This document shows positions 1 through 64,000 of a stretch of 64,000 nt of DNA, one piece after another. Numbering within the stretch: the first letter of the stretch is position 1; the number at the start of each line of letters is the position of its first letter. The stretch covers positions 4,960,001 through 5,024,000 of the forward strand of contig NZ_CP126095.1 of assembly GCF_030123105.1 (NCBI RefSeq). The letters are read 5' to 3'. Below the pieces are notes generated by a model that had not been told where the DNA came from, did no database searches, and saw only the letters and a program-made list of their open reading frames with translations. This DNA is from Paenibacillus sp. G2S3 (GTDB taxonomy: Bacteria; Bacillota; Bacilli; Paenibacillales; Paenibacillaceae). The translations under genes were made by a program, and so were the position numbers.

Positions 1-237
1 TTTCAAAAAAACATCAATCTTTCACCCTTTGAGTATTTAAAAAGACGGCGGATCGAGTTGGCAGCTTCTAAACTTAAAACAACAGATTTGAGTATCAACC
101 AGATTGCGACGGAAACCGGATTTGATAATGCCAGCTATTTCGGAAAGGTTTTTCGGTCCTATTTTGGGGTCAATCCTTCGACGTACCGCGAGCAGGATCT
201 AGAGTTCCAAACCAAACATGTATTTTTCGAGAATTGA
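1..237 (+). CDS. AraC-family regulator, C-terminal end (partial)
   Basis: The first 78 codons are open in frame 1 and end with TGA at 235-237; the gene begins outside the window. The translation holds the second half of an AraC/XylS DNA-binding domain: FEYLKRRRIELAASKL, the helix-turn-helix part INQIATETGFDNASYFGKVFR, and the closing FGVNPSTYRE signature. This is the segment found at the C-terminus of AraC regulators and YesN-type response regulators, so which of the two it is cannot be told. A 20-residue tail after the domain is not distinctive. No terminator hairpin is obvious; the repeat field begins right after the stop. Confidence 0.85.
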   Translation, partial: FQKNINLSPFEYLKRRRIELAASKLKTTDLSINQIATETGFDNASYFGKVFRSYFGVNPSTYREQDLEFQTKHVFFEN

Positions 238-328
238 TTCAGCGTGGTGCACCCTTTCGAGGTCATAATCGTCGAATCATAAACCCTGCTGGTTCCGAGT
301 CATCACCATGCCCCCGCTACTTTCGAAT

Positions 329-934
329 CATAACCACCTCCTTTGGCTATTGGACTCAGATGACGCTATTTGCCAATTCTTCGCCTTTTGAGCCTAGTTT
401 CGGACTCCAGTGCAGCTATTCACTCGAAAGTGACTAATATTAGGTGGTTTTCGTGACAATAGCGACTATGCTGTCCGACAAAACTCCAAATGTGTGAAAA
501 TGTCGCGTTTAGCGGCATCTGAGTCCGACTCATAACCACCCCCTCTGGCTTCCGGACCCAAATGACGCTATTTGCCACTTTTCGTCCTTTTAAGCTTAGT
601 TTCGGACTCCAGTGCAGCTATTCCCTCGAAAGTGACTCATATGGGGTGGTTTTCGTGCCAATAGCGACCATGCGGTCCGACAAAACCCCAAATGTGTGAA
701 AATACTGCGTTTAGGGGCATCTGAGTCCGAGTCATAACCACCCCCTCTGGCTTCTGGACCCAAATGACGCTATTTGCCACTTTTCGTCCTTTTAAGCTTA
801 GTTTCGGACTCCAGTGCAGCTATTCCCTCGAAAGTGACTCATATGGGGTGGTTTTCGTGACAATAGCGACTATGCGGTCCGACAAAACTCCAAATGTGTG
901 AAAATGTCGCGTTTAGCGGCATCTGAGTCCGATG
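329..934. repeat. Three tandem copies of a 202-bp intergenic repeat
   Basis: Units at about 329-530, 531-732 and 733-934 line up at an exact 202-bp step, marked by CATAACCACC at 329, 531 and 733. Units 2 and 3 are nearly identical; unit 1 is more diverged. Inside each unit the core TCGGAC-N9-GCTAWW occurs four times, twice forward and then twice as the reverse complement. In unit 2 these are at 552-573, 602-623, 659-680 and 709-730. The 91 bp before the array (238-328) carry weaker pieces of the same text. No credible coding frame covers the region. Function unknown; the nested inverted layout would allow a large cruciform or RNA fold. Confidence 0.85.
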
Positions 935-1005
935 CGGCATCTGAGTCCGATAGCGGCGGCTGAGTCCGATAGCGGCATCTGAGTCTGATAGCGGCGACTA
1001 AGTTA
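914..1005. repeat. 19-bp minisatellite derived from the 202-bp unit
   Basis: Five head-to-tail copies of TAGCGGCATCTGAGTCCGA, the last one partial, run from 914 to about 1005. They start at 914, 933, 951, 970 and 989, with small substitutions. The repeat is the fourth internal motif of the 202-bp unit, so the array grew by expanding that motif. From 1006 to 1098 nothing recognisable is seen. Confidence 0.8.
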
Positions 1006-1098
1006 GTATCTTGCTGGCGCACCCATTCAGCCGCCATCTCCCGCTGGGACTCACCCTATTCGTGAGCAACTTCGGACGCGCAACGAAAACTCAAAAAA

Positions 1099-1143
1099 AG
1101 GGAGGGTATCCCAAAGCCAATGGCTTGTGGGACTACCTCCCTC
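1099..1143 (-). terminator. Rho-independent terminator of the GH36 gene
   Basis: GGGAGGGTATCCCA and its near complement TGGGACTACCTCCC flank AGCCAATGGCT, giving a long stem. On the reverse strand it lies just past the stop codon at 1149 and is followed by CCCTTTTTTT. Confidence 0.85.
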
Positions 1144-1148
1144 TTTTA

Positions 1149-3332
1149 TTAAACTTCTTTAAGTACAATGAGTAAACTCTTGAAATCGCCCTCAAGCTGT
1201 GGAAGGGAGAGTCCGAAGTGCATCAGCTCATCCCCTCTGTATACTTCACCGTTAAGCTCAAGTTTGTAGTTTTTAGCTGGGTCGAGTCCTTTCAACCGCA
1301 ATCTGCGGAGAGGTGCATTAGGCTCGGCCAGAACTCTGAAATACGTGGCAAAAGCTTCTTTTTTATCATCCGAAACAAACATCCACGCAGTCTGATTCCC
1401 CTCAAATGGACTAAGCAGTCGATAGAAATCACCGAACTGAATCAGCATTCTCAGTTCTTTGTACTCAGAAACCTGCTTGCGGATATCTTCGCGTTCAGCT
1501 TCAGTGAGCTTGGTCATATCTAGTTCGTAGCCGAAGCTACCAGACATCGCGACATGACCACGTGTTTCCAAAGGCGTGATACGGTGCACCTGATGGTTAG
1601 GAACAGCCGATACGTGAGCACACATAGAACTTGAAGGATACACAATACTTGTTCCATATTGAATCTTCAATCTTTCAACGGCATCTGTATCATCGCTAGT
1701 CCAGGTCTGTGGCATATAGTGCAGCATTCCTGGATCAAAGCGTCCACCACCGCCGGAGCAGCTCTCGAATAGAATATGTGGGAATCGGGTGACGATACGT
1801 TCCAGCACATCATACAGCCCAAGAATATAACGGTGAGCCGTTTCGCGTTGACGTTCCGCTGGCAGAAGAGCAGATCCAATCTCCGTCATATTCCGGTTCA
1901 TATCCCATTTCACATAAGTAATCGGAGCCGATGACAGCACGGAGCTAACCGATTCTACAATATAATCACATACATCCTTACGGGATAGATCCAGAACAAG
2001 CTGCTGGCGAGCTAACGTTCTTTTGTGCCCTGGTACATGAAGACACCAGTCCGGATGCTTACGATAAAGATCGCTTTCTGGCGATACCATTTCCGGTTCG
2101 AACCATAATCCGAATTCCATGCCCATTGCCGTAATGTCTTCCCCGAGTTTTCCGAGACCCTCTGGAAGCTTGCGGCGATCCTCTACCCAATCTCCGAGTG
2201 AGCTATCATCATTGTCTCGCTTCCCAAACCAGCCGTCATCCAGAACAAACAGTTCAAGGCCAAGGTCTTTGCCTGCTTGAGCAATTTCTTTGATTTTATC
2301 TGCGTTGAAATTAAAATAGGTCGCTTCCCAGTTGTTGATGAGAATAGGGCGCTTCCGATCACGAAACTCGCCTCTGCATAAACGGGTCCGGTACAGACGG
2401 TGATATGTTCTTGATAATCCACCAAGTCCTTGACTGGATCTTACCAGCACAGCTTCAGGAGCCTGGAAGGATTCTCCCGGTTCAAGCAACCATTGAAAAT
2501 TAAAAGGTTGAATGCCGATGCCCACTCTGGAAATGCCGTATTGATCCACTTCCGCTTGCGCAAGAAAGCTTCCGCTATACACAAGGCTGAACCCGTATAC
2601 TTCACCGTGATCCTCTGTTGCATCTTTTGCAAGCAAGGCCATAAACGGATTCTGCTGGGAGCTACTAGCGCCGCGCTTACTGTCAATTCGTTGGATACCA
2701 GGTACGAGTGGTCTTTTGTGAATATGACGTTCTCTCGTCCAAGTACCAGATAATTGCAGCATGTCATAATCAGAATCATGGAAGTCAACATTTGCGCTTA
2801 ACACACGCTTCAGCACCACATTGTCATTACCTTGATTCTCAATCCGTACAGAACGTGTGATCACATCTTGATTATTAAACACGGTGTAGCTCAATACAGC
2901 AATCAGTCCGCTTTTGTCATCCTGAAGAAAAAGTTCCAGTGTCTCTGCTTCTTCTTCACTTTCAACATAAGTGGATGGCAGTCCCGTTAATTCAGGCTTT
3001 CCTTTATTGAGCTTATAGCTCTTATACAGGAAATCCGTAACGGTCGTACCATCTACCAATTGAACCTCAAGCGCTGGTTCCCGGAAGTCACCATTCCCAT
3101 AAGACGGAAATTCACTTGGAATAGTGTCAAGGGAGATTCTCTTGTCCTCCATCGTATAGGTCGGGCTAAAGGAGCAACGTTCCACTAAATTCAGCGGTTG
3201 TACTATTCCTTCTAATTTAGGACCCCAATAGACATGCGCTGGAAGCTCACCTCTAACGACTTCAATAACGTAGCTGGATTGCTCAGACTGTAAATGAAAA
3301 ACCTTGCGGCTGTCATCATAATAAATACTCAT
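1149..3332 (-). CDS. Alpha-galactosidase, glycoside hydrolase family 36
   Basis: The enzyme should remove terminal alpha-linked galactose from oligosaccharides such as raffinose or melibiose. Length (727 aa) and layout match bacterial GH36: an N-terminal beta-supersandwich (about 1-325), a catalytic barrel (about 330-640) and a C-terminal sheet. Family motifs are WEATYFNF, LDDGWFG (about 364-370), YVKWDMNR with the nucleophile Asp477, the SCSGGGGRFD loop, and SDDTDA with the acid/base Asp547 or Asp548. There is no signal peptide, so it is cytoplasmic. The start has a good AGGAGG site. It lies 266 bp downstream of the GH2 beta-mannosidase gene, which has its own terminator, so it is probably transcribed separately. 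Together they suggest breakdown of galactomannan-type oligosaccharides (inference). Confidence 0.92.
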   Translation of the reverse strand: MSIYYDDSRKVFHLQSEQSSYVIEVVRGELPAHVYWGPKLEGIVQPLNLVERCSFSPTYTMEDKRISLDTIPSEFPSYGNGDFREPALEVQLVDGTTVTDFLYKSYKLNKGKPELTGLPSTYVESEEEAETLELFLQDDKSGLIAVLSYTVFNNQDVITRSVRIENQGNDNVVLKRVLSANVDFHDSDYDMLQLSGTWTRERHIHKRPLVPGIQRIDSKRGASSSQQNPFMALLAKDATEDHGEVYGFSLVYSGSFLAQAEVDQYGISRVGIGIQPFNFQWLLEPGESFQAPEAVLVRSSQGLGGLSRTYHRLYRTRLCRGEFRDRKRPILINNWEATYFNFNADKIKEIAQAGKDLGLELFVLDDGWFGKRDNDDSSLGDWVEDRRKLPEGLGKLGEDITAMGMEFGLWFEPEMVSPESDLYRKHPDWCLHVPGHKRTLARQQLVLDLSRKDVCDYIVESVSSVLSSAPITYVKWDMNRNMTEIGSALLPAERQRETAHRYILGLYDVLERIVTRFPHILFESCSGGGGRFDPGMLHYMPQTWTSDDTDAVERLKIQYGTSIVYPSSSMCAHVSAVPNHQVHRITPLETRGHVAMSGSFGYELDMTKLTEAEREDIRKQVSEYKELRMLIQFGDFYRLLSPFEGNQTAWMFVSDDKKEAFATYFRVLAEPNAPLRRLRLKGLDPAKNYKLELNGEVYRGDELMHFGLSLPQLEGDFKSLLIVLKEV

Positions 3333-3556
3333 AATATCCTCCTACTCTTCTTATCAGATCTTGTTGTAATATAACTGGCTTAATTTATCTTGTTGTTTGA
3401 AGTCTATTTTAAAGATAATTGGAAGGGGATACAATCTTAATATCTATACCTTGAATAGTAAAATATTGATCTATAAAAAAATCAACTTCATGTTATTAAG
3501 CATTGCAAAACAATAAATGATTATTAGCAGCTATAGTAAAAAAAATACATAAAAAA

Positions 3557-3578
3557 GAGGCCCCAGGTTAAGGGCCTA
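3557..3578 (-). terminator. Terminator of the beta-mannosidase gene
   Basis: On the reverse strand AGGCCC-TTAACCTG-GGGCCT is followed by CTTTTTTATG, 20-odd bases after the stop at 3599. The rest of 3333-3598 is AT-rich and holds the GH36 promoter region, with no gene. Confidence 0.75.
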
Positions 3579-3598
3579 CTTCCTGTGAATCTTCCTAT

Positions 3599-6064
3599 TT
3601 AAATATCAAAAACAGAGCGTACAGTAAGCTGTGCACGAAGTTCTTCCGCCGTAGCTGGCTTATCGAGATCTTTTTTAGCAATTGTAATGGTCCTAGTTGT
3701 GCCACCCGACATATCAAAATAGTTGTCGCTGAAGATGGCATCTCTTGCCTTGAAGTCTAGGCCGACAAAACGAGCATAAGCCTTAGCCTTCACAGAAATG
3801 ACGAATTGCTCTTCTTCCTCGGTAAGTACCGCTTCAAGCTCAGGGTCAACGAAGCTAAAATGCTTCGGCTTAACAAACAGGACCGTTCCACCGCTCTTCG
3901 TCTCGCCATCTACCTCAAAAGAATACTCCAGATAAGTCTCACGTTTCTTCCCTTTCGTATCCAGGATGCGGCCGAAATCAAGCTGCTCGAACTCATCAGT
4001 GCTTAACGCGGCAATCTCCACTGGCTTTGTACCTTCCAGCAAGACCTCCGATGCCCGAGTGAGCAGTCTCCAACTCAGTTCACCAATAACTTGTTCTCTG
4101 CTTTCGTTAGAGACATGAAGGGAGACCTTCGTTCCTTCGTCATGGGCAGAAACAAGAATCGGCGCGAAGAAATGTTTAGCCGCATAATGCATGGCCTTCC
4201 ACCGGCCATAATAGTCGATACTAGACCAAGAAGCTACCGGCCAGCAGTCGTTCAACTGCCAATACAATGCACCCATACAGCGCCCTCTATGTCTGCGCCA
4301 GTGCTCAACGCCGCAGCGCATCCCTTCTGCTTGGATCAACTGCGAGGCATATAGAACAGACTCGAAATCTTTCGGATATTTGTAGGTCTCCCCGATATAG
4401 TAGAGAATTTTCTCATTCCCGGTATTGTTCTTCTGATGAGACTCCATCACATAAGAGAAGATATTGCGATCCTCCGGAAGCGTGAACGATTCGATAGTCT
4501 TCAAGCCCGGAAAAGACTGCAATCCGAATTCAGACATATAGCGCGGATATAGCTTCCGGTAATCGGTAAACGGTTCCTTCCCATGCCAGACCCCCCAGTA
4601 ATGCATATCTCCGTAATTCTCGTCATTCGGCTTGTCAAAGCTACCCTTGGAGGAGGGTGAAGCACGCCAATAGAAGGTATTCGGATCAATTTCTTTAGCG
4701 ATTGCCGGTAGAAGCACCTCATATTGCTTAATATAATCTGCCTTAAGCTGCAGTGAGTAATGCTTCTCCCAGTCCCATTCGTCCCAAGCCAGCTCCTGCT
4801 CGTTGTTGCCGCACCACAAGCCTAGCGAAGCATGATGGCGAAGACGTTTCATGTTATCGATGGTCTCGTGAGTGATATTCTCCTCGAAGGCTTCCGTCAG
4901 AGCATAAATACCGCAGGCATACAGATGATCCTGCCAGACGATGAGGCCATATTCATCGCAGAGATCATAGAAATAGTCATCCGGATAATACCCGCCACCC
5001 CATACGCGAATCGTATTGAAATTGGCAGCGACACAGCTTTGGAGCAAGCGATCCGTGCGATCCCTAGTCACGCGAGGTAGAAGATTGTCTTCCAGAATAT
5101 AGTCGGCACCTGTAGAGAAAATAAGCACACCGTTGACTTCAAAAGCAAACGATTCTCCCCACTGATCTTCTTCCTGCTTCACAGTAATGGTTCTAAGTCC
5201 AATCCGCAATTCTCTACGATCTAACTCCTGCGCCTTTTCCTGAATTACAACCTCTACGTTATACAGTGGCTGAGCACCGAGATTATTCGGCCACCACAGC
5301 TCTGGCTCCATAATTTCCAGTGCAATATGATGATCCGTCCCAATCATTTCAGACACACGATGCTCCATGCACAGACCCGCTGGTGTGTGAACTTTAACCA
5401 CAATTTCTCGATCAGCCGCTTGCCAGCTCTCTGTTCTAACTCGAACATCCAGCATGACCTTATCCTTCTCATGGAATTGAGTAATATAAACATCATCAAG
5501 GCGAGCACTGTTGTAGCCCTGAATAGAGAGACTACGCCAGATTCCTAGATCGGGTAACTTTGGACCCCAGTCCCAGCCGAACATGGAGTGTGCTTTGCGC
5601 AGATGCGATATCCCCTCTACCGCATCAGCACATCCACTGAGCGGCAATTCTGCTTGCTTCCGTATAGTGAATTCTACTGGGGAGCGAAAAATGGCGTGGA
5701 TAGTATTATCACCAGGCGTCAATACAGACTTGATATCCACTTCATACGTCCGGTGCATATTGTCACTGTTCAGAATATTAGTTCCGTTCAGGTAAAGCTC
5801 ACAAAGCGTATCCAACCCTTCACACAGCAGAAATACTCGATCATGTTCTAGTACGCCTGCTTCCAGCTGAAAACTACGCTTATATTCGTAATCGTAATTG
5901 GACAGTTCCAGAACCTCATACTCCTGCTCGCGGTAGAACGGATCTGGCATTTCACCAGCATTCAATAAATCATGGTAGACGGAGCCTGGCACACTGGCTT
6001 CCAGCCATTTCGGTTCATGAAGCCGTTTCATTTCCCATTTTCCGTTTAGATTGACAAGTTGCAT
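3599..6064 (-). CDS. Beta-mannosidase, glycoside hydrolase family 2
   Basis: The protein (821 aa) should hydrolyse terminal beta-mannose from manno-oligosaccharides inside the cell; there is no signal peptide. The N-terminal jelly-roll shows the mannosidase-type [11 protein letters not shown] and [16 protein letters not shown]. The barrel shows [19 protein letters not shown] with the acid/base Glu422, and [10 protein letters not shown] with the nucleophile Glu512, all typical of the beta-mannosidase branch of GH2. [17 protein letters not shown] closes the barrel. The start follows GGAGG with 7-bp spacing. It is divergent from the AraC gene at 6196 across 131 bp that hold paired candidate binding sites, so that regulator probably controls it. 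Confidence 0.92.
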
Positions 6065-6081
6065 ATTTTCGCCTCCACAAA

Positions 6082-6172
6082 TGTGCTATTTTGACTTCTT
6101 GTTTTAAAATCTTAACAATAATATGTATACATATCTTCTATTGTTTTCGCAAAAATAGTGTGCTATTTTAAC
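6082..6172. promoter_or_regulatory. Divergent control region with paired direct repeats and a palindrome
   Basis: Between the mannosidase (leftward) and the AraC gene (rightward), TGTGCTATTTTGAC at 6082-6095 and TGTGCTATTTTAAC at 6159-6172 form a direct repeat 77 bp apart. A perfect 14-bp palindrome, ATATGTATACATAT, sits at 6121-6134. Long direct repeats are the usual form of AraC-family binding sites. Assignment to the 6196 regulator is inference. Confidence 0.5.
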
Positions 6173-6195
6173 ATCAATAACACTGGAGGAAAAAC

Positions 6196-7047
6196 ATGAT
6201 CAAATACACCGAGGCAAGCCATATTAACCCCGAATTGCTAGCTGATCCCTTCTGGGTAGAATCTCTGAGTCAGGTATCCCCAGAACATACGCATGATTTT
6301 TATGAATTTTTCATACTCACTGAAGGTCGATGCCGGCATATCGTCAACGGGGCTACCCAGCTTCTTCAATCTGGCTGCCTTGTCTTCATCCGGCCCAATG
6401 ATACCCATCGCTATGAAGCTGACGGGGATAGCGATTGCCGCTTTCTGAACATTCCCTGCCGAAAAAGTCTCATTAATGATGCCTTTAGCTACCTGAATGA
6501 AGAAGAATTCCTGCAAGGGCTATTAAATACTCCGCTCCCTAGAATCGCCATGTTATCTCAACTGGAGATGGATGATTTCATTCGTTCTTTCGAACGCATC
6601 AGAATGCTCTCTACCTTAGACAAAGTAAAGTCCAGAATTTATCTGAAAGGAATACTCGTAGATACACTTACCCAGCATTTTTTCTCTCCACAAACCATCG
6701 AGCAGCCAGAATTCCCACTGTGGCTTGAACATGCCGTTTCCAAGATGCATCTAAAAGAAAACTTAAACAAAGGTCTTCATGCCCTGTACGAGTTGTCGGG
6801 CAGAAGCGCCGGTCATGTCAACCGGGCCTTCCGCCAGTACCTGAACCAGACACCGACAGAATATATCAATCAACTTAGGCTCAACGTGGCACGTAATCTG
6901 CTACTTACTACTGAACTACGTGTGGTCGAAATTGCTCTGGAGTCCGGCTTTGACAATGTAAGCCATTTCTATCATCAATTCAAAAAGTACTATCACCAGG
7001 CCCCGCTAGATTTCCGCAAAAATACACATGCTAATAGACTAGTTTAA
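6196..7047 (+). CDS. AraC-family transcriptional regulator with cupin sensor
   Basis: The protein (283 aa) has an N-terminal sugar-sensing cupin (about 1-150), with the motif pattern HTHDFYEFFILTEG and FIRPNDTHRY. A C-terminal AraC helix-turn-helix pair follows (about 185-280), ending in FDNVSHFYHQFKKYYHQAPLDFRK. Clear GGAGG and 6-bp spacing support the ATG. The organisation resembles the ChbR/MelR-like local activators of sugar operons. Its divergent position against the GH2 gene suggests it activates the mannosidase, and perhaps the GH36 gene, in response to a released sugar. The effector cannot be read from sequence. Confidence 0.88.
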   Translation: MIKYTEASHINPELLADPFWVESLSQVSPEHTHDFYEFFILTEGRCRHIVNGATQLLQSGCLVFIRPNDTHRYEADGDSDCRFLNIPCRKSLINDAFSYLNEEEFLQGLLNTPLPRIAMLSQLEMDDFIRSFERIRMLSTLDKVKSRIYLKGILVDTLTQHFFSPQTIEQPEFPLWLEHAVSKMHLKENLNKGLHALYELSGRSAGHVNRAFRQYLNQTPTEYINQLRLNVARNLLLTTELRVVEIALESGFDNVSHFYHQFKKYYHQAPLDFRKNTHANRLV

Positions 7048-7068
7048 TTATTATTTGAAAACATAGAA

Positions 7069-7108
7069 AAAGGCTCCCCCTCTGCCTGAATGCAGAGAGG
7101 AAGCCCTT
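7069..7108. terminator. Bidirectional terminator between AraC gene and ABC operon
   Basis: GGCTCCCCCTCTGC and GCAGAGAGGAAGCC form a stem with loop CTGAAT, flanked by A-rich sequence on the left and TTAC-A-T-rich sequence on the right. It lies between the convergent stops at 7047 and 7116. Confidence 0.75.
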
Positions 7109-7115
7109 ACAATAA

Positions 7116-8729
7116 TTATTTTGAATTCCACAATTCCATACGTTCAGCGTACTTCTGGTTGAAGATTTCTTCTACTTTTTCATCCCCAGCTTTTTTCATA
7201 TCCGCAAGCATCTTGTCGAATGTGGAATTGGCATCGGCTTCAGTTGAAGCAATAATCACTCTCGTAATGCTTTGATCCATAATATCTTTTACCTTCTGAG
7301 CAGTCAGTGCTTCAGGTGTTCCGCCGTCAGGACTGAGATTGTCATATTCCGCAGTATCCCATACGGAATCTCCAAGACTCTTAATCGCCATTTGATCTAC
7401 TTCACTGCGTTGATATTTAACCGCCATATCGTAAGGCTGTTCATTTGCATCCAGACCATTCTTGATAAACCACAACCATTTACGGACACCGCTCTTTTTC
7501 ACTGTGTCGTCCCAGTTTTCCTTGAAGCTATCCAAGAATGCAGGGTCCGGTTGTCTCTTGCCATCCACCATGGTGTATTGAACGCCTTCTTGGCCCCACA
7601 GCAGTAAATGCTGTCCTTCATCACTTGCCAAGAAATTGAACAGCTTCATTGTTTCTTCAGGGTGCTTGTTATTCTTAGTAATAGCGATGGCATCCCATCC
7701 AAGCGAGCTTCTTGGTCCAAATGTCGTTTGGGCAGGGTCTACACCTGGGGCAACAACCTTGTAAGGGAAGAGTTGATTATCTTCTCCGCCATCCTTCTTC
7801 AAAGTTCCATTCCCGTTACCTGGATCCCAATAAGCGCCTGGTGTGGAGAATACTGCGCCGGTAGCCAGCTTTTGAACCCAAGTTTGTGTTTTGCTAATGG
7901 CAAATTCCTTCTCAACCAGACCTTCTCTGTATAATTTATTCACATAGAGCAGCATTTCACGATACTTTGGATCTTTAACATCATATTGTAATGTTCCATT
8001 GTTATCATAGTAGGTTTTCAGACCCCACATACCTTTGAACGTTCCAAGGTTAGCGCCCATATTCTCGCCGTTCATGGTCATTGGAATGGATTCTTTTCCA
8101 TCAATCGTCTTATTTTTTGCTTTAAAATCCTTCAGAATGGCTTCTAACTCATCTGTTGTGAGCGGTGTTGTGCCATCTGCTTTGTCTGGAGCCAGATCTG
8201 CAAGCAGATTTTTTCTCATCAGCATCCCGAAGACTGGATCACTATCTAGTCCGTACCAGTTTGCCAAGTAATAGTTCTTTCCGTCTTTATAACGAGTCTT
8301 GGTCAGTGTGTCACCATACATTTCCTTGATATCAGAGCCATTCTTCTCAATCAACTCATCGAGTGGAACGAACGCACCGCTTGTAATGTACTTATCGAGG
8401 GAAGCATCCCCACGGCTCATCACGACTACATCCGGATAGTCTCCACTGGCAAGCATCAAGCTTAGCTTCTCTGTCGGATTTCCTGTTGGTTGCTGAATAG
8501 AGATCTCAATGCCAGTCTTTTTTGTGATTTCCTGAGCGACTGCATCGGTAAAAGGCTCTCCCTTAGTATTTGAATCAAACCATGTAAGTGTAATCGGCTC
8601 TTGTTTTGTATTGTCTCCAGCCGCGTTATTTGTATTGTCTTTTCCGTCATTAGAGGAGCAGCCCGCTAATAAACCAACGGATAATGCGGCAGTCATACTT
8701 ACACTCAACCATTTGCTTTTCTTTATCAT
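7116..8729 (-). CDS. Sugar ABC transporter substrate-binding lipoprotein
   Basis: This is an extracellular solute-binding protein of about 537 aa, the large type that works with LplB/YtcP permeases. The signal is MIKKSKWLSVSMTA followed by the lipobox LLAGC and a Ser/Asn/Asp-rich linker, so it is lipid-anchored. An in-frame ATG lies 7 codons upstream (8750), but the only ribosome site, GGGAGG, overlaps that ATG itself, so translation should begin at 8729. The body has MLASGDYPDVVV, GAFVPLDELIEKNG and YGLDSDPVFGMLMRK as in the YtcQ/LipO group. It is last in a permease-permease-binding protein operon and ends at a strong terminator. The substrate is unknown, but complex oligosaccharides are likely. 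Confidence 0.9.
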   Translation of the reverse strand: MIKKSKWLSVSMTAALSVGLLAGCSSNDGKDNTNNAAGDNTKQEPITLTWFDSNTKGEPFTDAVAQEITKKTGIEISIQQPTGNPTEKLSLMLASGDYPDVVVMSRGDASLDKYITSGAFVPLDELIEKNGSDIKEMYGDTLTKTRYKDGKNYYLANWYGLDSDPVFGMLMRKNLLADLAPDKADGTTPLTTDELEAILKDFKAKNKTIDGKESIPMTMNGENMGANLGTFKGMWGLKTYYDNNGTLQYDVKDPKYREMLLYVNKLYREGLVEKEFAISKTQTWVQKLATGAVFSTPGAYWDPGNGNGTLKKDGGEDNQLFPYKVVAPGVDPAQTTFGPRSSLGWDAIAITKNNKHPEETMKLFNFLASDEGQHLLLWGQEGVQYTMVDGKRQPDPAFLDSFKENWDDTVKKSGVRKWLWFIKNGLDANEQPYDMAVKYQRSEVDQMAIKSLGDSVWDTAEYDNLSPDGGTPEALTAQKVKDIMDQSITRVIIASTEADANSTFDKMLADMKKAGDEKVEEIFNQKYAERMELWNSK

Positions 8730-8810
8730 AGACACCCTAATTCCTCCCATTAAGTAAATTACTTTACAATTCTAACCAAGCAAGTCTATCCGCTCACCCC
8801 CCTTCAGGGC

Positions 8811-8841
8811 CGCCAGCTGGACAACTCCTCTCCGGCTGGCG
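8811..8841 (-). promoter_or_regulatory. Hairpin in front of the binding-protein gene
   Basis: CGCCAGCTGG and CCGGCTGGCG face each other across an 11-bp loop in the 130-bp gap between the second permease and the lipoprotein gene. There is no T-run after it on the reverse strand. An mRNA-stabilising or processing hairpin is more likely than a terminator; such elements often raise binding-protein output relative to permeases. Confidence 0.45.
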
Positions 8842-8859
8842 TTCGGTTATTTAATCATA

Positions 8860-9750
8860 TTAACTCTTAACAGCTCCCAAAGTCATACCCTTAACAAAAT
8901 ACTTTTGCAGGAACGGATATACTAGAACGATAGGCAATGTTGCAACCATCGTCGCTGCCATCCGGATCGTATCGCTTGAAACAGCATTCCGTTTGGCGGA
9001 GTTAGCCAGCATTTGCGATTGCGAGACCATACCTCCGGTCTGGAATTGACTCAGTATTTTTACAAGCACAGCTTGCAAGGTCTTCAGGTCCGAGCTGTAG
9101 GTAAATGCATAGGAGTCAAACCACGCGTTCCAATGCGATATTGCCTGAAAGAGGCCCACTGTCGCGAGTACTGGTGTTGTTAACGGCAGCACGATCCGGA
9201 AGAAAATCATTAAGTCGTTCGCTCCATCTACTTTCGCTGACTCCTCAATCTCACCAGGTAATCCCTCCATAAAGGTACGGACAATAATCATATAGAAGAC
9301 ATTCATCAAGCCTGGCAGAATAAAAACAGAGAAAGTGTCGATCATATTCAGGGCTTTAAGCACCATGTAATAAGGAATCAGCCCGCCCCCGAAATACATC
9401 GTGAAGACAAAGTAAAGGTTCCAGCCCTTGCGGCCCATCAAATTCCGCCGGCTTAGCGGATAAGCAAGCATCGTAATCACAAGAACCGACAATGGTGCAC
9501 CAATTACGGTCCGTTTAACCGTTACCCATATCCCATTCATAATTTCGGTATCTTTTAAAATTTGGTTGTAGCTATCAAAGGTGATATCTCTTGGCCAAAA
9601 GTAGACGCCACCTCGAACAGTGTCCTCAGCAGCATTTAATGAAAGAACGAGAATATTCCAAAAAGGTAAGAAGGTAACTAGCAACACAAGGACAAGAATC
9701 AAATATACAAAAAACTTAAAGATATGATCTCCGTATCTATTCAAAAGCAT
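8860..9750 (-). CDS. Carbohydrate ABC transporter permease (YtcP/LplC type)
   Basis: The protein (296 aa) has six predicted membrane spans and the cytoplasmic EAA loop EIEESAKVDGANDLMIFFRIVLPLTTPVLA, which contacts the ATPase. It ends in YPFLQKYFVKGMTLGAVKS, characteristic of the CUT1 permeases paired with LplB. The start follows GGAGAGGAG. It is the second gene of the importer operon, 27 bp after the partner permease. No ATPase gene is nearby, so the importer probably uses a shared MsmX-type ATPase encoded elsewhere (known for this family). Confidence 0.93.
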   Translation of the reverse strand: MLLNRYGDHIFKFFVYLILVLVLLVTFLPFWNILVLSLNAAEDTVRGGVYFWPRDITFDSYNQILKDTEIMNGIWVTVKRTVIGAPLSVLVITMLAYPLSRRNLMGRKGWNLYFVFTMYFGGGLIPYYMVLKALNMIDTFSVFILPGLMNVFYMIIVRTFMEGLPGEIEESAKVDGANDLMIFFRIVLPLTTPVLATVGLFQAISHWNAWFDSYAFTYSSDLKTLQAVLVKILSQFQTGGMVSQSQMLANSAKRNAVSSDTIRMAATMVATLPIVLVYPFLQKYFVKGMTLGAVKS

Positions 9751-9777
9751 CTCAAGCGCTCCTCTCCATTTTGTTAT

Positions 9778-10734
9778 TTAGAACAACGCCTGGTCGTTCA
9801 CTTTTCTAGAAATTCGATTTACAATTACAACAAGAATGAAGGCAATCACGGATTTAAATACCCCCACGGCAGCCCCGTAAGAGAACATGCTGTTTTGTAA
9901 CCCGTATTTGTATGCATAAATATCGATAACTTCCGAGTATTCAAGCACGGTATTATTTTGCAACAAATATTGTTGTTCAAAACCAGCATTCAAAATACCA
10001 CCGACTGCAAGGATGGCCAATATAACGATCGTTGGACGTAAGGCAGGTAACGTAATATTCAACATTTGCTTGAATCTGCTGGCTCCATCTACTCTTGCGG
10101 CTTCGTAAAGCTCCGGGTTAATAGCGGATATTGCAGCTAGGTACATAATGGCGCTAAAGCCCATTTCTTTCCACATATTAGACAAGGCGATAATCCACCA
10201 GAATAAAGGTCCGTTTTGTAGAAAAGCTACTGGTTCATTAACAATGCCGAGCGTTACTAGAAGATTGTTGAACATCCCATCGGAAGCTAGCAGCGTAATT
10301 ACAATGTTAGCGGCGATAACCCATGAGATAAAATGCGGTAGATAAGAAACCGTCTGCGTAAAGCGTTTGAAAAATCCCTGTTTTGCTTCATTCAGCACAA
10401 GCGCGAGTATGATCGGCGCAGGAAACCCGAATAACAAGGTCAAGAGGCTTGTCGCAAGCGTATTACGCATTACACGGTAGAAGTCTCCTGTTGTGAAGAA
10501 ATATTCAAACCACTTAAAGCCAACAAAGTCAGCATGGAAAAATTGTTGAAAAAATGTTCCTCCACCCGGTTGATAGTTTGTAAATGCCATATACATACCA
10601 AACATAGGTCCATAGGAAAATAGCAATGTCGCAATTATGGCAGGGAGCATCAGCAAAAATAACCATTTCTGCTCTTTTAATCTGTACCAAAAATTATTGC
10701 CCCTGACTGTTTTGATAGCGCTTGCTTTATGCAT
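9778..10734 (-). CDS. Sugar ABC transporter permease (LplB type)
   Basis: This is the first gene of the importer operon. The chosen start is the ATG at 10734, 8 bp after AGGGAGGG. An in-frame upstream ATG at 10788 would add 18 residues without a ribosome site. The protein (318 aa) shows QKWLFLLMLPAIIATLLFSYGPMFGMYMAF, six spans, and the EAA loop ELYEAARVDGASRFKQMLNITLPALRPT. LplB-type permeases form the heterodimeric membrane pore with YtcP-type partners. A cre-like operator lies 115 bp upstream, and the sensor kinase gene is divergent, suggesting induced and catabolite-controlled expression. Confidence 0.93.
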   Translation of the reverse strand: MHKASAIKTVRGNNFWYRLKEQKWLFLLMLPAIIATLLFSYGPMFGMYMAFTNYQPGGGTFFQQFFHADFVGFKWFEYFFTTGDFYRVMRNTLATSLLTLLFGFPAPIILALVLNEAKQGFFKRFTQTVSYLPHFISWVIAANIVITLLASDGMFNNLLVTLGIVNEPVAFLQNGPLFWWIIALSNMWKEMGFSAIMYLAAISAINPELYEAARVDGASRFKQMLNITLPALRPTIVILAILAVGGILNAGFEQQYLLQNNTVLEYSEVIDIYAYKYGLQNSMFSYGAAVGVFKSVIAFILVVIVNRISRKVNDQALF

Positions 10735-10848
10735 CAAATACCCTCCCTTTTTATTTAGTGCAGCATATCGAGCTACATCTCGATTCAACTTCTCTCCTAT
10801 TTATCTTAAGTCCGCATAGGGCTCCTTTCTATACTTCAATCCTCCGAA

Positions 10849-10862
10849 TGATAGCGCTTTTT
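10849..10862. promoter_or_regulatory. cre/LacI-type operator candidate
   Basis: TGATAGCGCTTTTT lies in the divergent gap between the importer operon and the kinase gene. It shares the AGCGCT core with sites at 18056, 35371, 40936 and 45590. CcpA or a LacI-family protein is the expected binder; no LacI-type gene lies in the window. Confidence 0.5.
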
Positions 10863-10887
10863 AAAGGAGTTTCGGAACATTCGAGCA

Positions 10888-10916
10888 TTGGATTTCGATA
10901 TTCAGTCTGATATGAT
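10888..10916 (+). promoter_or_regulatory. Sigma-A-type promoter of the sensor kinase
   Basis: TTGGAT at 10888-10893, a 17-bp spacer and TATGAT at 10911-10916 lie 45 bp before the kinase ATG. Confidence 0.55.
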
Positions 10917-10961
10917 AAACTTGGCTTTCCGTGAATTTACAGTAAAGAAGGGACTTCTACG

Positions 10962-12716
10962 ATGCGTCATTTTTACAAAAAGTATATTTATATGCCTTTT
11001 ATTGACCTTAGCTTTCGCTCCAAGCTGTTCCTCGTGTTCGTTCTGGTCACCATTCTTCCAATGATGCTATTTGTCTATTTTTCATTCGAACTTACAAAAT
11101 CAAAGCTGACCGATCAAATCTACATCAACATGATGAATTCGACGGCCCAGATCAACAAGAACCTGGAGAACAAGCTGGACAGCTATGAGCATATTTCCGC
11201 TTCTATTTACTTAGATAATAGACTGGCCACTTATCTCACGAGCGAATACCAGGATGATCCATCCTATTTGGATGTCTATCAATATATTGGCAATCGTATA
11301 GACACAGTAATGGCTGCCTATCCCGATTTTGGTAGCGTTTTCATTTATTCCGACAATCCATCACTGCCCAAAGATAATTACTATATCAAGCCGGTTACAC
11401 CCGAAGTGAAGGAGACAGAGCTGTACAAGCAGCTGATGCAGTCTCACGGGAATATTATTCATCTGTCCTCACCACAGTCACAAGATAATCCCGCAATGTT
11501 TACACTGGCTAGGTTACTGAACAATAATCGCAACCAATATCCCTACGGTATTCTGGTCTTCGAAATATCCGAATCGGTGATCTATTCTTTAATGGAGAAA
11601 GAAGCAGGCGGCAAAGATATTTTTATTCTTAATGACAAGGGCCTTATTTTATCAGCTGCCGACAAACACTTGTTAAATACAAGTCTGCCGGAAATGCTTG
11701 ATCAGAACTTTGATGAATTGCCTTCTGGCAGATTTGATACTACCTATAAAGGGGAAAAGGCTTTCGCCGTCTATAACACGCTCACAAATGGATGGAAAAC
11801 CGTCTCTATCTTCCCTTATGACAGTATCATTCAGGATGCGAAATCACTGTCAGAGCTCATCATCAAAATTTCTTTAAGCTTTATAGTCGTTGCATTATTG
11901 CTGATTTATATTACTGCATCGATGTTTAGCAAGCGTATTCGAATGTTAATCCGAATGATCCGGCGGCTAGAACGTGGTGACTTCAACCCTACGAATGATG
12001 AATATTTAGGTAATGATGAGATTGGCCAGCTTCATTTTGCCTTCAAGCAAATGACTACACGCTTAAAGAGTCTAATCACCGAAGTGTATCAGAAGGAGCT
12101 ACAGAATAAGGAGGCAGAGCTTGACCTGCTTCAGGCCCAGATCAACCCCCATTTTCTGTACAATACACTAGGCTCCATTTCGTCTCTTGCCCTAAAGCAT
12201 CAAGATACTCGCATTCAGGATTTGGTGCTTCATCTCGCCAAGTTTTATCGCATCTCCCTGAATAAAGGGAAGAGCATCTTAACTATTAATGAAGAATTGA
12301 AGCTGACGCAAAGCTACAATGCCATTCAGCTGATCCGATTCAAAGGACAACTGAACATCACCTACAATGTGGATGAAGCGATCTTACCTTACTCTACAGT
12401 CAAGCTAGCCTTGCAGCCTTTTGTAGAAAATGCGGTGCTTCATGCTGTGTGGAATCAGGAAAGCCCGCTAAATATTCATATCAAAGGCATAGTCGAAAAT
12501 AGTGATATTATTCTATCTGTAATTGATGATGGCATGGGGATGAGTCGTGAGACACTTCACACTTTACTTGACGATAAACCCGGGCGAGGTTATGGGATTT
12601 CAAACGTAGATCGACGAATAAAGCTGAGATTTGGTGAGCACTACGGCGTTACAGTGTTTAGTAGGCTCGGAATAGGAACCACTGTGCAAATTCGTTTGCC
12701 GCAAAAGGAAATGTGA
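10962..12716 (+). CDS. YesM-like sensor histidine kinase
   Basis: The protein (584 aa) has a first membrane span at about 20-42, an extracellular dCache-like sensor region to about 300 and a second span at about 305-325. A HAMP segment (SMFSKRIRMLIRMIRRL) follows. The His_kinase block AQINPHFLYNTLGSI holds the phosphorylated His397, and the ATPase domain carries FVENAVLHA, DDGMGMS and GRGYGISNVDRRIKLRFG. This is the HPK7/YesM class, which senses extracellular carbohydrate signals and pairs with AraC-type YesN regulators. No response regulator is adjacent on this strand. The YesN-like gene at 18248-19789, beyond the SLH enzyme, is the nearest candidate partner. Divergence from the importer suggests that operon as a target. 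Confidence 0.92.
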   Translation: MRHFYKKYIYMPFIDLSFRSKLFLVFVLVTILPMMLFVYFSFELTKSKLTDQIYINMMNSTAQINKNLENKLDSYEHISASIYLDNRLATYLTSEYQDDPSYLDVYQYIGNRIDTVMAAYPDFGSVFIYSDNPSLPKDNYYIKPVTPEVKETELYKQLMQSHGNIIHLSSPQSQDNPAMFTLARLLNNNRNQYPYGILVFEISESVIYSLMEKEAGGKDIFILNDKGLILSAADKHLLNTSLPEMLDQNFDELPSGRFDTTYKGEKAFAVYNTLTNGWKTVSIFPYDSIIQDAKSLSELIIKISLSFIVVALLLIYITASMFSKRIRMLIRMIRRLERGDFNPTNDEYLGNDEIGQLHFAFKQMTTRLKSLITEVYQKELQNKEAELDLLQAQINPHFLYNTLGSISSLALKHQDTRIQDLVLHLAKFYRISLNKGKSILTINEELKLTQSYNAIQLIRFKGQLNITYNVDEAILPYSTVKLALQPFVENAVLHAVWNQESPLNIHIKGIVENSDIILSVIDDGMGMSRETLHTLLDDKPGRGYGISNVDRRIKLRFGEHYGVTVFSRLGIGTTVQIRLPQKEM

Positions 12717-12815
12717 GGAACCACGCATCTGAATAACCGCAATATGGTCCGTAGGTAGCTACAGATCGTTTGGATTTATTAAAGCTTATTGAGAAATCAG
12801 AAATATTGATTAACA

Positions 12816-12999
12816 ATTAGGGAAATCCTCCCTGAAATTTGGCGATTTTTGCTCATTATACTGATAATCAGGGAAATCCTCCCTGATTATTTGCTGATTT
12901 GGAGGTAAATTCAGAATTCGCCCGATTATTAGGGAGGATTTCCCTAATTACATTGCATCCAGGAATTTTCTGGCTATTTTTAGGGAGATTTTCCCTAAT
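12816..12999 (+). repeat. Four-motif palindromic intergenic repeat, copy 1
   Basis: In the gene-free stretch 12717-13091, the 15-bp element AGGGAAATCCTCCCT occurs at 12819 and 12870. Its reverse complement AGGGAGGATTTCCCT occurs at 12931, and a variant, AGGGAGATTTTCCCT, at 12982. Each element is itself an AGGGA/TCCCT hairpin. Steps are 51, 61 and 51 bp. The spacers also match copy 2 (25897-26079) read in reverse, for example GATTTTTGCTC and ATTACATTG. So this is one dispersed element, not chance palindromes. The remainder of the stretch shows nothing else. Confidence 0.8.
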
Positions 13000-13091
13000 C
13001 ACTCTCACCTAGCCTAGTTGCCACGATCCCCTCGATATAACCTGTATCATTAGGATGCTAGCTACTTAATAAAGCTTCAGTGAACACCAAA

Positions 13092-13134
13092 AACGAAGGA
13101 GCTAAGCAGGTAGAGATCGCTTAACTCCTTCGTT
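13092..13134 (-). terminator. Terminator of the 1601-aa enzyme gene
   Basis: AACGAAGGAGCTAAGC and GCTTAACTCCTTCGTT form a stem 21 bp past the stop. The reverse strand continues GGTGTTCAC rather than a long T-run, so termination efficiency is uncertain. Confidence 0.65.
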
Positions 13135-13155
13135 CATTTGTATATTTGCAATGTA

Positions 13156-16100
13156 TTACTTCATAATCAAGTTATAAATCACTTGGGTCGCTTCTGCTCG
13201 GGAAGCGATCCCTTTTGGTGCAAACAGACCTTGACTTTGACCTTGAACCAGTCCTAGGCTGGCTGCTCCCTTTACAGAAGCGGCTGCCCAAGAGGAGACC
13301 TGCTTCATATCGGTGAACGCCACGTCAGTCGAAGCAATGATTACGCCGCCATTCTTCAGTTCATAGGCTTTCATTAACATGACCGTGATTTCTTCACGGG
13401 TGATCTGTGCAGCTGGCTCGAACTTAGTCGCACTTCTGCCACTCACAATGCCCGCCTTGTAAGCGATAGAAATGGACTCCGCGTACCAAGCAGACGATGT
13501 AACATCAGCAAAGCTAACCTCTCCCCTTGTGGTCAACCCAAGGGAATGAACGAGCATAGAGGTGAACTCGGCACGCGTAATCGCCCGGTTCGGTTCAAAC
13601 TTGTCTTTGCTAGTCCCTTGAACATACAGCTTCGCCGCCAGCTCTTGGATTGCTGGACTAGCCCAGTGATTGGCTGGCACATCGATAAAGTTCCGTTTGA
13701 GCTCCAGCACAGCATATTTACTGAAGTGGTTAACTTGTGCTGTCAATACACCATCAGTATAATTCGCTGAGATATATTCCAGCTTACCGTTATCCGCAAT
13801 ATAGTAAATGCCTCCACGCTTGGAATCAAAGCCTTCTCCCACTGCCAGGCTTAGCGTAATGGGTTGATCGAACGTAGAAAGCGTTTCTGTTGTGCCAGTT
13901 TTCGTGGTCACCGACAGACTGAACTCATAGATATCACCCATGAGTCTAACCTGCGCTTGAGTAGTTCCCGCCGCTGCAGAAATGATCTCACTAGCTTTGC
14001 TGCTCAGTGGTGTTAATTTCAGGGTTATCGTGCTATCATCCCGCTGACCTTCCGGTAGCTTATTCTGCAGCTGTCGTAGCAGATCCGCAGGCACCTTGAT
14101 GGAGAACTTACCGGACTTCAAAACCAGCGTGTGATTCGCCAGCTTGCTAACTACATCAGGGGATAATTGTATTTGCTGTATGTCTCCCTTAATCTCCACG
14201 ACCACTTCACCAGACGCACTATCCACTTTCAGCATTTCCGGTGTAAGGATTAGAGTTCCTGCTCCATTCTCTTGGCCTACAATGCTGCCAGGGGTACCGC
14301 TGTTGTTACCCGGATTCGCAGGCACTTCAGGATTTCCCGGTTCTCCAGTGGGGGCCGCTTTGACTGTGACTTCTGCCGTAGCTTTGAAGCCACCGTCTAC
14401 TGTTTCCACAGTAATTGTGGTTTTCCCAGCATTTACAGCCGTTACCGTTCCATACACTACGTTAGCTACAGACGTATCGCTCGAAGTCCAGTTTACTGCT
14501 TTATTCGCCGCCTCTTCTGGAGAAAGCGTAGCCGTCAGCTTTCTGGTTTCACCAGCGGTCAAGGTTAGCTCTGTCTTATCTAGCGTTACACCTGTTACTT
14601 TCTTAGGTGCAGCTGTCAATTTTACCAATATCGATTCAGTCGGCTGCAAGGACAATGCGAGTGTTCCTGAAATAGTCGAAACCTCTCCCGTCCATAGGTC
14701 TTGCATCGTGTACGATTCCGCTGCGTCCAGTCCGGCGCGACCAAGATTCACGGTTTTGTCTGCAGAAGCACTGGCGCTGTAGTTGAATACAGCCAGATAA
14801 TAATCGTTGCCGTCTTTCATCACAAAAGTATCCGCTGCGTTTGCATTCGTATTTCCTTCAAGTGGCTTAAATACTTTTCCTTTTAACGCTAATTCGAGAA
14901 CCTCCTTGTTGTTAAACAAGGCAGTCATATACTCTTGTGCCTTTGGATCGTTAACATCATCAGAGCCGAGAAGAACTGTACCGGCGATAACGCCAGAGTT
15001 CATGCGGCTACGAGCTTCAGTTAAGCTGGAAGCACGGGCCAATGCCAAATGATCGGGATCCGTATAGGTGTAGATCGTGCCATTTTGCCAGAAGCCATAA
15101 GTTAACGAATTCAGCATGTATTCCGTTTCATTGATCTTACCGTAGGTGTCGCAGGAAATGCGTCTGCTGTGTGCATATTGGCTCGGAAAGATTGGCGCAA
15201 TAGATGCGCTAATGAACATTTTTCCATCCAAACGTTCTTTTACATAACGCATTCCTTCATTATAAGCTTGAATTCCTGTCGTTACGGTTGGATCGAAATG
15301 TTGTCCCTCAAGCGAACCGTGCGTCAAGAAATCCAATTTGATGAAGGTAAAGCCCAGATCCTTAAATTTGTCCAAAAAATAATTCATGCGCAGCTTAGCA
15401 CCTGGATGTGTCACATCCAAAGGAAAAGCCCCATCCAGCGTCGGCAGCGGTTTACCCTCAGCATCTTTGAGGACAATATCGCCATACGTATACTTATTGT
15501 CGGTCCCCTCTACCGGCTGGCTCATATTGTTACCCCAATATACAAAGGGTGCCCAATAGATACCTGCATGCTGACCATTGCCCTTAATTACTGATACAGC
15601 ATCAGCAAGCTGCTTATCATTCAAATTATCCCAATAGGAATCCATATTGATAAATACATTACCGTTATTATTGAAATCATTTAGGTGCTCCTTATAGTAA
15701 TTGGAGACATCCACAACGTCTTGATATGAAAGTGTACCTTCGTAAGCTCCCCAGCTGTTGAAGCCAACCGGTACGCCTTGCGGCAACTCAGGATTCAGCA
15801 ACAGTGGAGGTGTGATGATCGCATTAGCTTTTCCGTATTCCTCAAGTCCTGTGCGGTAATCACTGAATGCTCCTACCATAATCATCGGTGAAGACAAGTC
15901 CATGCCTGTAAGGATGCCATGAGGTTGTGTATCTCGGGTAACATCACTTGCTGCTCCGCCATAAACCGCTAGCTCATTCAGCCGATTAGAAGAACCTTTC
16001 CAGTCGATCCCGGTCTTCCACGTATCATGAGTTACTGACCCGAGCACAAGACCACTTCGTGTCGAGTTATTAAAGATAGTCGTCATTTCATAGCTGGTAT

Positions 16101-17961
16101 CCGCACGGTTCATAGATTGAGATTTATAACGAATCCAAGCATCATTGTCAAAAGGAACGGTCAGCACTCGGTTATCTGCACTGGCTCCGATATCCACACC
16201 ACCCGTACGTTTTACTGTAATAGGTGACATATAATTGCTCTGAAGGGCCGTATCACTAACGGCATCCAGACGAGTTAAGAAATACTTCTGATCGTCATAA
16301 AACTTGTAGACCTGTTTGAGCGTTGGCTGTCCAGCTGAAGTGTGAACAAATGTAAGCTCCACTCCTTTTCCGAAGCCATCCTGAATTTCTACTGGAGCAC
16401 CAGTACTAGTATGATTCTCATAGCTTTTAGTCTCAACGAGATTATCGCCGAGTTTGATACTGCTATAGATTCCTTGCAGCTTCTGACCATCCGTCCACTT
16501 GTAGCTTGCGTATCCAGACTTGGTATTAAAGGAAACTTCATATTGTCCATTCGATACGAGCGTTCCATAAGTATATTCGGTAACGGTGATGGCTCCGTAG
16601 TTATTTGAAGCCCCTGGTGTCCCCAGATCACCATCCTCTTCAACTGGAGGATTAGGATCTGTACCCAATGCCGGTTCTACAATAATTCGATCCAGATCTG
16701 GCGCGTACCAGTTGCCATCTGAGAATTTGATTGCATTCTCGCCTTCGTTCAGGGGCAGGGTAAGCTCATATGTGAGAGCTGTATCCCAGTCCGGCGTCTT
16801 GGGCAGCTCATAATATTGTTCTGCGCCGCCATTGGCGCTAACATAGAAACTGCGTGGGTCTCCTGAAAAATATGCTACCTTGATTCGGTAATCACCTGTC
16901 ATAGGAGCTGTAATCTTGTTGAAGGTTATAGAACTACCTCCATTCAGGTACCCTACCTTCTGACCGCCAGAAGCATTCGGGCTATCGCCAACTCGTGCTT
17001 CTCCAGTTAAATCATTGACCGGAGACTCCGCTTCATAACTGATCGTATACGGAATGACTTCAATCCGGTCCAAATCTGGAGAGTACCAGTCATGATCCGA
17101 GAAAGTGATCGTGTTCAACCCTTCCTGCAAGGAGGCTTCTACATCATAAGTTCCTACCGTATCCCAACTAGCCGTCTTCGGCAGATCAACCAACTCATCC
17201 AGTCCATCATTCACCTGCATATAGACAGGCCGCTGGTCACCCGAAATATAGGAAATACGGATCAAATACGTTCCCGCTGCCGGCACAGTGACATTTGTGA
17301 ACTGTAAAGTACTGTTTTTATTCATATCCTTTACAATTTTACCACCGGAGCCAACGCTGCTGTCTGCTACTTTGGCGTTGCCTGTTATTATATTTTCAGG
17401 CGCTTCGGCTTCTATGATTGCACCATGCAGCTTCTCCTTCCAGTCGCCTCCAGATCCTTCACCCGGATCGCCGTCGTCCAGTCCACGGATTACGATCTTG
17501 TCGATGTCTGGAGAATACCAGTTGTTGTCATCAATCAGGATGCTATTCACTCCAGCGTTCAGCGGCAGTGTCACATCATAAGTTCCCACCGTATCCCAGT
17601 CCACTGTCTTGGGTGGTTCTTCAAACTGCTTATCGCCGCCATTGGCACTGATATTGAACGGCCGCGAATCGCCAGAGATATAGTACACTGTAATTTTATA
17701 ATTCCCAGTCTCACTTACAGCTACATTATTGAACTGCAAAGTGCTTCCTTGATACATACCTCCGACTTTCTGCCCCCCGGAAGCCGCTGGGTGTTCAGAA
17801 ATAGAAGCATTGCCACTCAGAACATTTCCATCAGCTTCAGCTTCATAGGTATTCACCGTATCATCGGCATAGACTCTGCTGGCGAACTGGCCGCCGCTAC
17901 CCATTACCAAGCAGATCATGACAAAGAACAAAAATCCTCTTTTCATTGCTTTCCCAAACAT
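13156..17961 (-). CDS. SLH-anchored multidomain clan GH-D (alpha-galactosidase-like) enzyme with three CBM35/CBM6-like modules
   Basis: The protein (1601 aa) starts with a signal peptide (about 1-32, ending VYA). Three copies of a 120-residue carbohydrate-binding module (about 37-160, 180-303, 307-430) follow, each with YEAE or IEAE, SGGxKV, YxISGD and NWYSPD(I/L)D. The catalytic region (about 460-1120) has GFNSWGAY, NMDSYWDN, GIYWAPFVYWGN, FIKLDFL with likely nucleophile Asp877, and SRRISCDTYG with likely acid/base Asp938. This is a GH27/GH36-related pattern; the exact family is not certain. Then come a bacterial Ig-like domain (about 1120-1202), a Pro/Gly/Asn linker, a domain of unknown type and three SLH repeats (about 1425-1601) that bind the secondary wall polymer. 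Start: GGAGG six bases before ATG. It is homologous to the intracellular enzyme at 23561-25621. A cre-like site lies upstream. Confidence 0.85.
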   Translation of the reverse strand: MFGKAMKRGFLFFVMICLVMGSGGQFASRVYADDTVNTYEAEADGNVLSGNASISEHPAASGGQKVGGMYQGSTLQFNNVAVSETGNYKITVYYISGDSRPFNISANGGDKQFEEPPKTVDWDTVGTYDVTLPLNAGVNSILIDDNNWYSPDIDKIVIRGLDDGDPGEGSGGDWKEKLHGAIIEAEAPENIITGNAKVADSSVGSGGKIVKDMNKNSTLQFTNVTVPAAGTYLIRISYISGDQRPVYMQVNDGLDELVDLPKTASWDTVGTYDVEASLQEGLNTITFSDHDWYSPDLDRIEVIPYTISYEAESPVNDLTGEARVGDSPNASGGQKVGYLNGGSSITFNKITAPMTGDYRIKVAYFSGDPRSFYVSANGGAEQYYELPKTPDWDTALTYELTLPLNEGENAIKFSDGNWYAPDLDRIIVEPALGTDPNPPVEEDGDLGTPGASNNYGAITVTEYTYGTLVSNGQYEVSFNTKSGYASYKWTDGQKLQGIYSSIKLGDNLVETKSYENHTSTGAPVEIQDGFGKGVELTFVHTSAGQPTLKQVYKFYDDQKYFLTRLDAVSDTALQSNYMSPITVKRTGGVDIGASADNRVLTVPFDNDAWIRYKSQSMNRADTSYEMTTIFNNSTRSGLVLGSVTHDTWKTGIDWKGSSNRLNELAVYGGAASDVTRDTQPHGILTGMDLSSPMIMVGAFSDYRTGLEEYGKANAIITPPLLLNPELPQGVPVGFNSWGAYEGTLSYQDVVDVSNYYKEHLNDFNNNGNVFINMDSYWDNLNDKQLADAVSVIKGNGQHAGIYWAPFVYWGNNMSQPVEGTDNKYTYGDIVLKDAEGKPLPTLDGAFPLDVTHPGAKLRMNYFLDKFKDLGFTFIKLDFLTHGSLEGQHFDPTVTTGIQAYNEGMRYVKERLDGKMFISASIAPIFPSQYAHSRRISCDTYGKINETEYMLNSLTYGFWQNGTIYTYTDPDHLALARASSLTEARSRMNSGVIAGTVLLGSDDVNDPKAQEYMTALFNNKEVLELALKGKVFKPLEGNTNANAADTFVMKDGNDYYLAVFNYSASASADKTVNLGRAGLDAAESYTMQDLWTGEVSTISGTLALSLQPTESILVKLTAAPKKVTGVTLDKTELTLTAGETRKLTATLSPEEAANKAVNWTSSDTSVANVVYGTVTAVNAGKTTITVETVDGGFKATAEVTVKAAPTGEPGNPEVPANPGNNSGTPGSIVGQENGAGTLILTPEMLKVDSASGEVVVEIKGDIQQIQLSPDVVSKLANHTLVLKSGKFSIKVPADLLRQLQNKLPEGQRDDSTITLKLTPLSSKASEIISAAAGTTQAQVRLMGDIYEFSLSVTTKTGTTETLSTFDQPITLSLAVGEGFDSKRGGIYYIADNGKLEYISANYTDGVLTAQVNHFSKYAVLELKRNFIDVPANHWASPAIQELAAKLYVQGTSKDKFEPNRAITRAEFTSMLVHSLGLTTRGEVSFADVTSSAWYAESISIAYKAGIVSGRSATKFEPAAQITREEITVMLMKAYELKNGGVIIASTDVAFTDMKQVSSWAAASVKGAASLGLVQGQSQGLFAPKGIASRAEATQVIYNLIMK

Positions 17962-18055
17962 TTCATCCCTCCGTTTGTAGGTCTACTTGCACTTTTGTGA
18001 TATTCCAGCCCTATCTGTCCATCAAGTCATCAAAGGAGTTAATTAAGAAGCATTT

Positions 18056-18070
18056 TGAAAGCGCTACCCA
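18056..18070. promoter_or_regulatory. cre-like operator upstream of the SLH enzyme
   Basis: TGAAAGCGCTACCCA lies about 95 bp before the 17961 start. It matches the TGNAANCG half of a cre well and the second half poorly. The rest of 17962-18247 is ordinary AT-rich leader. Confidence 0.45.
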
Positions 18071-18247
18071 TTTTCGATGAACTAAAACGCCTTTGATTTC
18101 CTTGATGAATGAGGCCCCTCACATGCGCTAGTTATAATACATGCTTAATTGTAAAAAGCAGAGGGGTTAATATCCATATCGCAAGTTTACTATTCGTAAG
18201 GGAAAGTAACTTTATTTCCTATGTGCCGAACTGAAGCACTGGCACAA

Positions 18248-19789
18248 TCATAGACTCTTCCTATACTCGTTAGGTGTAACCCCTTGGTTCTTCAGGAATA
18301 GGGAAATAAAATAAGACGTGCTTTCATAGCCGACTCTTTGGGCGATATCCTGAATTTTGAGCGAGCCGTCGGCTAGCAACTCTGTGGCCTTATCGAGCCG
18401 GATACGTGTTAAATAATCGTGAATCGTGATACCAGTCTTGTCTTTGAAAATGGAGCGTAAATAGTTGGGCGACAAATAAACCTGATCAGATAAGCTATTG
18501 ATCGTAATCGGCTGATCAAAATTCTGGTCGATCATACTGCGAACCTTGTGAACTAGCTTTGTATTTTTGTCCATAAGACGTTCACCCAGCATATTCATGG
18601 CATTGCCTGCGGTACCCAGAATTAAATCCTCAATCTCATTTAAAGTCAGTGCATTATAGATAAAATGATATAACTCCGCCCGTTTAACCCCTTCAGGAAC
18701 AGGCTGATGCAGTTGCTCCAGCAGCTCGTCGACAAGTTCAATCGCCCAGTCACAAATATTTTTTTTCTTGATTCTCAGTGTGGCTAGCCCCTCGAAATAC
18801 TGATGCAGCTTCTGTGCAGCTTGCTCGAAATCTAGCCGATTGATGACTTCAAACCACTCTTTTTTCGCAAAAGGCGGCACATGTTCACTATCGAACTGGT
18901 TCGAAATCGCTAAGGCATGAATGATTGAACCCGTACCTTTATAAAATCGCTCGTTCAGGATTTCACGCGTCTGCTTATACAGACAATGTACCTCCGTTAA
19001 TTCGGTTTCCTGCGCACCGACTGCTGCTGTCACTGTGAAATCCAGTCCACTTCGGATAGCCTCGGCCAAATCCTCCCACGCATAATACCCGGGCTGTTGG
19101 CGCGCTTCCATAAACACACCTACCTCCCCATCATTATAGGGCACAAAGACCGTCTCTATATTCTTCGATTTGAAGAAATGATCCAGTAAAACTACTAACC
19201 GGTTCTTGCAATCCTCCAGACTCTGCTGTTCCCCCTCTGCCTCAATGGGATCGATACTGAACAGTGCCATTGTGTAGCGATTCTTCTCAGACTCACGGGT
19301 AAGCTTGCAATAGCTGGTCGCCAGTTCAGCGGCATGTTCCGCATTTTTTTCATAGGAAAGCTCCTTAAGAAGGTTCGTTTTAGCCGCCTCCATGGAACGT
19401 TTCTTCATTTGAACTTCCTCACAGCGCTGCTTCACCTTTGCGATAACGCTTCCAATTTCATTCAAGTCGAGGGGCTTCAGTAAATATCCAACAGCACCTA
19501 CATTTAGAGCCGATTTTACATAGTTGAATTCGTCATGCCCAGTCAGGAACATTAACTGCATCCAGTCATAGTTCTCATGTATTTTTTTAGCCATTTCAAT
19601 ACCGTTCATAATCGGCATCTGGACATCCGTAAGAATAATATCAGGTCTAATGGCCTCAATCTTCTCTAGAGCCTCTCTACCATTACTCGCAGTGCCTACG
19701 ACATAGATACCCATTTGCTCCCAGCGGATATAGTCTCTCATCATCTCAAGGCCCATTTCTTCATCATCAACTAGAAAAATGCTGTACAC
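18248..19789 (-). CDS. YesN-like AraC-type response regulator
   Basis: The protein (513 aa) has a receiver domain at 1-120 with the acidic pair LVDDEE, phosphoacceptor Asp55 (ILTDVQMP), Thr in FLTGHDEF and Lys in LLKPLDL. A long middle region of unknown fold is followed by an AraC DNA-binding domain at about 410-513 (YLSPNYLRSIFKDKTGITIHDYL and RVGYESTSYFISLFLKNQGVTPNEYRK). The start is GTG, six bases after GAGGGG. It probably receives phosphate from a YesM-type kinase. The one at 10962 has no adjacent partner and is the best candidate (inference). The SLH enzyme gene downstream is a likely target, although 286 bp and its own operator-like site separate them. Confidence 0.9.
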   Translation of the reverse strand: MYSIFLVDDEEMGLEMMRDYIRWEQMGIYVVGTASNGREALEKIEAIRPDIILTDVQMPIMNGIEMAKKIHENYDWMQLMFLTGHDEFNYVKSALNVGAVGYLLKPLDLNEIGSVIAKVKQRCEEVQMKKRSMEAAKTNLLKELSYEKNAEHAAELATSYCKLTRESEKNRYTMALFSIDPIEAEGEQQSLEDCKNRLVVLLDHFFKSKNIETVFVPYNDGEVGVFMEARQQPGYYAWEDLAEAIRSGLDFTVTAAVGAQETELTEVHCLYKQTREILNERFYKGTGSIIHALAISNQFDSEHVPPFAKKEWFEVINRLDFEQAAQKLHQYFEGLATLRIKKKNICDWAIELVDELLEQLHQPVPEGVKRAELYHFIYNALTLNEIEDLILGTAGNAMNMLGERLMDKNTKLVHKVRSMIDQNFDQPITINSLSDQVYLSPNYLRSIFKDKTGITIHDYLTRIRLDKATELLADGSLKIQDIAQRVGYESTSYFISLFLKNQGVTPNEYRKSL

Positions 19790-19922
19790 AGATGTCCCCT
19801 CCTCTTTGTTGTCAACTTCCTCTATTATATTCTTTTCCTCTTAGGCGAATATGTTCCAAATAAATGAAAGTTATTTTCAGGCATGAATCGTTAATTTGCA
19901 GATCAAATCATAACATATAGGC

Positions 19923-19962
19923 AAAAGGGCTATCCGGTCCATAGCAGACCGAATAGCCCTTT
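19923..19962 (-). terminator. Distal terminator of the GH95 gene at 20042
   Basis: AAAGGGCTAT and ATAGCCCTTT form the outer stem, and CGGTC and GACCG the inner stem. The reverse strand continues TTTTGCC. It is the second of two tandem hairpins behind the gene. Confidence 0.75.
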
Positions 19963-20009
19963 AATCATGCACTAATAACTAATAGACCAGCATTCAAACG
20001 CATAATTAA

Positions 20010-20035
20010 AGCGGGGGGCTCTTATCACCCCCGCT
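20010..20035 (-). terminator. Proximal terminator of the GH95 gene at 20042
   Basis: AGCGGGGG and CCCCCGCT form a very GC-rich stem with a 10-bp loop, 6 bp past the stop and followed by TTTAATT on the reverse strand. Confidence 0.8.
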
Positions 20036-20041
20036 GAATCA

Positions 20042-22366
20042 TTATACCAACTCTAACTGACTGTTAAAATAGTAGCTTCCTCCTATTTCTCCTTGAACAG
20101 TAGCTCTTCTATCTCCCAACCGAAGTGTCACGGTTCCTGGTGAGTAGGTACGTATCGTAGCTTCCACCAATTGACCATTGTCCCAAGCTACATCAACCTC
20201 AGCATTTCCTTTGGCCCGCAGTCCAGATACCGATCCTGTACCCCATGCTTTTGGAAGTGCAGGCAGCAGATGAATCTCACCCTCATGGCTTTGCAGCAGC
20301 ATCTCGGCAATAACAGCCGTACCCCCGAAATTCCCATCGATTACAAAAATATTGCACTCCGCTCCTCCAATGCCCGATTTGGAAAAGCTAAATAAATTAT
20401 CGAAACTGAGTCCACCAATCAAATGGGAAATATGATTAAAGGCCTTTTCCCCGTCATACAATCTGGCAAAGCCGAGACCGAACAATGCGGCGGTAAATTC
20501 CACATCCTCCAGTTCTTCCTGAACCATCCGGTTCTCAAGTGTTACTCTCACCGCAGCGCTAAGTTCAGGTGTCTTACTTGGTGTGATCTGATTACTTGGA
20601 TATACCGCGAACAAATGGGCCAAATGCCGATGCTCCGGCTGCGCTTCCTCGTAGTCCTCTAGCCACTCTTGCAGCTGTCCTCTCTTGCCGATCTGAAATG
20701 GTGGCAGCTTGGATATCGCTTGCTCCAGCTGCTCCTGTAGTTCCTCGTCCGTATTCAGTAGCTTCGCAGACTTCAAACAAAACTCAAAAAGGTCTTTCAC
20801 CAGCATCTGATCCATAGTGGTACCCATAGACAGCTGCTGTGCCCCATCGCTGCTATCCGTAGGATAGAAATGATTCTCCGGCGAGTTCGAAGGTCCAGTC
20901 ACCAACCAGCCGTATTTGGGATGAATGGTCATATAATCTAGGAAGAATGCTGCTGCTTCTTTTAGCACTGGATAGGCCTGTTCCTCCAGAAATACACGGT
21001 CCTGACTGTATTCATAATGCTCCATCAGATGCGTCGCAATCCATAGTCCACCTGTAACGTTTAGCCCCCAAGATGTCTCCCAGCCCGGAGCCGTGAACCC
21101 CCAGACATTCGAGAATACATGTGCTACCCAGCCTTTACTGCCATAGAAATCGCGAGCGCTTGCCTTTCCAGCATGAGATAAGTCCTCAATATAGCGCATT
21201 AACGGTAAATGACTATCCCCAAGATTTACGACTTCCGTCGGAAAGTAATTCATTTGGGTATTGATGTCCAAATGATAGTCACAGCTCCACCCCATACGGC
21301 AAGCCTCACCATCATTCCATATTCCCTGTAGATTTAGCGGTAAGGGGGAGTCCTCACGAGCTCCAGCAATGGTCAGGTATCGTCCATATTGCAGGAACAA
21401 CGCAAATAGCTGCGAATCCTCCTCCGGGTCCTGTGCCAGTAATCGAATACGTTGATCGGTAGGTAGATCCACCTTCCCAGTGGTGCCTAATTGGATATCC
21501 ACCTTCCCATATTCTTGCTCATAATCAGCGATATGATCCGCTTTTAACTGCGTATATCCTTTGCGCAAAGCCTGCTGTACGGTGCTGCTACTCTCCATTT
21601 CCCAGTCCGAGTTACTACGGTGGTAATCAGTGCTGACCGCAAAATAAATTCGAGCCTCATTGGCTCCCGCAATTCTTAAGTGGCCGTCCCCTCTGTACAT
21701 TGTACCGCCGGAAATTCTTACCTTAATTTGTCCCTTTGCCCATACCCCGCAAGTGCCGTCACTATGCACATTCTCTGTGGCTTGTCCTTTGAATTCAATG
21801 GTGTTATCATTCACAACTTCAGTCGTAAACGATTCTGAACCACCCTCCAGGCCGATTGTAAAGGATACACCCCCTGGCTCATCACTCCAAATTCTTGAAA
21901 TCACCAGATCATCAGCATGGGAAGCGAAAATCTCACGATGCAGCTTTGTTCCTTTACTTTGAACCACTGTCCGAGCCACCGCACAGGTCAAATCCAGCTC
22001 TCGCTCGATAGCTCCTGCTGACCCGGAATCTATGTCCTGTTCTGCAAAGTCAATGACAACCTCGCATAATCCAAGATTCGTACCGAAATTCCGCTTCTTC
22101 GGCTGCAGATGTTGCTTGGCTAGACGGTCACCTTCGTTATAATCGCCAGCAAAGAAGTGCTTCCGCATCTCTTCCAGCGCAGCTTTGCCTCCGAAAGGAG
22201 CAGGCTCTGACTCAGCTTGACCCGACCAGTAGGTAACCTCGGTCATGTTCCATACCTCACGATACGGAGCAGCTATCACTACTGCACCTATTCTTCCATT
22301 ACCTAGTGGCAATCCTTGTGACCAATCCGTTGCAGGGGTAGAATACCATAATCTAAAATCGCTCAT
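20042..22366 (-). CDS. GH95 alpha-L-fucosidase or alpha-L-galactosidase
   Basis: The protein (774 aa, no signal peptide) has the GH95 plan: N-terminal beta domain beginning WYSTPATDWSQGLPLGNGRIGA, an alpha/alpha barrel and a C-terminal sheet. Candidate catalytic residues are Glu567 in GQLQEW (acid), Asp677 in IDGNFGG (base side) and Asn369 in LDINTQMNY. Where the paralogue at 26170 reads LNIN, this one reads LDIN (Asp367), and the usual [10 protein letters not shown] is replaced by CNIFVIDGNFG. The substrate may therefore differ; L-galactose-releasing GH95 enzymes are known. GGAG before the ATG supports the start. It is a single-gene unit, divergent from the AraC regulator at 22620, with two tandem terminators behind it. 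Confidence 0.88.
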   Translation of the reverse strand: MSDFRLWYSTPATDWSQGLPLGNGRIGAVVIAAPYREVWNMTEVTYWSGQAESEPAPFGGKAALEEMRKHFFAGDYNEGDRLAKQHLQPKKRNFGTNLGLCEVVIDFAEQDIDSGSAGAIERELDLTCAVARTVVQSKGTKLHREIFASHADDLVISRIWSDEPGGVSFTIGLEGGSESFTTEVVNDNTIEFKGQATENVHSDGTCGVWAKGQIKVRISGGTMYRGDGHLRIAGANEARIYFAVSTDYHRSNSDWEMESSSTVQQALRKGYTQLKADHIADYEQEYGKVDIQLGTTGKVDLPTDQRIRLLAQDPEEDSQLFALFLQYGRYLTIAGAREDSPLPLNLQGIWNDGEACRMGWSCDYHLDINTQMNYFPTEVVNLGDSHLPLMRYIEDLSHAGKASARDFYGSKGWVAHVFSNVWGFTAPGWETSWGLNVTGGLWIATHLMEHYEYSQDRVFLEEQAYPVLKEAAAFFLDYMTIHPKYGWLVTGPSNSPENHFYPTDSSDGAQQLSMGTTMDQMLVKDLFEFCLKSAKLLNTDEELQEQLEQAISKLPPFQIGKRGQLQEWLEDYEEAQPEHRHLAHLFAVYPSNQITPSKTPELSAAVRVTLENRMVQEELEDVEFTAALFGLGFARLYDGEKAFNHISHLIGGLSFDNLFSFSKSGIGGAECNIFVIDGNFGGTAVIAEMLLQSHEGEIHLLPALPKAWGTGSVSGLRAKGNAEVDVAWDNGQLVEATIRTYSPGTVTLRLGDRRATVQGEIGGSYYFNSQLELV

Positions 22367-22518
22367 TTTATTTTCTCCTGTCCATAGTAGAATCTGTGCA
22401 AGCGCGATAACCCTCTAAAAAATGTTGTTAATTAATCCGCTATATAATGTGAAATAATTCATAATTCCATCTCTTTCAAGATGAATCATACTTTCTTAAA
22501 CCTATCCATTATGTTGCG

Positions 22519-22561
22519 GATTCACTGTATTTATCGTATCATTTGAATGAATCACTGTCTT
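22519..22561. promoter_or_regulatory. Direct repeats in the GH95/AraC divergent region
   Basis: GATTCACTGTATT at 22519-22531 and GAATCACTGTCTT at 22549-22561 share one sequence 30 bp apart. The arrangement fits an AraC-family binding region within the 253-bp divergent gap. Weak evidence on its own. Confidence 0.35.
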
Positions 22562-22619
22562 TGTTGACCTGTTCGATTATTTGACGATTTGTACGGTAAG
22601 ATAAGAAAAGAGGGGCCGC

Positions 22620-23489
22620 ATGAATAAACTATCTGAAATGACTCCGTATGTCGGCGCAATCATGCCTTATGTGTACGACGGCAGCAGCAATGAGCATCTG
22701 AGAGTCGGTAATGCATACGCGTTCCACTTGTTTACTGATGGCCCCGGTGAGATGGAGATCGATGGAATACGTTATCCGATTGAGCGAAGGACGCTTGTGT
22801 TTCTCCGTCCCGGTCAGCCCCATGCTTTTCATATCATGTCTTCTCATCCACTGTCGTCTTACAACTTCTATTTTGATTTATGGGACAACCGCTCTCCAGT
22901 ATCTAATAATCTTTCATTTATCCATGCCCCTGAAGTCTTACAATTTGAAAAAAAAGCCATCGAAGCACCTTGTGCAGAGCTGAGCGAGTTACCTTGCATA
23001 TTCCCACTAGCTAAATATCCTTTGCTATACGATAGTCTTGTGATGATTGCCAAGGCTTACAATGACGCGCTGTTCTATCGCAATGAGACGGCCAATAGCT
23101 ATCTGTACGGCTGGATCTTAAGCTGGTATAATGCCCTCCATCAGCATCAGCCAAGTGATTATCGTATTGTCCGCCTGCTGGAATATTTGAACACCCATCC
23201 CGAGCGTGGTAAGTCTATCGAAGATTGGGCACAGTTCTGCGGGCTCAAGCGAACGTATTTCCATGAGCTGTTTCTACGGGAGACCGGAATGACGCCACGC
23301 ATCTATCATCATAATTTAGTCATGAGGCGGGCGGCAGGACTGCTCCTGGAGAGTGAGCTTAGTGTGACTGCGATCGCTGAGAAGCTGGGCTATCCTTCCA
23401 TCCATCCCTTCTCCAGACATTTCAGTACCTGCTACGGCATTAATCCAACACAGTACCGCCTTAATCCGCAAAGCCGAATACGAATGTAA
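22620..23489 (+). CDS. AraC-family transcriptional regulator with cupin sensor
   Basis: The protein (289 aa) has an N-terminal cupin-like ligand domain (HLFTDGPGEMEIDG, then FLRPGQPHAFHIM) and a C-terminal pair of helix-turn-helix motifs (about 190-285). The motifs are EDWAQFCGLKRTYFHELFLRETG and IAEKLGYPSIHPFSRHFSTCYGINPTQYR. AGAGGGG lies six bases before the ATG. Being divergent from the GH95 gene, it is most likely that gene's local regulator, probably an activator responding to a sugar. The effector is not readable from the sequence. Confidence 0.88.
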   Translation: MNKLSEMTPYVGAIMPYVYDGSSNEHLRVGNAYAFHLFTDGPGEMEIDGIRYPIERRTLVFLRPGQPHAFHIMSSHPLSSYNFYFDLWDNRSPVSNNLSFIHAPEVLQFEKKAIEAPCAELSELPCIFPLAKYPLLYDSLVMIAKAYNDALFYRNETANSYLYGWILSWYNALHQHQPSDYRIVRLLEYLNTHPERGKSIEDWAQFCGLKRTYFHELFLRETGMTPRIYHHNLVMRRAAGLLLESELSVTAIAEKLGYPSIHPFSRHFSTCYGINPTQYRLNPQSRIRM

Positions 23490-23498
23490 GACTCCAAT

Positions 23499-23548
23499 AA
23501 AAAAGAATACGCGCTATCCGCGAGAAGCGGTTGCACGTATTCTTTTTT
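23499..23548. terminator. Bidirectional terminator
   Basis: AAAAAAGAATACG and CGTATTCTTTTTT form a long perfect outer stem, with a further CCGC/GCGG inner pairing, between convergent genes ending at 23489 and 23561. It has A- and T-runs suitable for both strands. Confidence 0.9.
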
Positions 23549-23560
23549 CAATGTGTATGA

Positions 23561-25621
23561 TCAGTTGGATTTTGCCATTAATTTGAAGATTTTGGACTCT
23601 GCCGGCTCAAGCGTAACTACAAGCTCTCCTGCAATTTCCCCTTGTGTACCTTCCCATAAATCAAGCAGTTGGTATGCTACTTGACTATTCAGTCCTGCAC
23701 GCTCTAAAGAAATAGATTTATGAGCAGAGTTCGCAGCATCATAGTTAAAGACAGCAAGATAAAATACATTGTCTTCTGCATCTTCAAGTACGAAAGCATC
23801 GGAAGCTTGCTTGCCAAGATCCCCTTCGACAGGGCGGAAGGTCTTCCCTAGGCGGGCGACATCCATAATCTCTTTATTGCCCAGCCACGATTTAGCCCGA
23901 GCGGCTGCTTCCTCTTTTCGAAAATCATCGCCTAGCAGAAGTACCGTTCCAGCGATGACCGAAGCAGTCAAACGACTCCGACCTTCATGCCAGCCAGTGG
24001 CATCTTGGTTATGGCTCTTGTACAGCACGGAATGATCCGGGTCATTGTAACGATATAAGGTATGGCTCATCCACCAGCCATGTGTCAACGAATTCAGCAA
24101 ATACTCTGTATCGTGCAGTGTACCGAAGACGTCACAGGATACCCGGCGGCTATGCGCAAATGCATAAGGGAACAATGGAGCGATGGATAGATTGATAAAG
24201 AACGGCCGACCGATTACCTCTGGTGAGAGCTTGTTCTGCAAGTAAGTCATCCCATAGTGATACGCCGCAATTCCCGTCGTAATTTCCGGATTGTAATGTT
24301 GCCCTTCCAGTGCACCATGCGCCAAAAAGTCTAGTTTGACATACTCGAAGCCTTCCGAGATGAATTTATTCGTGTACCAATCTATTCTTTGCAGGTTGCC
24401 TGGATGTGTCGGGTCAATAGCCAGTCCTCCATCAACATCCGGCAAAATCTCTCCTTCGCTGTCTCGCAGCAAGATATCACCATAAGTGTATTTGCCGTTT
24501 GTACCTTCCACGAGATCTCCGAACTGAGCCGGACTTCCCCAGAAGGCAAAAGGCGTCCAGTAAGTTCCCGGTCTATGACCGTTCTCCCGAACCAGGTCCA
24601 GTGCATTCTTCATTTCTTCTGGTGTGAAATTGTCCCAGAAAGCATCAAAGTTGATGTACAGTGTGTCCTCATTCTGGAATCCTAGCGGCTGCACTTCATT
24701 TTTCAGAAAATTACTGGTGGACGTATACAGATCGTAATCAAGCTCAGCCATTGCCGCAGACCAGCTATTCCAGCCGATAGGAACGCCGCCATCCCATGAC
24801 AGAGGAGCCTCTATCCAGGTATTAGCCTGACCGTACGCTTCAAGCCCTTTTCTATAATCATCATAGAACCCTACGAAAACGAGCGGCGACTCTACTCTTG
24901 TTCCTTTTACATAACCATGTGGCTGGAAATCACGGGTCATTTCACTTACAGCGCCGCCGTAAAGATCTAGCTCCTCGATCCCTCCGCTCCGTTCGCTTTT
25001 GATACGAATCCCTGTCTTCCACACCTTGTGCGTAATAGAACCCATAATAATTCCCTGCCGACTTTCCGGCGCGAACAATGCAGTTACTTCATAGCTTTCC
25101 GTATCCATCGGCGGCTTCACTACTGTATATCTGACCCACTTGTCGTTGTCGTACGGCACACGCAGAATGCTTGGTTCTTCGGGTTGCCCTGACTCCCCGC
25201 CAAGTGACACCGATTTGGTCTGAAGGACAGCCATCCGGTTTGCCTTGATCTCCTCATCGCTTGCAATTACGATTTGCATCAACACAAATGATGAAGATTC
25301 ATAAATATAGAAATGCTGCTCCAGCTGTGGCAGCAGGGACGTTTCGTGCAAAATGACTACATGAACACCTTTTCCAAAGCCCTCACGCACTACCACTTCC
25401 TGAGACTTCAGTGTGTGGCTCTGATAATGTTCTGTGTTGTATTCTCGGCCCTGACAGCGGAATGCGCTGCGAATCCCTTTTACATGAGAAGTGTTTCCGC
25501 GGGCAACGGATGCTTCACCCGTCCCGAGATCAATCTCTAGATTCACCTCATCATTGGTTACACGGATAAGAGATGCTGTGTCCGTATTCACTTTTACCGT
25601 TGTAGCACTATCAGTTAGCAT
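23561..25621 (-). CDS. Intracellular clan GH-D (alpha-galactosidase-like) enzyme
   Basis: The enzyme (686 aa) is homologous over its whole length to residues about 460-1115 of the secreted 1601-aa protein, but has no signal peptide, binding modules or anchor. Shared blocks are GWNSWS, NFDAFWDN, GTYWTPFAFWG, YVKLDFLAHG (likely nucleophile Asp431), SRRVSCDVFG (likely acid/base Asp497) and DPTHPG. The start was placed at 25621, where AAGGAGG precedes ATG by six bases; the longer frame to 25699 has no ribosome site. It likely cleaves alpha-galactosides after import. It has its own promoter (duplicated cassette at 25681-25763), and the preceding GH95 gene ends in a terminator. The exact family is uncertain. 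Confidence 0.82.
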   Translation of the reverse strand: MLTDSATTVKVNTDTASLIRVTNDEVNLEIDLGTGEASVARGNTSHVKGIRSAFRCQGREYNTEHYQSHTLKSQEVVVREGFGKGVHVVILHETSLLPQLEQHFYIYESSSFVLMQIVIASDEEIKANRMAVLQTKSVSLGGESGQPEEPSILRVPYDNDKWVRYTVVKPPMDTESYEVTALFAPESRQGIIMGSITHKVWKTGIRIKSERSGGIEELDLYGGAVSEMTRDFQPHGYVKGTRVESPLVFVGFYDDYRKGLEAYGQANTWIEAPLSWDGGVPIGWNSWSAAMAELDYDLYTSTSNFLKNEVQPLGFQNEDTLYINFDAFWDNFTPEEMKNALDLVRENGHRPGTYWTPFAFWGSPAQFGDLVEGTNGKYTYGDILLRDSEGEILPDVDGGLAIDPTHPGNLQRIDWYTNKFISEGFEYVKLDFLAHGALEGQHYNPEITTGIAAYHYGMTYLQNKLSPEVIGRPFFINLSIAPLFPYAFAHSRRVSCDVFGTLHDTEYLLNSLTHGWWMSHTLYRYNDPDHSVLYKSHNQDATGWHEGRSRLTASVIAGTVLLLGDDFRKEEAAARAKSWLGNKEIMDVARLGKTFRPVEGDLGKQASDAFVLEDAEDNVFYLAVFNYDAANSAHKSISLERAGLNSQVAYQLLDLWEGTQGEIAGELVVTLEPAESKIFKLMAKSN

Positions 25622-25680
25622 GATTTGCCTCCTTGTTACTGCGTTTTGGACCTTGAAGGCGGCAGGCTCTGTACCTGTGT

Positions 25681-25763
25681 CCCCCAAGTATGCCCTCATT
25701 ATAAAGATCAGATAAAGCGTTTTCTATACAACGATCTTCCGATCCATACCGCGATCTAACACA
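25681..25763 (-). promoter_or_regulatory. Duplicated promoter/operator cassette, copy 1
   Basis: This 83-bp block recurs at 28595-28677 with three mismatches. On the reverse strand it contains TAGAAA, 17 bp, then TATAAT (25698-25703), 77 bp before the ATG at 25621. A cre/LacI-like site, GATAAAGCGTTTTCTA (25711-25726), overlaps the -35 box and spacer. Confidence 0.65.
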
Positions 25764-25896
25764 TCTAGCACAAACCTAAATCCCCCTAGTATTCATGTCG
25801 ATGACAAGAAGAAGAGGCTGTACATAAAATACTGCTCATGCTCAACAATTTCGTATCCACACTCCGTTTTCACCTTCGGGCAGCTAGAAGAGATAG

Positions 25897-26079
25897 ATTA
25901 GGGAAAACCTCCCTAAAAAAAGCCAGAAAACACCATATTCCAATGTAATGAGGGAATTCCTCCCTAAAAAACAGAGTGAATTCCAAATTCACCACCAGAT
26001 CGGATGAATTTCAGGGAGAAATTCCCTGATTGTTAGTCTTGCGAGCAAAAATCGAATTTCAGGGACTTTTTCCCTAATT
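25897..26079 (-). repeat. Four-motif palindromic intergenic repeat, copy 2 (inverted)
   Basis: AGGGA-N5-TCCCT elements lie at 25900, 25951, 26013 and 26061. The first two read AGGGAAAACCTCCCT and AGGGAATTCCTCCCT; the last two are in the opposite sense. Read in reverse complement the block aligns along its length with copy 1 at 12816-12999, including spacers. It fills most of the 548-bp gap between the 25621 start and the GH95 stop at 26170. The stretch 25764-25896 holds nothing recognised. Confidence 0.8.
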
Positions 26080-26108
26080 GTTTATCAGCATTATATTCGT
26101 ACAAAAAA

Positions 26109-26146
26109 ACAGCAGCAGAACCTGTATTTCAGGTCCCTGCTGCTGT
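26109..26146 (-). terminator. Terminator of the GH95 gene at 26170
   Basis: ACAGCAGCAG and CTGCTGCTGT pair, with an inner ACCTG/CAGGT pairing. On the reverse strand the stem is followed by TTTTTTTG, 23 bp past the stop. Confidence 0.9.
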
Positions 26147-26169
26147 CCATATTCCTATGAAACTGACTA

Positions 26170-28551
26170 TTATTGCTTACCAACTAAAAGCTTGTAGGTC
26201 TGCCCAGCGGTCGTAGAAAAGCTCACCGTTCCATCTGCGGAACGGTCATACTTCATCTCGTTGCCGCCATTACTCACCAAGAGCGAAGCATCTGTGCGGA
26301 TCACACATTCATTGCCTAGAAGGGAGGTAATCTGTGCTTCCACGAGATGGCCTCTATCCCACTGAATGCTAACTTCAAAGCCACCGCGGGCACGTAGCCC
26401 CGCCACGCTTCCCTCCTGCCATTCATCTGGCAGTGCAGGCAGCAGATCGAGATACCCGAGGTGAGATTGCAGTAGCATCTCAGCAATTCCGGCAGAAGCG
26501 GCGAAGTTACCATCAATTTGGAACGGTGGATGTGCGCCAAGCAGATTGGCATAAACGCCGCCGTGACTATACTGTTCGGACTCCCCATCCTTCACCAGCC
26601 GCAGCATGTTTGAGAGCAGGCGTAGGGAGCGGTTGCCATCCCGGAAGCGACTCCATAGAGCAACTCTCCAGCCTAGACTCCAACCTGTGCTCTCGTCCCC
26701 ACGACGTTCAAGCGAGGTTTTGGCTGCAGCGAACAGCTCAGGGGTCTCTTCTTCTGACAACTGCCGACCCGGATAGATACCGACCAGATGTGAGGTATGT
26801 CTGTGATACATATCCTCATCTTCAAAGTCTAAGGACCATTCCTGCAACTGTCCGTACTTACCAACCTGTAATGGCAATAAACGTTCACGAGCACTTACCA
26901 ATTCTGCACGCAGATCCTCATCCATTCCAAGCGTTTCCGAAGCCTCAATACAATTCGTAAACAGCTCCCAGATGAGCGAAATATCCATAGTAGCACCTGC
27001 ACTGACTGCAGCTAAGCCCTCCGCTGTCTGGAATTTATGCTCTGGCGAAGTGGATGGGGAGGTCACAAGCCTTCCGTTACCATCGTCAATAAGCCAGTCC
27101 AGTGCAAACAGAGCCGCCTCCTTCATCACAGGATAAGCGGAAGTCCGTAAATATTCCTCGTCCCCGCCAAAAGCATAATGCTCCCAGAGATGTTGTGTCA
27201 GCCAAACGCCACTCATCGTCCAGTAAGCCCAGCTTGGATCTCCGTCACCATAATCCCCCACTGGTGCTGTCTGTGCCCAAAGATCCGTATTATGATGAGC
27301 CACCCAGCCTCGGGCACCATAGTTGACTTGAGCAGTCTCCGCACCCATCTCCGCCAAATTTCCGATCATATCCAGCAGCGGCTCATGACATTCCGCCAGA
27401 TTACAAATTTCAGCTGGCCAATAATTCATTTCTGTATTAATGTTCAGCGTATAGTTGCTACTCCACGGCGGACGGGTAACCGCATTCCATATTCCCTGCA
27501 GATTAGTAGCTTGTGTTCCGGGGCGCGAGCTTGCAATCATCAAATAGCGCCCGTAATGAAACAGCAACTCGACAAGACCAGGGTCTTGTGCCGCGTATGT
27601 CGTAATCCGTTGCTCCGTGGTCATCGACTCCGGGGCTAGTGTCTTGCCTAATTGGAGCTTCACTCGGTCAAAAAGTGATCGGTAATCCTCGACATGCGCT
27701 TGAAGAAAGCTGTCGTAAGACTTTCCATTCACATCTGCCAAGTAAGAAGCGGCAATAGCAGAAGCATCTTTCCCCTCAGCTCCCGGGATTTTGTCAAAGC
27801 CATTAAAGCCTGTAGCCGCGCTGAAATAGAAGGTTGCAGCCGTTCCTCCCAACAGATGAATTCCACTACCGTCAACGGTAACTTCCCCACCCTCTGCCAC
27901 TACGGAGAGTTGTCCTTCAAAGGCCATGCCCTTGCTCTTGCCAGGTTCTCCGTATTGGATCGGATTGTCACTCCAAAAATAGCTTGGATCAACATGCTCC
28001 GGTGCAGTTCCCGAGAGCACAAAGCGATCACCCTGCGCGTGAAGGCTATGCCGAAGCGAACTATCTAGCGTAGCATGTACATTCAGCGCTCCCGGTACAC
28101 TTGCAGTCAGACGCAGCACGAGCAACTGATCAGGATGTGAAGCGAACATCTCACGGGTATAAGTAACATTACCAATCTTATATTCAATGCGGTGAACCGC
28201 AATTTCAATATCTAATGTCCGCCGATAGGATTGATAAACACCACCATGCTCAAAACGAAGTAGTAAATCTCCAAAAGGCAGATACGATTGGGTGTACGGA
28301 CCTAGCATCTCTCTAGTCAGGGTGTCCGCTTCTGTATACCGGCCCTCCTGAATCAGCTTCCGAACCTTTGGCAAAGCGTCCTTAGCACCTGGATTGTTCC
28401 CATCCTTCGGGAATCCCGACCATAATGTATCCTCGTTTAGACTGACTTTCTCCTGCTCCACACCGCCGAAGATCATACCACCCAGACGGCCATTCCCAAT
28501 CGGAAGCCCTTCGGTCCATACATTTGCTGGCTTGTCATATTGAAGTTTCAT
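26170..28551 (-). CDS. GH95 alpha-L-fucosidase
   Basis: The protein (793 aa, cytoplasmic) carries the canonical GH95 signature: [19 protein letters not shown] at the start, [12 protein letters not shown] with Asn370 and Asn372, GQLQEW with acid Glu571, and PPFQIDGNF with Asp680. These correspond to the catalytic set of characterised 1,2-alpha-L-fucosidases. GAGGGAGAG precedes the ATG. It follows the GH110 gene by 128 bp but has its own copy of the duplicated promoter cassette (28595-28677), so it can be read both from upstream and by itself. With GH110 it could strip fucose and alpha-1,3-galactose from branched glycans. Confidence 0.92.
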
Positions 28552-28594
28552 TAGTTCTCTCCCTCACGATCTGTCATGAATTAAATGATGTATT

Positions 28595-28677
28595 CCCCCA
28601 AGTCTGCCCTCATTATAAAGATCAGATAAAGCGTTTTCTATACATCGATCTACCGATCCATACCGCGATCTAACACA
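28595..28677 (-). promoter_or_regulatory. Duplicated promoter/operator cassette, copy 2
   Basis: This is the same 83-bp block as at 25681-25763, abutting the stop codon of the GH110 gene. The reverse strand has TAGAAA-N17-TATAAT (-10 at 28612-28617), 61 bp before the GH95 ATG at 28551. The operator-like GATAAAGCGTTTTCTA is at 28625-28640. Confidence 0.65.
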
Positions 28678-28679
28678 AT

Positions 28680-30404
28680 CTACCCTAACTCATTGAACAA
28701 ATTATCCTGAATGTCGACCTCGCTACAGGCGGTTAAACGTATCGCATCCGCAACACTGGAAAGGCAGTTCGTACTTTCCCCACCAATGACAATTTCGTTA
28801 GCACTGAAGACCAGTCCGCGGGTACTCTTGGCACTAAGGACTAACGTTTCACCAGTCTCGAACCTGTTGTTCTTAATAACTATACCCTGATGAACAGGAG
28901 TGCTCTCATCAACCTCTGTGTTCTCTGGCGAAATGAAAATAACCGGATGCTCCATGCCCCCGCATTCAATAAAATGATTCTCAGCGATGGTCACATTCTC
29001 CACCTTGCCAGACTCATACCAAGACTCCGCATCCAGAGCAACCAGAATCGCACTCATTCGCATCCGATCAAAAACATTCCCCTTAATCTCTACTTTATGC
29101 CGGGTTGTCACAAGGATACCGCGGGTCGGTACCCGCGCGAGGTGATTATTTACGACTTCAACCTCCGGTGTCCAGGTTACATTCTCGATCACATCATGGC
29201 TGCCAATCCCTTCAGGAATAGGCTGTGCTAGGGTCAGCATAAGCTCGCGCGGGTTTATACGCTTAACCTCTACCACTTCGTTAGCCGCATAGGTGGTTAG
29301 AGAGCCAGAACGAACAAATTCAATTTCGTCTCCCGGATGGAAGGCCATAAATCCGTACGTCTGCGGATGCATGAAGCGAACCTTCACCGTATTTGATGAT
29401 GTCTGCTCCACGATCCGTAGATAGGTACCATGGACATTGACGACGTCATCATGAGAACCGGAAAAACGGCTGTCCGCAACAGTTATTTTACCTCGGCAGC
29501 TGGACATGTGGATGAAATCCGCAAAGCCAGTAACCGTTCGTCCGGTTTCCAATCGCGGTGAAATATCCATGCGATGAAAGGTGAGATTGTCGCTAAACTG
29601 ACCCATAACACCAAGTCCGTGCAGAAAATGCAGCCCCACATTGCTGAAGGTGACGTTAGAGCTTTCCACAATGAAGACACCTACCTGATCGCGAATACCA
29701 TCACGGCTTTGCAGGACATGCCCGGGGACAACCTCAAGCCCATGATCAAAATGCAAGCGGAGCTTCATCGGCTCCAGCTCTTCAACAGAATCAGCCAGCT
29801 CCGACCAATTGTCCATCCGCCAAGTCGTATTGCGTAATGGATCATAGGTCTGCATTGGTCCTTCCGAGAAACTCCAGCCCTCACCGATCCACACCAGCTT
29901 GCCATCCCTGATCTCATAACGCGAATCGGGGTGAACCTGGACATCGAAATAATGAGTACCGCTTTCAGTAATCGTCATCTCTGTCACAGTCGGCCGAGCG
30001 TAGTCGGTATGTAAATTACGAATCTCTACATTTTTGCATCCATCCAGCAAGAACATAGTCTGCTTGCCATGGAAGATAAATAGTGAGCCGTTGCCCTCAA
30101 ATGTTAAATTGTACAGCCCCTTCAGTAGAATCCCTATAGTCTTGGTGACATCAGGATTCTCTTCTTCACTGGTAGTGTTGGAGATGTAGTAGGGTTTCCG
30201 GATCGCCTCTTCCGGATAGAAATGATAGCAGCCTTTTGGACAATCCAGCAGGACCGGCCCAGTTATTTCGGCGGCCGCCTGAATAGCTATTGTCATGGCT
30301 GGCTGAGCATCCAAGTCGGAATCCGGCAGAACACCATAATCAGTCAGGCGGATTACGAGAGGAGAAGAATCGACGCTGTGTTCTGTAATAGAAATGATCA
30401 ACAC
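28680..30404 (-). CDS. GH110-like alpha-1,3-galactosidase (parallel beta-helix)
   Basis: The protein (574 aa) is a right-handed beta-helix: repeated NVEIRNL, NVTFSNVGLHFLHG, NLTFHRMDIS, KVENVTIAENHF turns. Features shared with GH110 enzymes, which remove alpha-1,3-linked galactose from blood-group-B-type and linear alpha-Gal glycans, are LHGLGVMGQFSDN, FADFIHMSSCRG (Asp296) and SGSHDDVVNVHGTYL with Asp319-Asp320. No signal peptide is seen, which is unusual because many GH110 are exported. The start is not clean: GTG (30404) or TTG (30401) with only a weak AAAGTGGG in front. It lies 61 bp after the esterase gene. The family call is by motif memory and needs a profile search. Confidence 0.75.
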   Translation of the reverse strand: MLIISITEHSVDSSPLVIRLTDYGVLPDSDLDAQPAMTIAIQAAAEITGPVLLDCPKGCYHFYPEEAIRKPYYISNTTSEEENPDVTKTIGILLKGLYNLTFEGNGSLFIFHGKQTMFLLDGCKNVEIRNLHTDYARPTVTEMTITESGTHYFDVQVHPDSRYEIRDGKLVWIGEGWSFSEGPMQTYDPLRNTTWRMDNWSELADSVEELEPMKLRLHFDHGLEVVPGHVLQSRDGIRDQVGVFIVESSNVTFSNVGLHFLHGLGVMGQFSDNLTFHRMDISPRLETGRTVTGFADFIHMSSCRGKITVADSRFSGSHDDVVNVHGTYLRIVEQTSSNTVKVRFMHPQTYGFMAFHPGDEIEFVRSGSLTTYAANEVVEVKRINPRELMLTLAQPIPEGIGSHDVIENVTWTPEVEVVNNHLARVPTRGILVTTRHKVEIKGNVFDRMRMSAILVALDAESWYESGKVENVTIAENHFIECGGMEHPVIFISPENTEVDESTPVHQGIVIKNNRFETGETLVLSAKSTRGLVFSANEIVIGGESTNCLSSVADAIRLTACSEVDIQDNLFNELG

Positions 30405-30419
30405 CCACTTTCTTATGAT

Positions 30420-30433
30420 TGTAAACGCTTAAT
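30420..30433. promoter_or_regulatory. cre-like site between esterase and GH110 genes
   Basis: TGTAAACGCTTAAT lies 16 bp before the GH110 start. It matches the TGTAAACGCT half of a cre; the other half is poor. Confidence 0.35.
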
Positions 30434-30465
30434 ATTGGGCAGTATAATGCCCAATGCTAAAATAA

Positions 30466-31599
30466 TCAATTGCACATTAGCTTCAGAATACGCAGACTGG
30501 AGCCCTTACTCTGTTCATCCTTTTCCCCTGTAATTCGCACGGTTACTTGCAATTCCTGACGTTGTTCCTGGATTCCGAACATAGCGATAATAGGCCGAAA
30601 CGCAAGCGGGCACCATTCGTCGAATAAGTTAACCGCATGAAAGGGACCGCCATTGAGCGAATATTCGAATATCCCACTATCCGGGCCGTAGAGCAGCAGC
30701 AGACCCACACTCTGTCCGGTTACTGTGTAAGAAAAAGCTGCCTCTTTGCTGTCTGTATATAAATGCTCCGTTCCAAATCGCCAGTTCATCAGTGGATCAT
30801 CGGGGGTAAGCTCGCGTAGCTCGAACCCATCTGCATGATCAGCGCCTCTGAAATCCAGTAAATTACCGTATTCATAATTTCGCTCCTCCAGAGGAGCAAT
30901 ACTTAACGCGCTTCCGGTATTTAAATGTGTGTTGTCAGGAACAAGTGCTGCATCCAAATACTCCTGTAAAAAAGAAGCATACAGCGCATGTCCGTCATCA
31001 TTGGGATGATATCCATCCGGAGCCAGCTCGGTCCACTCCATTTGTCCGGCTTGGGTCTGTGTATAAACTCTAGCTGCAAAATTAAGAGATGGAAGATCGT
31101 AATGCTCAGCTACTTCTTCGTGGACGGCAATGTTAAAGGGGTTGCTCCCTGACAGATTCTTCTCTGCTGCCGTATACAAGAAGCAAATGTCAGTGCCGGG
31201 CGACAACCGTCTGCACTGGCGCACAATTCCTTCCATACCTCTAATGGATTCTTCTCGGTCGTTGCCGTCATTGACGCTAAACTCAACAAATAGCAAATCA
31301 ATCTTACCGTATTGCAGGACATGCGGCTGTAATCGGTGAGCGCCCAGCGTGGAATTCGTTCCACCCACTCCCGCATTGATGAAGCGGAATTCATGATTCG
31401 CAAATCGCTCCTGCAGATACTTACCAGTCAGCGCTCTCCAGCTAAATGTATCCGCGTCGGAAGCACCCGCCCCCTCTGTAATGGAACCACCCAAAAAGGC
31501 GACAGTTACCGGCTCCTTTCCCGCAAGTCTTTCGCTTGTATTGGGTAGTCCTCGTCTTGGAACTACAAATGAATGATTGCAATGTTTCTCATCTGTCAT
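30466..31599 (-). CDS. SGNH/GDSL hydrolase, probable carbohydrate esterase
   Basis: The protein (377 aa) has an SGNH domain in the first 215 residues: block I FLGGSITEG with nucleophile Ser39, the Gly block INAGVGGTNS, the Asn block FSVNDGND, and DGYHPNDDGH with Asp195/His198. A C-terminal beta-sandwich-like half (about 220-377) may bind sugar. There is no signal peptide. GGAGG lies seven bases before the ATG. Such enzymes in sugar loci usually remove acetyl groups from oligosaccharides; the specific ester is unknown. It follows the lipoprotein gene by 98 bp containing a terminator-like hairpin, so only part of the transcripts may reach it. Confidence 0.85.
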   Translation of the reverse strand: MTDEKHCNHSFVVPRRGLPNTSERLAGKEPVTVAFLGGSITEGAGASDADTFSWRALTGKYLQERFANHEFRFINAGVGGTNSTLGAHRLQPHVLQYGKIDLLFVEFSVNDGNDREESIRGMEGIVRQCRRLSPGTDICFLYTAAEKNLSGSNPFNIAVHEEVAEHYDLPSLNFAARVYTQTQAGQMEWTELAPDGYHPNDDGHALYASFLQEYLDAALVPDNTHLNTGSALSIAPLEERNYEYGNLLDFRGADHADGFELRELTPDDPLMNWRFGTEHLYTDSKEAAFSYTVTGQSVGLLLLYGPDSGIFEYSLNGGPFHAVNLFDEWCPLAFRPIIAMFGIQEQRQELQVTVRITGEKDEQSKGSSLRILKLMCN

Positions 31600-31647
31600 G
31601 GCTAATCCTCCGTGAATAGAAATGTATATTTTCCCTTAAAATCAAGA

Positions 31648-31684
31648 AATCAGATGCTGGGGTATATCATACAGCACCTGATTC
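31648..31684 (-). terminator. Attenuating terminator after the binding-protein gene
   Basis: On the reverse strand AATCAGGTGCTG and CAGCATCTGATT pair around an 11-13-bp loop, followed by TCTTGATTTT. It lies inside an otherwise colinear locus, so it probably sets a high binding-protein to enzyme ratio. Confidence 0.65.
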
Positions 31685-31697
31685 TGATTTCAATATT

Positions 31698-33356
31698 TTA
31701 TTTTTTAGAAGTGTCATAAGCCTTTTGCAAGATTTCGAGATAACGATCTAGCTTCAAGTTCTGCAATCCCTTTACATAAGCGTCCCAGTCCTTATTCAGA
31801 TCTTTGTTACCCGTGATGAATTGCAGCTCGTTTTGTTCGATATAGTTCTTCAGGTTGGTTTGTAACAAGCTGGCTTCATCAATCTCACTTGGATCAATCC
31901 AGATGGACCAGATTGGGAACAATTCCTTAGGCTCATGGCCTTCGTACAGCAGAGTCGCATCATACAATCTACGTTCATAACCGTCAGAAGCAAAGATGTC
32001 GGTACCTTGAACGTAAGTATCACGATATTCTTTAGGCTCATAGAAGTGAGCCATACCGCTCCAGCCCGCATTACGAGGTGCTGCACCTTCTTCACCTGGA
32101 ATTAATTTGATCATCGGTTTAACGTCTTTACCTAATGCCACATCGCCTTCAACCGGATCGGTCCAATCGGTTCCTTTCAGACCAGCTGCGCCATTGGTTT
32201 GGCCTTCTGGTGTAAACATATAGTCCACCATCTTGATCAAAGCAATTTGTGCTTCCTTGCTTGCTTTATTCGTAATTACAAATTTCGCACCCGGAACTAC
32301 ACCGCCACCATCATGAGTCGCATAGGAAATTCCTTCAGGCCCCGAAATCGGAGCTAGCGGGTTGTAATGTGCTGAACGGGTATTCCCCGGATCGATGTTC
32401 ACGAAGATCGCAGGGTGCATACCCGCTCCAGCGCCTAGAATTTCTGCATCAGCATTTTCACCGATTTTCTTAAGGGCTTCAGCGTTTTGTGTAAAAGCAC
32501 CCGGATCAATCAAACCTTCGTCAAACAGAGACTTAATATAGGTCAATCCTTCTTTCCACTCCGGTGTAATGGCAGCAGATTGAACCTTTCCATCCTTCAT
32601 ATTCAGGTAATTCCGGTCATCATCATAGACAAAAGCGTTCATCAAGAAAGGAACCACCCGTACGCCGAACTCCTCGATGGAACCACTCAGCGGTACTTCA
32701 TCTGCTTTACCGTTACCGTTCGGATCTTGCGTTTTAAAAGCTTTCAGGACATTTTTGAATTCTTCTGTAGTCTTCGGCATCTCTAGATTAAGCTTTTTCA
32801 TCCACTCGGTATTCAACCACATTTTGCTAGGATAGGAGCAGTGGAAACATTCTGTATAAGCTACAAGGCCGTAGATATTGCCGTCAGGTGCTGTATTAAG
32901 TGTTCTTAGATCTGAGTTCTTTTCCATAGCTGCTTTAATATTAGGCGCATATTCATCAATCAGATCATTCAGGGGAATGATTACGCCCTGTTTGCCGTAT
33001 TTCAGTAGATCAGCCTGCGAGAATTGATCGATGTAGTGAGTAAGCAGATACGCATCAGGATAGTCGCCGCTAGCCAGTGAGATCTGGCGTTTTTCCTGGG
33101 CACCATCGGAAGGGTTGATCTGCCAATCGAATTTGAAATTAAATTTTTCTTCCACAAATTTTGTGAACTTATTGGTCGGAAGATCGATGCCGGATTCCTG
33201 AACAGAAAACACACTGATGTTAATAGGCTTGCCAGACGAATCCGAACCACCTTGGGAACTGGATGCGTTCTCTGTATTTTTATTTGCACATCCGCTAATT
33301 ACAACCGTAAACGCCATGACCAGAGCTAGTAAAGTTATTAAGCTTTGCTTCTTCAA
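31698..33356 (-). CDS. Sugar ABC transporter substrate-binding lipoprotein
   Basis: The protein (552 aa) begins MKKQSLITLLALVMAFTV with lipobox VISGC and a Ser/Gly/Asn linker, so it is a lipid-anchored binding protein. The LipO/YtcQ-type body includes LASGDYPDAYLL, VIIPLNDLIDEYAPN and DPNGNGKADEVPL, an EF-hand-like calcium loop found in this group. The start is TTG, nine bases after GGGAG. It is third in the operon after its two permeases, 97 bp after the second. The cargo is presumably the glycan attacked by the downstream SGNH, GH110 and GH95 enzymes (inference). Confidence 0.9.
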   Translation of the reverse strand: MKKQSLITLLALVMAFTVVISGCANKNTENASSSQGGSDSSGKPINISVFSVQESGIDLPTNKFTKFVEEKFNFKFDWQINPSDGAQEKRQISLASGDYPDAYLLTHYIDQFSQADLLKYGKQGVIIPLNDLIDEYAPNIKAAMEKNSDLRTLNTAPDGNIYGLVAYTECFHCSYPSKMWLNTEWMKKLNLEMPKTTEEFKNVLKAFKTQDPNGNGKADEVPLSGSIEEFGVRVVPFLMNAFVYDDDRNYLNMKDGKVQSAAITPEWKEGLTYIKSLFDEGLIDPGAFTQNAEALKKIGENADAEILGAGAGMHPAIFVNIDPGNTRSAHYNPLAPISGPEGISYATHDGGGVVPGAKFVITNKASKEAQIALIKMVDYMFTPEGQTNGAAGLKGTDWTDPVEGDVALGKDVKPMIKLIPGEEGAAPRNAGWSGMAHFYEPKEYRDTYVQGTDIFASDGYERRLYDATLLYEGHEPKELFPIWSIWIDPSEIDEASLLQTNLKNYIEQNELQFITGNKDLNKDWDAYVKGLQNLKLDRYLEILQKAYDTSKK

Positions 33357-33453
33357 ATCTTATCACTCCCTTTTGTAGTTTAGCAGGTGATACGATGATA
33401 CCTTAAGTGTGTACTTCGGGCATACCTCCTTCCCAAAAACGAGAATCCAAAGA

Positions 33454-34356
33454 TTAACCCTTGACCGAACCAACAAGCATCCCCTGCACAAAATAACGCT
33501 GTACAAACGGATAGATGACAAGCACAGGCAAGGTGGCAATCACAATTAAGGAATACTTCAGGAGCTCGGAAAGCTGTTGTTTTTCAACTAGTTTCCCTAC
33601 GTCCATAGCCCCACCAGCGCTGTTGTTCTGAATGATGATGCTTCGCAGCACCAGCTGCAGTGGGAACAGATCTGCTGATTTCAGATAAATCAACGCATCG
33701 AAGTACGCATTCCATTGACCTACCGCATACATAAGAACCAGCACGGCGAGAATCGGCTTGGACAACGGGAGCACTACACTCCAGATAAATCGCATATCAC
33801 TACAGCCGTCGATTTCACTGGCTTCCAAGAGCTCCTCTGGAATTGAGGATTGAAAGAAGGAGCGAGCAATAATGACCTGCCATACCCAAATAGCGTTCGG
33901 AATCAGCAGCGCCCAGCGGGTGTCAATTAAATTCATCTCCTTTACCACCAAATAGGTGGGAATCAACCCGCCATTGAAAATCATGGTGAAGGTGATGATC
34001 ATCATCAGCATATTCCGTCCGAATAAGCCTTTACGGGACAGTGGATAGGCAACCATAACCGTCAAAGTTATACTAATCAGCGTTCCCGCTGCGGTGTAGA
34101 AAATCGAGTTTCCATAACCGGTGATAATTTCTGTGGTATTCAGCAACACTTTGAAGCCTTTGAAGGATATATCTACAGGCCAGAGCCAGACACGACCGGA
34201 AGTAACGGCTGCAGGACTACTGATCGAGCTGCTGATGATAAAAATAAGCGGATAAAGTACAGCGATTACCACGAGAGTGAGCACAACATAGATTGTGATC
34301 AGGAACGCTTTGTCGCCGACGGATTCTTTGATTCTTTTTTGAACTGCTGCTGCCAT
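33454..34356 (-). CDS. Carbohydrate ABC transporter permease (YtcP type)
   Basis: The protein (300 aa) has six spans, the EAA loop ELLEASEIDGCSDMRFIWSVVLPLSKPILA and the C-terminus YPFVQRYFVQGMLVGSVKG. AAGGAG sits seven bases before the ATG at 34356. A TTG two codons upstream (34362) is too close to the ribosome site to be used. It is separated by 15 bp from the LplB-type partner, so the two are translationally close. No ATPase gene is present, as expected for importers using a shared MsmX-like ATPase. Confidence 0.93.
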   Translation of the reverse strand: MAAAVQKRIKESVGDKAFLITIYVVLTLVVIAVLYPLIFIISSSISSPAAVTSGRVWLWPVDISFKGFKVLLNTTEIITGYGNSIFYTAAGTLISITLTVMVAYPLSRKGLFGRNMLMMIITFTMIFNGGLIPTYLVVKEMNLIDTRWALLIPNAIWVWQVIIARSFFQSSIPEELLEASEIDGCSDMRFIWSVVLPLSKPILAVLVLMYAVGQWNAYFDALIYLKSADLFPLQLVLRSIIIQNNSAGGAMDVGKLVEKQQLSELLKYSLIVIATLPVLVIYPFVQRYFVQGMLVGSVKG

Positions 34357-34371
34357 AGACAAGCTCCTTTC

Positions 34372-35304
34372 TTACCAGATGCTGTTCTTAGTAATTCTTT
34401 TCGCCAAGCCGTTTACTGTAAATAAGAGAATCAGGTTGATGATGGAGTTGAACAGCCCCACCGCAGTTGCAAAGCTGTAATTGGCATTCAACAGTCCGAC
34501 CCGATATACATAGGTGGCAATGATCTCAGAATTGACCAGGTTCAATGGATTCTGCAACAAGTACACCTTTTCAAAACCAATCGCCATTACATTCCCTACG
34601 TTCAGAATCAGAATAATGACGATGGTTGGCACAATCCCCGGCAAATCGACGTGGCGGATTTTTTGAAACCGTGATGCACCATCGACTTTGGCTGCTTCAT
34701 AGAGGGTTGGATCTATTCCTGCAAGCGCTGCTAAATATACGACTGCGCTATAACCTGCTGTCTGCCAAATATCAGACCAGACATAAATTGAACGGAACAT
34801 ACCAGGTTCACCGAGGAAGTTAATAGAATCCAGTCCGAAAAAATTGAGTGCAATGTTGGCAAAGCCGAGGCGCGGCGCCAGGAACAGCATAACGATCGAC
34901 ACCATGACAACCGTCGAGATGAAATAAGGTGCAAACGACACGAGTTGAACGAATTTTTTGAATCTTCCTCCCCGTATTTCATTAATCATGAGCGCAAGAA
35001 TAATCGGGATCGGGAAACCCGCCAGCAGCTGATAGCCACTAAGCATGATGGTATTCTTGAGCAGTGTCCAAAACTGAGGATTCTCAAAGAAGAGACGGAA
35101 ATTCTTAAATCCGACCCAAGGGCTTCCCCATATTCCTTTAGTGACGTTATAGTCCTTAAAGGCTAGGACAGCGTTCAGCATTGGATAATATTTGAAAATG
35201 AGAAAAAATAACAAGGGTGGAATTACTAGCAGATGTAATTGCCAGTGTTTTTTTATGCTTTTACTAGCATTTTGTAAGAATACAGGACCCTTGCTTTTCG
35301 GCAA
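34372..35304 (-). CDS. Sugar ABC transporter permease (LplB type)
   Basis: This is the first gene of the GH110/GH95 locus. The protein has WQLHLLVIPPLLFFLIFKYYPMLN, six spans and the EAA loop TLYEAAKVDGASRFQKIRHVDLPGIVPT. The start is uncertain: TTG at 35304 gives 310 aa but has no ribosome site at proper distance. The frame is open further upstream, and GGAG (at about 35332) lies some 26 bases away without an ATG or GTG nearby. A promoter with a cre-like operator just downstream of the -10 box lies at 35371-35398. Confidence 0.88.
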   Translation of the reverse strand: MPKSKGPVFLQNASKSIKKHWQLHLLVIPPLLFFLIFKYYPMLNAVLAFKDYNVTKGIWGSPWVGFKNFRLFFENPQFWTLLKNTIMLSGYQLLAGFPIPIILALMINEIRGGRFKKFVQLVSFAPYFISTVVMVSIVMLFLAPRLGFANIALNFFGLDSINFLGEPGMFRSIYVWSDIWQTAGYSAVVYLAALAGIDPTLYEAAKVDGASRFQKIRHVDLPGIVPTIVIILILNVGNVMAIGFEKVYLLQNPLNLVNSEIIATYVYRVGLLNANYSFATAVGLFNSIINLILLFTVNGLAKRITKNSIW

Positions 35305-35370
35305 CGACTTGCGATGTAATACTATTTCTTTCTCCAGAACAATTCCCCCTAAGCAGATGTCTGTGATTTG

Positions 35371-35398
35371 TGATAGCGCTTTCTAGGATTTGATCATA
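35371..35398 (-). promoter_or_regulatory. Promoter with roadblock-type cre-like operator
   Basis: Read on the reverse strand: -10 box TATGAT (35393-35398), eight bases, then AGAAAGCGCTATCA (35371-35384). The same -10/operator pair, with nine bases between, precedes the GH27 gene at 45590-45618. No good -35 box is seen, as expected for activator-dependent promoters. Other than this and the XRE promoter, the gene-free stretch 35305-35847 has only a decayed trace of the 202-bp repeat motif near 35470-35530. Confidence 0.55.
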
Positions 35399-35804
35399 GA
35401 TGACTTTTATCCCTAAATGAAAGGTACACTTGGGCAGTTCAGCGTACAAATTACCTTATTCAGGGAGCACAAAATAGCTGTAGAACGGCCATTTTTCCGG
35501 AATCAGGGTTCGGACTCAAATAAGCATGACAAATAACCCTCCAATCACTGGATTCATTTAATGCACTCCCCTAATTTTGATTTACCGGTGGCCCCTGTGA
35601 TTTCTTCTTATCGCCCTATAGCATCGCTTGTTATACGGGATCTCACATACGAACCGGCAGGATAATGGAAATGATTTGTAGAAAAAAACTATAAATGAAA
35701 GTGAATTTTCAATCCGGACAATTCTACCGGCAGTTGAATAAAGCGCATGTGACCATTCAACCATCGCTTGATAGGATTGCGTTTACGGAAATGCTATGCT
35801 GTTT

Positions 35805-35835
35805 TTGACAGTGCGCACTGTACATTTTGTTTTAT
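35805..35835 (+). promoter_or_regulatory. Promoter with palindromic operator for the XRE-type gene
   Basis: TTGACA at 35805-35810 is overlapped by the perfect 14-bp palindrome ACAGTGCGCACTGT (35808-35821). A weak -10 box lies near 35828-35835. The placement suggests repression, plausibly by the XRE protein itself. Confidence 0.55.
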
Positions 35836-35847
35836 TGGAGGTATACA

Positions 35848-36771
35848 ATGCTCGACTTGCGTAAAATTGGAGCTTATATTTCGAAGCTTCGCAAAGACCA
35901 GGATCTGACTCAATTGGAAATTGCAGATCAACTGAATGTAAGTCATCAAGCGGTATCGAAATGGGAACGGGGTGAATCGCTACCGGATATCGGAACGCTT
36001 CCGCTGTTTGCGAGGTTATTCGGAAAAACGGTAGACGACATTTTAAATGCAGGAGACAACGCAGAAAATCGGGAGCACCCGCACCTAGGAACGATCGTTG
36101 AGGAGATCGCAGAGAACAGGCCGGAACAAGTTGCAGAGATGGTCAATACCGGAGAGGCGGAGGTGGAGGAGCTTGTAGAAGTAGCCCCGTTTGTAAAAGC
36201 AAGCGCTCTGCATAAGGTTACAGAACGATTAGACAGCAGCATCCTTAAATTAGACGTGATCATGCGGCTGGCTCCGTTCCTTGGAGCAGATACATTGGAT
36301 GAACTGGTTCGTCAGGCAGAAGAGGGCGAAATTGTGTGGGATGCCATTACTGGACTCGCTCCGTTCGTCAGCAGCGACACATTAAGCCGACTGGTAGATA
36401 AATCGATTGACGGTTCCTTAGAAGTGCACAATCTTTTTGGAATTGCCCCGTTTCTTGGAAGAGAACATGTAGATCGGTTGGTACAACAAGCAGAAGAGGG
36501 CAGCTTGAGCTGGCATTCCGTTCAAGGGCTGGCACCCTTTATTAGCAGAGAAACGTTAAACCGTTTGGTAGACCGGGTTACAGATGGCACCATCGATGCG
36601 GACCGGATCATAAGCCTCGCACCTTTTCTGGACAGGGAAAATCTCGAGAAGTTGATTGGTGGAGTCGAAGCTGAACATCTTAGCCCAGATCTGCTGGCAA
36701 GTCTTGCTCCTTTCGTCGACCAAGGGACATTGAGCAGAATGGTGACAAACTTATTAAATAAAGTAAAGTAG
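35848..36771 (+). CDS. XRE-family regulator fused to a helical repeat domain
   Basis: The start at 35848 is six bases after GGAGG; an upstream in-frame ATG at 35827 lacks a site. The protein (307 aa) begins with a Cro/C1-type helix-turn-helix (about 1-60: ISKLRKDQDLTQLEIADQLNVSHQAVSKWERGESLPD). The rest (about 95-307) is built of six to seven units of about 29 residues, each centred on (L/I/V)APF(L/V/I) followed by xxxxLxxLVxxxxxG, probably a helical solenoid for protein or ligand contact. The function of the repeat part is unknown. It lies alone between the big locus and an IS element. The palindrome over its -35 box suggests self-control. Confidence 0.85.
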   Translation: MLDLRKIGAYISKLRKDQDLTQLEIADQLNVSHQAVSKWERGESLPDIGTLPLFARLFGKTVDDILNAGDNAENREHPHLGTIVEEIAENRPEQVAEMVNTGEAEVEELVEVAPFVKASALHKVTERLDSSILKLDVIMRLAPFLGADTLDELVRQAEEGEIVWDAITGLAPFVSSDTLSRLVDKSIDGSLEVHNLFGIAPFLGREHVDRLVQQAEEGSLSWHSVQGLAPFISRETLNRLVDRVTDGTIDADRIISLAPFLDRENLEKLIGGVEAEHLSPDLLASLAPFVDQGTLSRMVTNLLNKVK

Positions 36772-36940
36772 ACACGTATATCGGAGATCGGAGATTGGTG
36801 ATGCTTAGACCGTCGGTGATCCCCAAAGCTAACGGGAAACGTTAGTTAAACGACAACAGCGGCAGTCTAAGACTTGATATGCTCCCCATACGGTAGACAG
36901 GCGAAATAAAAAAACCTGCTACTGTGAGGGGAGCTTATTC

Positions 36941-37618
36941 ATGTCTAGAGGGAAATATAACGCTTTGGAGAAACTCACCATCCTCGAAGAGGTATCGAAT
37001 GGGGAGATTGGTTTTTTAGCAGCTGCGACGAAATATGGGATTAACAAGACGACTTTAATGAAATGGCAACGTCGATATAAGACACATGGATATAAAGGGT
37101 TGGAGCGCCGTACACATCTTCAAAGGTACAGTGCTGAACTGAAGATCCAGGCGGTGAAGGACTATCTTGAGGGGGACTTGTCTCAGTATCAGATCATCGA
37201 TAAATACAAGATTGCTAGTACGAGGCAGCTCTTCAATTGGATTAACAAGTATAATGGTCATAGCAGCTTAACAGCCTACAAAGGGGAAAGAAAAGCTATG
37301 ACAAAAGGGCGAACTACGACTTGGCAAGAACGGATCGAAATCGTTCAGTATTGTCTGAGCAATCAATATGATTACCAAAAGACAGCTGGACAGTTTCAGG
37401 TCTCCTATCAGCAAGTATACCAATGGGTGAAGAAGTTTGAAGGTGGCGGCCAGGATGCATTAAAGGATGGTCGAGGAAGAAAAAAAGCCCCAGAAGAGTT
37501 AACGGCGGCCGACCAACAGAAACTCAAGATGAAGCAAATGGAGTACGAAATTGAGCGACTTCGGACGGAAAATGCATTTTTAAAAAAGTTAGAGGAACTA
37601 GAAAGAAGGCGACGCTAA
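36941..37618 (+). CDS. IS3-family transposase OrfA
   Basis: The protein (225 aa) has two or three helix-turn-helix units (about 1-50, 60-105 and 120-170: AATKYGINKTTLMKWQRRYKTHG, IDKYKIASTRQLFNWINKY, FQVSYQQVYQWVKKF). A C-terminal leucine-zipper-like stretch (MKQMEYEIERLRTENAFLKKL) follows. It binds the IS ends. GAGGGGAGC lies about eleven bases before the ATG. The slippery heptamer AAAAAAG at 37582-37588, in the A-AAA-AAG phase, allows -1 shifting into OrfB. Confidence 0.9.
   Translation: MSRGKYNALEKLTILEEVSNGEIGFLAAATKYGINKTTLMKWQRRYKTHGYKGLERRTHLQRYSAELKIQAVKDYLEGDLSQYQIIDKYKIASTRQLFNWINKYNGHSSLTAYKGERKAMTKGRTTTWQERIEIVQYCLSNQYDYQKTAGQFQVSYQQVYQWVKKFEGGGQDALKDGRGRKKAPEELTAADQQKLKMKQMEYEIERLRTENAFLKKLEELERRRR
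37582..37588 (+). other. Programmed -1 frameshift site
   Basis: Heptamer A-AAA-AAG lies in OrfA phase (codons TTA AAA AAG). After a -1 slip the frame is open from here through the whole of OrfB without a stop, giving an OrfAB fusion transposase. A downstream stimulatory structure was not checked. Confidence 0.75.
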
Positions 37619-37671
37619 ATCAAACACGGCAGGAAACGATCTACCTTGCCATTCAAGCACTTCAAAAGGAC

Positions 37672-38496
37672 GTGTCAGCAAGCATTCAACGGCTATGCGA
37701 AATTGCAGGAATTGCACGCTCAAGCTATTACAAATGGCTAAATCGCAAGCCCAGCCCTCGTGAGCAGGAGAATGAGCAGTTGATCCAGGTAATGATGACC
37801 ATCTATGAGAAAGTGGAGCGCACTTTTGGGTACCGTCAATTAACTCTGCATATGCGCAGACAAACCGAAAAAACCATTAACCACAAGCGCGTAAAGCGGC
37901 TAATGAAGGTCCTGGGAATTCAGTCCGTTATTCGGAGAAAGAGGAAAAAGTATGCCAATGCTACTCCACAACAGGTCGCGGAGAACGTCCTAAACCGCAA
38001 CTTCCATGCGGATACGCCGAATGAAAAGTGGCTCACCGATGTAACGGAATTCAAGTATGGCAACGGCCAGAAAGCGTATTTAAGCGCTATTCTCGATCTC
38101 CATGATAAATCCATCGTCTCTTATGTATTAGGGCGTTCCAATAACAATCCACTTGTATTCCAAACGTTGAAACTCGCCTTACAAGAAGCCCCAGAAAACA
38201 GCCCATTGCTTCATAGCGATAGAGGCTATCAGTACACTTCACTGAGCTTTAAGAAGCTTCTGGATGGCAACAAAATGGTTCAGAGTATGTCCCGAGTTGG
38301 GCGATGCATCGATAACGGTCCAATGGAATCCTTCTGGGGGACCTTAAAATGTGAGAAGTATTATTTGCACAAGTACCATACCTTTGAAGAGCTTAAAAGG
38401 GACATTGAGGCCTACATTCACTTTTACAATTACGAACGGTTACAAGCAAATTTAAACGGCCGTAGTCCGATGGAATTTAGGACCAAGGCCGTTTAA
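37672..38496 (+). CDS. IS3-family transposase OrfB (DDE integrase domain)
   Basis: The GTG-initiated frame gives 274 aa, but the product is more likely made as a fusion with OrfA through the -1 slip at 37582. An HTH_21 segment (FGYRQLTLHMRR) is followed by an rve-type catalytic core: first Asp in WLTDVTEF, second Asp in LLHSDRGYQYTS, and Glu in CIDNGPMESFWGTLK. All three acidic residues are present and the frame is intact, so the element may still be active. Confidence 0.92.
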   Translation: MSASIQRLCEIAGIARSSYYKWLNRKPSPREQENEQLIQVMMTIYEKVERTFGYRQLTLHMRRQTEKTINHKRVKRLMKVLGIQSVIRRKRKKYANATPQQVAENVLNRNFHADTPNEKWLTDVTEFKYGNGQKAYLSAILDLHDKSIVSYVLGRSNNNPLVFQTLKLALQEAPENSPLLHSDRGYQYTSLSFKKLLDGNKMVQSMSRVGRCIDNGPMESFWGTLKCEKYYLHKYHTFEELKRDIEAYIHFYNYERLQANLNGRSPMEFRTKAV

Positions 38497-38621
38497 ACGA
38501 TTTTGATTATTTGTACTGTCTACTTGACGGGGTGCAGTTCAGACTTTATTTATCAAGTCTTGGTCCGCCGCTGCTCCTTTTAATGGATCAGTCTAATACT
38601 TAATTTTCACCAAACAACTAT

Positions 38622-40865
38622 TTATTCATCAATAGACTGTCTATAAGCGCTCGGTGAAACGCCGATTAACCGCTTGAAGGCCCTTCTGAAAGAATGTGAA
38701 CTGTTATAGCCCACCCGCATGGCAATCTCATCAACCGTATACCTACTATCTTTTAGCAGAATCATAGCCTGATCCATTCTAACTTTTATCAGATAGTCAG
38801 AGAAATTGACACCCGTAACCTCCTTAAACAATTGAGAAATATATTTTTCAGGCCGTTCCACCTGTTCAGCTACCCGGTACAGACTCAGCTCTGTATCCGA
38901 ATAATTCTCTACGGTATATTCCTTGATCTGCTTAATAATCTGAATATGAACATCCTTCTTTTTATTTGCAATAAGTCCGCACAGCTCTTCCATAATGACA
39001 AAAAATTCGGTCTGAATTATTTCAAGCCGTTCCGACGAACCAATGTCTATAATCCGCCGCTTCACACTCTCGATGTCTAGGTATTCTGTAAAAGCCTTTT
39101 GATCCAGAAGCTTAAGAAACGTCCCTTTTATTTCACCAACAAGCTGTTGCTTCATTTCCATGGATAATTCACGCTGTTCCATGTTCTGGGCAACGATCGC
39201 ACGGACAATCCGTTTAGCCTCCTCTAGCTCTCCAGCCCGAATAGTACTGATCAGACGTTGCTCTGTATCCAGTGGATAATAGTAGGTCGTATTCTCATTT
39301 TGGGCTTCGCTACTCCAGACAATTCCTTTTTTATTCATGTAGACGGCATATTCCAGAGCTTGCTTGGCTTGGTCAAAGGAAAGGCTAACCTCCGTTATTT
39401 CTGTGAAAAGATCACCGAAGCCCGCCTGAGTAGTAATACGGTACTCATTAAAAACGTACTGCGCCAAATTCTCCAGAATGTGAGTGATATTCTCTGCCTC
39501 ATGCGCTTTAGTCTCTTCTTCCTTGGAGAAAAACAGAGTTACAACTTTGTCAGAGCCCATATCCGTCATTAGTACATCCACTCCGAGATCCGATAGGGAC
39601 TGCTTCAGCAGCAAACGGGAAGCACTCAGCTCATTAAGAATCTCAACACTGTCCATACCGGCATAGCCGTTAATTTGCACGATTCCTACGTACCCACTGT
39701 TCTGTTTCAAGCTGATCCCCACCTGCTCGGCGGCTGTGAGAATCTCATCATTCGTTTTGAATTCACCTGCTAGCAGGCGCTTCAGGAATGCATCTCGGAC
39801 CAAGGGAAGCTGGCGATTAAGTTCGGTTTCCAGCAGCTTGTTCTTGGTGATCATATTGGCGATATTTCCGCTTAGAAAGTCAAATTCATTCTTTGCAGAG
39901 GCCTCTTCCTTGCCGAATTGGTCCTTCATTACGCTAAGCATGCGGTTGATTGGAGCGCTGTTACGATATGCTAATATCAGTCCTACAATCAAGCCGATGA
40001 TTAGCGTACCTCCCGTAATTTGTATCGAGATTCTCTTAATCTTGTTCGCATTCTCCATCAAAATATTTTGAGGAATCCCTGTCTGATAGACCCAGCCATT
40101 GGAATCGGATCGGGTAGTAATCACCAAATCGTCCTTGTAAAACTGACTAACCTTGTTCTTATCAAAAGCGGGATCGTCCGTCATTTGGATCATTTTCTGC
40201 TCATCGCTGCCTTGTAAAGCAATCGTATTCCCTTTGGCATCACTTATATGTACCCAGCCTCCGTATCGCTCGGTCAGGCCTGAGAGCAGGTTCGAAATAT
40301 TTTTCTCATCAATAATCACTACCGCGACAGCCGGCGAGGAATCGTTAAAGCTATCCAAGGGGAGAGACTGCATATATGTAATGACCGAGGTTTCCATCCC
40401 CCTGCTAACAAAATCACTGAGTGGCTTGATCTCGCCGCGGTGGGTTTTCTCAAGCACTTCTTTGGTCCAATCCTGTAGCGAAAGATCCTTATAGTTAAAA
40501 TTAGAGTAGTAATGTTCCGGTCGGTAAGAAGAGCCTGGGGTTAGAATTAGATTATAATTGGCGAGGTAAATATAATAGTCTTGCAAAAAATCATTAGTCT
40601 GACCGAAGGTCAAAACATTCCGCATTGTTTTCCAAATACCATAAACATTCGTCTCATTTTCGTTTTCATTCATGAGTACATTTAACTCCTGGTTGACAGC
40701 CAATTGCCTGGTAAAACCTTCAGCCTCCGCCATACGGCGCTCCAATATTTCCTGACTCTTCTGAAGCTGAGTGACTCCATTCTCAATCGAGATGGACTGT
40801 GTCACGGAGATCGAGGTTAGGTAGGACATGTATCCACCAATGCTGGGTATGACCAAAATGACCAC
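38622..40865 (-). CDS. Membrane-bound AraC-type regulator (YesS-like)
   Basis: The protein (747 aa as annotated from a GTG) has two membrane spans (N-terminal, and about residues 285-305) around a dCache-like extracellular sensor. A cytoplasmic middle part is followed by a C-terminal AraC DNA-binding domain (about 645-747: EKYISQLFKEVTGVNFSDYLIKVRMDQAMILL and RVGYNSSHSFRRAFKRLIGVSPSAYRQ). One protein thus both senses and binds DNA. The first span begins upstream of the GTG: the frame stays open to about 40920 (KYSNIFRKFLISYVV), with GGGGAGGGG at about 40914-40922, but no ATG, GTG or TTG follows. The true start is unusual or the sequence has an error. The GH27 gene upstream is a plausible target. 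Confidence 0.85.
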   Translation of the reverse strand: MVILVIPSIGGYMSYLTSISVTQSISIENGVTQLQKSQEILERRMAEAEGFTRQLAVNQELNVLMNENENETNVYGIWKTMRNVLTFGQTNDFLQDYYIYLANYNLILTPGSSYRPEHYYSNFNYKDLSLQDWTKEVLEKTHRGEIKPLSDFVSRGMETSVITYMQSLPLDSFNDSSPAVAVVIIDEKNISNLLSGLTERYGGWVHISDAKGNTIALQGSDEQKMIQMTDDPAFDKNKVSQFYKDDLVITTRSDSNGWVYQTGIPQNILMENANKIKRISIQITGGTLIIGLIVGLILAYRNSAPINRMLSVMKDQFGKEEASAKNEFDFLSGNIANMITKNKLLETELNRQLPLVRDAFLKRLLAGEFKTNDEILTAAEQVGISLKQNSGYVGIVQINGYAGMDSVEILNELSASRLLLKQSLSDLGVDVLMTDMGSDKVVTLFFSKEEETKAHEAENITHILENLAQYVFNEYRITTQAGFGDLFTEITEVSLSFDQAKQALEYAVYMNKKGIVWSSEAQNENTTYYYPLDTEQRLISTIRAGELEEAKRIVRAIVAQNMEQRELSMEMKQQLVGEIKGTFLKLLDQKAFTEYLDIESVKRRIIDIGSSERLEIIQTEFFVIMEELCGLIANKKKDVHIQIIKQIKEYTVENYSDTELSLYRVAEQVERPEKYISQLFKEVTGVNFSDYLIKVRMDQAMILLKDSRYTVDEIAMRVGYNSSHSFRRAFKRLIGVSPSAYRQSIDE

Positions 40866-40935
40866 ATAAGAGATTAAAAATTTTCGAAAGATATTGGAAT
40901 ATTTAAGCGTAGTGACCCCTCCCCTAAACCCATTT

Positions 40936-40949
40936 CGATAGCGCTATCA
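40936..40949. promoter_or_regulatory. Palindromic cre-like operator of the membrane regulator
   Basis: CGATAGCGCTATCA holds the perfect 12-bp palindrome GATAGCGCTATC (40937-40948). It is just upstream of the ribosome site of the 38622-40865 gene, and shares the TGATAGCGCT core with other sites in the window. Confidence 0.55.
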
Positions 40950-41084
40950 TTACCATAGGTTAAAACATTTTACTTAATAGTCAAGTGTTCAAGGCCAATT
41001 TTATAGCTTTTCAAACTTTCAGAATTGGATAAAAAGCAAAGATATACGCTGTTATCACTCCTTTTTATCGGCAACTCCGATTTT

Positions 41085-41559
41085 TTATCTTTTTGACGCG
41101 TTAATTCTTTTGATTCCGTTCACTCGCATGACGTGTGGAGCCTCCAGTGCCGCAGTAATTCCCTCCACCACATCCTCTGCATGGACATGCGCCAGTGTGA
41201 TGAACGGGAGCGGTGGTTTGGACCCAGCTTCCAAGACAGGAGGAATCCAGCCTGGGGAGGCTACAGCTCCAAAGCGAAGATTAATAAAGTCGGTATCTTT
41301 ATGACTGCGGTGAAAATACCGGGTCAACTCCTCGACCATCCCCTTGCTCAGCCCATAGGCATCCGCTGCCAAGCAGGGATGATCATCTGGGATAGTCTAG
41401 CCCGCTCAAATCCTTCACCGAATCAAAAGAACCCTGAACATACTTAAAAGCCCCTTCCGGAGCTTGACGTGACAGACAAATCACTGTATGTTTATCCGCC
41501 AAATACTTGACTAGAGCCGTTCCGATAAATCCACTTGCTCCGGTAATTAGAATATTCAT
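41085..41559 (-). pseudogene. Decayed NAD-dependent epimerase/dehydratase
   Basis: The N-terminal piece from 41559 reads MNILITGASGFIGTALVKYL, a Rossmann GxxGxxG start, up to LSGLDYP near 41390. After a frame change the sequence continues DDHPCLAADAYGLSKGMVEEL with the YxxxK catalytic motif, then LRFGAVASPGW and HVHAEDVVEGI, ending at 41085. About 70 residues between the cofactor site and YxxxK are gone and the C-terminus is short. Compared with about 290 aa for the family, this is an internally deleted and frameshifted remnant. GAAGGGAAG before the start is preserved. It lies 85 bp downstream of the GH27 gene. Confidence 0.8.
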
Positions 41560-41603
41560 GCTCATCTTCCCTTCTTTTTCTCGTCTCATATCATTCAGAA
41601 AAA

Positions 41604-41623
41604 AGGGGCCAAAGAAGGCCCCT
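41604..41623 (-). terminator. Terminator of the GH27 gene
   Basis: AGGGGCC-AAAGAA-GGCCCCT is followed by TTTTTTC on the reverse strand, 21 bp past the stop at 41644. Confidence 0.9.
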
Positions 41624-41643
41624 CCGTTCATTCATCGCTCAAC

Positions 41644-44600
41644 TTATTTTGTCCACTGTTCTCCGCCTTGTGTACTAGGCTTCGAGATATGGTCGGTCGA
41701 AGCCTCCTCAATATCACTGAATGCCCAGTGGGAGACTGGAACATCGTTCCACCCTGGCTGTGTGACCCCCATTAGCGGGCCTCTGCCCAAAACTCTGTTG
41801 ATAGCTGTAACGGCTTCCGCACGAGTAAGCTTGGAATTGGGGCGGAAAGTTCCGTCACTGTAGCCATTCATTATGCCTATATCTTGAGCTTTTAGAATCG
41901 CCGCCTGTGCCCAGTGGCCTGTGATGTCAGAGAAGCCACGGCCCGATGTTGTAGAATTCGGGCTCAGTATGGCCGCCAAACTAGCCATTTCTGCACGTGT
42001 CAATGGTTGATTAGGCTTAAAAGTGCCATCGCTGTAACCTTTCATTAGTCCCATCTTAGCTACTTTGGCAATAGCATCTGTCCCCCAATAGCTGGAGGGT
42101 ACATCACTGAATGTTACGCCTGATCCAGTGGCCTCTTTCTCAGCTACCTTCGCTAGGATGGTTGCCATCTCAGCACGAGTAATGGGAGCATCAGGTTTAA
42201 AGAAGCCGCCCGGATAGCCGTTGATATACGCCGAATGTTGCATCGTCTCGGTGTCATCCTTCCCATCAGTTCCAGATACCGGAGTTGGCGTCGGACTCAG
42301 GGTAGGTGTGGCTGAAGGCTGAACTGGAATAGACGGGCTTCCTGCATCAGTTGGTGTCGGTGTTGCTGCCGGCGTTGGTGTTGGTGTTGGAGGTTCCGTA
42401 GGGTTCGTTGTTCCGCCATCGCTGGTTGGGACTGTGAATATCAATTGATCCGTCAGCATGAGTTTACCTGATTTCTTGACAGCTTTAAGTGTGTGTAAGC
42501 CACTTGCTAATCCAGAAATACTGTAAATCTCCTGTTTAGTTAGCCGGCTTGAACTAAAAGCGTTTGCGGTATGAACTAGTTGTCCGTCCACATAAATATC
42601 TACTTCAGCTTGATTTGGACCCGTAGGTGTAATCAGGCGGATTCCAGTGCCCTTGAAGGTATATTCAAAGAAATCGCCGTCCACTGTCGTTGAATGCACG
42701 TCATTGAGATAATCGCCACCAATAGTAAAGCTAAGGATCAAATTCCCCACTGGTTGTGCTGCAAGATAAGATTTGTTCAGTGTAACACGGTCACCAGCTA
42801 CCGTATAATCGGTCCCAGGAACCAGATGATATGATCCGTTCGTAATGCCTATGAAGCTTTCTGGCTGTTGCAGAAGTGTCACCTCAATGTCCTCCTGAGC
42901 AGAAGGCGATTTATCAAAGCTCCCTGCTATCGGATTAATCATATTCGGAATCTCCACCTTAAGCATGTCAAGCAGCATGAATCTGCCCGATTTCTTCACG
43001 ACCTTGAGCGTGTGCAATCCATCCGAAAGAGCAGAGATGCTGTACAAGTTCTGCAGTGACAATTGTCCGTTATGATAAGCACTTACAGTTTCCTTGAATT
43101 CGTCGTCCAAATAAATATCCATATCTCCTTGTGACCCGTCTACCTCCGTGAACAGCTGAATCCCCGTTCCTCTGAAGGTATATTCGAAAGAATCACCGTT
43201 CTGCTCCGTATACTGCACATCGTCTTTATAGTCACCCAATCCTCTGCCACTACTGCGGTTCCAGGTGCCATTGTATTTGATTGTCGAATCATCGTTATTA
43301 ATCATCACATAACGAATGCCTGTAGAGTCGCTAATGTGTACCGCTAGTGTCTGTGGATCACCGGCGTTAAAGATGATGTTCAGACTTGCTAAGCCAGCAG
43401 CTTGCTGCGCAAGATATTCCTTCTTGATGGTCAATTTATCATTAGTCACCGTATAATCGTCTTCATGGAGTGCCACTCCATTATTTTCGATATTACTCAG
43501 CGTATTACCATTCAGATTAAGCGTGACTGTGACATCCTTCTGTTGTTCCGTTGCTTTATCAAAACCAGCGGATGTCGGAGTAATGGAACTGTTCTGACCC
43601 CCTGCCGGACTTTCTGTTGTCACTTTCAGCGCGTCGAGCAGCATATAATTTCCCGAGCCCTTGCTCACCTTAAGCGTGTGAGGCCCGTTAGAAAGTCTAG
43701 TTACACTATAAAGAGATTGTTGTACCTCTCTAGGTCCACTTGTATACGCATTTACAGTCTGTGTTGCCCCATCGTCCAATGTAACAATCATGTCTCCTTG
43801 CGATTCATGCTTTTCCGTCAGCAGCTCAATGCCTGTCCCCGTAAAGGTATAGTCAAAAGAATCGCCGTCAATCTCGGTATAATGTACATCGTTATTGTAA
43901 TCCGCATGTTCTCGAGAGGAGCTTACCTGCCATGAGCCGTTGTATTTAATATTGCTGTCATTATCATTAATGTAAACCACATTAGTAACCGTGATATTGT
44001 TTGCCGAAGCTGAATCCGCAGCAGGGTCAGCCACAGAGTTCAGAGCATCCTCTTGAGGAGTACTGGTAGCAGCAGCCGAGGAATCCTTAATTGTAATGTT
44101 CAGATCCTGCTTCCCTTCTAACAGCTCCTTGCCTCCATTTCGCTTCCAATCTCCGCTGTAGCGCATCCCTGTATCATCGTTATTAACAGCCGATGTCCCG
44201 CTTAGCGCGGTTACTTTAAGCATGCGAGAGGCATGGGGTTCAAGGATGCCACCGCTAAATTCCTTCTCAAAGGTTCCCAGCTCGGAATGACTCCATAAGT
44301 CGCGTACCGAAGCCGGACCTTCAAGGCCGAGATCACTCCATTTGACTTTAACCTCCGCACCCCGACTACCCAGATTGAACAGAGCTACGCTGTAGGTCCC
44401 ATCTCCATTATTGGCATACCAGACCTGCTGCTGGGTATCCATCGATACAGGATGACCAGGACGTCCCGCCTGATTTACAGCAATTACCTCATCATTTGTA
44501 AGCAGTTCTAGTCCATAACTATCCAGCCGTGTCATGTCATTCCCTGTATAGAGCGGTACGGAGGAAATGGACCAGAACGTCATCGCTGTCTTCCGCTCAT

Positions 44601-45549
44601 CCTTGGTCAGACCATCCATGGAGCCGTTACCAACGTTCAGAGAATCGAAGTCGTTCCAGCCACCAGGGCCTGCGTCCCGCCACCAAAGTGCTGCTTTGGG
44701 GAATAATCGAGAAATACTCGGCCATGCTGTTAACCCACTGCCGTCATAAGATTCAACATCCCAATCAATTCGCCATCCGTTAGCATATTTTTTCCAGAAT
44801 TCTACGTAATTGTGGTCGAGCGCCCAGGACAGCTCAAACCAGATGTTATTTCTATCCAAAGCCTTGGACCATGCTTCTACATCGCCGCGTGCATCCCGGC
44901 TCAAGTTGTCAATCCCCGACCCAGGGGTTACGCTGTCGAATTTGACGAAATCAATCCCCCACTCACCAAGCAAATCTGCAATGGAATCCACATACTTCTG
45001 GGCACAGGGATTCGTGAAATCAATTTTATAGGTGTAGGAATTCCAATAATCCATAATGGTAAGCGGCTTGGCCGTAATATCCTGAATACGACATTCGCCG
45101 CCTGTCCCATACACCTCAAGATTTCGGTTATATGCATCGATAGATACCCCCGGGATCAGATAGATCCCAATCTTTTGTCCATTATTATGAACATAGTCAA
45201 TAACCTCCTGAAATCCGTTCGGATAAAGGACTTCACTAGGAATGGGTCTCCCGTATTCATCCATATCGCCATTCCAGCCCGCATCAATATTAATGTATTC
45301 ATATCCATGGGCTTGCAGCTTCTCATGCATCGCGTCCGATTGCTTCTTAACGCTCTCCGCCGATGTCCAGTTTCCTGCCCCATCATACACTTGCATACTG
45401 TAACTGCTCCAGCCCATATACGGCTTTTGAGCCAAACTCTTCTCCGCCGCTTGCGCCACGTTACCTTTCATTCCTGTAAAACCGAACTGTGCCGCTGCAA
45501 TAATGAATACTAGCAGACTCATACCCAATCTTTTTCCCATTCGCTTCAA
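41644..45549 (-). CDS. SLH-anchored GH27 alpha-galactosidase with repeated accessory modules
   Basis: The protein (1301 aa) has a signal peptide to about residue 34 (AQA). The GH27 catalytic domain (about 36-330) shows KPYMGWSSYS, YINIDAGWN, DFVKFD with nucleophile Asp205 and GWRIDWDVE with acid/base Asp264; a C-terminal beta domain ends near 455. An alternating array follows: a 115-residue beta module (about 530-645), an X2-type Ig domain (655-740), the beta module again (745-860), a second X2 domain (865-945) and a truncated third beta module (948-1045). A Pro/Thr linker leads to three SLH repeats (about 1103-1290). It should remove alpha-galactose from polymers at the cell surface. The start is TTG near AAGGA, or ATG three codons on. 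Confidence 0.92.
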   Translation of the reverse strand: MKRMGKRLGMSLLVFIIAAAQFGFTGMKGNVAQAAEKSLAQKPYMGWSSYSMQVYDGAGNWTSAESVKKQSDAMHEKLQAHGYEYINIDAGWNGDMDEYGRPIPSEVLYPNGFQEVIDYVHNNGQKIGIYLIPGVSIDAYNRNLEVYGTGGECRIQDITAKPLTIMDYWNSYTYKIDFTNPCAQKYVDSIADLLGEWGIDFVKFDSVTPGSGIDNLSRDARGDVEAWSKALDRNNIWFELSWALDHNYVEFWKKYANGWRIDWDVESYDGSGLTAWPSISRLFPKAALWWRDAGPGGWNDFDSLNVGNGSMDGLTKDERKTAMTFWSISSVPLYTGNDMTRLDSYGLELLTNDEVIAVNQAGRPGHPVSMDTQQQVWYANNGDGTYSVALFNLGSRGAEVKVKWSDLGLEGPASVRDLWSHSELGTFEKEFSGGILEPHASRMLKVTALSGTSAVNNDDTGMRYSGDWKRNGGKELLEGKQDLNITIKDSSAAATSTPQEDALNSVADPAADSASANNITVTNVVYINDNDSNIKYNGSWQVSSSREHADYNNDVHYTEIDGDSFDYTFTGTGIELLTEKHESQGDMIVTLDDGATQTVNAYTSGPREVQQSLYSVTRLSNGPHTLKVSKGSGNYMLLDALKVTTESPAGGQNSSITPTSAGFDKATEQQKDVTVTLNLNGNTLSNIENNGVALHEDDYTVTNDKLTIKKEYLAQQAAGLASLNIIFNAGDPQTLAVHISDSTGIRYVMINNDDSTIKYNGTWNRSSGRGLGDYKDDVQYTEQNGDSFEYTFRGTGIQLFTEVDGSQGDMDIYLDDEFKETVSAYHNGQLSLQNLYSISALSDGLHTLKVVKKSGRFMLLDMLKVEIPNMINPIAGSFDKSPSAQEDIEVTLLQQPESFIGITNGSYHLVPGTDYTVAGDRVTLNKSYLAAQPVGNLILSFTIGGDYLNDVHSTTVDGDFFEYTFKGTGIRLITPTGPNQAEVDIYVDGQLVHTANAFSSSRLTKQEIYSISGLASGLHTLKAVKKSGKLMLTDQLIFTVPTSDGGTTNPTEPPTPTPTPAATPTPTDAGSPSIPVQPSATPTLSPTPTPVSGTDGKDDTETMQHSAYINGYPGGFFKPDAPITRAEMATILAKVAEKEATGSGVTFSDVPSSYWGTDAIAKVAKMGLMKGYSDGTFKPNQPLTRAEMASLAAILSPNSTTSGRGFSDITGHWAQAAILKAQDIGIMNGYSDGTFRPNSKLTRAEAVTAINRVLGRGPLMGVTQPGWNDVPVSHWAFSDIEEASTDHISKPSTQGGEQWTK

Positions 45550-45589
45550 ATCATCCTTACCCCCTCATGAAATGTGGTTAAAATTACTT

Positions 45590-45618
45590 TGATAGCGCTT
45601 TCTTTCGGAAAGATCATA
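45590..45618 (-). promoter_or_regulatory. GH27 promoter with roadblock-type cre-like operator
   Basis: Read in reverse: TATGAT (-10, 45613-45618), nine bases, AGAAAGCGCTATCA (45590-45603), 41 bp before the start codon. Same plan as at 35371-35398. Confidence 0.55.
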
Positions 45619-45790
45619 ATTGAATATGGATTTCCAAGATAGGTACATTTCGGTATTTTACGTACAAATAACCCAAAAACAGAGGGGCAAATAAACAGCA
45701 TAACAAACATAATTCCCTCGATTCTATGGAACTTAGTGAAAACACTGTACCCTGGTTATATTGGACAATCATAAAAAAACTCTTGTTTCC

Positions 45791-45819
45791 TTGTTCCAGT
45801 GATGAAAATCACTTACTAT
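45791..45819 (+). promoter_or_regulatory. Promoter with palindromic operator filling the spacer (receptor/peptide operon)
   Basis: TTGTTC at 45791-45796 and TACTAT at 45814-45819 are 17 bp apart. The spacer contains AGTGAT-GAAA-ATCACT (45798-45813), a perfect 6-bp inverted repeat. A protein bound there would block polymerase. The rest of the gene-free stretch 45619-45790 is AT-rich with nothing recognised. Confidence 0.6.
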
Positions 45820-45904
45820 ATTGGTAAAATAAAGAATAGTTTAGAGATACAAACAACATAGCAATAACAGATGAATGATATACATAGAAGAAAGGAAGAT
45901 CGCA

Positions 45905-46747
45905 TTGAAGTTGGATTTGGATGGATTAAATGCTGATTCCTTAACTTGTATGCTTAAGGCATCTTTTTCATTGGAAAATTGGGATGCTATGATTGAAATT
46001 GCAGATAGATTGATCACCCAGATTGCACTCATATATGAGACAAGCAGTGACACATTGAGAGAACAAAACCTGAAGCGGAGTATTCCCTATTATTTTGGAT
46101 TTAGCTTATGTTCAAAAGGAATCGCACTGCAAAAGCTCGGTAAGTATCCTGAAGCTAGAATGTGTATTCAAAAATATGCTGAATTAGGCTGGATCAAAGG
46201 GTTAGATGAAGAAGGAATTAATGAAGTCAAATACTACCGTAATATTGCAAAAGCCAATACCTACGTACTCGACCTTTTGGAAGGCCAGAAAGGGGTCCTA
46301 AATGAATATGTTCAATTTATTAGAAACAGCGCTGAGGAAGAGTTACTGCCAGGACTTATAACCATCTTGGAATCCTCAATAAAATATAATTATTCCGTAG
46401 ATTGGATTCTGAGAGAATTCGAAATCAACGCAAACGACATAGGAGCACGAGGAACTAAAGAGAGTATAAGATATTTTGTGGATTACAAATTCTTGCTGGC
46501 GACGTACCACTACAAACTGGAGAATACGTTCGATGCGATAAACATAATTCTGGAGACCTTACTATTAAGTATTACGCTGAAAGATGATACAGGCTTTAAG
46601 AAAGCAGCAGCATTATTTGAGATCCTTAGAGATGATGCTAACCAATCACAGCTCCAAGTGCATCACAACATAATGAAAACTATAATAGAGAGGGAGTTAA
46701 CTAATGAAAAAGAAAATGTTATTGCTTACAGTCGTAATCTTGATTAG
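45905..46747 (+). CDS. RRNPP-type TPR peptide receptor (Rap-like) lacking a DNA-binding domain
   Basis: TTG at 45905 lies six bases after AAGGAAG and gives 280 aa; an in-frame ATG at 45875 has no ribosome site. The product is all-helical with TPR-like pairs, for example LKASFSLENWDAMIEIADRLITQIALIYE, YFGFSLCSKGIALQKLGKYPEARMCIQKYAELGW and LLATYHYKLENTFDAINIILETLLL. No helix-turn-helix precedes it, in this or other frames upstream. The 3' end overlaps by 44 bp a 44-aa gene encoding an exported pro-peptide, the classic arrangement of Rap-Phr and other RRNPP quorum-sensing pairs. It probably binds the re-imported peptide in the cytoplasm and acts through protein contacts. Assignment rests on gene arrangement and helix pattern, not on a database match. 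Confidence 0.72.
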   Translation: MKLDLDGLNADSLTCMLKASFSLENWDAMIEIADRLITQIALIYETSSDTLREQNLKRSIPYYFGFSLCSKGIALQKLGKYPEARMCIQKYAELGWIKGLDEEGINEVKYYRNIAKANTYVLDLLEGQKGVLNEYVQFIRNSAEEELLPGLITILESSIKYNYSVDWILREFEINANDIGARGTKESIRYFVDYKFLLATYHYKLENTFDAINIILETLLLSITLKDDTGFKKAAALFEILRDDANQSQLQVHHNIMKTIIERELTNEKENVIAYSRNLD

Positions 46748-46838
46748 TTCCAGCTTAATGATCGCCTCTGCAAGTGCTTCCGCTGTCGATTCGGGTTCCA
46801 CAATTTACACCGTTAACAATCACGGAATGGGTCATTAA
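46704..46838 (+). CDS. Secreted quorum-sensing pro-peptide (Phr-like)
   Basis: This is a 44-aa ORF. GAGAGGGAG lies about six bases before the ATG. It has a positively charged start (MKKKM), a hydrophobic core LLLTVVILISSSLMIA and a signal-peptidase motif ASA after residue 27, leaving VDSGSTIYTVNNHGMGH. The C-terminal residues, about YTVNNHGMGH, are the natural candidate for the mature signal, which in such systems is trimmed outside and re-imported by an oligopeptide permease. It overlaps the receptor gene in another frame, so the two are co-translated. A strong terminator follows at 46864. Peptide-receptor pairs of this sort are known in Paenibacillus; this peptide sequence I do not recognise. 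Confidence 0.75.
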   Translation: MKKKMLLLTVVILISSSLMIASASASAVDSGSTIYTVNNHGMGH

Positions 46839-46863
46839 TTGAAACTTAATCATTGGATTATAC

Positions 46864-46902
46864 AAAGGAGCGATCATCCGGTTATTGGATGATCGCTCCT
46901 TT
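46864..46902. terminator. Bidirectional terminator after the pro-peptide gene
   Basis: AAAGGAGCGATCATCC and GGATGATCGCTCCTTT form a perfect 16-bp stem with loop GGTTATT, followed by TGTTTGT. It serves the peptide operon and probably the convergent regulator gene ending at 46982. Confidence 0.92.
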
Positions 46903-46981
46903 GTTTGTAAATGAACATGATAGATTAGCTAAAATTCAAGGTACTCAGAATCATGCAGGATTTTTTCGCCATAAATCCTCT

Positions 46982-48595
46982 TCATAAACTGTTCTTGAAC
47001 TCATGCGGCGTCATCCCATATTGGGATTTAAACAACTTAATAAAATACTGTGGTTTCTGATAGCCTATTTCATGCGCAATTTGACTGATTCTCAAGTCCT
47101 TGTACTTCAACAATTGAACCGCCTTCTCCATTCGCAAACGGAGCACATAGTTCGAGAAGTTCTCTCCTGTTTCCTGTTTAAACAGGTTAGATACATATAC
47201 TGGATGAAGATTAACATTATCGGCTACCGCTTGAAGAGTTATATCTTTTATATTTCCTTGTATAAACCGGCGGATTCGCTCCATCAGATCAGAACGTATA
47301 TTGTCCGAGCGACTGTCACTAAATGCTTTGATTTGGACATAGCTACTGAAGGCCCATTCTTTTAACGGCTCATCACTCCAGCTGGCATCCATTTTCAGCA
47401 TCTTCTCGATATCTCTTCCAAACACCTCAAAGATCCGTTTGCCTTTCTTGTGCAAATAATAAGCGTATGCTTGCAGCAGGGTGACATAGATTTCAATCCC
47501 GTATTCACGGGCTCCACTGCCCGCCCCTTCAAGTTCACTGAATATCAGTTTCAGCTTACTCTCAAATGCCGTCCATTGCTCGATATCGATTAACTCCATT
47601 AAAGTTTGGGGACGATAAAGCTCTGCCAGCGGCTGGATTTCAAAGATTTCTTTCTTTTGCGTCACATGAAAAAAACTTTCCGTTTGATAGCCGATATAAT
47701 CGGTATATATCGATAAAGCAGAATGGTACATAGATAGAATGTCTTTTGGAAAACCTCCCCAATCGCTAATGACCAGGGAAACTTTCGATTTCAAATACAA
47801 TTTGATCTGATGTTGGGAGAGTCTGGCCAAGTCTTCTATGATAGCGGAACCCGCTTTGTCTGATTGCTCCATAAGATTGGTCTGAACCAGAAAAATCAAA
47901 TAATCATGTGAATCTTTACAGTGCATGATATTAAATTTCTCCGAAAAAACTTCCTCTACGATGTTATACATAGCATATTCAATCAATGAGAGGCTATAAA
48001 GATCCGTATTTGAATAATCCTCCTCCACTCTCATACATAAGAGAATGGTCTCCCTTTCAACAGAAAAGGGAAGCTCGTATAGTTGAATCTTGTCCTTCAA
48101 AACAGATAGGGGATAATTTTTGCCGGAGATCAAATCAAACAATAACATTTCTCTTAATTTGGGCAAGCTCTCCCGGAAACGGTAAACGAATTTTTGCTGA
48201 TTCAACAATTCATTTCCTTCTTCTGTAATCCTAACGATAATATTGCGTAGGGTTTGCTCCAGTTCCTCGTTCGAGACTGGTTTGAGCAGATATTCAGCTA
48301 CTTGCTGTTGGATAGCTTCCTTCGCATATTGAAATTCATCATAGCCGGTAATAATAACGGCCTTCGTATTTTTCCATTTCTGATTTATTCGGGCGATCAA
48401 TTCGAGGCCTGTCATTCCATTCATATGAATATCCGTTACCACAATATCAACGGAATGGTAATTCAGCAGCTCCAGGGCCTCCTCGCCGGAATATGCCTTA
48501 TAGACATTGGTGATCCCCATTTTCTCCCACGGAAGTCCAATCGCCAGGCTGTCTACCAAATGGGTATGATCGTCTACAATTAATATTTGGTACAT
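46982..48595 (-). CDS. YesN-like AraC-type response regulator
   Basis: The protein (537 aa) has a receiver domain (1-120) with LIVDDHTH, phosphoacceptor Asp55 (VVTDIHMNG), VIITGYDEF and LLKPVS. A middle region follows, then a C-terminal AraC domain (about 436-537: LHPVYVSNLFKQETGENFSNYVLRLRMEKAVQLL and EIGYQKPQYFIKLFKSQYGMTPHEFKN). AAGGAGGGG lies before the ATG. It is the last gene of the binding protein-kinase-regulator operon, 18 bp after the kinase, so the partner is clear. Likely targets are the adjoining 2162-aa SLH protein and importer genes (inference). Confidence 0.93.
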   Translation of the reverse strand: MYQILIVDDHTHLVDSLAIGLPWEKMGITNVYKAYSGEEALELLNYHSVDIVVTDIHMNGMTGLELIARINQKWKNTKAVIITGYDEFQYAKEAIQQQVAEYLLKPVSNEELEQTLRNIIVRITEEGNELLNQQKFVYRFRESLPKLREMLLFDLISGKNYPLSVLKDKIQLYELPFSVERETILLCMRVEEDYSNTDLYSLSLIEYAMYNIVEEVFSEKFNIMHCKDSHDYLIFLVQTNLMEQSDKAGSAIIEDLARLSQHQIKLYLKSKVSLVISDWGGFPKDILSMYHSALSIYTDYIGYQTESFFHVTQKKEIFEIQPLAELYRPQTLMELIDIEQWTAFESKLKLIFSELEGAGSGAREYGIEIYVTLLQAYAYYLHKKGKRIFEVFGRDIEKMLKMDASWSDEPLKEWAFSSYVQIKAFSDSRSDNIRSDLMERIRRFIQGNIKDITLQAVADNVNLHPVYVSNLFKQETGENFSNYVLRLRMEKAVQLLKYKDLRISQIAHEIGYQKPQYFIKLFKSQYGMTPHEFKNSL

Positions 48596-48613
48596 CCCTT
48601 TCCCCTCCTTAGG

Positions 48614-50326
48614 TCAAGACTCACCTTCCCTGCTGCTCCAACATAATTCTACGCAAAGTCCACCCAGCTTCGATTGACTAAGCAGCACGCCTGAGTCACT
48701 GCCATACATCAAACGCAGACGTTGATGAACATTTTTGAGTCCGGATTCTATTTCTTCGTTAGTGGACTGAATCTTCATTCTGATAGATTCGATCACTAAA
48801 TAATCAATTCCTGTGCCCGTATCCTCAACGGATACATGATTCATACCTTCCTCTCTCCACACACGGATATGAATCATTCCATAGTCGGAATGATTCTTGA
48901 ACGAATGAAGGATTACATTTTCGACAAGCGGCTGAACAATTAACCGCGGAACTTCCAAGTCTTCCATCTGCGGCTCAACCTCAATATGAAATTCAAAATC
49001 ATCTCTCAACATACAATGTATTTCCAGATAAAAATGGATCAAATCCAGCTCTTCTTTCAGCCGTACCATCTTATTCCCCGTTTTAGTCGTGTAACGATAA
49101 TACTTGCTCAAATTCATGGTCATCGAAACCGCAGCCTGGTCTTCATTGAGCTCAATCATACTTTTGATATAAGCAAGGGTATTGTACAAAAAGTGCGGAT
49201 TGATCTGCGATTGCAGCTGTTTTAGCGTCGCATCCTTTGACCGGAGTTGCTCTTTATACACATCCTCGATCAGTTCCTCTATTTTAGAGGCCATGGAGTT
49301 GAATTTTTCATACAATAAACGGTATTCCCCTTCAGGTTTGTCCACCATTCTTACGGAATAGATGCCTTTTTCGATCAAGTTCATGTTCTTGAACAGTTTC
49401 CGGAAGGGGATTTGAATATTCCTGTACATCACAAAAGCAAGATACGCCCCCATAAACAGAAGCATACCGCTTATCACATAAAACATAGTCTGATTTCGGC
49501 TGATAGGTGCCATAATATTACTGATAGGTACATAATCAACAAGATACCAACCTAATGATTCCAGTTTTTGATAGTGAACCTGAAACCTCGTCTTATCGGA
49601 TTTTAGCAGCATGTATCCGCTTTCCAACGAGTGGTCGATCTCTCCAAGCCGGGGAAGAAATTCATCAATTTGATTAACATTTACGGAGTAATTATAAATA
49701 GGGTCCATACCTGGATGGTACAGGAACGGATCTCCTGAACCATTCGTTTTAAATTCAGATAGAGCTCTCCGCAATTCGGCTACACCAAATTTAAGCACGA
49801 CTCGCATATGCGCCTCGCCTGACTCCGCTGATTTTTCGGGATAAGACAATATCCCCAGGAAATAATCCTCATTAGAATCGGAATAGTATTGCCAAAATGT
49901 ATCCTGCGCGGGAAGCACTTTTGGTAGTGCATTTAAGCTGGAGTTGCTTTTGATGACAATTCCGGTACGAGGATACAGAACTGCGATCACTGCTTTCCAG
50001 TCACCATAACCGGCAAGACGGTTTATTTCTTCAGAGACAGTTCGGTTGGTTCTGTATTTATCCAGAACATCATCAAGCAAATCAGGGTATGCCAAATTTC
50101 GTACATCCGTACTTTCGTACAGCATTTTCTTATAGGTATCCAGCCGAAAAAACAACTGATCCAACTGATTAGCGAACGTTTCAATCTGATATTGCTTTAC
50201 CTTAATAATTTCCTCCGTCAGTACATCCTTGCTTGTTCGATTCGACACCGCAAACAGGAGCAGGATCGGGATAAGTAAAATCAACAAAGTGGCTATTAGT
50301 TTTGTGAATATGCTGAATCTACTCAT
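48614..50326 (-). CDS. YesM-like sensor histidine kinase
   Basis: The start is the ATG at 50326, nine bases after GAGAGGA and overlapping the stop of the upstream gene by 8 bp, which implies translational coupling. A longer frame to 50377 has no ribosome site. The protein (570 aa) has two membrane spans (about 8-28 and 280-302), an extracellular sensor between them and a HAMP segment. The phosphorylation block QSQINPHFLYNTLAYIK (His near residue 377) and an ATPase domain (IVQPLVENVILHSF, DTGTGID, GLKNVHQRLRLMYG) follow. It probably senses sugar, perhaps through the membrane-anchored binding protein encoded just upstream. Confidence 0.93.
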   Translation of the reverse strand: MSRFSIFTKLIATLLILLIPILLLFAVSNRTSKDVLTEEIIKVKQYQIETFANQLDQLFFRLDTYKKMLYESTDVRNLAYPDLLDDVLDKYRTNRTVSEEINRLAGYGDWKAVIAVLYPRTGIVIKSNSSLNALPKVLPAQDTFWQYYSDSNEDYFLGILSYPEKSAESGEAHMRVVLKFGVAELRRALSEFKTNGSGDPFLYHPGMDPIYNYSVNVNQIDEFLPRLGEIDHSLESGYMLLKSDKTRFQVHYQKLESLGWYLVDYVPISNIMAPISRNQTMFYVISGMLLFMGAYLAFVMYRNIQIPFRKLFKNMNLIEKGIYSVRMVDKPEGEYRLLYEKFNSMASKIEELIEDVYKEQLRSKDATLKQLQSQINPHFLYNTLAYIKSMIELNEDQAAVSMTMNLSKYYRYTTKTGNKMVRLKEELDLIHFYLEIHCMLRDDFEFHIEVEPQMEDLEVPRLIVQPLVENVILHSFKNHSDYGMIHIRVWREEGMNHVSVEDTGTGIDYLVIESIRMKIQSTNEEIESGLKNVHQRLRLMYGSDSGVLLSQSKLGGLCVELCWSSREGES

Positions 50327-51878
50327 GATCAATTGTCCTCTCAAAGCCGGGTTCAGCATCTGGATGCCCGCGCTCAAATTCTGAGAACTGCTTCTTTAAT
50401 TCAGTATAAACAACGTCAAAGCCTGCCTTCTTAAGATCTGTAATTGCATCTTGATAATATTCTTCATAATTGGCTAATCCAAAATTGATTGGCTCGAATT
50501 TTTCCTTATATACAGCCATTACCTGCGCTATCTCATTCTTGACAGACGCCTCATTGAAATGAAATCCGAATAGTCTGGAAATGCGGGAGTTTTCGTCATT
50601 CTTGAGCAAGTCATGGATAATATCGTCCTCTACACTGGCAGGTGCGATAAAATAGTCCTTATTACGCCACATCCATTCGTACATCAGCTGGTCATTCGTT
50701 AATTGCTTAATTTTCCCCTTTTCAAGTTCATAATCCTTTCCCTGTACTCCATAAATAATAAAATTATAATTCTCTTGGGTTTGCAGAATCCAATTCATAA
50801 ACATCATTGCGCGTTCAGGATTTTCCGCTGCGGCCGTAATCATAAAGGCTTCGTTACTTGGGGTAGTGATAAACTTTGGCTTCTCCTTAGCAAGATAATA
50901 CTCGCGAAGCCTCGCATTTGGATCGGCATTCCGTACCGTTTGCAGGTTCTCCATCGCCCTCGATACTGCACCTACCCGGAAAAGAAGCTTACCTGCATTC
51001 TCCTGATCGATCTTTGCTGCCGGATTACCCACCAAATTCTTGTCGATGATTCCCATCTTCACCCATGACTCTCGTAAATGGGCTACTTTTTTGTATAAAT
51101 CAGACTCCACATAACTCAAAATTTCTCCAGAATCCTCATCAACCATAAATAACAGCCGCTCATCCAATGAAGAGTAGTTTCGGTCTGTCAATTCACGCCA
51201 CAACATTTCATGCCCTCGGTCTGTTTCCAGATAGCCATAATAACTTGGATCTATCACCTGCATTCTTTCATAAAACAGTTCCAAATCAGCGATTGTCTTA
51301 ATTTCTGACATGCCGACCTTCTCCAGCAGATCCTGGCGGACCATAACTGAAGAGAATTTCCCCGCAGACGTAAATGCCTGAGACGGTATCGCCCAAAGCT
51401 TGCCATCGATCACGTTCTGCTTAAAATTTTCTTCGGGGATGTGTTTAATAAGATCCTGGCCATATCGATCCAGAAGCTCATCTAGAGGCTGAATATAACC
51501 TTTATAAACAGTGACGAATGATGCGCCATACCAGAACAGATCATATTTTTCTCCAGTGGATAAGGCCAGCTCCAGTTTTTGCTGATAATTGGACCATGGG
51601 ATATAAGTCAATTCAAGCTTCATATTTAAATCTTTTTTAAGCCTCTCATTCAATTCATTTTCAACGAAATCACCCATTCGTGCCGACAAATCGCCAGGCA
51701 TAATTACCTTCAAGGTGACGAAGGGTTCCGGCGCATCTCCCGCCCGTTCATTTGCTGCATTAGCATTCTGTAAACCTTGCGGACCGGACACGTCCGGGCG
51801 GAAATATTCGCTGTACAGCATGTAGATTATAGATAGGAAAAAGATCGCAATTATAATAGTGACAGCGGGCTTCTTCAT
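50319..51878 (-). CDS. Membrane-anchored sugar-binding protein of a three-component sensor
   Basis: The protein (519 aa) resembles type-1 extracellular solute-binding proteins (LKVIMPGDLSARMGDFVENELNERL, LELALSTGEKYDLFWYGA, YIQPLDELLDRYGQDLIKHIPE). Instead of a lipobox it has one N-terminal hydrophobic segment (about 5-22, VTIIIAIFFLSIIYMLY) without Cys, so it is tethered by a transmembrane helix. GGAGG lies before the ATG. It is not next to permeases but is first in an operon with the kinase (8-bp overlap) and regulator, so it more likely presents ligand to the kinase than feeds a transporter. The ligand is unknown. Confidence 0.85.
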   Translation of the reverse strand: MKKPAVTIIIAIFFLSIIYMLYSEYFRPDVSGPQGLQNANAANERAGDAPEPFVTLKVIMPGDLSARMGDFVENELNERLKKDLNMKLELTYIPWSNYQQKLELALSTGEKYDLFWYGASFVTVYKGYIQPLDELLDRYGQDLIKHIPEENFKQNVIDGKLWAIPSQAFTSAGKFSSVMVRQDLLEKVGMSEIKTIADLELFYERMQVIDPSYYGYLETDRGHEMLWRELTDRNYSSLDERLLFMVDEDSGEILSYVESDLYKKVAHLRESWVKMGIIDKNLVGNPAAKIDQENAGKLLFRVGAVSRAMENLQTVRNADPNARLREYYLAKEKPKFITTPSNEAFMITAAAENPERAMMFMNWILQTQENYNFIIYGVQGKDYELEKGKIKQLTNDQLMYEWMWRNKDYFIAPASVEDDIIHDLLKNDENSRISRLFGFHFNEASVKNEIAQVMAVYKEKFEPINFGLANYEEYYQDAITDLKKAGFDVVYTELKKQFSEFERGHPDAEPGFERTIDHE

Positions 51879-51969
51879 GAACCGCTACCTCCTTCACCAT
51901 AGAGCCTCATTGCTAGTCTACACTAAATATATGAAAGCGGATACAATATGTATTGACCTCTAAGCTGGA

Positions 51970-52005
51970 ACAGGAGCACATGAATTCCATATCATGTGCT
52001 CCTGT
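51970..52005 (-). terminator. Terminator of the 2162-aa SLH protein gene
   Basis: ACAGGAGCACATGA and TCATGTGCTCCTGT form a perfect 14-bp stem with an 8-bp loop, 15 bp past the stop. The reverse strand continues TCCAGCTTA, so the U-tract is poor. Confidence 0.8.
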
Positions 52006-52020
52006 ATTCCACTCAACTAT

Positions 52021-55000
52021 TTAGTTCATAAATTGGACGTACTGCAGCAGCCGTTTGATCATGACAGCAGCTTCAGCCCGGCTTGCATGGGCAGCTGGAT
52101 CGATTATCGTTGTAGATTTCCCCTGGATGATTTGTGCAGTAAGCAGTTCGGCTACCGGATGTTTTGCCCAAGAACTGACAGAATCTTTATCCGTATATTT
52201 CCCGAGAATAGTGTCATTCCCATCACTTGCCGGGACGGATTTATCCACATAATCCAGCGCTCTAGACAGCATAACAGCCATTTGTTCACGGGTGATTTCT
52301 TCACCCGGTCTAAATGAACCATCACTGAAGCCTTCAATGATCCCTGCCTCAGCCGAGGCTGCAATTGCCCCCGCATACCAGTCTCCTGTAGATACGTCCT
52401 TAAAGGCGGCTACCTTACCTATAGAACTAAGTCCCAAGGAACGAACGAGAATGGCCGCAAACTCTGCGCGGGTTACCAGATTGTCTGGTAAAAAGCTGTT
52501 AACTGCAACACCGTTTATAATCCGCTTGGAGGCCATGAGCTCGATGTCCGATTGTGCCCAGTGCCCATGAAGATCGGTGAATGTCTTAGTACCCGAAGCT
52601 ACTACATAAATACTGTTTCCGTTCCGTTTGATTACAGCTTCGGTAGTTCCGCCATTATGAAGCAGCAGGGCCGGAACAAAGCTTAATGCCGCTGTATCTG
52701 GGTTGAACAGGAGTGCAGTGGTTTGCTGCGGATCGACTGATCCCGGAAGAATAAGGGTTCGTTCGATATAGGTACTGCCGAAGCTGTCCAGCTCAATCGA
52801 CAGACCGTTTGCTTGCGCTAAGATTCTGTAATCGAAAGCTGGAGTAAGCAAGGTCAGACCTTCTTTGCCCGCCTGCTCAGACAATAGCTCTGCCCTGCTG
52901 CCTGCAACCCGGTCTATAACTATACTTATGGTCATATCTGCCGGGCTTACGCCAAGCTTCGCCGCTAACGCCGCTACGTCTAGAACTTTGATCGGAACCT
53001 TGTAGCTTCCAGAATCCGTCTGAATCACAACGGACACTTCCGACAATTCATCCACCACACCTGCAAACGCAGAGGATGGAATATTAACCTTCACACTTCC
53101 GCCGTCACTCTTCAGTTTAATGATTACTGAACCTGATTTGGCTGCAGTCGGATTGTTCTGAAGGGCTAGAAAAGCATCCTGCAGCTTCTTCACATCAACA
53201 GCTGCTATCGTTTCGCTTACCCCATCCTTATTCGTTGTCCGCTTAAGTGTTGTCTCAGCCAGCTCCAGATTGATTCCATTATTCTGGATTACAGGTGCTG
53301 GTGTTGCAGGAACTGGCGTTGTAGATACAGGTGCTGATGTTGGTGTTACTATCGGTGTTGGTGTTGGTGTTGGTGTTGCTGTTGGTGTTGGTGTTGGCGT
53401 TGGTGTGCCACCGGTGGGCGGGTTCGGTTCAGTTGTCACAATCACAGTAAAGCTCTTTGGCAAATTGCCATCGGAAGACTTCGCCGTAATAACAGTTTGG
53501 CCGACACCCACTGCCGTGAGCAGGCCTGCGGCGGATACATAAGCAACCTTAAGGTCTGCTGATGACCATGCTACCCTTGAATTGCCGGCTTCTGCCGGAA
53601 CTACACTAACATCTATCTGCTTACTTGCACCTGGAGCCAATTGCAACTGCTCCGGCGTATTCCCCTTTAAGCCTGTAACCCTTACTGAGGTCTGGGCGGC
53701 ACTATTCGTCACCTCTACGCTACCCAGACTCAGCCAGCCGCTTTCATCCATCTCAGTATTTGCGAAGTGGAATGTTTTGGCATCAGCATTAATTTCCTCA
53801 AGTGGATTCACATAGCGCAGCAATATTTCATAGCTTCCATTACTTAATTGCGGATTATCAGCTGATACAAACAGCTTGTTGTTATCAAATCCATTCGTAT
53901 TCGGAAGAATGTCTTTCAGATCCCAATCCGGCTTCCAAATTTTAATGATGTCATTTCCTGATTTGGCCGCAAGCTCGACCTTCCAGTTGTAGTAAAATGG
54001 TGCTACTCCTTTGTTCTCAAGCTCTACTCCCACCTTCAACTTTCCATCTGAAGCGTCCAGATAAGCGGTGGGCACATAATATTCATATCCCATCCTGCGT
54101 GAACCTTCAGTAGCTCTCGCCAAAGGCGCAGCATCCAGCGGAGTCTGGAAAATCCCCTGTGCAATCAGCCAGGATGCATGGGTCAAGCCCAGACTGGTGT
54201 AATAATCCTCTCCCTGCGCCCCTTCGATCGGAGTCGACGGCTCATTATATTTAGGCGGATCATTATTCCACATCTTCACTTGAATTTCCGGTCTCATCTC
54301 GCCGCCCATGGTGTTATTCTTCCAGAACTCAGTGGCTCCTGCGTCATTGACTCTGCCCCAGAAATGCCAGCCCTGTCCGCCCAGACTTGGCGGGAGTGTC
54401 TGGAAGGCAAAAGAATCATCATGATAACCGACATCGAAATTTCTGGTCTTAAGCGTGCTGTTGTCCATTGGATATCTTAGAACGAGCTGCGTTTGGTCGA
54501 AGGCGTTGTCCATAGCGGTAAGAACACGCTTCAGGTTAGCATCGGTTGGCATCAGGTTAGGCGATTTCAGATTCCCGTCATACGGATACGTATGCCATTC
54601 GCCCCAGAAGCCGATTAATCCGATCATCACCGATCCGATTCGCGGGTCGCCGTCATAACGTTCTCCAAGCGCGCTGATGAAATTATCCAAAGCACCCAGT
54701 AAACGCTCATCATTATAGTCAGGCGCTAAGCTTGTGGCATCTTTACCATTGTCGAATTCATCATAAGCATAAGTCTTCAGCCCTTCGTCCAGCAGGAATT
54801 GCGGTATGCCTGAAGGTTTGTTCGGGTAGTCCAGGTACACCCTGAATACGGACTGATTGCCTCTGGAGGCGACCGCTGCAAGCCGTTTATCCAGCTCAGA
54901 CCAATCAAAGTCGTCCAGATTGTTCATCAGCTTGCTGAGCGGCAAGTAGAAGAACTCCAGGCTGTAAGGCAGCTGTGTAGGGCGATCTCTCCAATCATCG

Positions 55001-58000
55001 CCTACTTTGAAATAAGCCTCCTCCGAAGCATCGTAGAATGGCAGAAACCCCTTGAGCGGGTTAGCAACAGGTGTCTGCGCATACTCCAAGGCATGGGTTC
55101 CAGCCGATGTTGCCCAGTCTGGCTGGCTTGGATGGTCAACTGGAGGATTCTCCGGCCCTTCTCCAGATCCACCTGTTCTGCCCGCTAATGCATATAATCC
55201 AATCTGGTCGATGCTGAGGACATTATCAGCCTGATTGCTAGGAGCGAAGCCAAACTGAATTTGCAGCACTTTGCTCGCGTCGAATGCAGCATCACAGGCA
55301 TCGCAGCCCTGCCACTCGGATTGGGCGAACGCGCTCCAAGGAATTCTCACCATTCCTGTGTAGCCTGGTGGGATCGACAGGGAACCTCCACCAAGAGTGG
55401 TTGACTTCCAGCCTTCTACTGCATTGTAGAACTTGACAACACCCCCAGCCTTTAAAGAGAACTCACCTTTAGGCGCATCGGTTACAAGTGAGATATTCAA
55501 ATCCATAATTTTATTGCTTGATGATGTATGGTTGACCCAGAAGGTGAGTCCATCAAAGGCCGACCAATTCGAATCTGTTCCGGTAAACGCTGCGCGTTTG
55601 ATATTGACCCAATCGGATGCTGCTTTGCCCGGAGGAGGTGCAACAGAGAATTTCATCGCCTGATTGCCATTCGAATAATAAACCTTATCAAGCGAGCGGA
55701 GTGTAGACGGTTCTCCTGATTCCCAGTCTATTCTCCAAACACTCTGCAGAGCGGCATCGTCTGTGTACGATTCGAAATCCTCCAATACTTTATCTGCGCG
55801 ATAGAGCATGATGTCATCAATCGTGATCACGTTATGAACATATCCTGCTGGCGGATATCCGAACTGAAGCCCGGTTACTTCGCTAGGGTCCAATACAGCG
55901 GCGCAATCGGCCTGAACACCATCGCACTGCCAAGCGGATTGTAAGAATTGATCCCAAGGAATTCTTACAACGCCTTTGAAGCCTGCCGGAACATTAAGCG
56001 AGCCTCCATTAAATGACGCAGAATGCCAGCTTCCATCCGTAGCCATCGTCAAGGCTACCCCGCCATCTTTCAGCCCGAACTCTCCACTCGCTACAGGAGT
56101 CTGCAGCGCAACATTTAAGCTGAAATTCTTGTTATCGGTTGTTGTATTGTCTACCCAGAAGCTTAATCCGTCATAAGTGGACCAGTCTCTTAGCTCCGCA
56201 GGGATAGCATGAATAATATTCGACCACTCCGAATCCGGGATTGCGACCGAAAGCTTGAGACCCTTGCTTCCGCTCGCTTGGCCCAGCGCCCGTGTAACCG
56301 AGCCTGACTTATCGCTCCACGCTTCTGTCCACGCTTGCCCAAGAGCAGCATTATCCGCATAAGCTTCGAAGTTCTCAATCAGCCCTGGTGTTTCTGTACC
56401 ATTACCCGGATTAGTACCAGGGTCAGTTCCAGGTCCAGTACCGGGATCATCATCTGAGTCATACTTATCAGTGAAGTAGATTTCATCAATATATATGGTA
56501 CCTGTAGTATCCCAAGTAGCTTGTGCTATCGCTACACTCCAGATCGTCTGCGATAAATCCACTCCCTGGGCAGGCAAGTCGATAACGATATCTTTATAGC
56601 TGGTTGTTATCGTATCTCCACTGAATTGGCCGAGTGTCTTCGTTACGCCGCCAATACTGACACTAACCTGATTCTCCTCTCCGCCAACGGCTCCTTTCAC
56701 CCGGATGACCAGCTTCCCCGTATCTGAAAGATTCCGGCCGATGTTGGTTTCTAGCCGTGACATATTCTTATACTGCAGGACCAGTGCGCCATCTTCGATA
56801 ACACCTGCACCGTTCCCGTTGGCGAAACCGCTTGAACCGGTCCATTGATTCAGATCATTTTGGGTACTTCCGGACCACGCCCTAGTACCATCATAATCAT
56901 CCACAAGCAGACGTTTTGGCGGCAGAGGGGGTGAAGTTGGAGGTGTTGTTGAATGACTCTCCCCGATCAGCACGGGTCCCAAATTGAGCCACCCTTCTGT
57001 GTCTTGATCCGTATTCGAAAATCTCACCTTCTTCGCCTTATTGCTAATAGCTTCTAACGGATTCACGACCTTCATCACTAAGTAATAATAGCCGTCATTT
57101 AATTCCGGAGCGGCAATAGAGGTATCGAAATAATAGGATTCACCGAATGGGATGTACTGCGGATCACCAGCAAGATTCCACTCGGGATACGTTCTAATTT
57201 GCACAGGCATAACCTTTGTCATATCCCAGGTTGTATCCCACTCTTTAATAAGCTTCCCTGATAAATTCTTTACTCCCAGTTCTACTTTCCAAGGATATGC
57301 GAAGGGAGCAACGCCATTATTCTGAATGGCTACTCCGACCTTAAGCGGAGCACCTTGGGCAACATTATTATAATAGGCGCTCGTCACATTTAGATCGTAG
57401 CCCATCTTTCTCACGCCTGCGGCTACGGCCGGATCATTGGCATTATAGTTGCTGATACCGCCCTGGTTAATCATCCACGTTGCATGAGTCAGTTCAATAT
57501 CATCCATTGCATTATCCACATTAGTGCCGCCACTGAAGAAGCTGTTCTGAATTTCCGGACGTACTTCTCCGCCAACAGATTGCGTGATCCATTTATTTTC
57601 CGAACCAGCCTCCAGCATTTTGGTCAAAAACGAGTAATAGGTTCCGCCCATACTCTCCGGCTGGGTTACACTCTGCAGCGGATCACCTTCCTTATACCCG
57701 AAAGAGTCATCATGGTACCCGATATTGAACTCCGATGCGCCCGGCAAGCCGGGATACCGAACCTCAAGCTTAGTTTGATTGAAAGCTGAATCATAGGTAT
57801 TGAAAATGGTTCCCATAGTTTCAGCACTAGGCATATAGTTCGGCAAACCGTCCGCATCATCCTCATCATAAGGGTAAGTATGCCACTCTCCCCATAGTCC
57901 AACGAGGCCCATATGAATAAATCCGATACGCGGATCTCCGTCATACTTTGCGCCGAAGGCTCGAATAAAGTTCGTCAAATAAGTTACCATAGCCGGGTCA

Positions 58001-58509
58001 TCGTAATCAGGCTCGTCTTGGTCAAACGTATCGTTATGCCGCATGGCAATGCCGCTGTCATGAATAAAATCCGGGATGGCATCCTCTTTTCCCGGATATT
58101 CAAGATACACTCTGATCGCTGCCTGATTCCCTCTTGCCGCAATTGCATTCAATGCCGGTTCCAGACCAGCTTCAAATGTATAGGAGTCAGGACCGTTCAT
58201 CACTGCTTTCAGCGGGACATAATACCATTCCAGGCTGTGGGGGAATGAGGTCTCCGTTTCCCAAGGATAGAAAGGTGCGAACCCCTTGAGCGGATTGTCA
58301 AGCGGACTTGGAGCATACGTCAAATCATGCTTGGTTAGTGCACTATCCACTTCAGGGCTTGGATATGGATTTGAGGGTACACGCGCCTGCTCCGGGTCCG
58401 CATTGACTGTGCCTGCAGCATTCCCAAAGCACGTACTCAGTAACAAAAATACGATGAGCAATACTTTAAATGATGCCTTCCTAGTATATTGTACGGATAA
58501 TGGATTCAT
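52021..58509 (-). CDS. Giant SLH surface protein with two DUF4832-like (TIM-barrel-like) domains
   Basis: The protein (2162 aa) has a signal peptide (about 1-35). The first large domain (about 73-520) contains NPLKGFAPFYPWE, AAIRVYLEYPGK, GFIHMGLVGLWGEWHTYP, VRYPG and NIGYHDDSFG. Three beta-sandwich, CBM-like modules follow (about 528-690, 708-900, 907-1110; LLVDDYDG, LIENFEAY, VLEDFESY). A second copy of the large domain (about 1135-1606: NPLKGFLPFYD, GLIGFWGEWHTYP, DVGYHDDSF), an Ig-like domain (about 1610-1695) and a Pro/Thr-rich linker come next. Then comes another domain, and three SLH repeats (about 1973-2162). WGEWHTYP is the DUF4874/DUF4832 pattern; an enzymatic role on glycans is suspected but unproven. 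GGAGG lies before the ATG. It is next to the YesMN-type sensor operon and the importer. Confidence 0.85.
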   Translation of the reverse strand: MNPLSVQYTRKASFKVLLIVFLLLSTCFGNAAGTVNADPEQARVPSNPYPSPEVDSALTKHDLTYAPSPLDNPLKGFAPFYPWETETSFPHSLEWYYVPLKAVMNGPDSYTFEAGLEPALNAIAARGNQAAIRVYLEYPGKEDAIPDFIHDSGIAMRHNDTFDQDEPDYDDPAMVTYLTNFIRAFGAKYDGDPRIGFIHMGLVGLWGEWHTYPYDEDDADGLPNYMPSAETMGTIFNTYDSAFNQTKLEVRYPGLPGASEFNIGYHDDSFGYKEGDPLQSVTQPESMGGTYYSFLTKMLEAGSENKWITQSVGGEVRPEIQNSFFSGGTNVDNAMDDIELTHATWMINQGGISNYNANDPAVAAGVRKMGYDLNVTSAYYNNVAQGAPLKVGVAIQNNGVAPFAYPWKVELGVKNLSGKLIKEWDTTWDMTKVMPVQIRTYPEWNLAGDPQYIPFGESYYFDTSIAAPELNDGYYYLVMKVVNPLEAISNKAKKVRFSNTDQDTEGWLNLGPVLIGESHSTTPPTSPPLPPKRLLVDDYDGTRAWSGSTQNDLNQWTGSSGFANGNGAGVIEDGALVLQYKNMSRLETNIGRNLSDTGKLVIRVKGAVGGEENQVSVSIGGVTKTLGQFSGDTITTSYKDIVIDLPAQGVDLSQTIWSVAIAQATWDTTGTIYIDEIYFTDKYDSDDDPGTGPGTDPGTNPGNGTETPGLIENFEAYADNAALGQAWTEAWSDKSGSVTRALGQASGSKGLKLSVAIPDSEWSNIIHAIPAELRDWSTYDGLSFWVDNTTTDNKNFSLNVALQTPVASGEFGLKDGGVALTMATDGSWHSASFNGGSLNVPAGFKGVVRIPWDQFLQSAWQCDGVQADCAAVLDPSEVTGLQFGYPPAGYVHNVITIDDIMLYRADKVLEDFESYTDDAALQSVWRIDWESGEPSTLRSLDKVYYSNGNQAMKFSVAPPPGKAASDWVNIKRAAFTGTDSNWSAFDGLTFWVNHTSSSNKIMDLNISLVTDAPKGEFSLKAGGVVKFYNAVEGWKSTTLGGGSLSIPPGYTGMVRIPWSAFAQSEWQGCDACDAAFDASKVLQIQFGFAPSNQADNVLSIDQIGLYALAGRTGGSGEGPENPPVDHPSQPDWATSAGTHALEYAQTPVANPLKGFLPFYDASEEAYFKVGDDWRDRPTQLPYSLEFFYLPLSKLMNNLDDFDWSELDKRLAAVASRGNQSVFRVYLDYPNKPSGIPQFLLDEGLKTYAYDEFDNGKDATSLAPDYNDERLLGALDNFISALGERYDGDPRIGSVMIGLIGFWGEWHTYPYDGNLKSPNLMPTDANLKRVLTAMDNAFDQTQLVLRYPMDNSTLKTRNFDVGYHDDSFAFQTLPPSLGGQGWHFWGRVNDAGATEFWKNNTMGGEMRPEIQVKMWNNDPPKYNEPSTPIEGAQGEDYYTSLGLTHASWLIAQGIFQTPLDAAPLARATEGSRRMGYEYYVPTAYLDASDGKLKVGVELENKGVAPFYYNWKVELAAKSGNDIIKIWKPDWDLKDILPNTNGFDNNKLFVSADNPQLSNGSYEILLRYVNPLEEINADAKTFHFANTEMDESGWLSLGSVEVTNSAAQTSVRVTGLKGNTPEQLQLAPGASKQIDVSVVPAEAGNSRVAWSSADLKVAYVSAAGLLTAVGVGQTVITAKSSDGNLPKSFTVIVTTEPNPPTGGTPTPTPTPTATPTPTPTPIVTPTSAPVSTTPVPATPAPVIQNNGINLELAETTLKRTTNKDGVSETIAAVDVKKLQDAFLALQNNPTAAKSGSVIIKLKSDGGSVKVNIPSSAFAGVVDELSEVSVVIQTDSGSYKVPIKVLDVAALAAKLGVSPADMTISIVIDRVAGSRAELLSEQAGKEGLTLLTPAFDYRILAQANGLSIELDSFGSTYIERTLILPGSVDPQQTTALLFNPDTAALSFVPALLLHNGGTTEAVIKRNGNSIYVVASGTKTFTDLHGHWAQSDIELMASKRIINGVAVNSFLPDNLVTRAEFAAILVRSLGLSSIGKVAAFKDVSTGDWYAGAIAASAEAGIIEGFSDGSFRPGEEITREQMAVMLSRALDYVDKSVPASDGNDTILGKYTDKDSVSSWAKHPVAELLTAQIIQGKSTTIIDPAAHASRAEAAVMIKRLLQYVQFMN

Positions 58510-58580
58510 AGAACCTCCTCGTTAACGCTGTTATCCATCAGTGTGAACGATTTCAGAATGCCAAATAAGAAACTGTCGGT

Positions 58581-59411
58581 TTATCCTTTGTGCGCACTGA
58601 ATGCAATTCCTTCGATAAACTGCTTTTGAAAAATAAAGAAGAGGACGATCATCGGAACTACCGCCATAAAGGCGCCTGCCATCAATACTGGGTAATCCGT
58701 TCCGAACATAGAGACTAGCGTCGCAATACCTGATGACAAAGTCATCTTCTCAGGTGAGCTGTTAATGATAAGTGGCCACTGCAGTTCATTCCATGCCCAC
58801 TGCAATTGAATAATAACAATCGCAACTAAAGCCGACTTAACTAAAGGAAGCATGATATGCCAATAAATTTGAAATGGATTGCAGCCGTCCAATACTGCCG
58901 CTTCTTCCAATTCCTTAGAAATAGTCAGGAAAAATTGCCTTAAAAGAAAAGTAGCGAAAGGACTGATCAGCGAAGTAATCCAGAGGGCAGTAACCGTATT
59001 GACCAAGCCCAAGTCACTCATCATCATATATTGCGGCGTATAAAAAACAGGATTAGGTACCATCATGACCGATATAATCAATGCAAAAAGAAATGAGCTT
59101 CCTGGAAATCTAATCCGTGCAAAGGCATACGCTGCCATCGAACTAAATATAACTGGAAACACGGTTTTCATTAATGCCGTAAAAATTGTATTTAAGTAAT
59201 AATGCGGAAATGCCGATTGCTTGATCGCCTCTATATATCCTCTTAAGCTGGGGGCCTCCGGAAAATAACGGATCGGAATTTGCGTGGCTTCCGTCGTTGT
59301 CTTTAGCGAAGTTAGCACCATCCATATAAATGGAACGAGCATAGCAATAGCGCTAATCATTAGAATGATATGAACAATCGAGTTAATCTTCCGCGCTGAT
59401 GAGATGTGCAC
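58581..59411 (-). CDS. Carbohydrate ABC transporter permease (MalG/AraQ type)
   Basis: GTG at 59411, six bases after AAGGGGGGAG, is chosen over the in-frame ATG at 59447, which has no ribosome site and would overlap the previous gene. The protein (276 aa) has six spans and the EAA loop ELEEAAVLDGCNPFQIYWHIMLPLVKSALVA, ending KQFIEGIAFSAHKG. It is third in the operon binding protein, permease, permease, 17 bp after its partner. The subfamily is the smaller MsmG/UgpE group, different from the LplB/YtcP pairs in the other two importers. It ends 71 bp before the SLH protein gene start. Confidence 0.92.
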   Translation of the reverse strand: MHISSARKINSIVHIILMISAIAMLVPFIWMVLTSLKTTTEATQIPIRYFPEAPSLRGYIEAIKQSAFPHYYLNTIFTALMKTVFPVIFSSMAAYAFARIRFPGSSFLFALIISVMMVPNPVFYTPQYMMMSDLGLVNTVTALWITSLISPFATFLLRQFFLTISKELEEAAVLDGCNPFQIYWHIMLPLVKSALVAIVIIQLQWAWNELQWPLIINSSPEKMTLSSGIATLVSMFGTDYPVLMAGAFMAVVPMIVLFFIFQKQFIEGIAFSAHKG

Positions 59412-59428
59412 TTCTGACTCCCCCCTTC

Positions 59429-60298
59429 TTAGTCGTAGACGACCCATTTTTTTTGCAGAGCAAATTGGATCCCTGTCAGTATGACGTTAATAAACAACAA
59501 TACATTTATAATTGCTGCGCCATAATTAGGATTAAAATATACGAAAGTGTTTTGGTAATAGGCATAAACAAGTGAGCGAACGGATGGAAGTGCTACATTC
59601 GTCTTCCCGATAATCAGATAGATGGAGTCGAAAATTTGCGTTGCTCCAATCAAAAGGATGATGCTCGTGAAAAAAAGTGTTGGTGTCAACATGGGAAGTG
59701 TAATATAGCGAAACTTCCCCATTCTCTTGGCGCCATCAATCTCTGCAGCTTCATAGAGTGATTTAGGTATCCCTTGCAAACCTGCAAGAATCAACAGCAT
59801 ATTCAAGCCAATTGCCCCCCACACGCCAACGATAACCAACACAAACATCGCATAATTGGGATTAGACAACCAGGCTACACGAGTTCCTAATATATGGTTG
59901 ATGAGCCCGAAGTCCTGGGCGAATAAGACGACCCAAACCATCGCTGCCGCTGCAGGCATTGTGACTTGAGGTAAGAAAAACACGACCCGGTAAACGGACA
60001 ATCCTTTAATCTTCGTATTCAGCATTACAGCAAAAAAAGTAGAAAGGGCAAGTGTAATCGGTACAAACAGAACAACATAGTATAAAGTGTTGCGCAGATT
60101 CTGCCAAAACTCTCCGTCATTAAATAACTTCACATAGTTATCAAATCCAACCCAATGATTAACGAGCCCGAAATTCTCCGACTGCTGGAATCCCAGCAGA
60201 ATTGATTGGAGAACCGGCCAACCCCAGAAAACCAATGTGCCTAGGAGAGTCGGCGCGATCATGAAATAAGCCCATACATATCTGCTTCTGGAATTCAA
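59429..60298 (-). CDS. Sugar ABC transporter permease (MalF/UgpA type)
   Basis: The most likely start is TTG at 60298, eight bases after GGGAG; a GTG three codons upstream (60307) abuts that site. The protein (289 aa) has YVWAYFMIAPTLLGTLVFWGWPVLQSI, six spans and the EAA loop SLYEAAEIDGAKRMGKFRYITLPMLTPT. It pairs with the 58581 permease. The 79-bp gap to the binding-protein stop holds a strong hairpin (60320-60350), which may hold down permease expression relative to the binding protein. Confidence 0.92.
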   Translation of the reverse strand: MNSRSRYVWAYFMIAPTLLGTLVFWGWPVLQSILLGFQQSENFGLVNHWVGFDNYVKLFNDGEFWQNLRNTLYYVVLFVPITLALSTFFAVMLNTKIKGLSVYRVVFFLPQVTMPAAAAMVWVVLFAQDFGLINHILGTRVAWLSNPNYAMFVLVIVGVWGAIGLNMLLILAGLQGIPKSLYEAAEIDGAKRMGKFRYITLPMLTPTLFFTSIILLIGATQIFDSIYLIIGKTNVALPSVRSLVYAYYQNTFVYFNPNYGAAIINVLLFINVILTGIQFALQKKWVVYD

Positions 60299-60319
60299 TC
60301 TGACCACTCCCTATTCATC

Positions 60320-60350
60320 GGGAACGTTCCTAATCTCCAAGAACGTTCCC
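60320..60350 (-). promoter_or_regulatory. Intra-operon hairpin between binding protein and permeases
   Basis: GGGAACGTTC and GAACGTTCCC pair around an 11-bp loop. Each arm contains the 10-bp palindrome GGAACGTTCC. No T-run follows, so an mRNA-stabilising or partial-termination role is likely. Confidence 0.6.
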
Positions 60351-60377
60351 TGAATCACTTTATTTTGGATAACTGGC

Positions 60378-61709
60378 TTATTTCGTTTCTTCTATCGCTT
60401 GATTCATCATTTCAGCGACCTTCTTCGCAGCTTCTTCAACCGAAATGGCTCCGCCCCACGCTTGCGACATAATCTCAGGCTCTTTCGCGAACCATACCGG
60501 ATAAGCTAACGAACCACTCGGATACGGAGTCGCATCAGCCACCTGTTCAGTGAATATTTTCAGATTCAAGTGAGGTCTCGAAGTTAGCCACGCATCCTGA
60601 GTGCCATTGAATGCCGGTATAGCCGCACCCATTTCCGCCGTAATTTGCGCTGCTCTTTCAGATCCAAGGAACTTGAGGAATAACCAAGCCTCATCTTTGT
60701 TTTTACCACTTGCGGACATGACATTGCCCAGACCATTAATGATATTAGCTCGTTTCACTTTACCCTTTGGCAATTTAGCCCAATCCCATTTGCCCTTAAT
60801 AATTTCGCTGCTGTCAATGTCGCTGATCCGCCAGGATCCGTCGAAAATCATCGCTAATCTGCCGGACTTGAACATTTCGGTAGCTTCCGTATCCGTCATT
60901 TGCTGATGCGTAGGAGAGGCGCCATCGACAGTCATTTGATACCGGGCCTGCAAAGCTTCAATGGAAGCCGGATCATCGTACCCCGACTTACTCATATCAG
61001 CAGACAAAATACTCCCGCCATTAGCCAATATATCGTTCCAATACCCGGTCTGAGTGTCCATTTTCGCCCCAAAGCCATAGATGCCTTTATCAGGCTGACT
61101 TAATTGCTTGGCAACCTCGGCAAGCTTGGCATAATCCCAAGTATCGTCTGGATAAGGGATCTTAGCTTGATCGAAGAGCTCTTTGTTGTACGCTAAACCG
61201 ATCGTATCAAAATCCTTCGGTATGCCGTAGTTTTCACCATTCAGTGTATATATGGAAGCAAGGTCTGCCGCATAATTATTTAGATCAATTTCTCCAGCCT
61301 GTATCTTGCTTGTGATCGGCTCAATGAATTTACCTGTTGCATATTTGACAAATTGACCACCATGCATCCAGAAAACATCAGGCAGTGTACCGGCAGGAGC
61401 AGCTGCGGACATCTTTGTCCAATAATCACCCCATGGAATAACTTCAACCTTGATCTTGATATTTGGATTTTCTGCCGTAAACTCCTTTGCAATGGCTTCC
61501 ATTGCCGGTTGCTGAATTTTATCCCATATGGAATAGGTAAGCGTTACGTTTTTTTGAGGCTTATCAGTCGCTTTCTCAGCATTACCGGCATTACTTTTCG
61601 GACTATTATCTGCTGTGTTGTTAGTATTGCTGCTGCAGGCAGCTGTGACCAGAGCAAAAACAGTTAAGACAGTTAGCAACAGGAATGAAAACTTGTTTCT
61701 TTTCTTCAT
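60378..61709 (-). CDS. Sugar ABC transporter substrate-binding lipoprotein
   Basis: The protein (443 aa) begins MKKRNKFSFLLLTVLTVF with lipobox VTAAC and a Ser/Asn-rich linker. The body is a standard MalE/UgpB-type cluster (TLTYSIWDKIQQPAMEAIAKEFTAENPNIKIKVE spread over about residues 56-90, WMHGGQFVKYATGKFIEPI, YGIPKDFDTIGLAYNKELF, GRLAMIFDGSWR). GGGGGA lies before the ATG. It is first in the importer operon and divergent from the GH31 gene, suggesting that the imported sugar is that enzyme's substrate. There is no ATPase gene. Confidence 0.92.
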   Translation of the reverse strand: MKKRNKFSFLLLTVLTVFALVTAACSSNTNNTADNSPKSNAGNAEKATDKPQKNVTLTYSIWDKIQQPAMEAIAKEFTAENPNIKIKVEVIPWGDYWTKMSAAAPAGTLPDVFWMHGGQFVKYATGKFIEPITSKIQAGEIDLNNYAADLASIYTLNGENYGIPKDFDTIGLAYNKELFDQAKIPYPDDTWDYAKLAEVAKQLSQPDKGIYGFGAKMDTQTGYWNDILANGGSILSADMSKSGYDDPASIEALQARYQMTVDGASPTHQQMTDTEATEMFKSGRLAMIFDGSWRISDIDSSEIIKGKWDWAKLPKGKVKRANIINGLGNVMSASGKNKDEAWLFLKFLGSERAAQITAEMGAAIPAFNGTQDAWLTSRPHLNLKIFTEQVADATPYPSGSLAYPVWFAKEPEIMSQAWGGAISVEEAAKKVAEMMNQAIEETK

Positions 61710-61866
61710 ATAACATCCCCCTAATTTGTTGTTTAGGCAAAAATTTGCGTAAATATCGACTGCAAATCACTTTGCCTCCTTACATATTGATTTTAATTCA
61801 ATCACACACCCCCTTTAAATGCCTCATTTTAAAGATTTGATGCCTAAATATTAAGATAAAAAAGGT

Positions 61867-61895
61867 TTGCATTGAAATATAGATTAATCCATAAT
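61867..61895 (+). promoter_or_regulatory. Sigma-A-type promoter of the GH31 gene
   Basis: TTGCAT (61867-61872), 17 bp, CATAAT (61890-61895). TTGCGCAA lies just downstream (about 61907-61915), and a related ATTTGCGTAAAT lies in the opposite half of the divergent gap, possible operators. Confidence 0.5.
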
Positions 61896-61947
61896 GTTAG
61901 TAAATAATTGCGCAAATTATTTCATACCTCAGATTGGAGTGTCTGCA

Positions 61948-63486
61948 ATGACAATCACTGTATTGCCTCAAAAAACCGGAGAGTTCTGGTGGGGAGGTGT
62001 TATAAACGAAGGGCATTCAATGCCGTTTGGCGACCAACCACATACACGCGACTTACGTTTTACGGATGACAATCAAGCTTCTCCCTTATTACTCTCTAAT
62101 CTGGGAAGGTATATTTGGTGCGAAGAGCCGTTTGCCTTTTCGTTTAATGAGAGCAGCCTTACCATCGATCACAAACAGAAGCTATGGATTGAAGAAGGAC
62201 ATGAATCCCTTCAAGGCGCGTACCGCCATGCATCTAAAAACCATTTTTCCCCTTCCGGTGTTACACCTGATAAACTAGCCTTCACGGCACCGCAATATTG
62301 TACCTGGGTGGAAATGTTTTACGAACCGACACAGGAAAAACTCCTCAATTACGCAAAATCCATTATTCAAAATGGCATGCCCCCCGGTGTGTTAATCATT
62401 GACGATAACTGGATGCAAGACTATGGAACATGGGACTTTGAAAAGCATCGATTCCCCGACCCCGCTGGAATGATCAAATCCTTACACGAATTAGGGTTTA
62501 AGATCATGCTTTGGGTGTGCCCGTATGTAAGTCCCGATAGTATTAAATTCCGTCAATTACTAGACCTGGGCATCTTGATGAAGCATGCTGATGGCGCCCC
62601 TGTCCTGAGGAGATGGTGGAACGGGTACAGTGCGATCGTTGACTATACAAGTACAGAAGGCTCGGCATGGTTCAGACAGCAGTTAGACAGACTGATTGAA
62701 GATTACGGAGTTGACGGATTCAAGCTCGATGCAGGAGAACCTCTATTACCTGACCTAATGGATGACATTACAAAAGAGGTCGCATGGTCACGTCCTGTTC
62801 GCCCAATGGAAGATTGTGAGTCATATGCCCGATTGGGAATCGGATACGCCCTTAGCGAACTGCGCATGTGCTGGAAACTCGGGGGACAGGCGCTCATTCA
62901 GCGGCAACGCGATAAAACACACACATGGAATGCTGCGACCGGACTGAGAGGACTTATCCCAAATGCTATTGCCCAGGGCCTGATGGGATATGCCTACAAC
63001 TGTCCTGATATGGTAGGCGGAGGGATGGATGGTGACATTAATTCACCCGATTTCCGTTTTGATTCTGAACTTTTTATCCGTTTTGTTCAGTGCTCGGCTT
63101 TATTTCCCGTGATGCAGTTTTCCATGGCGCCCTGGCGGGTTTTGAATGGTGATGAATTGTCCTGGTGTATGGACGCCGTACAGATACGATCGGAGTTAGG
63201 GCCTCTGCTATCCGAGCTTGCCAGCCAAGCTGCTGAGGATGGGCTCCCAATCCTGCGTAGTCTGGAATTCGTTTTCCCGCGTCAAGGTTTCCATACAGTT
63301 CAAGATCAATTCATGGTTGGCGAAGCCATTCTGGTAGCACCAGTCATGAATAAGGGGCAAACAGCTCGAATGATACAATTCCCGAATGGCCAATGGCTGG
63401 GTGATGACGGAAGCATCGTTGAAGGCCCAGTTCAGGTCGAAGTGAGTGTCCCGCTTTCCCGTTTGCCATGGTATCGAAAAATCTAA
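61948..63486 (+). CDS. GH31-family glycosidase
   Basis: ATG at 61948 is eight bases after GGAG; an in-frame ATG at 61894 has no ribosome site. The protein (512 aa, no signal peptide) has the GH31 barrel: GVLIIDDNWMQDYGTWDFEKHRFPDP, LWVCPYVSPDS, DGFKLDAGEP with nucleophile Asp261 and MQFSMAPWR. The acid/base region reads RQRDKTHTW (Asp322) where typical alpha-glucosidases have RxxGDN with W. This places it in a divergent branch that may act on alpha-galactosides or other non-glucose substrates. At 512 aa it is shorter than most GH31. It is divergent from the importer, and an oxidoreductase follows after 25 bp in the same operon. Confidence 0.85.
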   Translation: MTITVLPQKTGEFWWGGVINEGHSMPFGDQPHTRDLRFTDDNQASPLLLSNLGRYIWCEEPFAFSFNESSLTIDHKQKLWIEEGHESLQGAYRHASKNHFSPSGVTPDKLAFTAPQYCTWVEMFYEPTQEKLLNYAKSIIQNGMPPGVLIIDDNWMQDYGTWDFEKHRFPDPAGMIKSLHELGFKIMLWVCPYVSPDSIKFRQLLDLGILMKHADGAPVLRRWWNGYSAIVDYTSTEGSAWFRQQLDRLIEDYGVDGFKLDAGEPLLPDLMDDITKEVAWSRPVRPMEDCESYARLGIGYALSELRMCWKLGGQALIQRQRDKTHTWNAATGLRGLIPNAIAQGLMGYAYNCPDMVGGGMDGDINSPDFRFDSELFIRFVQCSALFPVMQFSMAPWRVLNGDELSWCMDAVQIRSELGPLLSELASQAAEDGLPILRSLEFVFPRQGFHTVQDQFMVGEAILVAPVMNKGQTARMIQFPNGQWLGDDGSIVEGPVQVEVSVPLSRLPWYRKI

Positions 63487-63511
63487 ACACTTATATTCAG
63501 GAGATAATTCT

Positions 63512-64000
63512 ATGAAAACAATCAAATTAGCTGTCATAGGAGCAGGAGCAAGAGGTTTTTTATCCTATATGCCGTATGTCCAAAGGTTTCCCCACGAGGC
63601 GGAGGTAGTCGCAGTTGCCGAACCAAACGACGAGAGAAGAACGCGATTTGCGGAAGCATTCAACCTAACCTCTGAGCAAATTTATTCAACATGGGAAGAT
63701 CTATTGAACGGGCCCAAGCTTTGCGATGCACTCCTCATCTGCACACAGGATCAGAACCATTACCTTCCTACAATTGCTGCCCTCAGGAAGGGGTATCATG
63801 TTCTTTTGGAAAAACCTATGTCCAACAACCCGACTGAGTGCATTGAAATGGAGAAGATCGCACGTGAAGAAAGACGCTTGCTTTCAATCTGTCATGTCTC
63901 GAGGTATATCCCTTTTTGGAATAAAATAAAGCAACTCATTAATGACGGTTTCATTGGAAACGTAATGTCTATTCAACATAACGAAAACGTGGGGTACCTC
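63512..64000 (+). CDS. Gfo/Idh/MocA-family oxidoreductase (3' end outside window)
   Basis: The frame runs from ATG 63512, eight bases after AGGAG, to the window end, 163 codons. The N-terminal NAD(P)-binding fold starts KTIKLAVIGAGARG, followed by VVAVAEPND, ALLICTQDQNHYLPTIAALRKGYHVLLEKPMS, the EKP motif of this family, and SICHVSRYIPFW at the start of the substrate domain. These enzymes oxidise or reduce sugars and inositols; some family members use NAD in glycoside cleavage. Only 25 bp from the GH31 stop, so co-transcribed and probably acting on the sugar it releases. Confidence 0.9.
   Translation, partial: MKTIKLAVIGAGARGFLSYMPYVQRFPHEAEVVAVAEPNDERRTRFAEAFNLTSEQIYSTWEDLLNGPKLCDALLICTQDQNHYLPTIAALRKGYHVLLEKPMSNNPTECIEMEKIAREERRLLSICHVSRYIPFWNKIKQLINDGFIGNVMSIQHNENVGYL

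Follow-up and report, generated by a model that had tools for sequence, protein, structure and literature searches.

The Alo systems described so far come from Paenibacillus polymyxa, and all AloR receptors are described as bearing an N-terminal HTH domain (Voichek et al. 2020, PMC7425212). According to the same paper, one of them, AloR13, acts on a promoter, the AloP13 signal is the six-residue peptide SHGRGG, and a spo0E-like gene stands behind the Alo13 pair. In the wider classification given in PMC12700828, AloR belongs to clan C, as does AimR, and Rap belongs to clan B. Here we analyse a receptor and a putative pro-peptide encoded in a window of 64,000 nucleotides (the whole stretch of DNA that was analysed) from Paenibacillus sp. 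G2S3, whose genome is a single contig of 6.7 Mb.

The receptor gene and the overlapping pro-peptide gene

The receptor gene occupies 45905..46747 of the forward strand, from a TTG at 45905 to a stop codon that ends at 46747, and encodes 280 amino acids (ORF list). An alternative frame opens at the ATG at 45875 and would give 290 aa. We placed the start at 45905 because the ribosome-binding site AAAGGAAG (45891..45898, forward strand), identical in the related loci L004, L007 and L009, lies directly 5' of it, and because the TTG agrees with the 13 upstream regions compared. Further upstream, the motif scan and the upstream regions of the relatives point to a palindrome, GTGATGAAAATCAC (45799..45812, no strand assigned), as a possible operator; it looks CRP/FNR-like (GTGA-N6-TCAC). 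With up to one mismatch permitted, the window contains one match, which is exact, versus 0.10 expected, and the genome contains nine, versus two for the reversed control. At the equivalent position the palindrome is exact in L007 and L009, has one change in L010 and two in L004. Since it lies near the likely promoter, oxygen or catabolite control of the receptor-peptide pair is possible. The sigma-70 scan was uninformative (6 sites versus 6.1 expected), and neither a tRNA nor an Rfam family (gathering cut-offs) was detected anywhere in the window.

The second gene, an AloP-type pro-peptide gene of 44 codons (46704..46838, forward strand), starts at the ATG at 46704 and shares 46704-46747 with the receptor gene, an overlap of 44 bp; its own ribosome-binding site, GAGGGAG (46690..46696, forward strand), lies within the receptor gene. 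The receptor/small-ORF layout described by the sequence-only reading, including the tail NNHGMGH, is real. Residues 1-27 (MKKKM...ASASASA; 46704..46784, forward strand) form a predicted signal peptide with a putative cleavage point, judging from their composition and from a hydrophobicity filter passed by this and other pro-peptides of the clade. The predicted mature signal is NHGMGH (residues 39-44; 46818..46835, forward strand), or possibly NNHGMGH, as suggested by the conservation of the tail, by tandem copies and by the AloP13 parallel. All 23 peptides compared from the window's clade have H, G, G and H at positions -5, -4, -2 and -1; N is found at -6 in 18/23 and at -7 in 19/23, and the residues upstream are variable. 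The pro-peptide of L090 (8946-9822, minus strand) carries NHGANY three times in tandem and that of the L066 plasmid carries NNHGANS twice, suggesting that the signal unit consists of six or seven residues; L065, another plasmid locus, has a similar pair. In two of three plasmid records the peptide gene is missing from the gene table, which is incomplete by design. To look for a second gene with the same signal, the host genome was scanned with the narrow pattern HG-x-G-[YH]-stop; this gave six places, and among the five inspected the window's was the only plausible AloP.

Behind the small ORF lies a hairpin with a perfect 19-bp stem (46862..46904, forward strand; -36.1 kcal/mol as RNA, z -8.4), a likely terminator that has same-place counterparts in L004 and L007. 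It had been called a perfect terminator. The stem deserves this name, but for the tail it goes too far: the T run is short in the window (it is longer in L004), and for this reason the consensus terminator scan did not list the hairpin.

An AloR-type TPR receptor without a recognisable HTH domain

The AlphaFold2 model of the receptor alone (mean pLDDT 88.2) is all-helical and TPR-like, with 12 helices, as had been anticipated from the sequence. The best structural rows are TPR proteins, NprR-NprX, Rap-CSF and PlcR-PapR among them, with the RRNPP proteins tied with eukaryotic TPR proteins. Foldseek alone, run with the model against the PDB, gave no match at E ≤ 0.001, and the PDB sequence search with the receptor returned one chance match and none of note. 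On the Rap chains, residues 5-245 of the model align with 93-312 of 4gyo_A, and residues 1-242 with 77-304 of 8rte_B. Because the alignment runs from Rap residues 77-135 on, there is no room in the window receptor for the Rap-type three-helix bundle, which we take to end ahead of those residues.

Among 5.8 billion proteins, searched with candidates limited to 1.75 times the query length, 75 of 1,077 candidates were related to the receptor at E ≤ 0.001, the longest being 312 aa. Where a source is named for these 75, it is Paenibacillus, a single Bacillota MAG or a compost metagenome. Receptor matches (E ≤ 1e-5) were found in 96 of 100 genomes of the genus, and receptor-profile matches (1e-10) in 147 of 295 genomes of the family, spread over 5 of its 19 genera. 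A single phage record out of 50,697 contains a relative: Brevibacillus phage SecTim467 (L068, 1615-3438) encodes a long AloR-like receptor annotated as DNA-binding, which is preceded by an annotated Spo0E gene and followed by a small ORF.

The kinship with AloR shows in the host genome itself, in which two longer open frames, of 481 and 486 aa (E 1e-26 and 2e-23), match the window receptor with their C-terminal ~270 residues only; more generally, the window receptor aligns with the C-terminal ~270 aa of AloRs of 460-490 aa. The 486-aa paralogue (L003) passes the Pfam HTH_3 cut-off (24.3 bits versus 23). In the other (L002) HTH_26 stays under the Pfam cut-off, and in its model (pLDDT 87.2) the HTH region comprises five helices, followed by another six and, from about residue 192, by the window-like part. 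The profile of the window's family also recovered a 474-aa HTH receptor (L131, genome G345) whose pro-peptide ends in SHGRGG and is followed by an ORF passing Pfam SpoOE-like (51.7 bits versus a cut-off of 23), the arrangement of Alo13.

The window receptor has no match to any Pfam HTH family and its model opens with TPR helices. A profile built from 27 AloR N-terminal halves stayed at noise level on this protein and found nothing in the upstream frames; inside 64 short receptors its best E was 0.53. Run at E ≤ 0.1 over 95,926 bases 5' of the short receptors, the profile found ten pieces, all from small separate XRE-type genes and none adjoining the 25 receptors of the window's clade. The idea that a frameshift conceals an upstream HTH fragment was rejected, as the profile finds none in that clade.

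The HTH-less receptors make up 74 of 97 distinct receptors, in a set biased by design towards proteins related to the window's, and all 74 rows fall on one side of one branch (SH-aLRT 98). In an earlier tree 60 HTH-less rows formed one clade with support 100, the 61st being cut by the end of its locus. The clade contains many intact members of about 270-325 aa from numerous species. One receptor of 346 aa (L143, 1156-2194) is intermediate in form: it lacks the HTH but retains some of the N-terminal TPR region. Several HTH-less proteins of 280 aa (P0003, P0006, P0011 and others) carry the NCBI label 'DNA-binding protein', a name often used for these receptors that finds no support in their sequence and is misleading.

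Conservation and surroundings of the pair

With a single fixed filter we selected small ORFs of 28-64 aa that have a positive start and a hydrophobic stretch and whose start lies within -125 to +70 relative to the stop of the receptor gene. Such an ORF accompanies 63 of 91 receptors, and 5 of the remaining 28 lie at the edge of their locus. HG occurs in the last 8 residues of 57 of these 63 small ORFs versus 1 of 553 control ORFs, which satisfy the same limits on length, charge and hydrophobicity but lie at other places in loci of at least 10 kb. The receptor gene contains the start of 51 of the 57. The HG peptide is present beside 45 of 64 HTH-less receptors (including the cut row L066_0) and 12 of 27 HTH receptors. 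The overlap itself is conserved in homologous pairs, as the sequence-only reading had led us to look for: the window's clade has 25 receptors, and in 23 a small ORF ending in HGxGH follows at an offset of -44, -47 or -56. The two exceptions are L009, in which the end of the peptide is altered, and L010, in which the filter found none. For 18 of all 74 HTH-less receptors the filter detected no HG peptide. In L108 the two genes both appear broken, the receptor being in two open pieces; the pair decays in some species (L009, L010 and L108). HG is not universal among Alo peptides either: on the P. polymyxa ATCC 842 plasmid, the peptide behind the AloR ends in GYIGGA and lacks it.

The last residue of the tail tracks the receptor tree, with 11 changes versus 25.1 in shuffles and none of 200 shuffles as low, a contrast that near-copies inflate. 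Five receptor residues (N118, Y63, Y135, Y201 and G127) are constant in the 45/45 peptide-bearing HTH-less receptors and the 12/12 peptide-bearing HTH receptors compared, and may contribute either to peptide binding or to the fold; seven peptide-less receptors keep them as well, so they may serve the fold. Alternatively, the small ORF might encode some other type of secreted product, such as a bacteriocin-like or cell-surface peptide, that the receptor does not read. A secretion signal alone would suit such a product as well, its binding by the receptor is something we infer, and there are chance-level profile matches, for example to lactococcin 972 (E 0.076; 13.3 bits versus a cut-off of 32.1). 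However, the conserved coupling to the receptor gene, the AloP13-like HG tail and the way in which the tail type follows the receptor clade make this explanation extremely improbable.

Both genes are under purifying selection. In the codons outside the overlap, pN/pS of the small ORF is 0.24, 0.24, 0.43 and 0.32 in four groups (0.24 in the window's group of three). Within the overlap it is 0.76 in the window's group, a value based on few changes (4 synonymous, 12 not), whereas the other three groups show 0.00, 0.05 and 0.16. For the receptor it is 0.17-0.39 in ten pairs. A receptor gene that is the decaying remnant of an AloR, truncated and functionless, would explain why the window protein has neither the HTH nor about six further helices and why the peptide is altered, missing or broken in the three loci named above, but it fits neither this selection on both ORFs nor the single clade of many intact members in many species, and we consider it very unlikely.

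We also analysed whether the neighbouring genes could be involved in the function of the pair. About 355 bp separate the receptor from a large divergent gene 5' of it, whose 1301-aa alpha-galactosidase-like product has the Pfam domains Melibiase_2, Melibiase_C, CBM_X2 and SLH; downstream, convergent to the pair, lie a response regulator (Response_reg and HTH_18) and a histidine kinase. The idea that the receptor works via these adjacent genes, either the alpha-galactosidase-like gene or the YesMN-type response regulator, draws on the presence of the former next to the receptor in 5 of 47 loci (the window, L004, L070, L071 and L108) and of the same regulator beside the receptor in L004. The receptor closest to the window's in the tree, that of genome G069, speaks against it. 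At that locus (L069, C1:4554249-4573085) window positions 45595-46906 are kept at 91.6% identity, directly after window position 31351, and the 14 kb from 31352 to 45594, including the divergent gene, are absent at the equivalent place. To the right of 46906 there is no match within the stretch compared, and the downstream response regulator is absent there. In the whole G069 genome, searches with two halves of the alpha-galactosidase-like product gave no close homologue, with partial matches of 32-46% identity overall (at most 36% in the figures set against this explanation), and the response regulator has no close homologue either (best 36%). Relatives at 50-55% identity have other neighbouring genes. 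With the pair kept in G069 and the neighbours varying among relatives, control by the neighbouring sugar genes was rejected, and action through adjacent genes of either kind appears improbable to us.

Since G069 keeps 45595-46906 without sugar-use neighbours, the unit from promoter to hairpin stands alone. The description of the pair as a module within a sugar-use region thus holds as geography and goes no further, and because a close relative keeps the pair without these surroundings, they are probably incidental to it. No gene is common to the neighbourhoods of all relatives (47 loci compared). There are exceptions to this variety: L075 and L081 have neighbours in common, and one gene is found beside both L006 and L076. 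ABC sugar permease-like and YesMN-like genes (clusters c2, c3 and c5, putatively so named) recur in 9, 8 and 7 of the 47 loci, near both kinds of receptor, which by rough reasoning we judge to be the chance level for such common genes.

A different kind of neighbour was found near other HTH-less receptors. Small XRE regulators lie within 1.25 kb 5' of 8 of 18 peptide-less versus 4 of 56 peptide-bearing HTH-less receptors (Fisher p 8e-4), counts that are not independent of kinship, and of 1 of 23 HTH receptors. In 11 of the 12 cases the regulator stands back-to-back with the HTH-less receptor, and Pfam HTH_3 was confirmed in two examples. Independent pairs give no support to a trade-off between XRE gene and peptide, which is only a lead, and the XRE genes beside peptide-less receptors may represent one inherited arrangement. 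Back-to-back XRE genes (HTH_3), sometimes two, were seen 5' of the peptide-less receptors of L039, L040, L091, L092, L094, L102, L136 and L140; an HTH-less receptor with a separate XRE protein is a possible split of sensor and DNA-binder. No XRE regulator is adjacent to the window receptor, and the lead has no bearing on the window. One receptor of its clade, L016, is followed at a distance of 1.5 kb by an XRE-like ORF.

Proposed mode of action and comparison with known systems

We think it probable that the window pair is a peptide pheromone derived from the Alo family together with an HTH-less receptor that acts via a partner protein. By analogy with Alo and with the general RRNPP pattern, the 44-aa pro-peptide would be exported by Sec and trimmed outside the cell until its last six or seven residues, (N)NHGMGH, are left. 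An oligopeptide permease would import this peptide, and the 280-aa TPR receptor would bind it in its concave face. Binding would switch the contact of the receptor with another protein, rather than with DNA, because the receptor has neither a DNA-binding domain nor a Rap-type bundle. Possible partners are a regulator encoded separately, one of the full-length AloR paralogues and a response regulator.

The two full-length AloRs encoded by the same genome raise the alternative that the HTH-less receptor has no target of its own and tunes AloR circuits as a peptide sink or dominant-negative, by absorbing peptide or forming mixed dimers, an option that would also suit the lack of a neighbouring gene common to all relatives. 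We regard it as unlikely, since the window's own peptide, NHGMGH, differs from the YEHGANW of paralogue L002 (none was found for L003) and since tail types follow receptor clades, which together suggest a private signal.

More broadly, and more tentatively than for the window pair, the HTH-less Alo receptors may constitute an undescribed RRNPP output class, although we lean against asserting it: bare peptide-binding TPR domains, split once from HTH-bearing AloR and signalling via a separate protein, with the back-to-back XRE perhaps as the partner in the peptide-less sub-branch, so that sensor and DNA-binder would be on two chains. A common branch of AloR has lost the known output domain and mostly keeps its peptide. 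This would be a further loss of the HTH beyond the two named in the available part of PMC12700828, those of Rap and subfamily 17, and it leaves the TPRs alone. The pair also offers a concrete predicted signal, NHGMGH, that can be purchased and tested.

The sequence-only reading had proposed an RRNPP-like quorum-sensing pair, in parallel with Rap-Phr, with AimR-AimP and with the peptide-receptor pairs of P. polymyxa. The proposal is well supported and the P. polymyxa (Alo) parallel is right by sequence; the other two parallels did not hold. The Rap-Phr systems of Bacillus share with the window pair the lack of an HTH, the TPR fold and a short C-terminal peptide, and the loss of the HTH in Rap is likewise called a derived state in PMC9765709 and PMC12700828. 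However, Rap has an N-terminal three-helix bundle that the window receptor lacks, and membership in Rap-Phr was rejected. No sequence relation to Rap was detected: no Rap family matched in Pfam or NCBIfam at E ≤ 1, and the PDB gave no sequence match of note. The AimR-AimP systems of Bacillus phages also have a small pro-peptide and a receptor with degenerate TPRs, but AimR carries an HTH and steers a phage, whereas the window receptor has no HTH and lies among sugar-use genes, and on these grounds membership was rejected here too. The NCBIfam AimR model does not match the window receptor at E ≤ 1. AimR chains are absent from the rows listed for the window model, an absence that is no evidence, and appear for the full-length paralogue, with a best Foldseek E of 1.1e-3.

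The AloR-AloP systems differ from the window pair in the N-terminal HTH and the first TPR helices, which the window receptor lacks, and in the next gene, which in the window is convergent and not spo0E-like. The likeness extends to the homologous C-terminal TPR part, to the occurrence in Paenibacillaceae, to the pro-peptide gene that directly follows the receptor gene, often overlapping it, and encodes a signal peptide, and to the C-terminal HG-containing hexapeptide (SHGRGG in Alo13). The HTH apart, the window pair has two further marks of an Alo pair: AloR homology, which the receptor shows towards the AloRs of its own genome and through the Alo13-like locus recovered by its family's profile, and a downstream or overlapping ORF of 32-50 aa with a secretion signal, here of 44 aa with a 44-bp overlap and a hydrophobic N-terminus. 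In the broad sense of RRNPP, a TPR receptor with an adjacent predicted secreted pro-peptide, the window pair belongs, as indicated by the model, the fold rows and the conservation of the pair.
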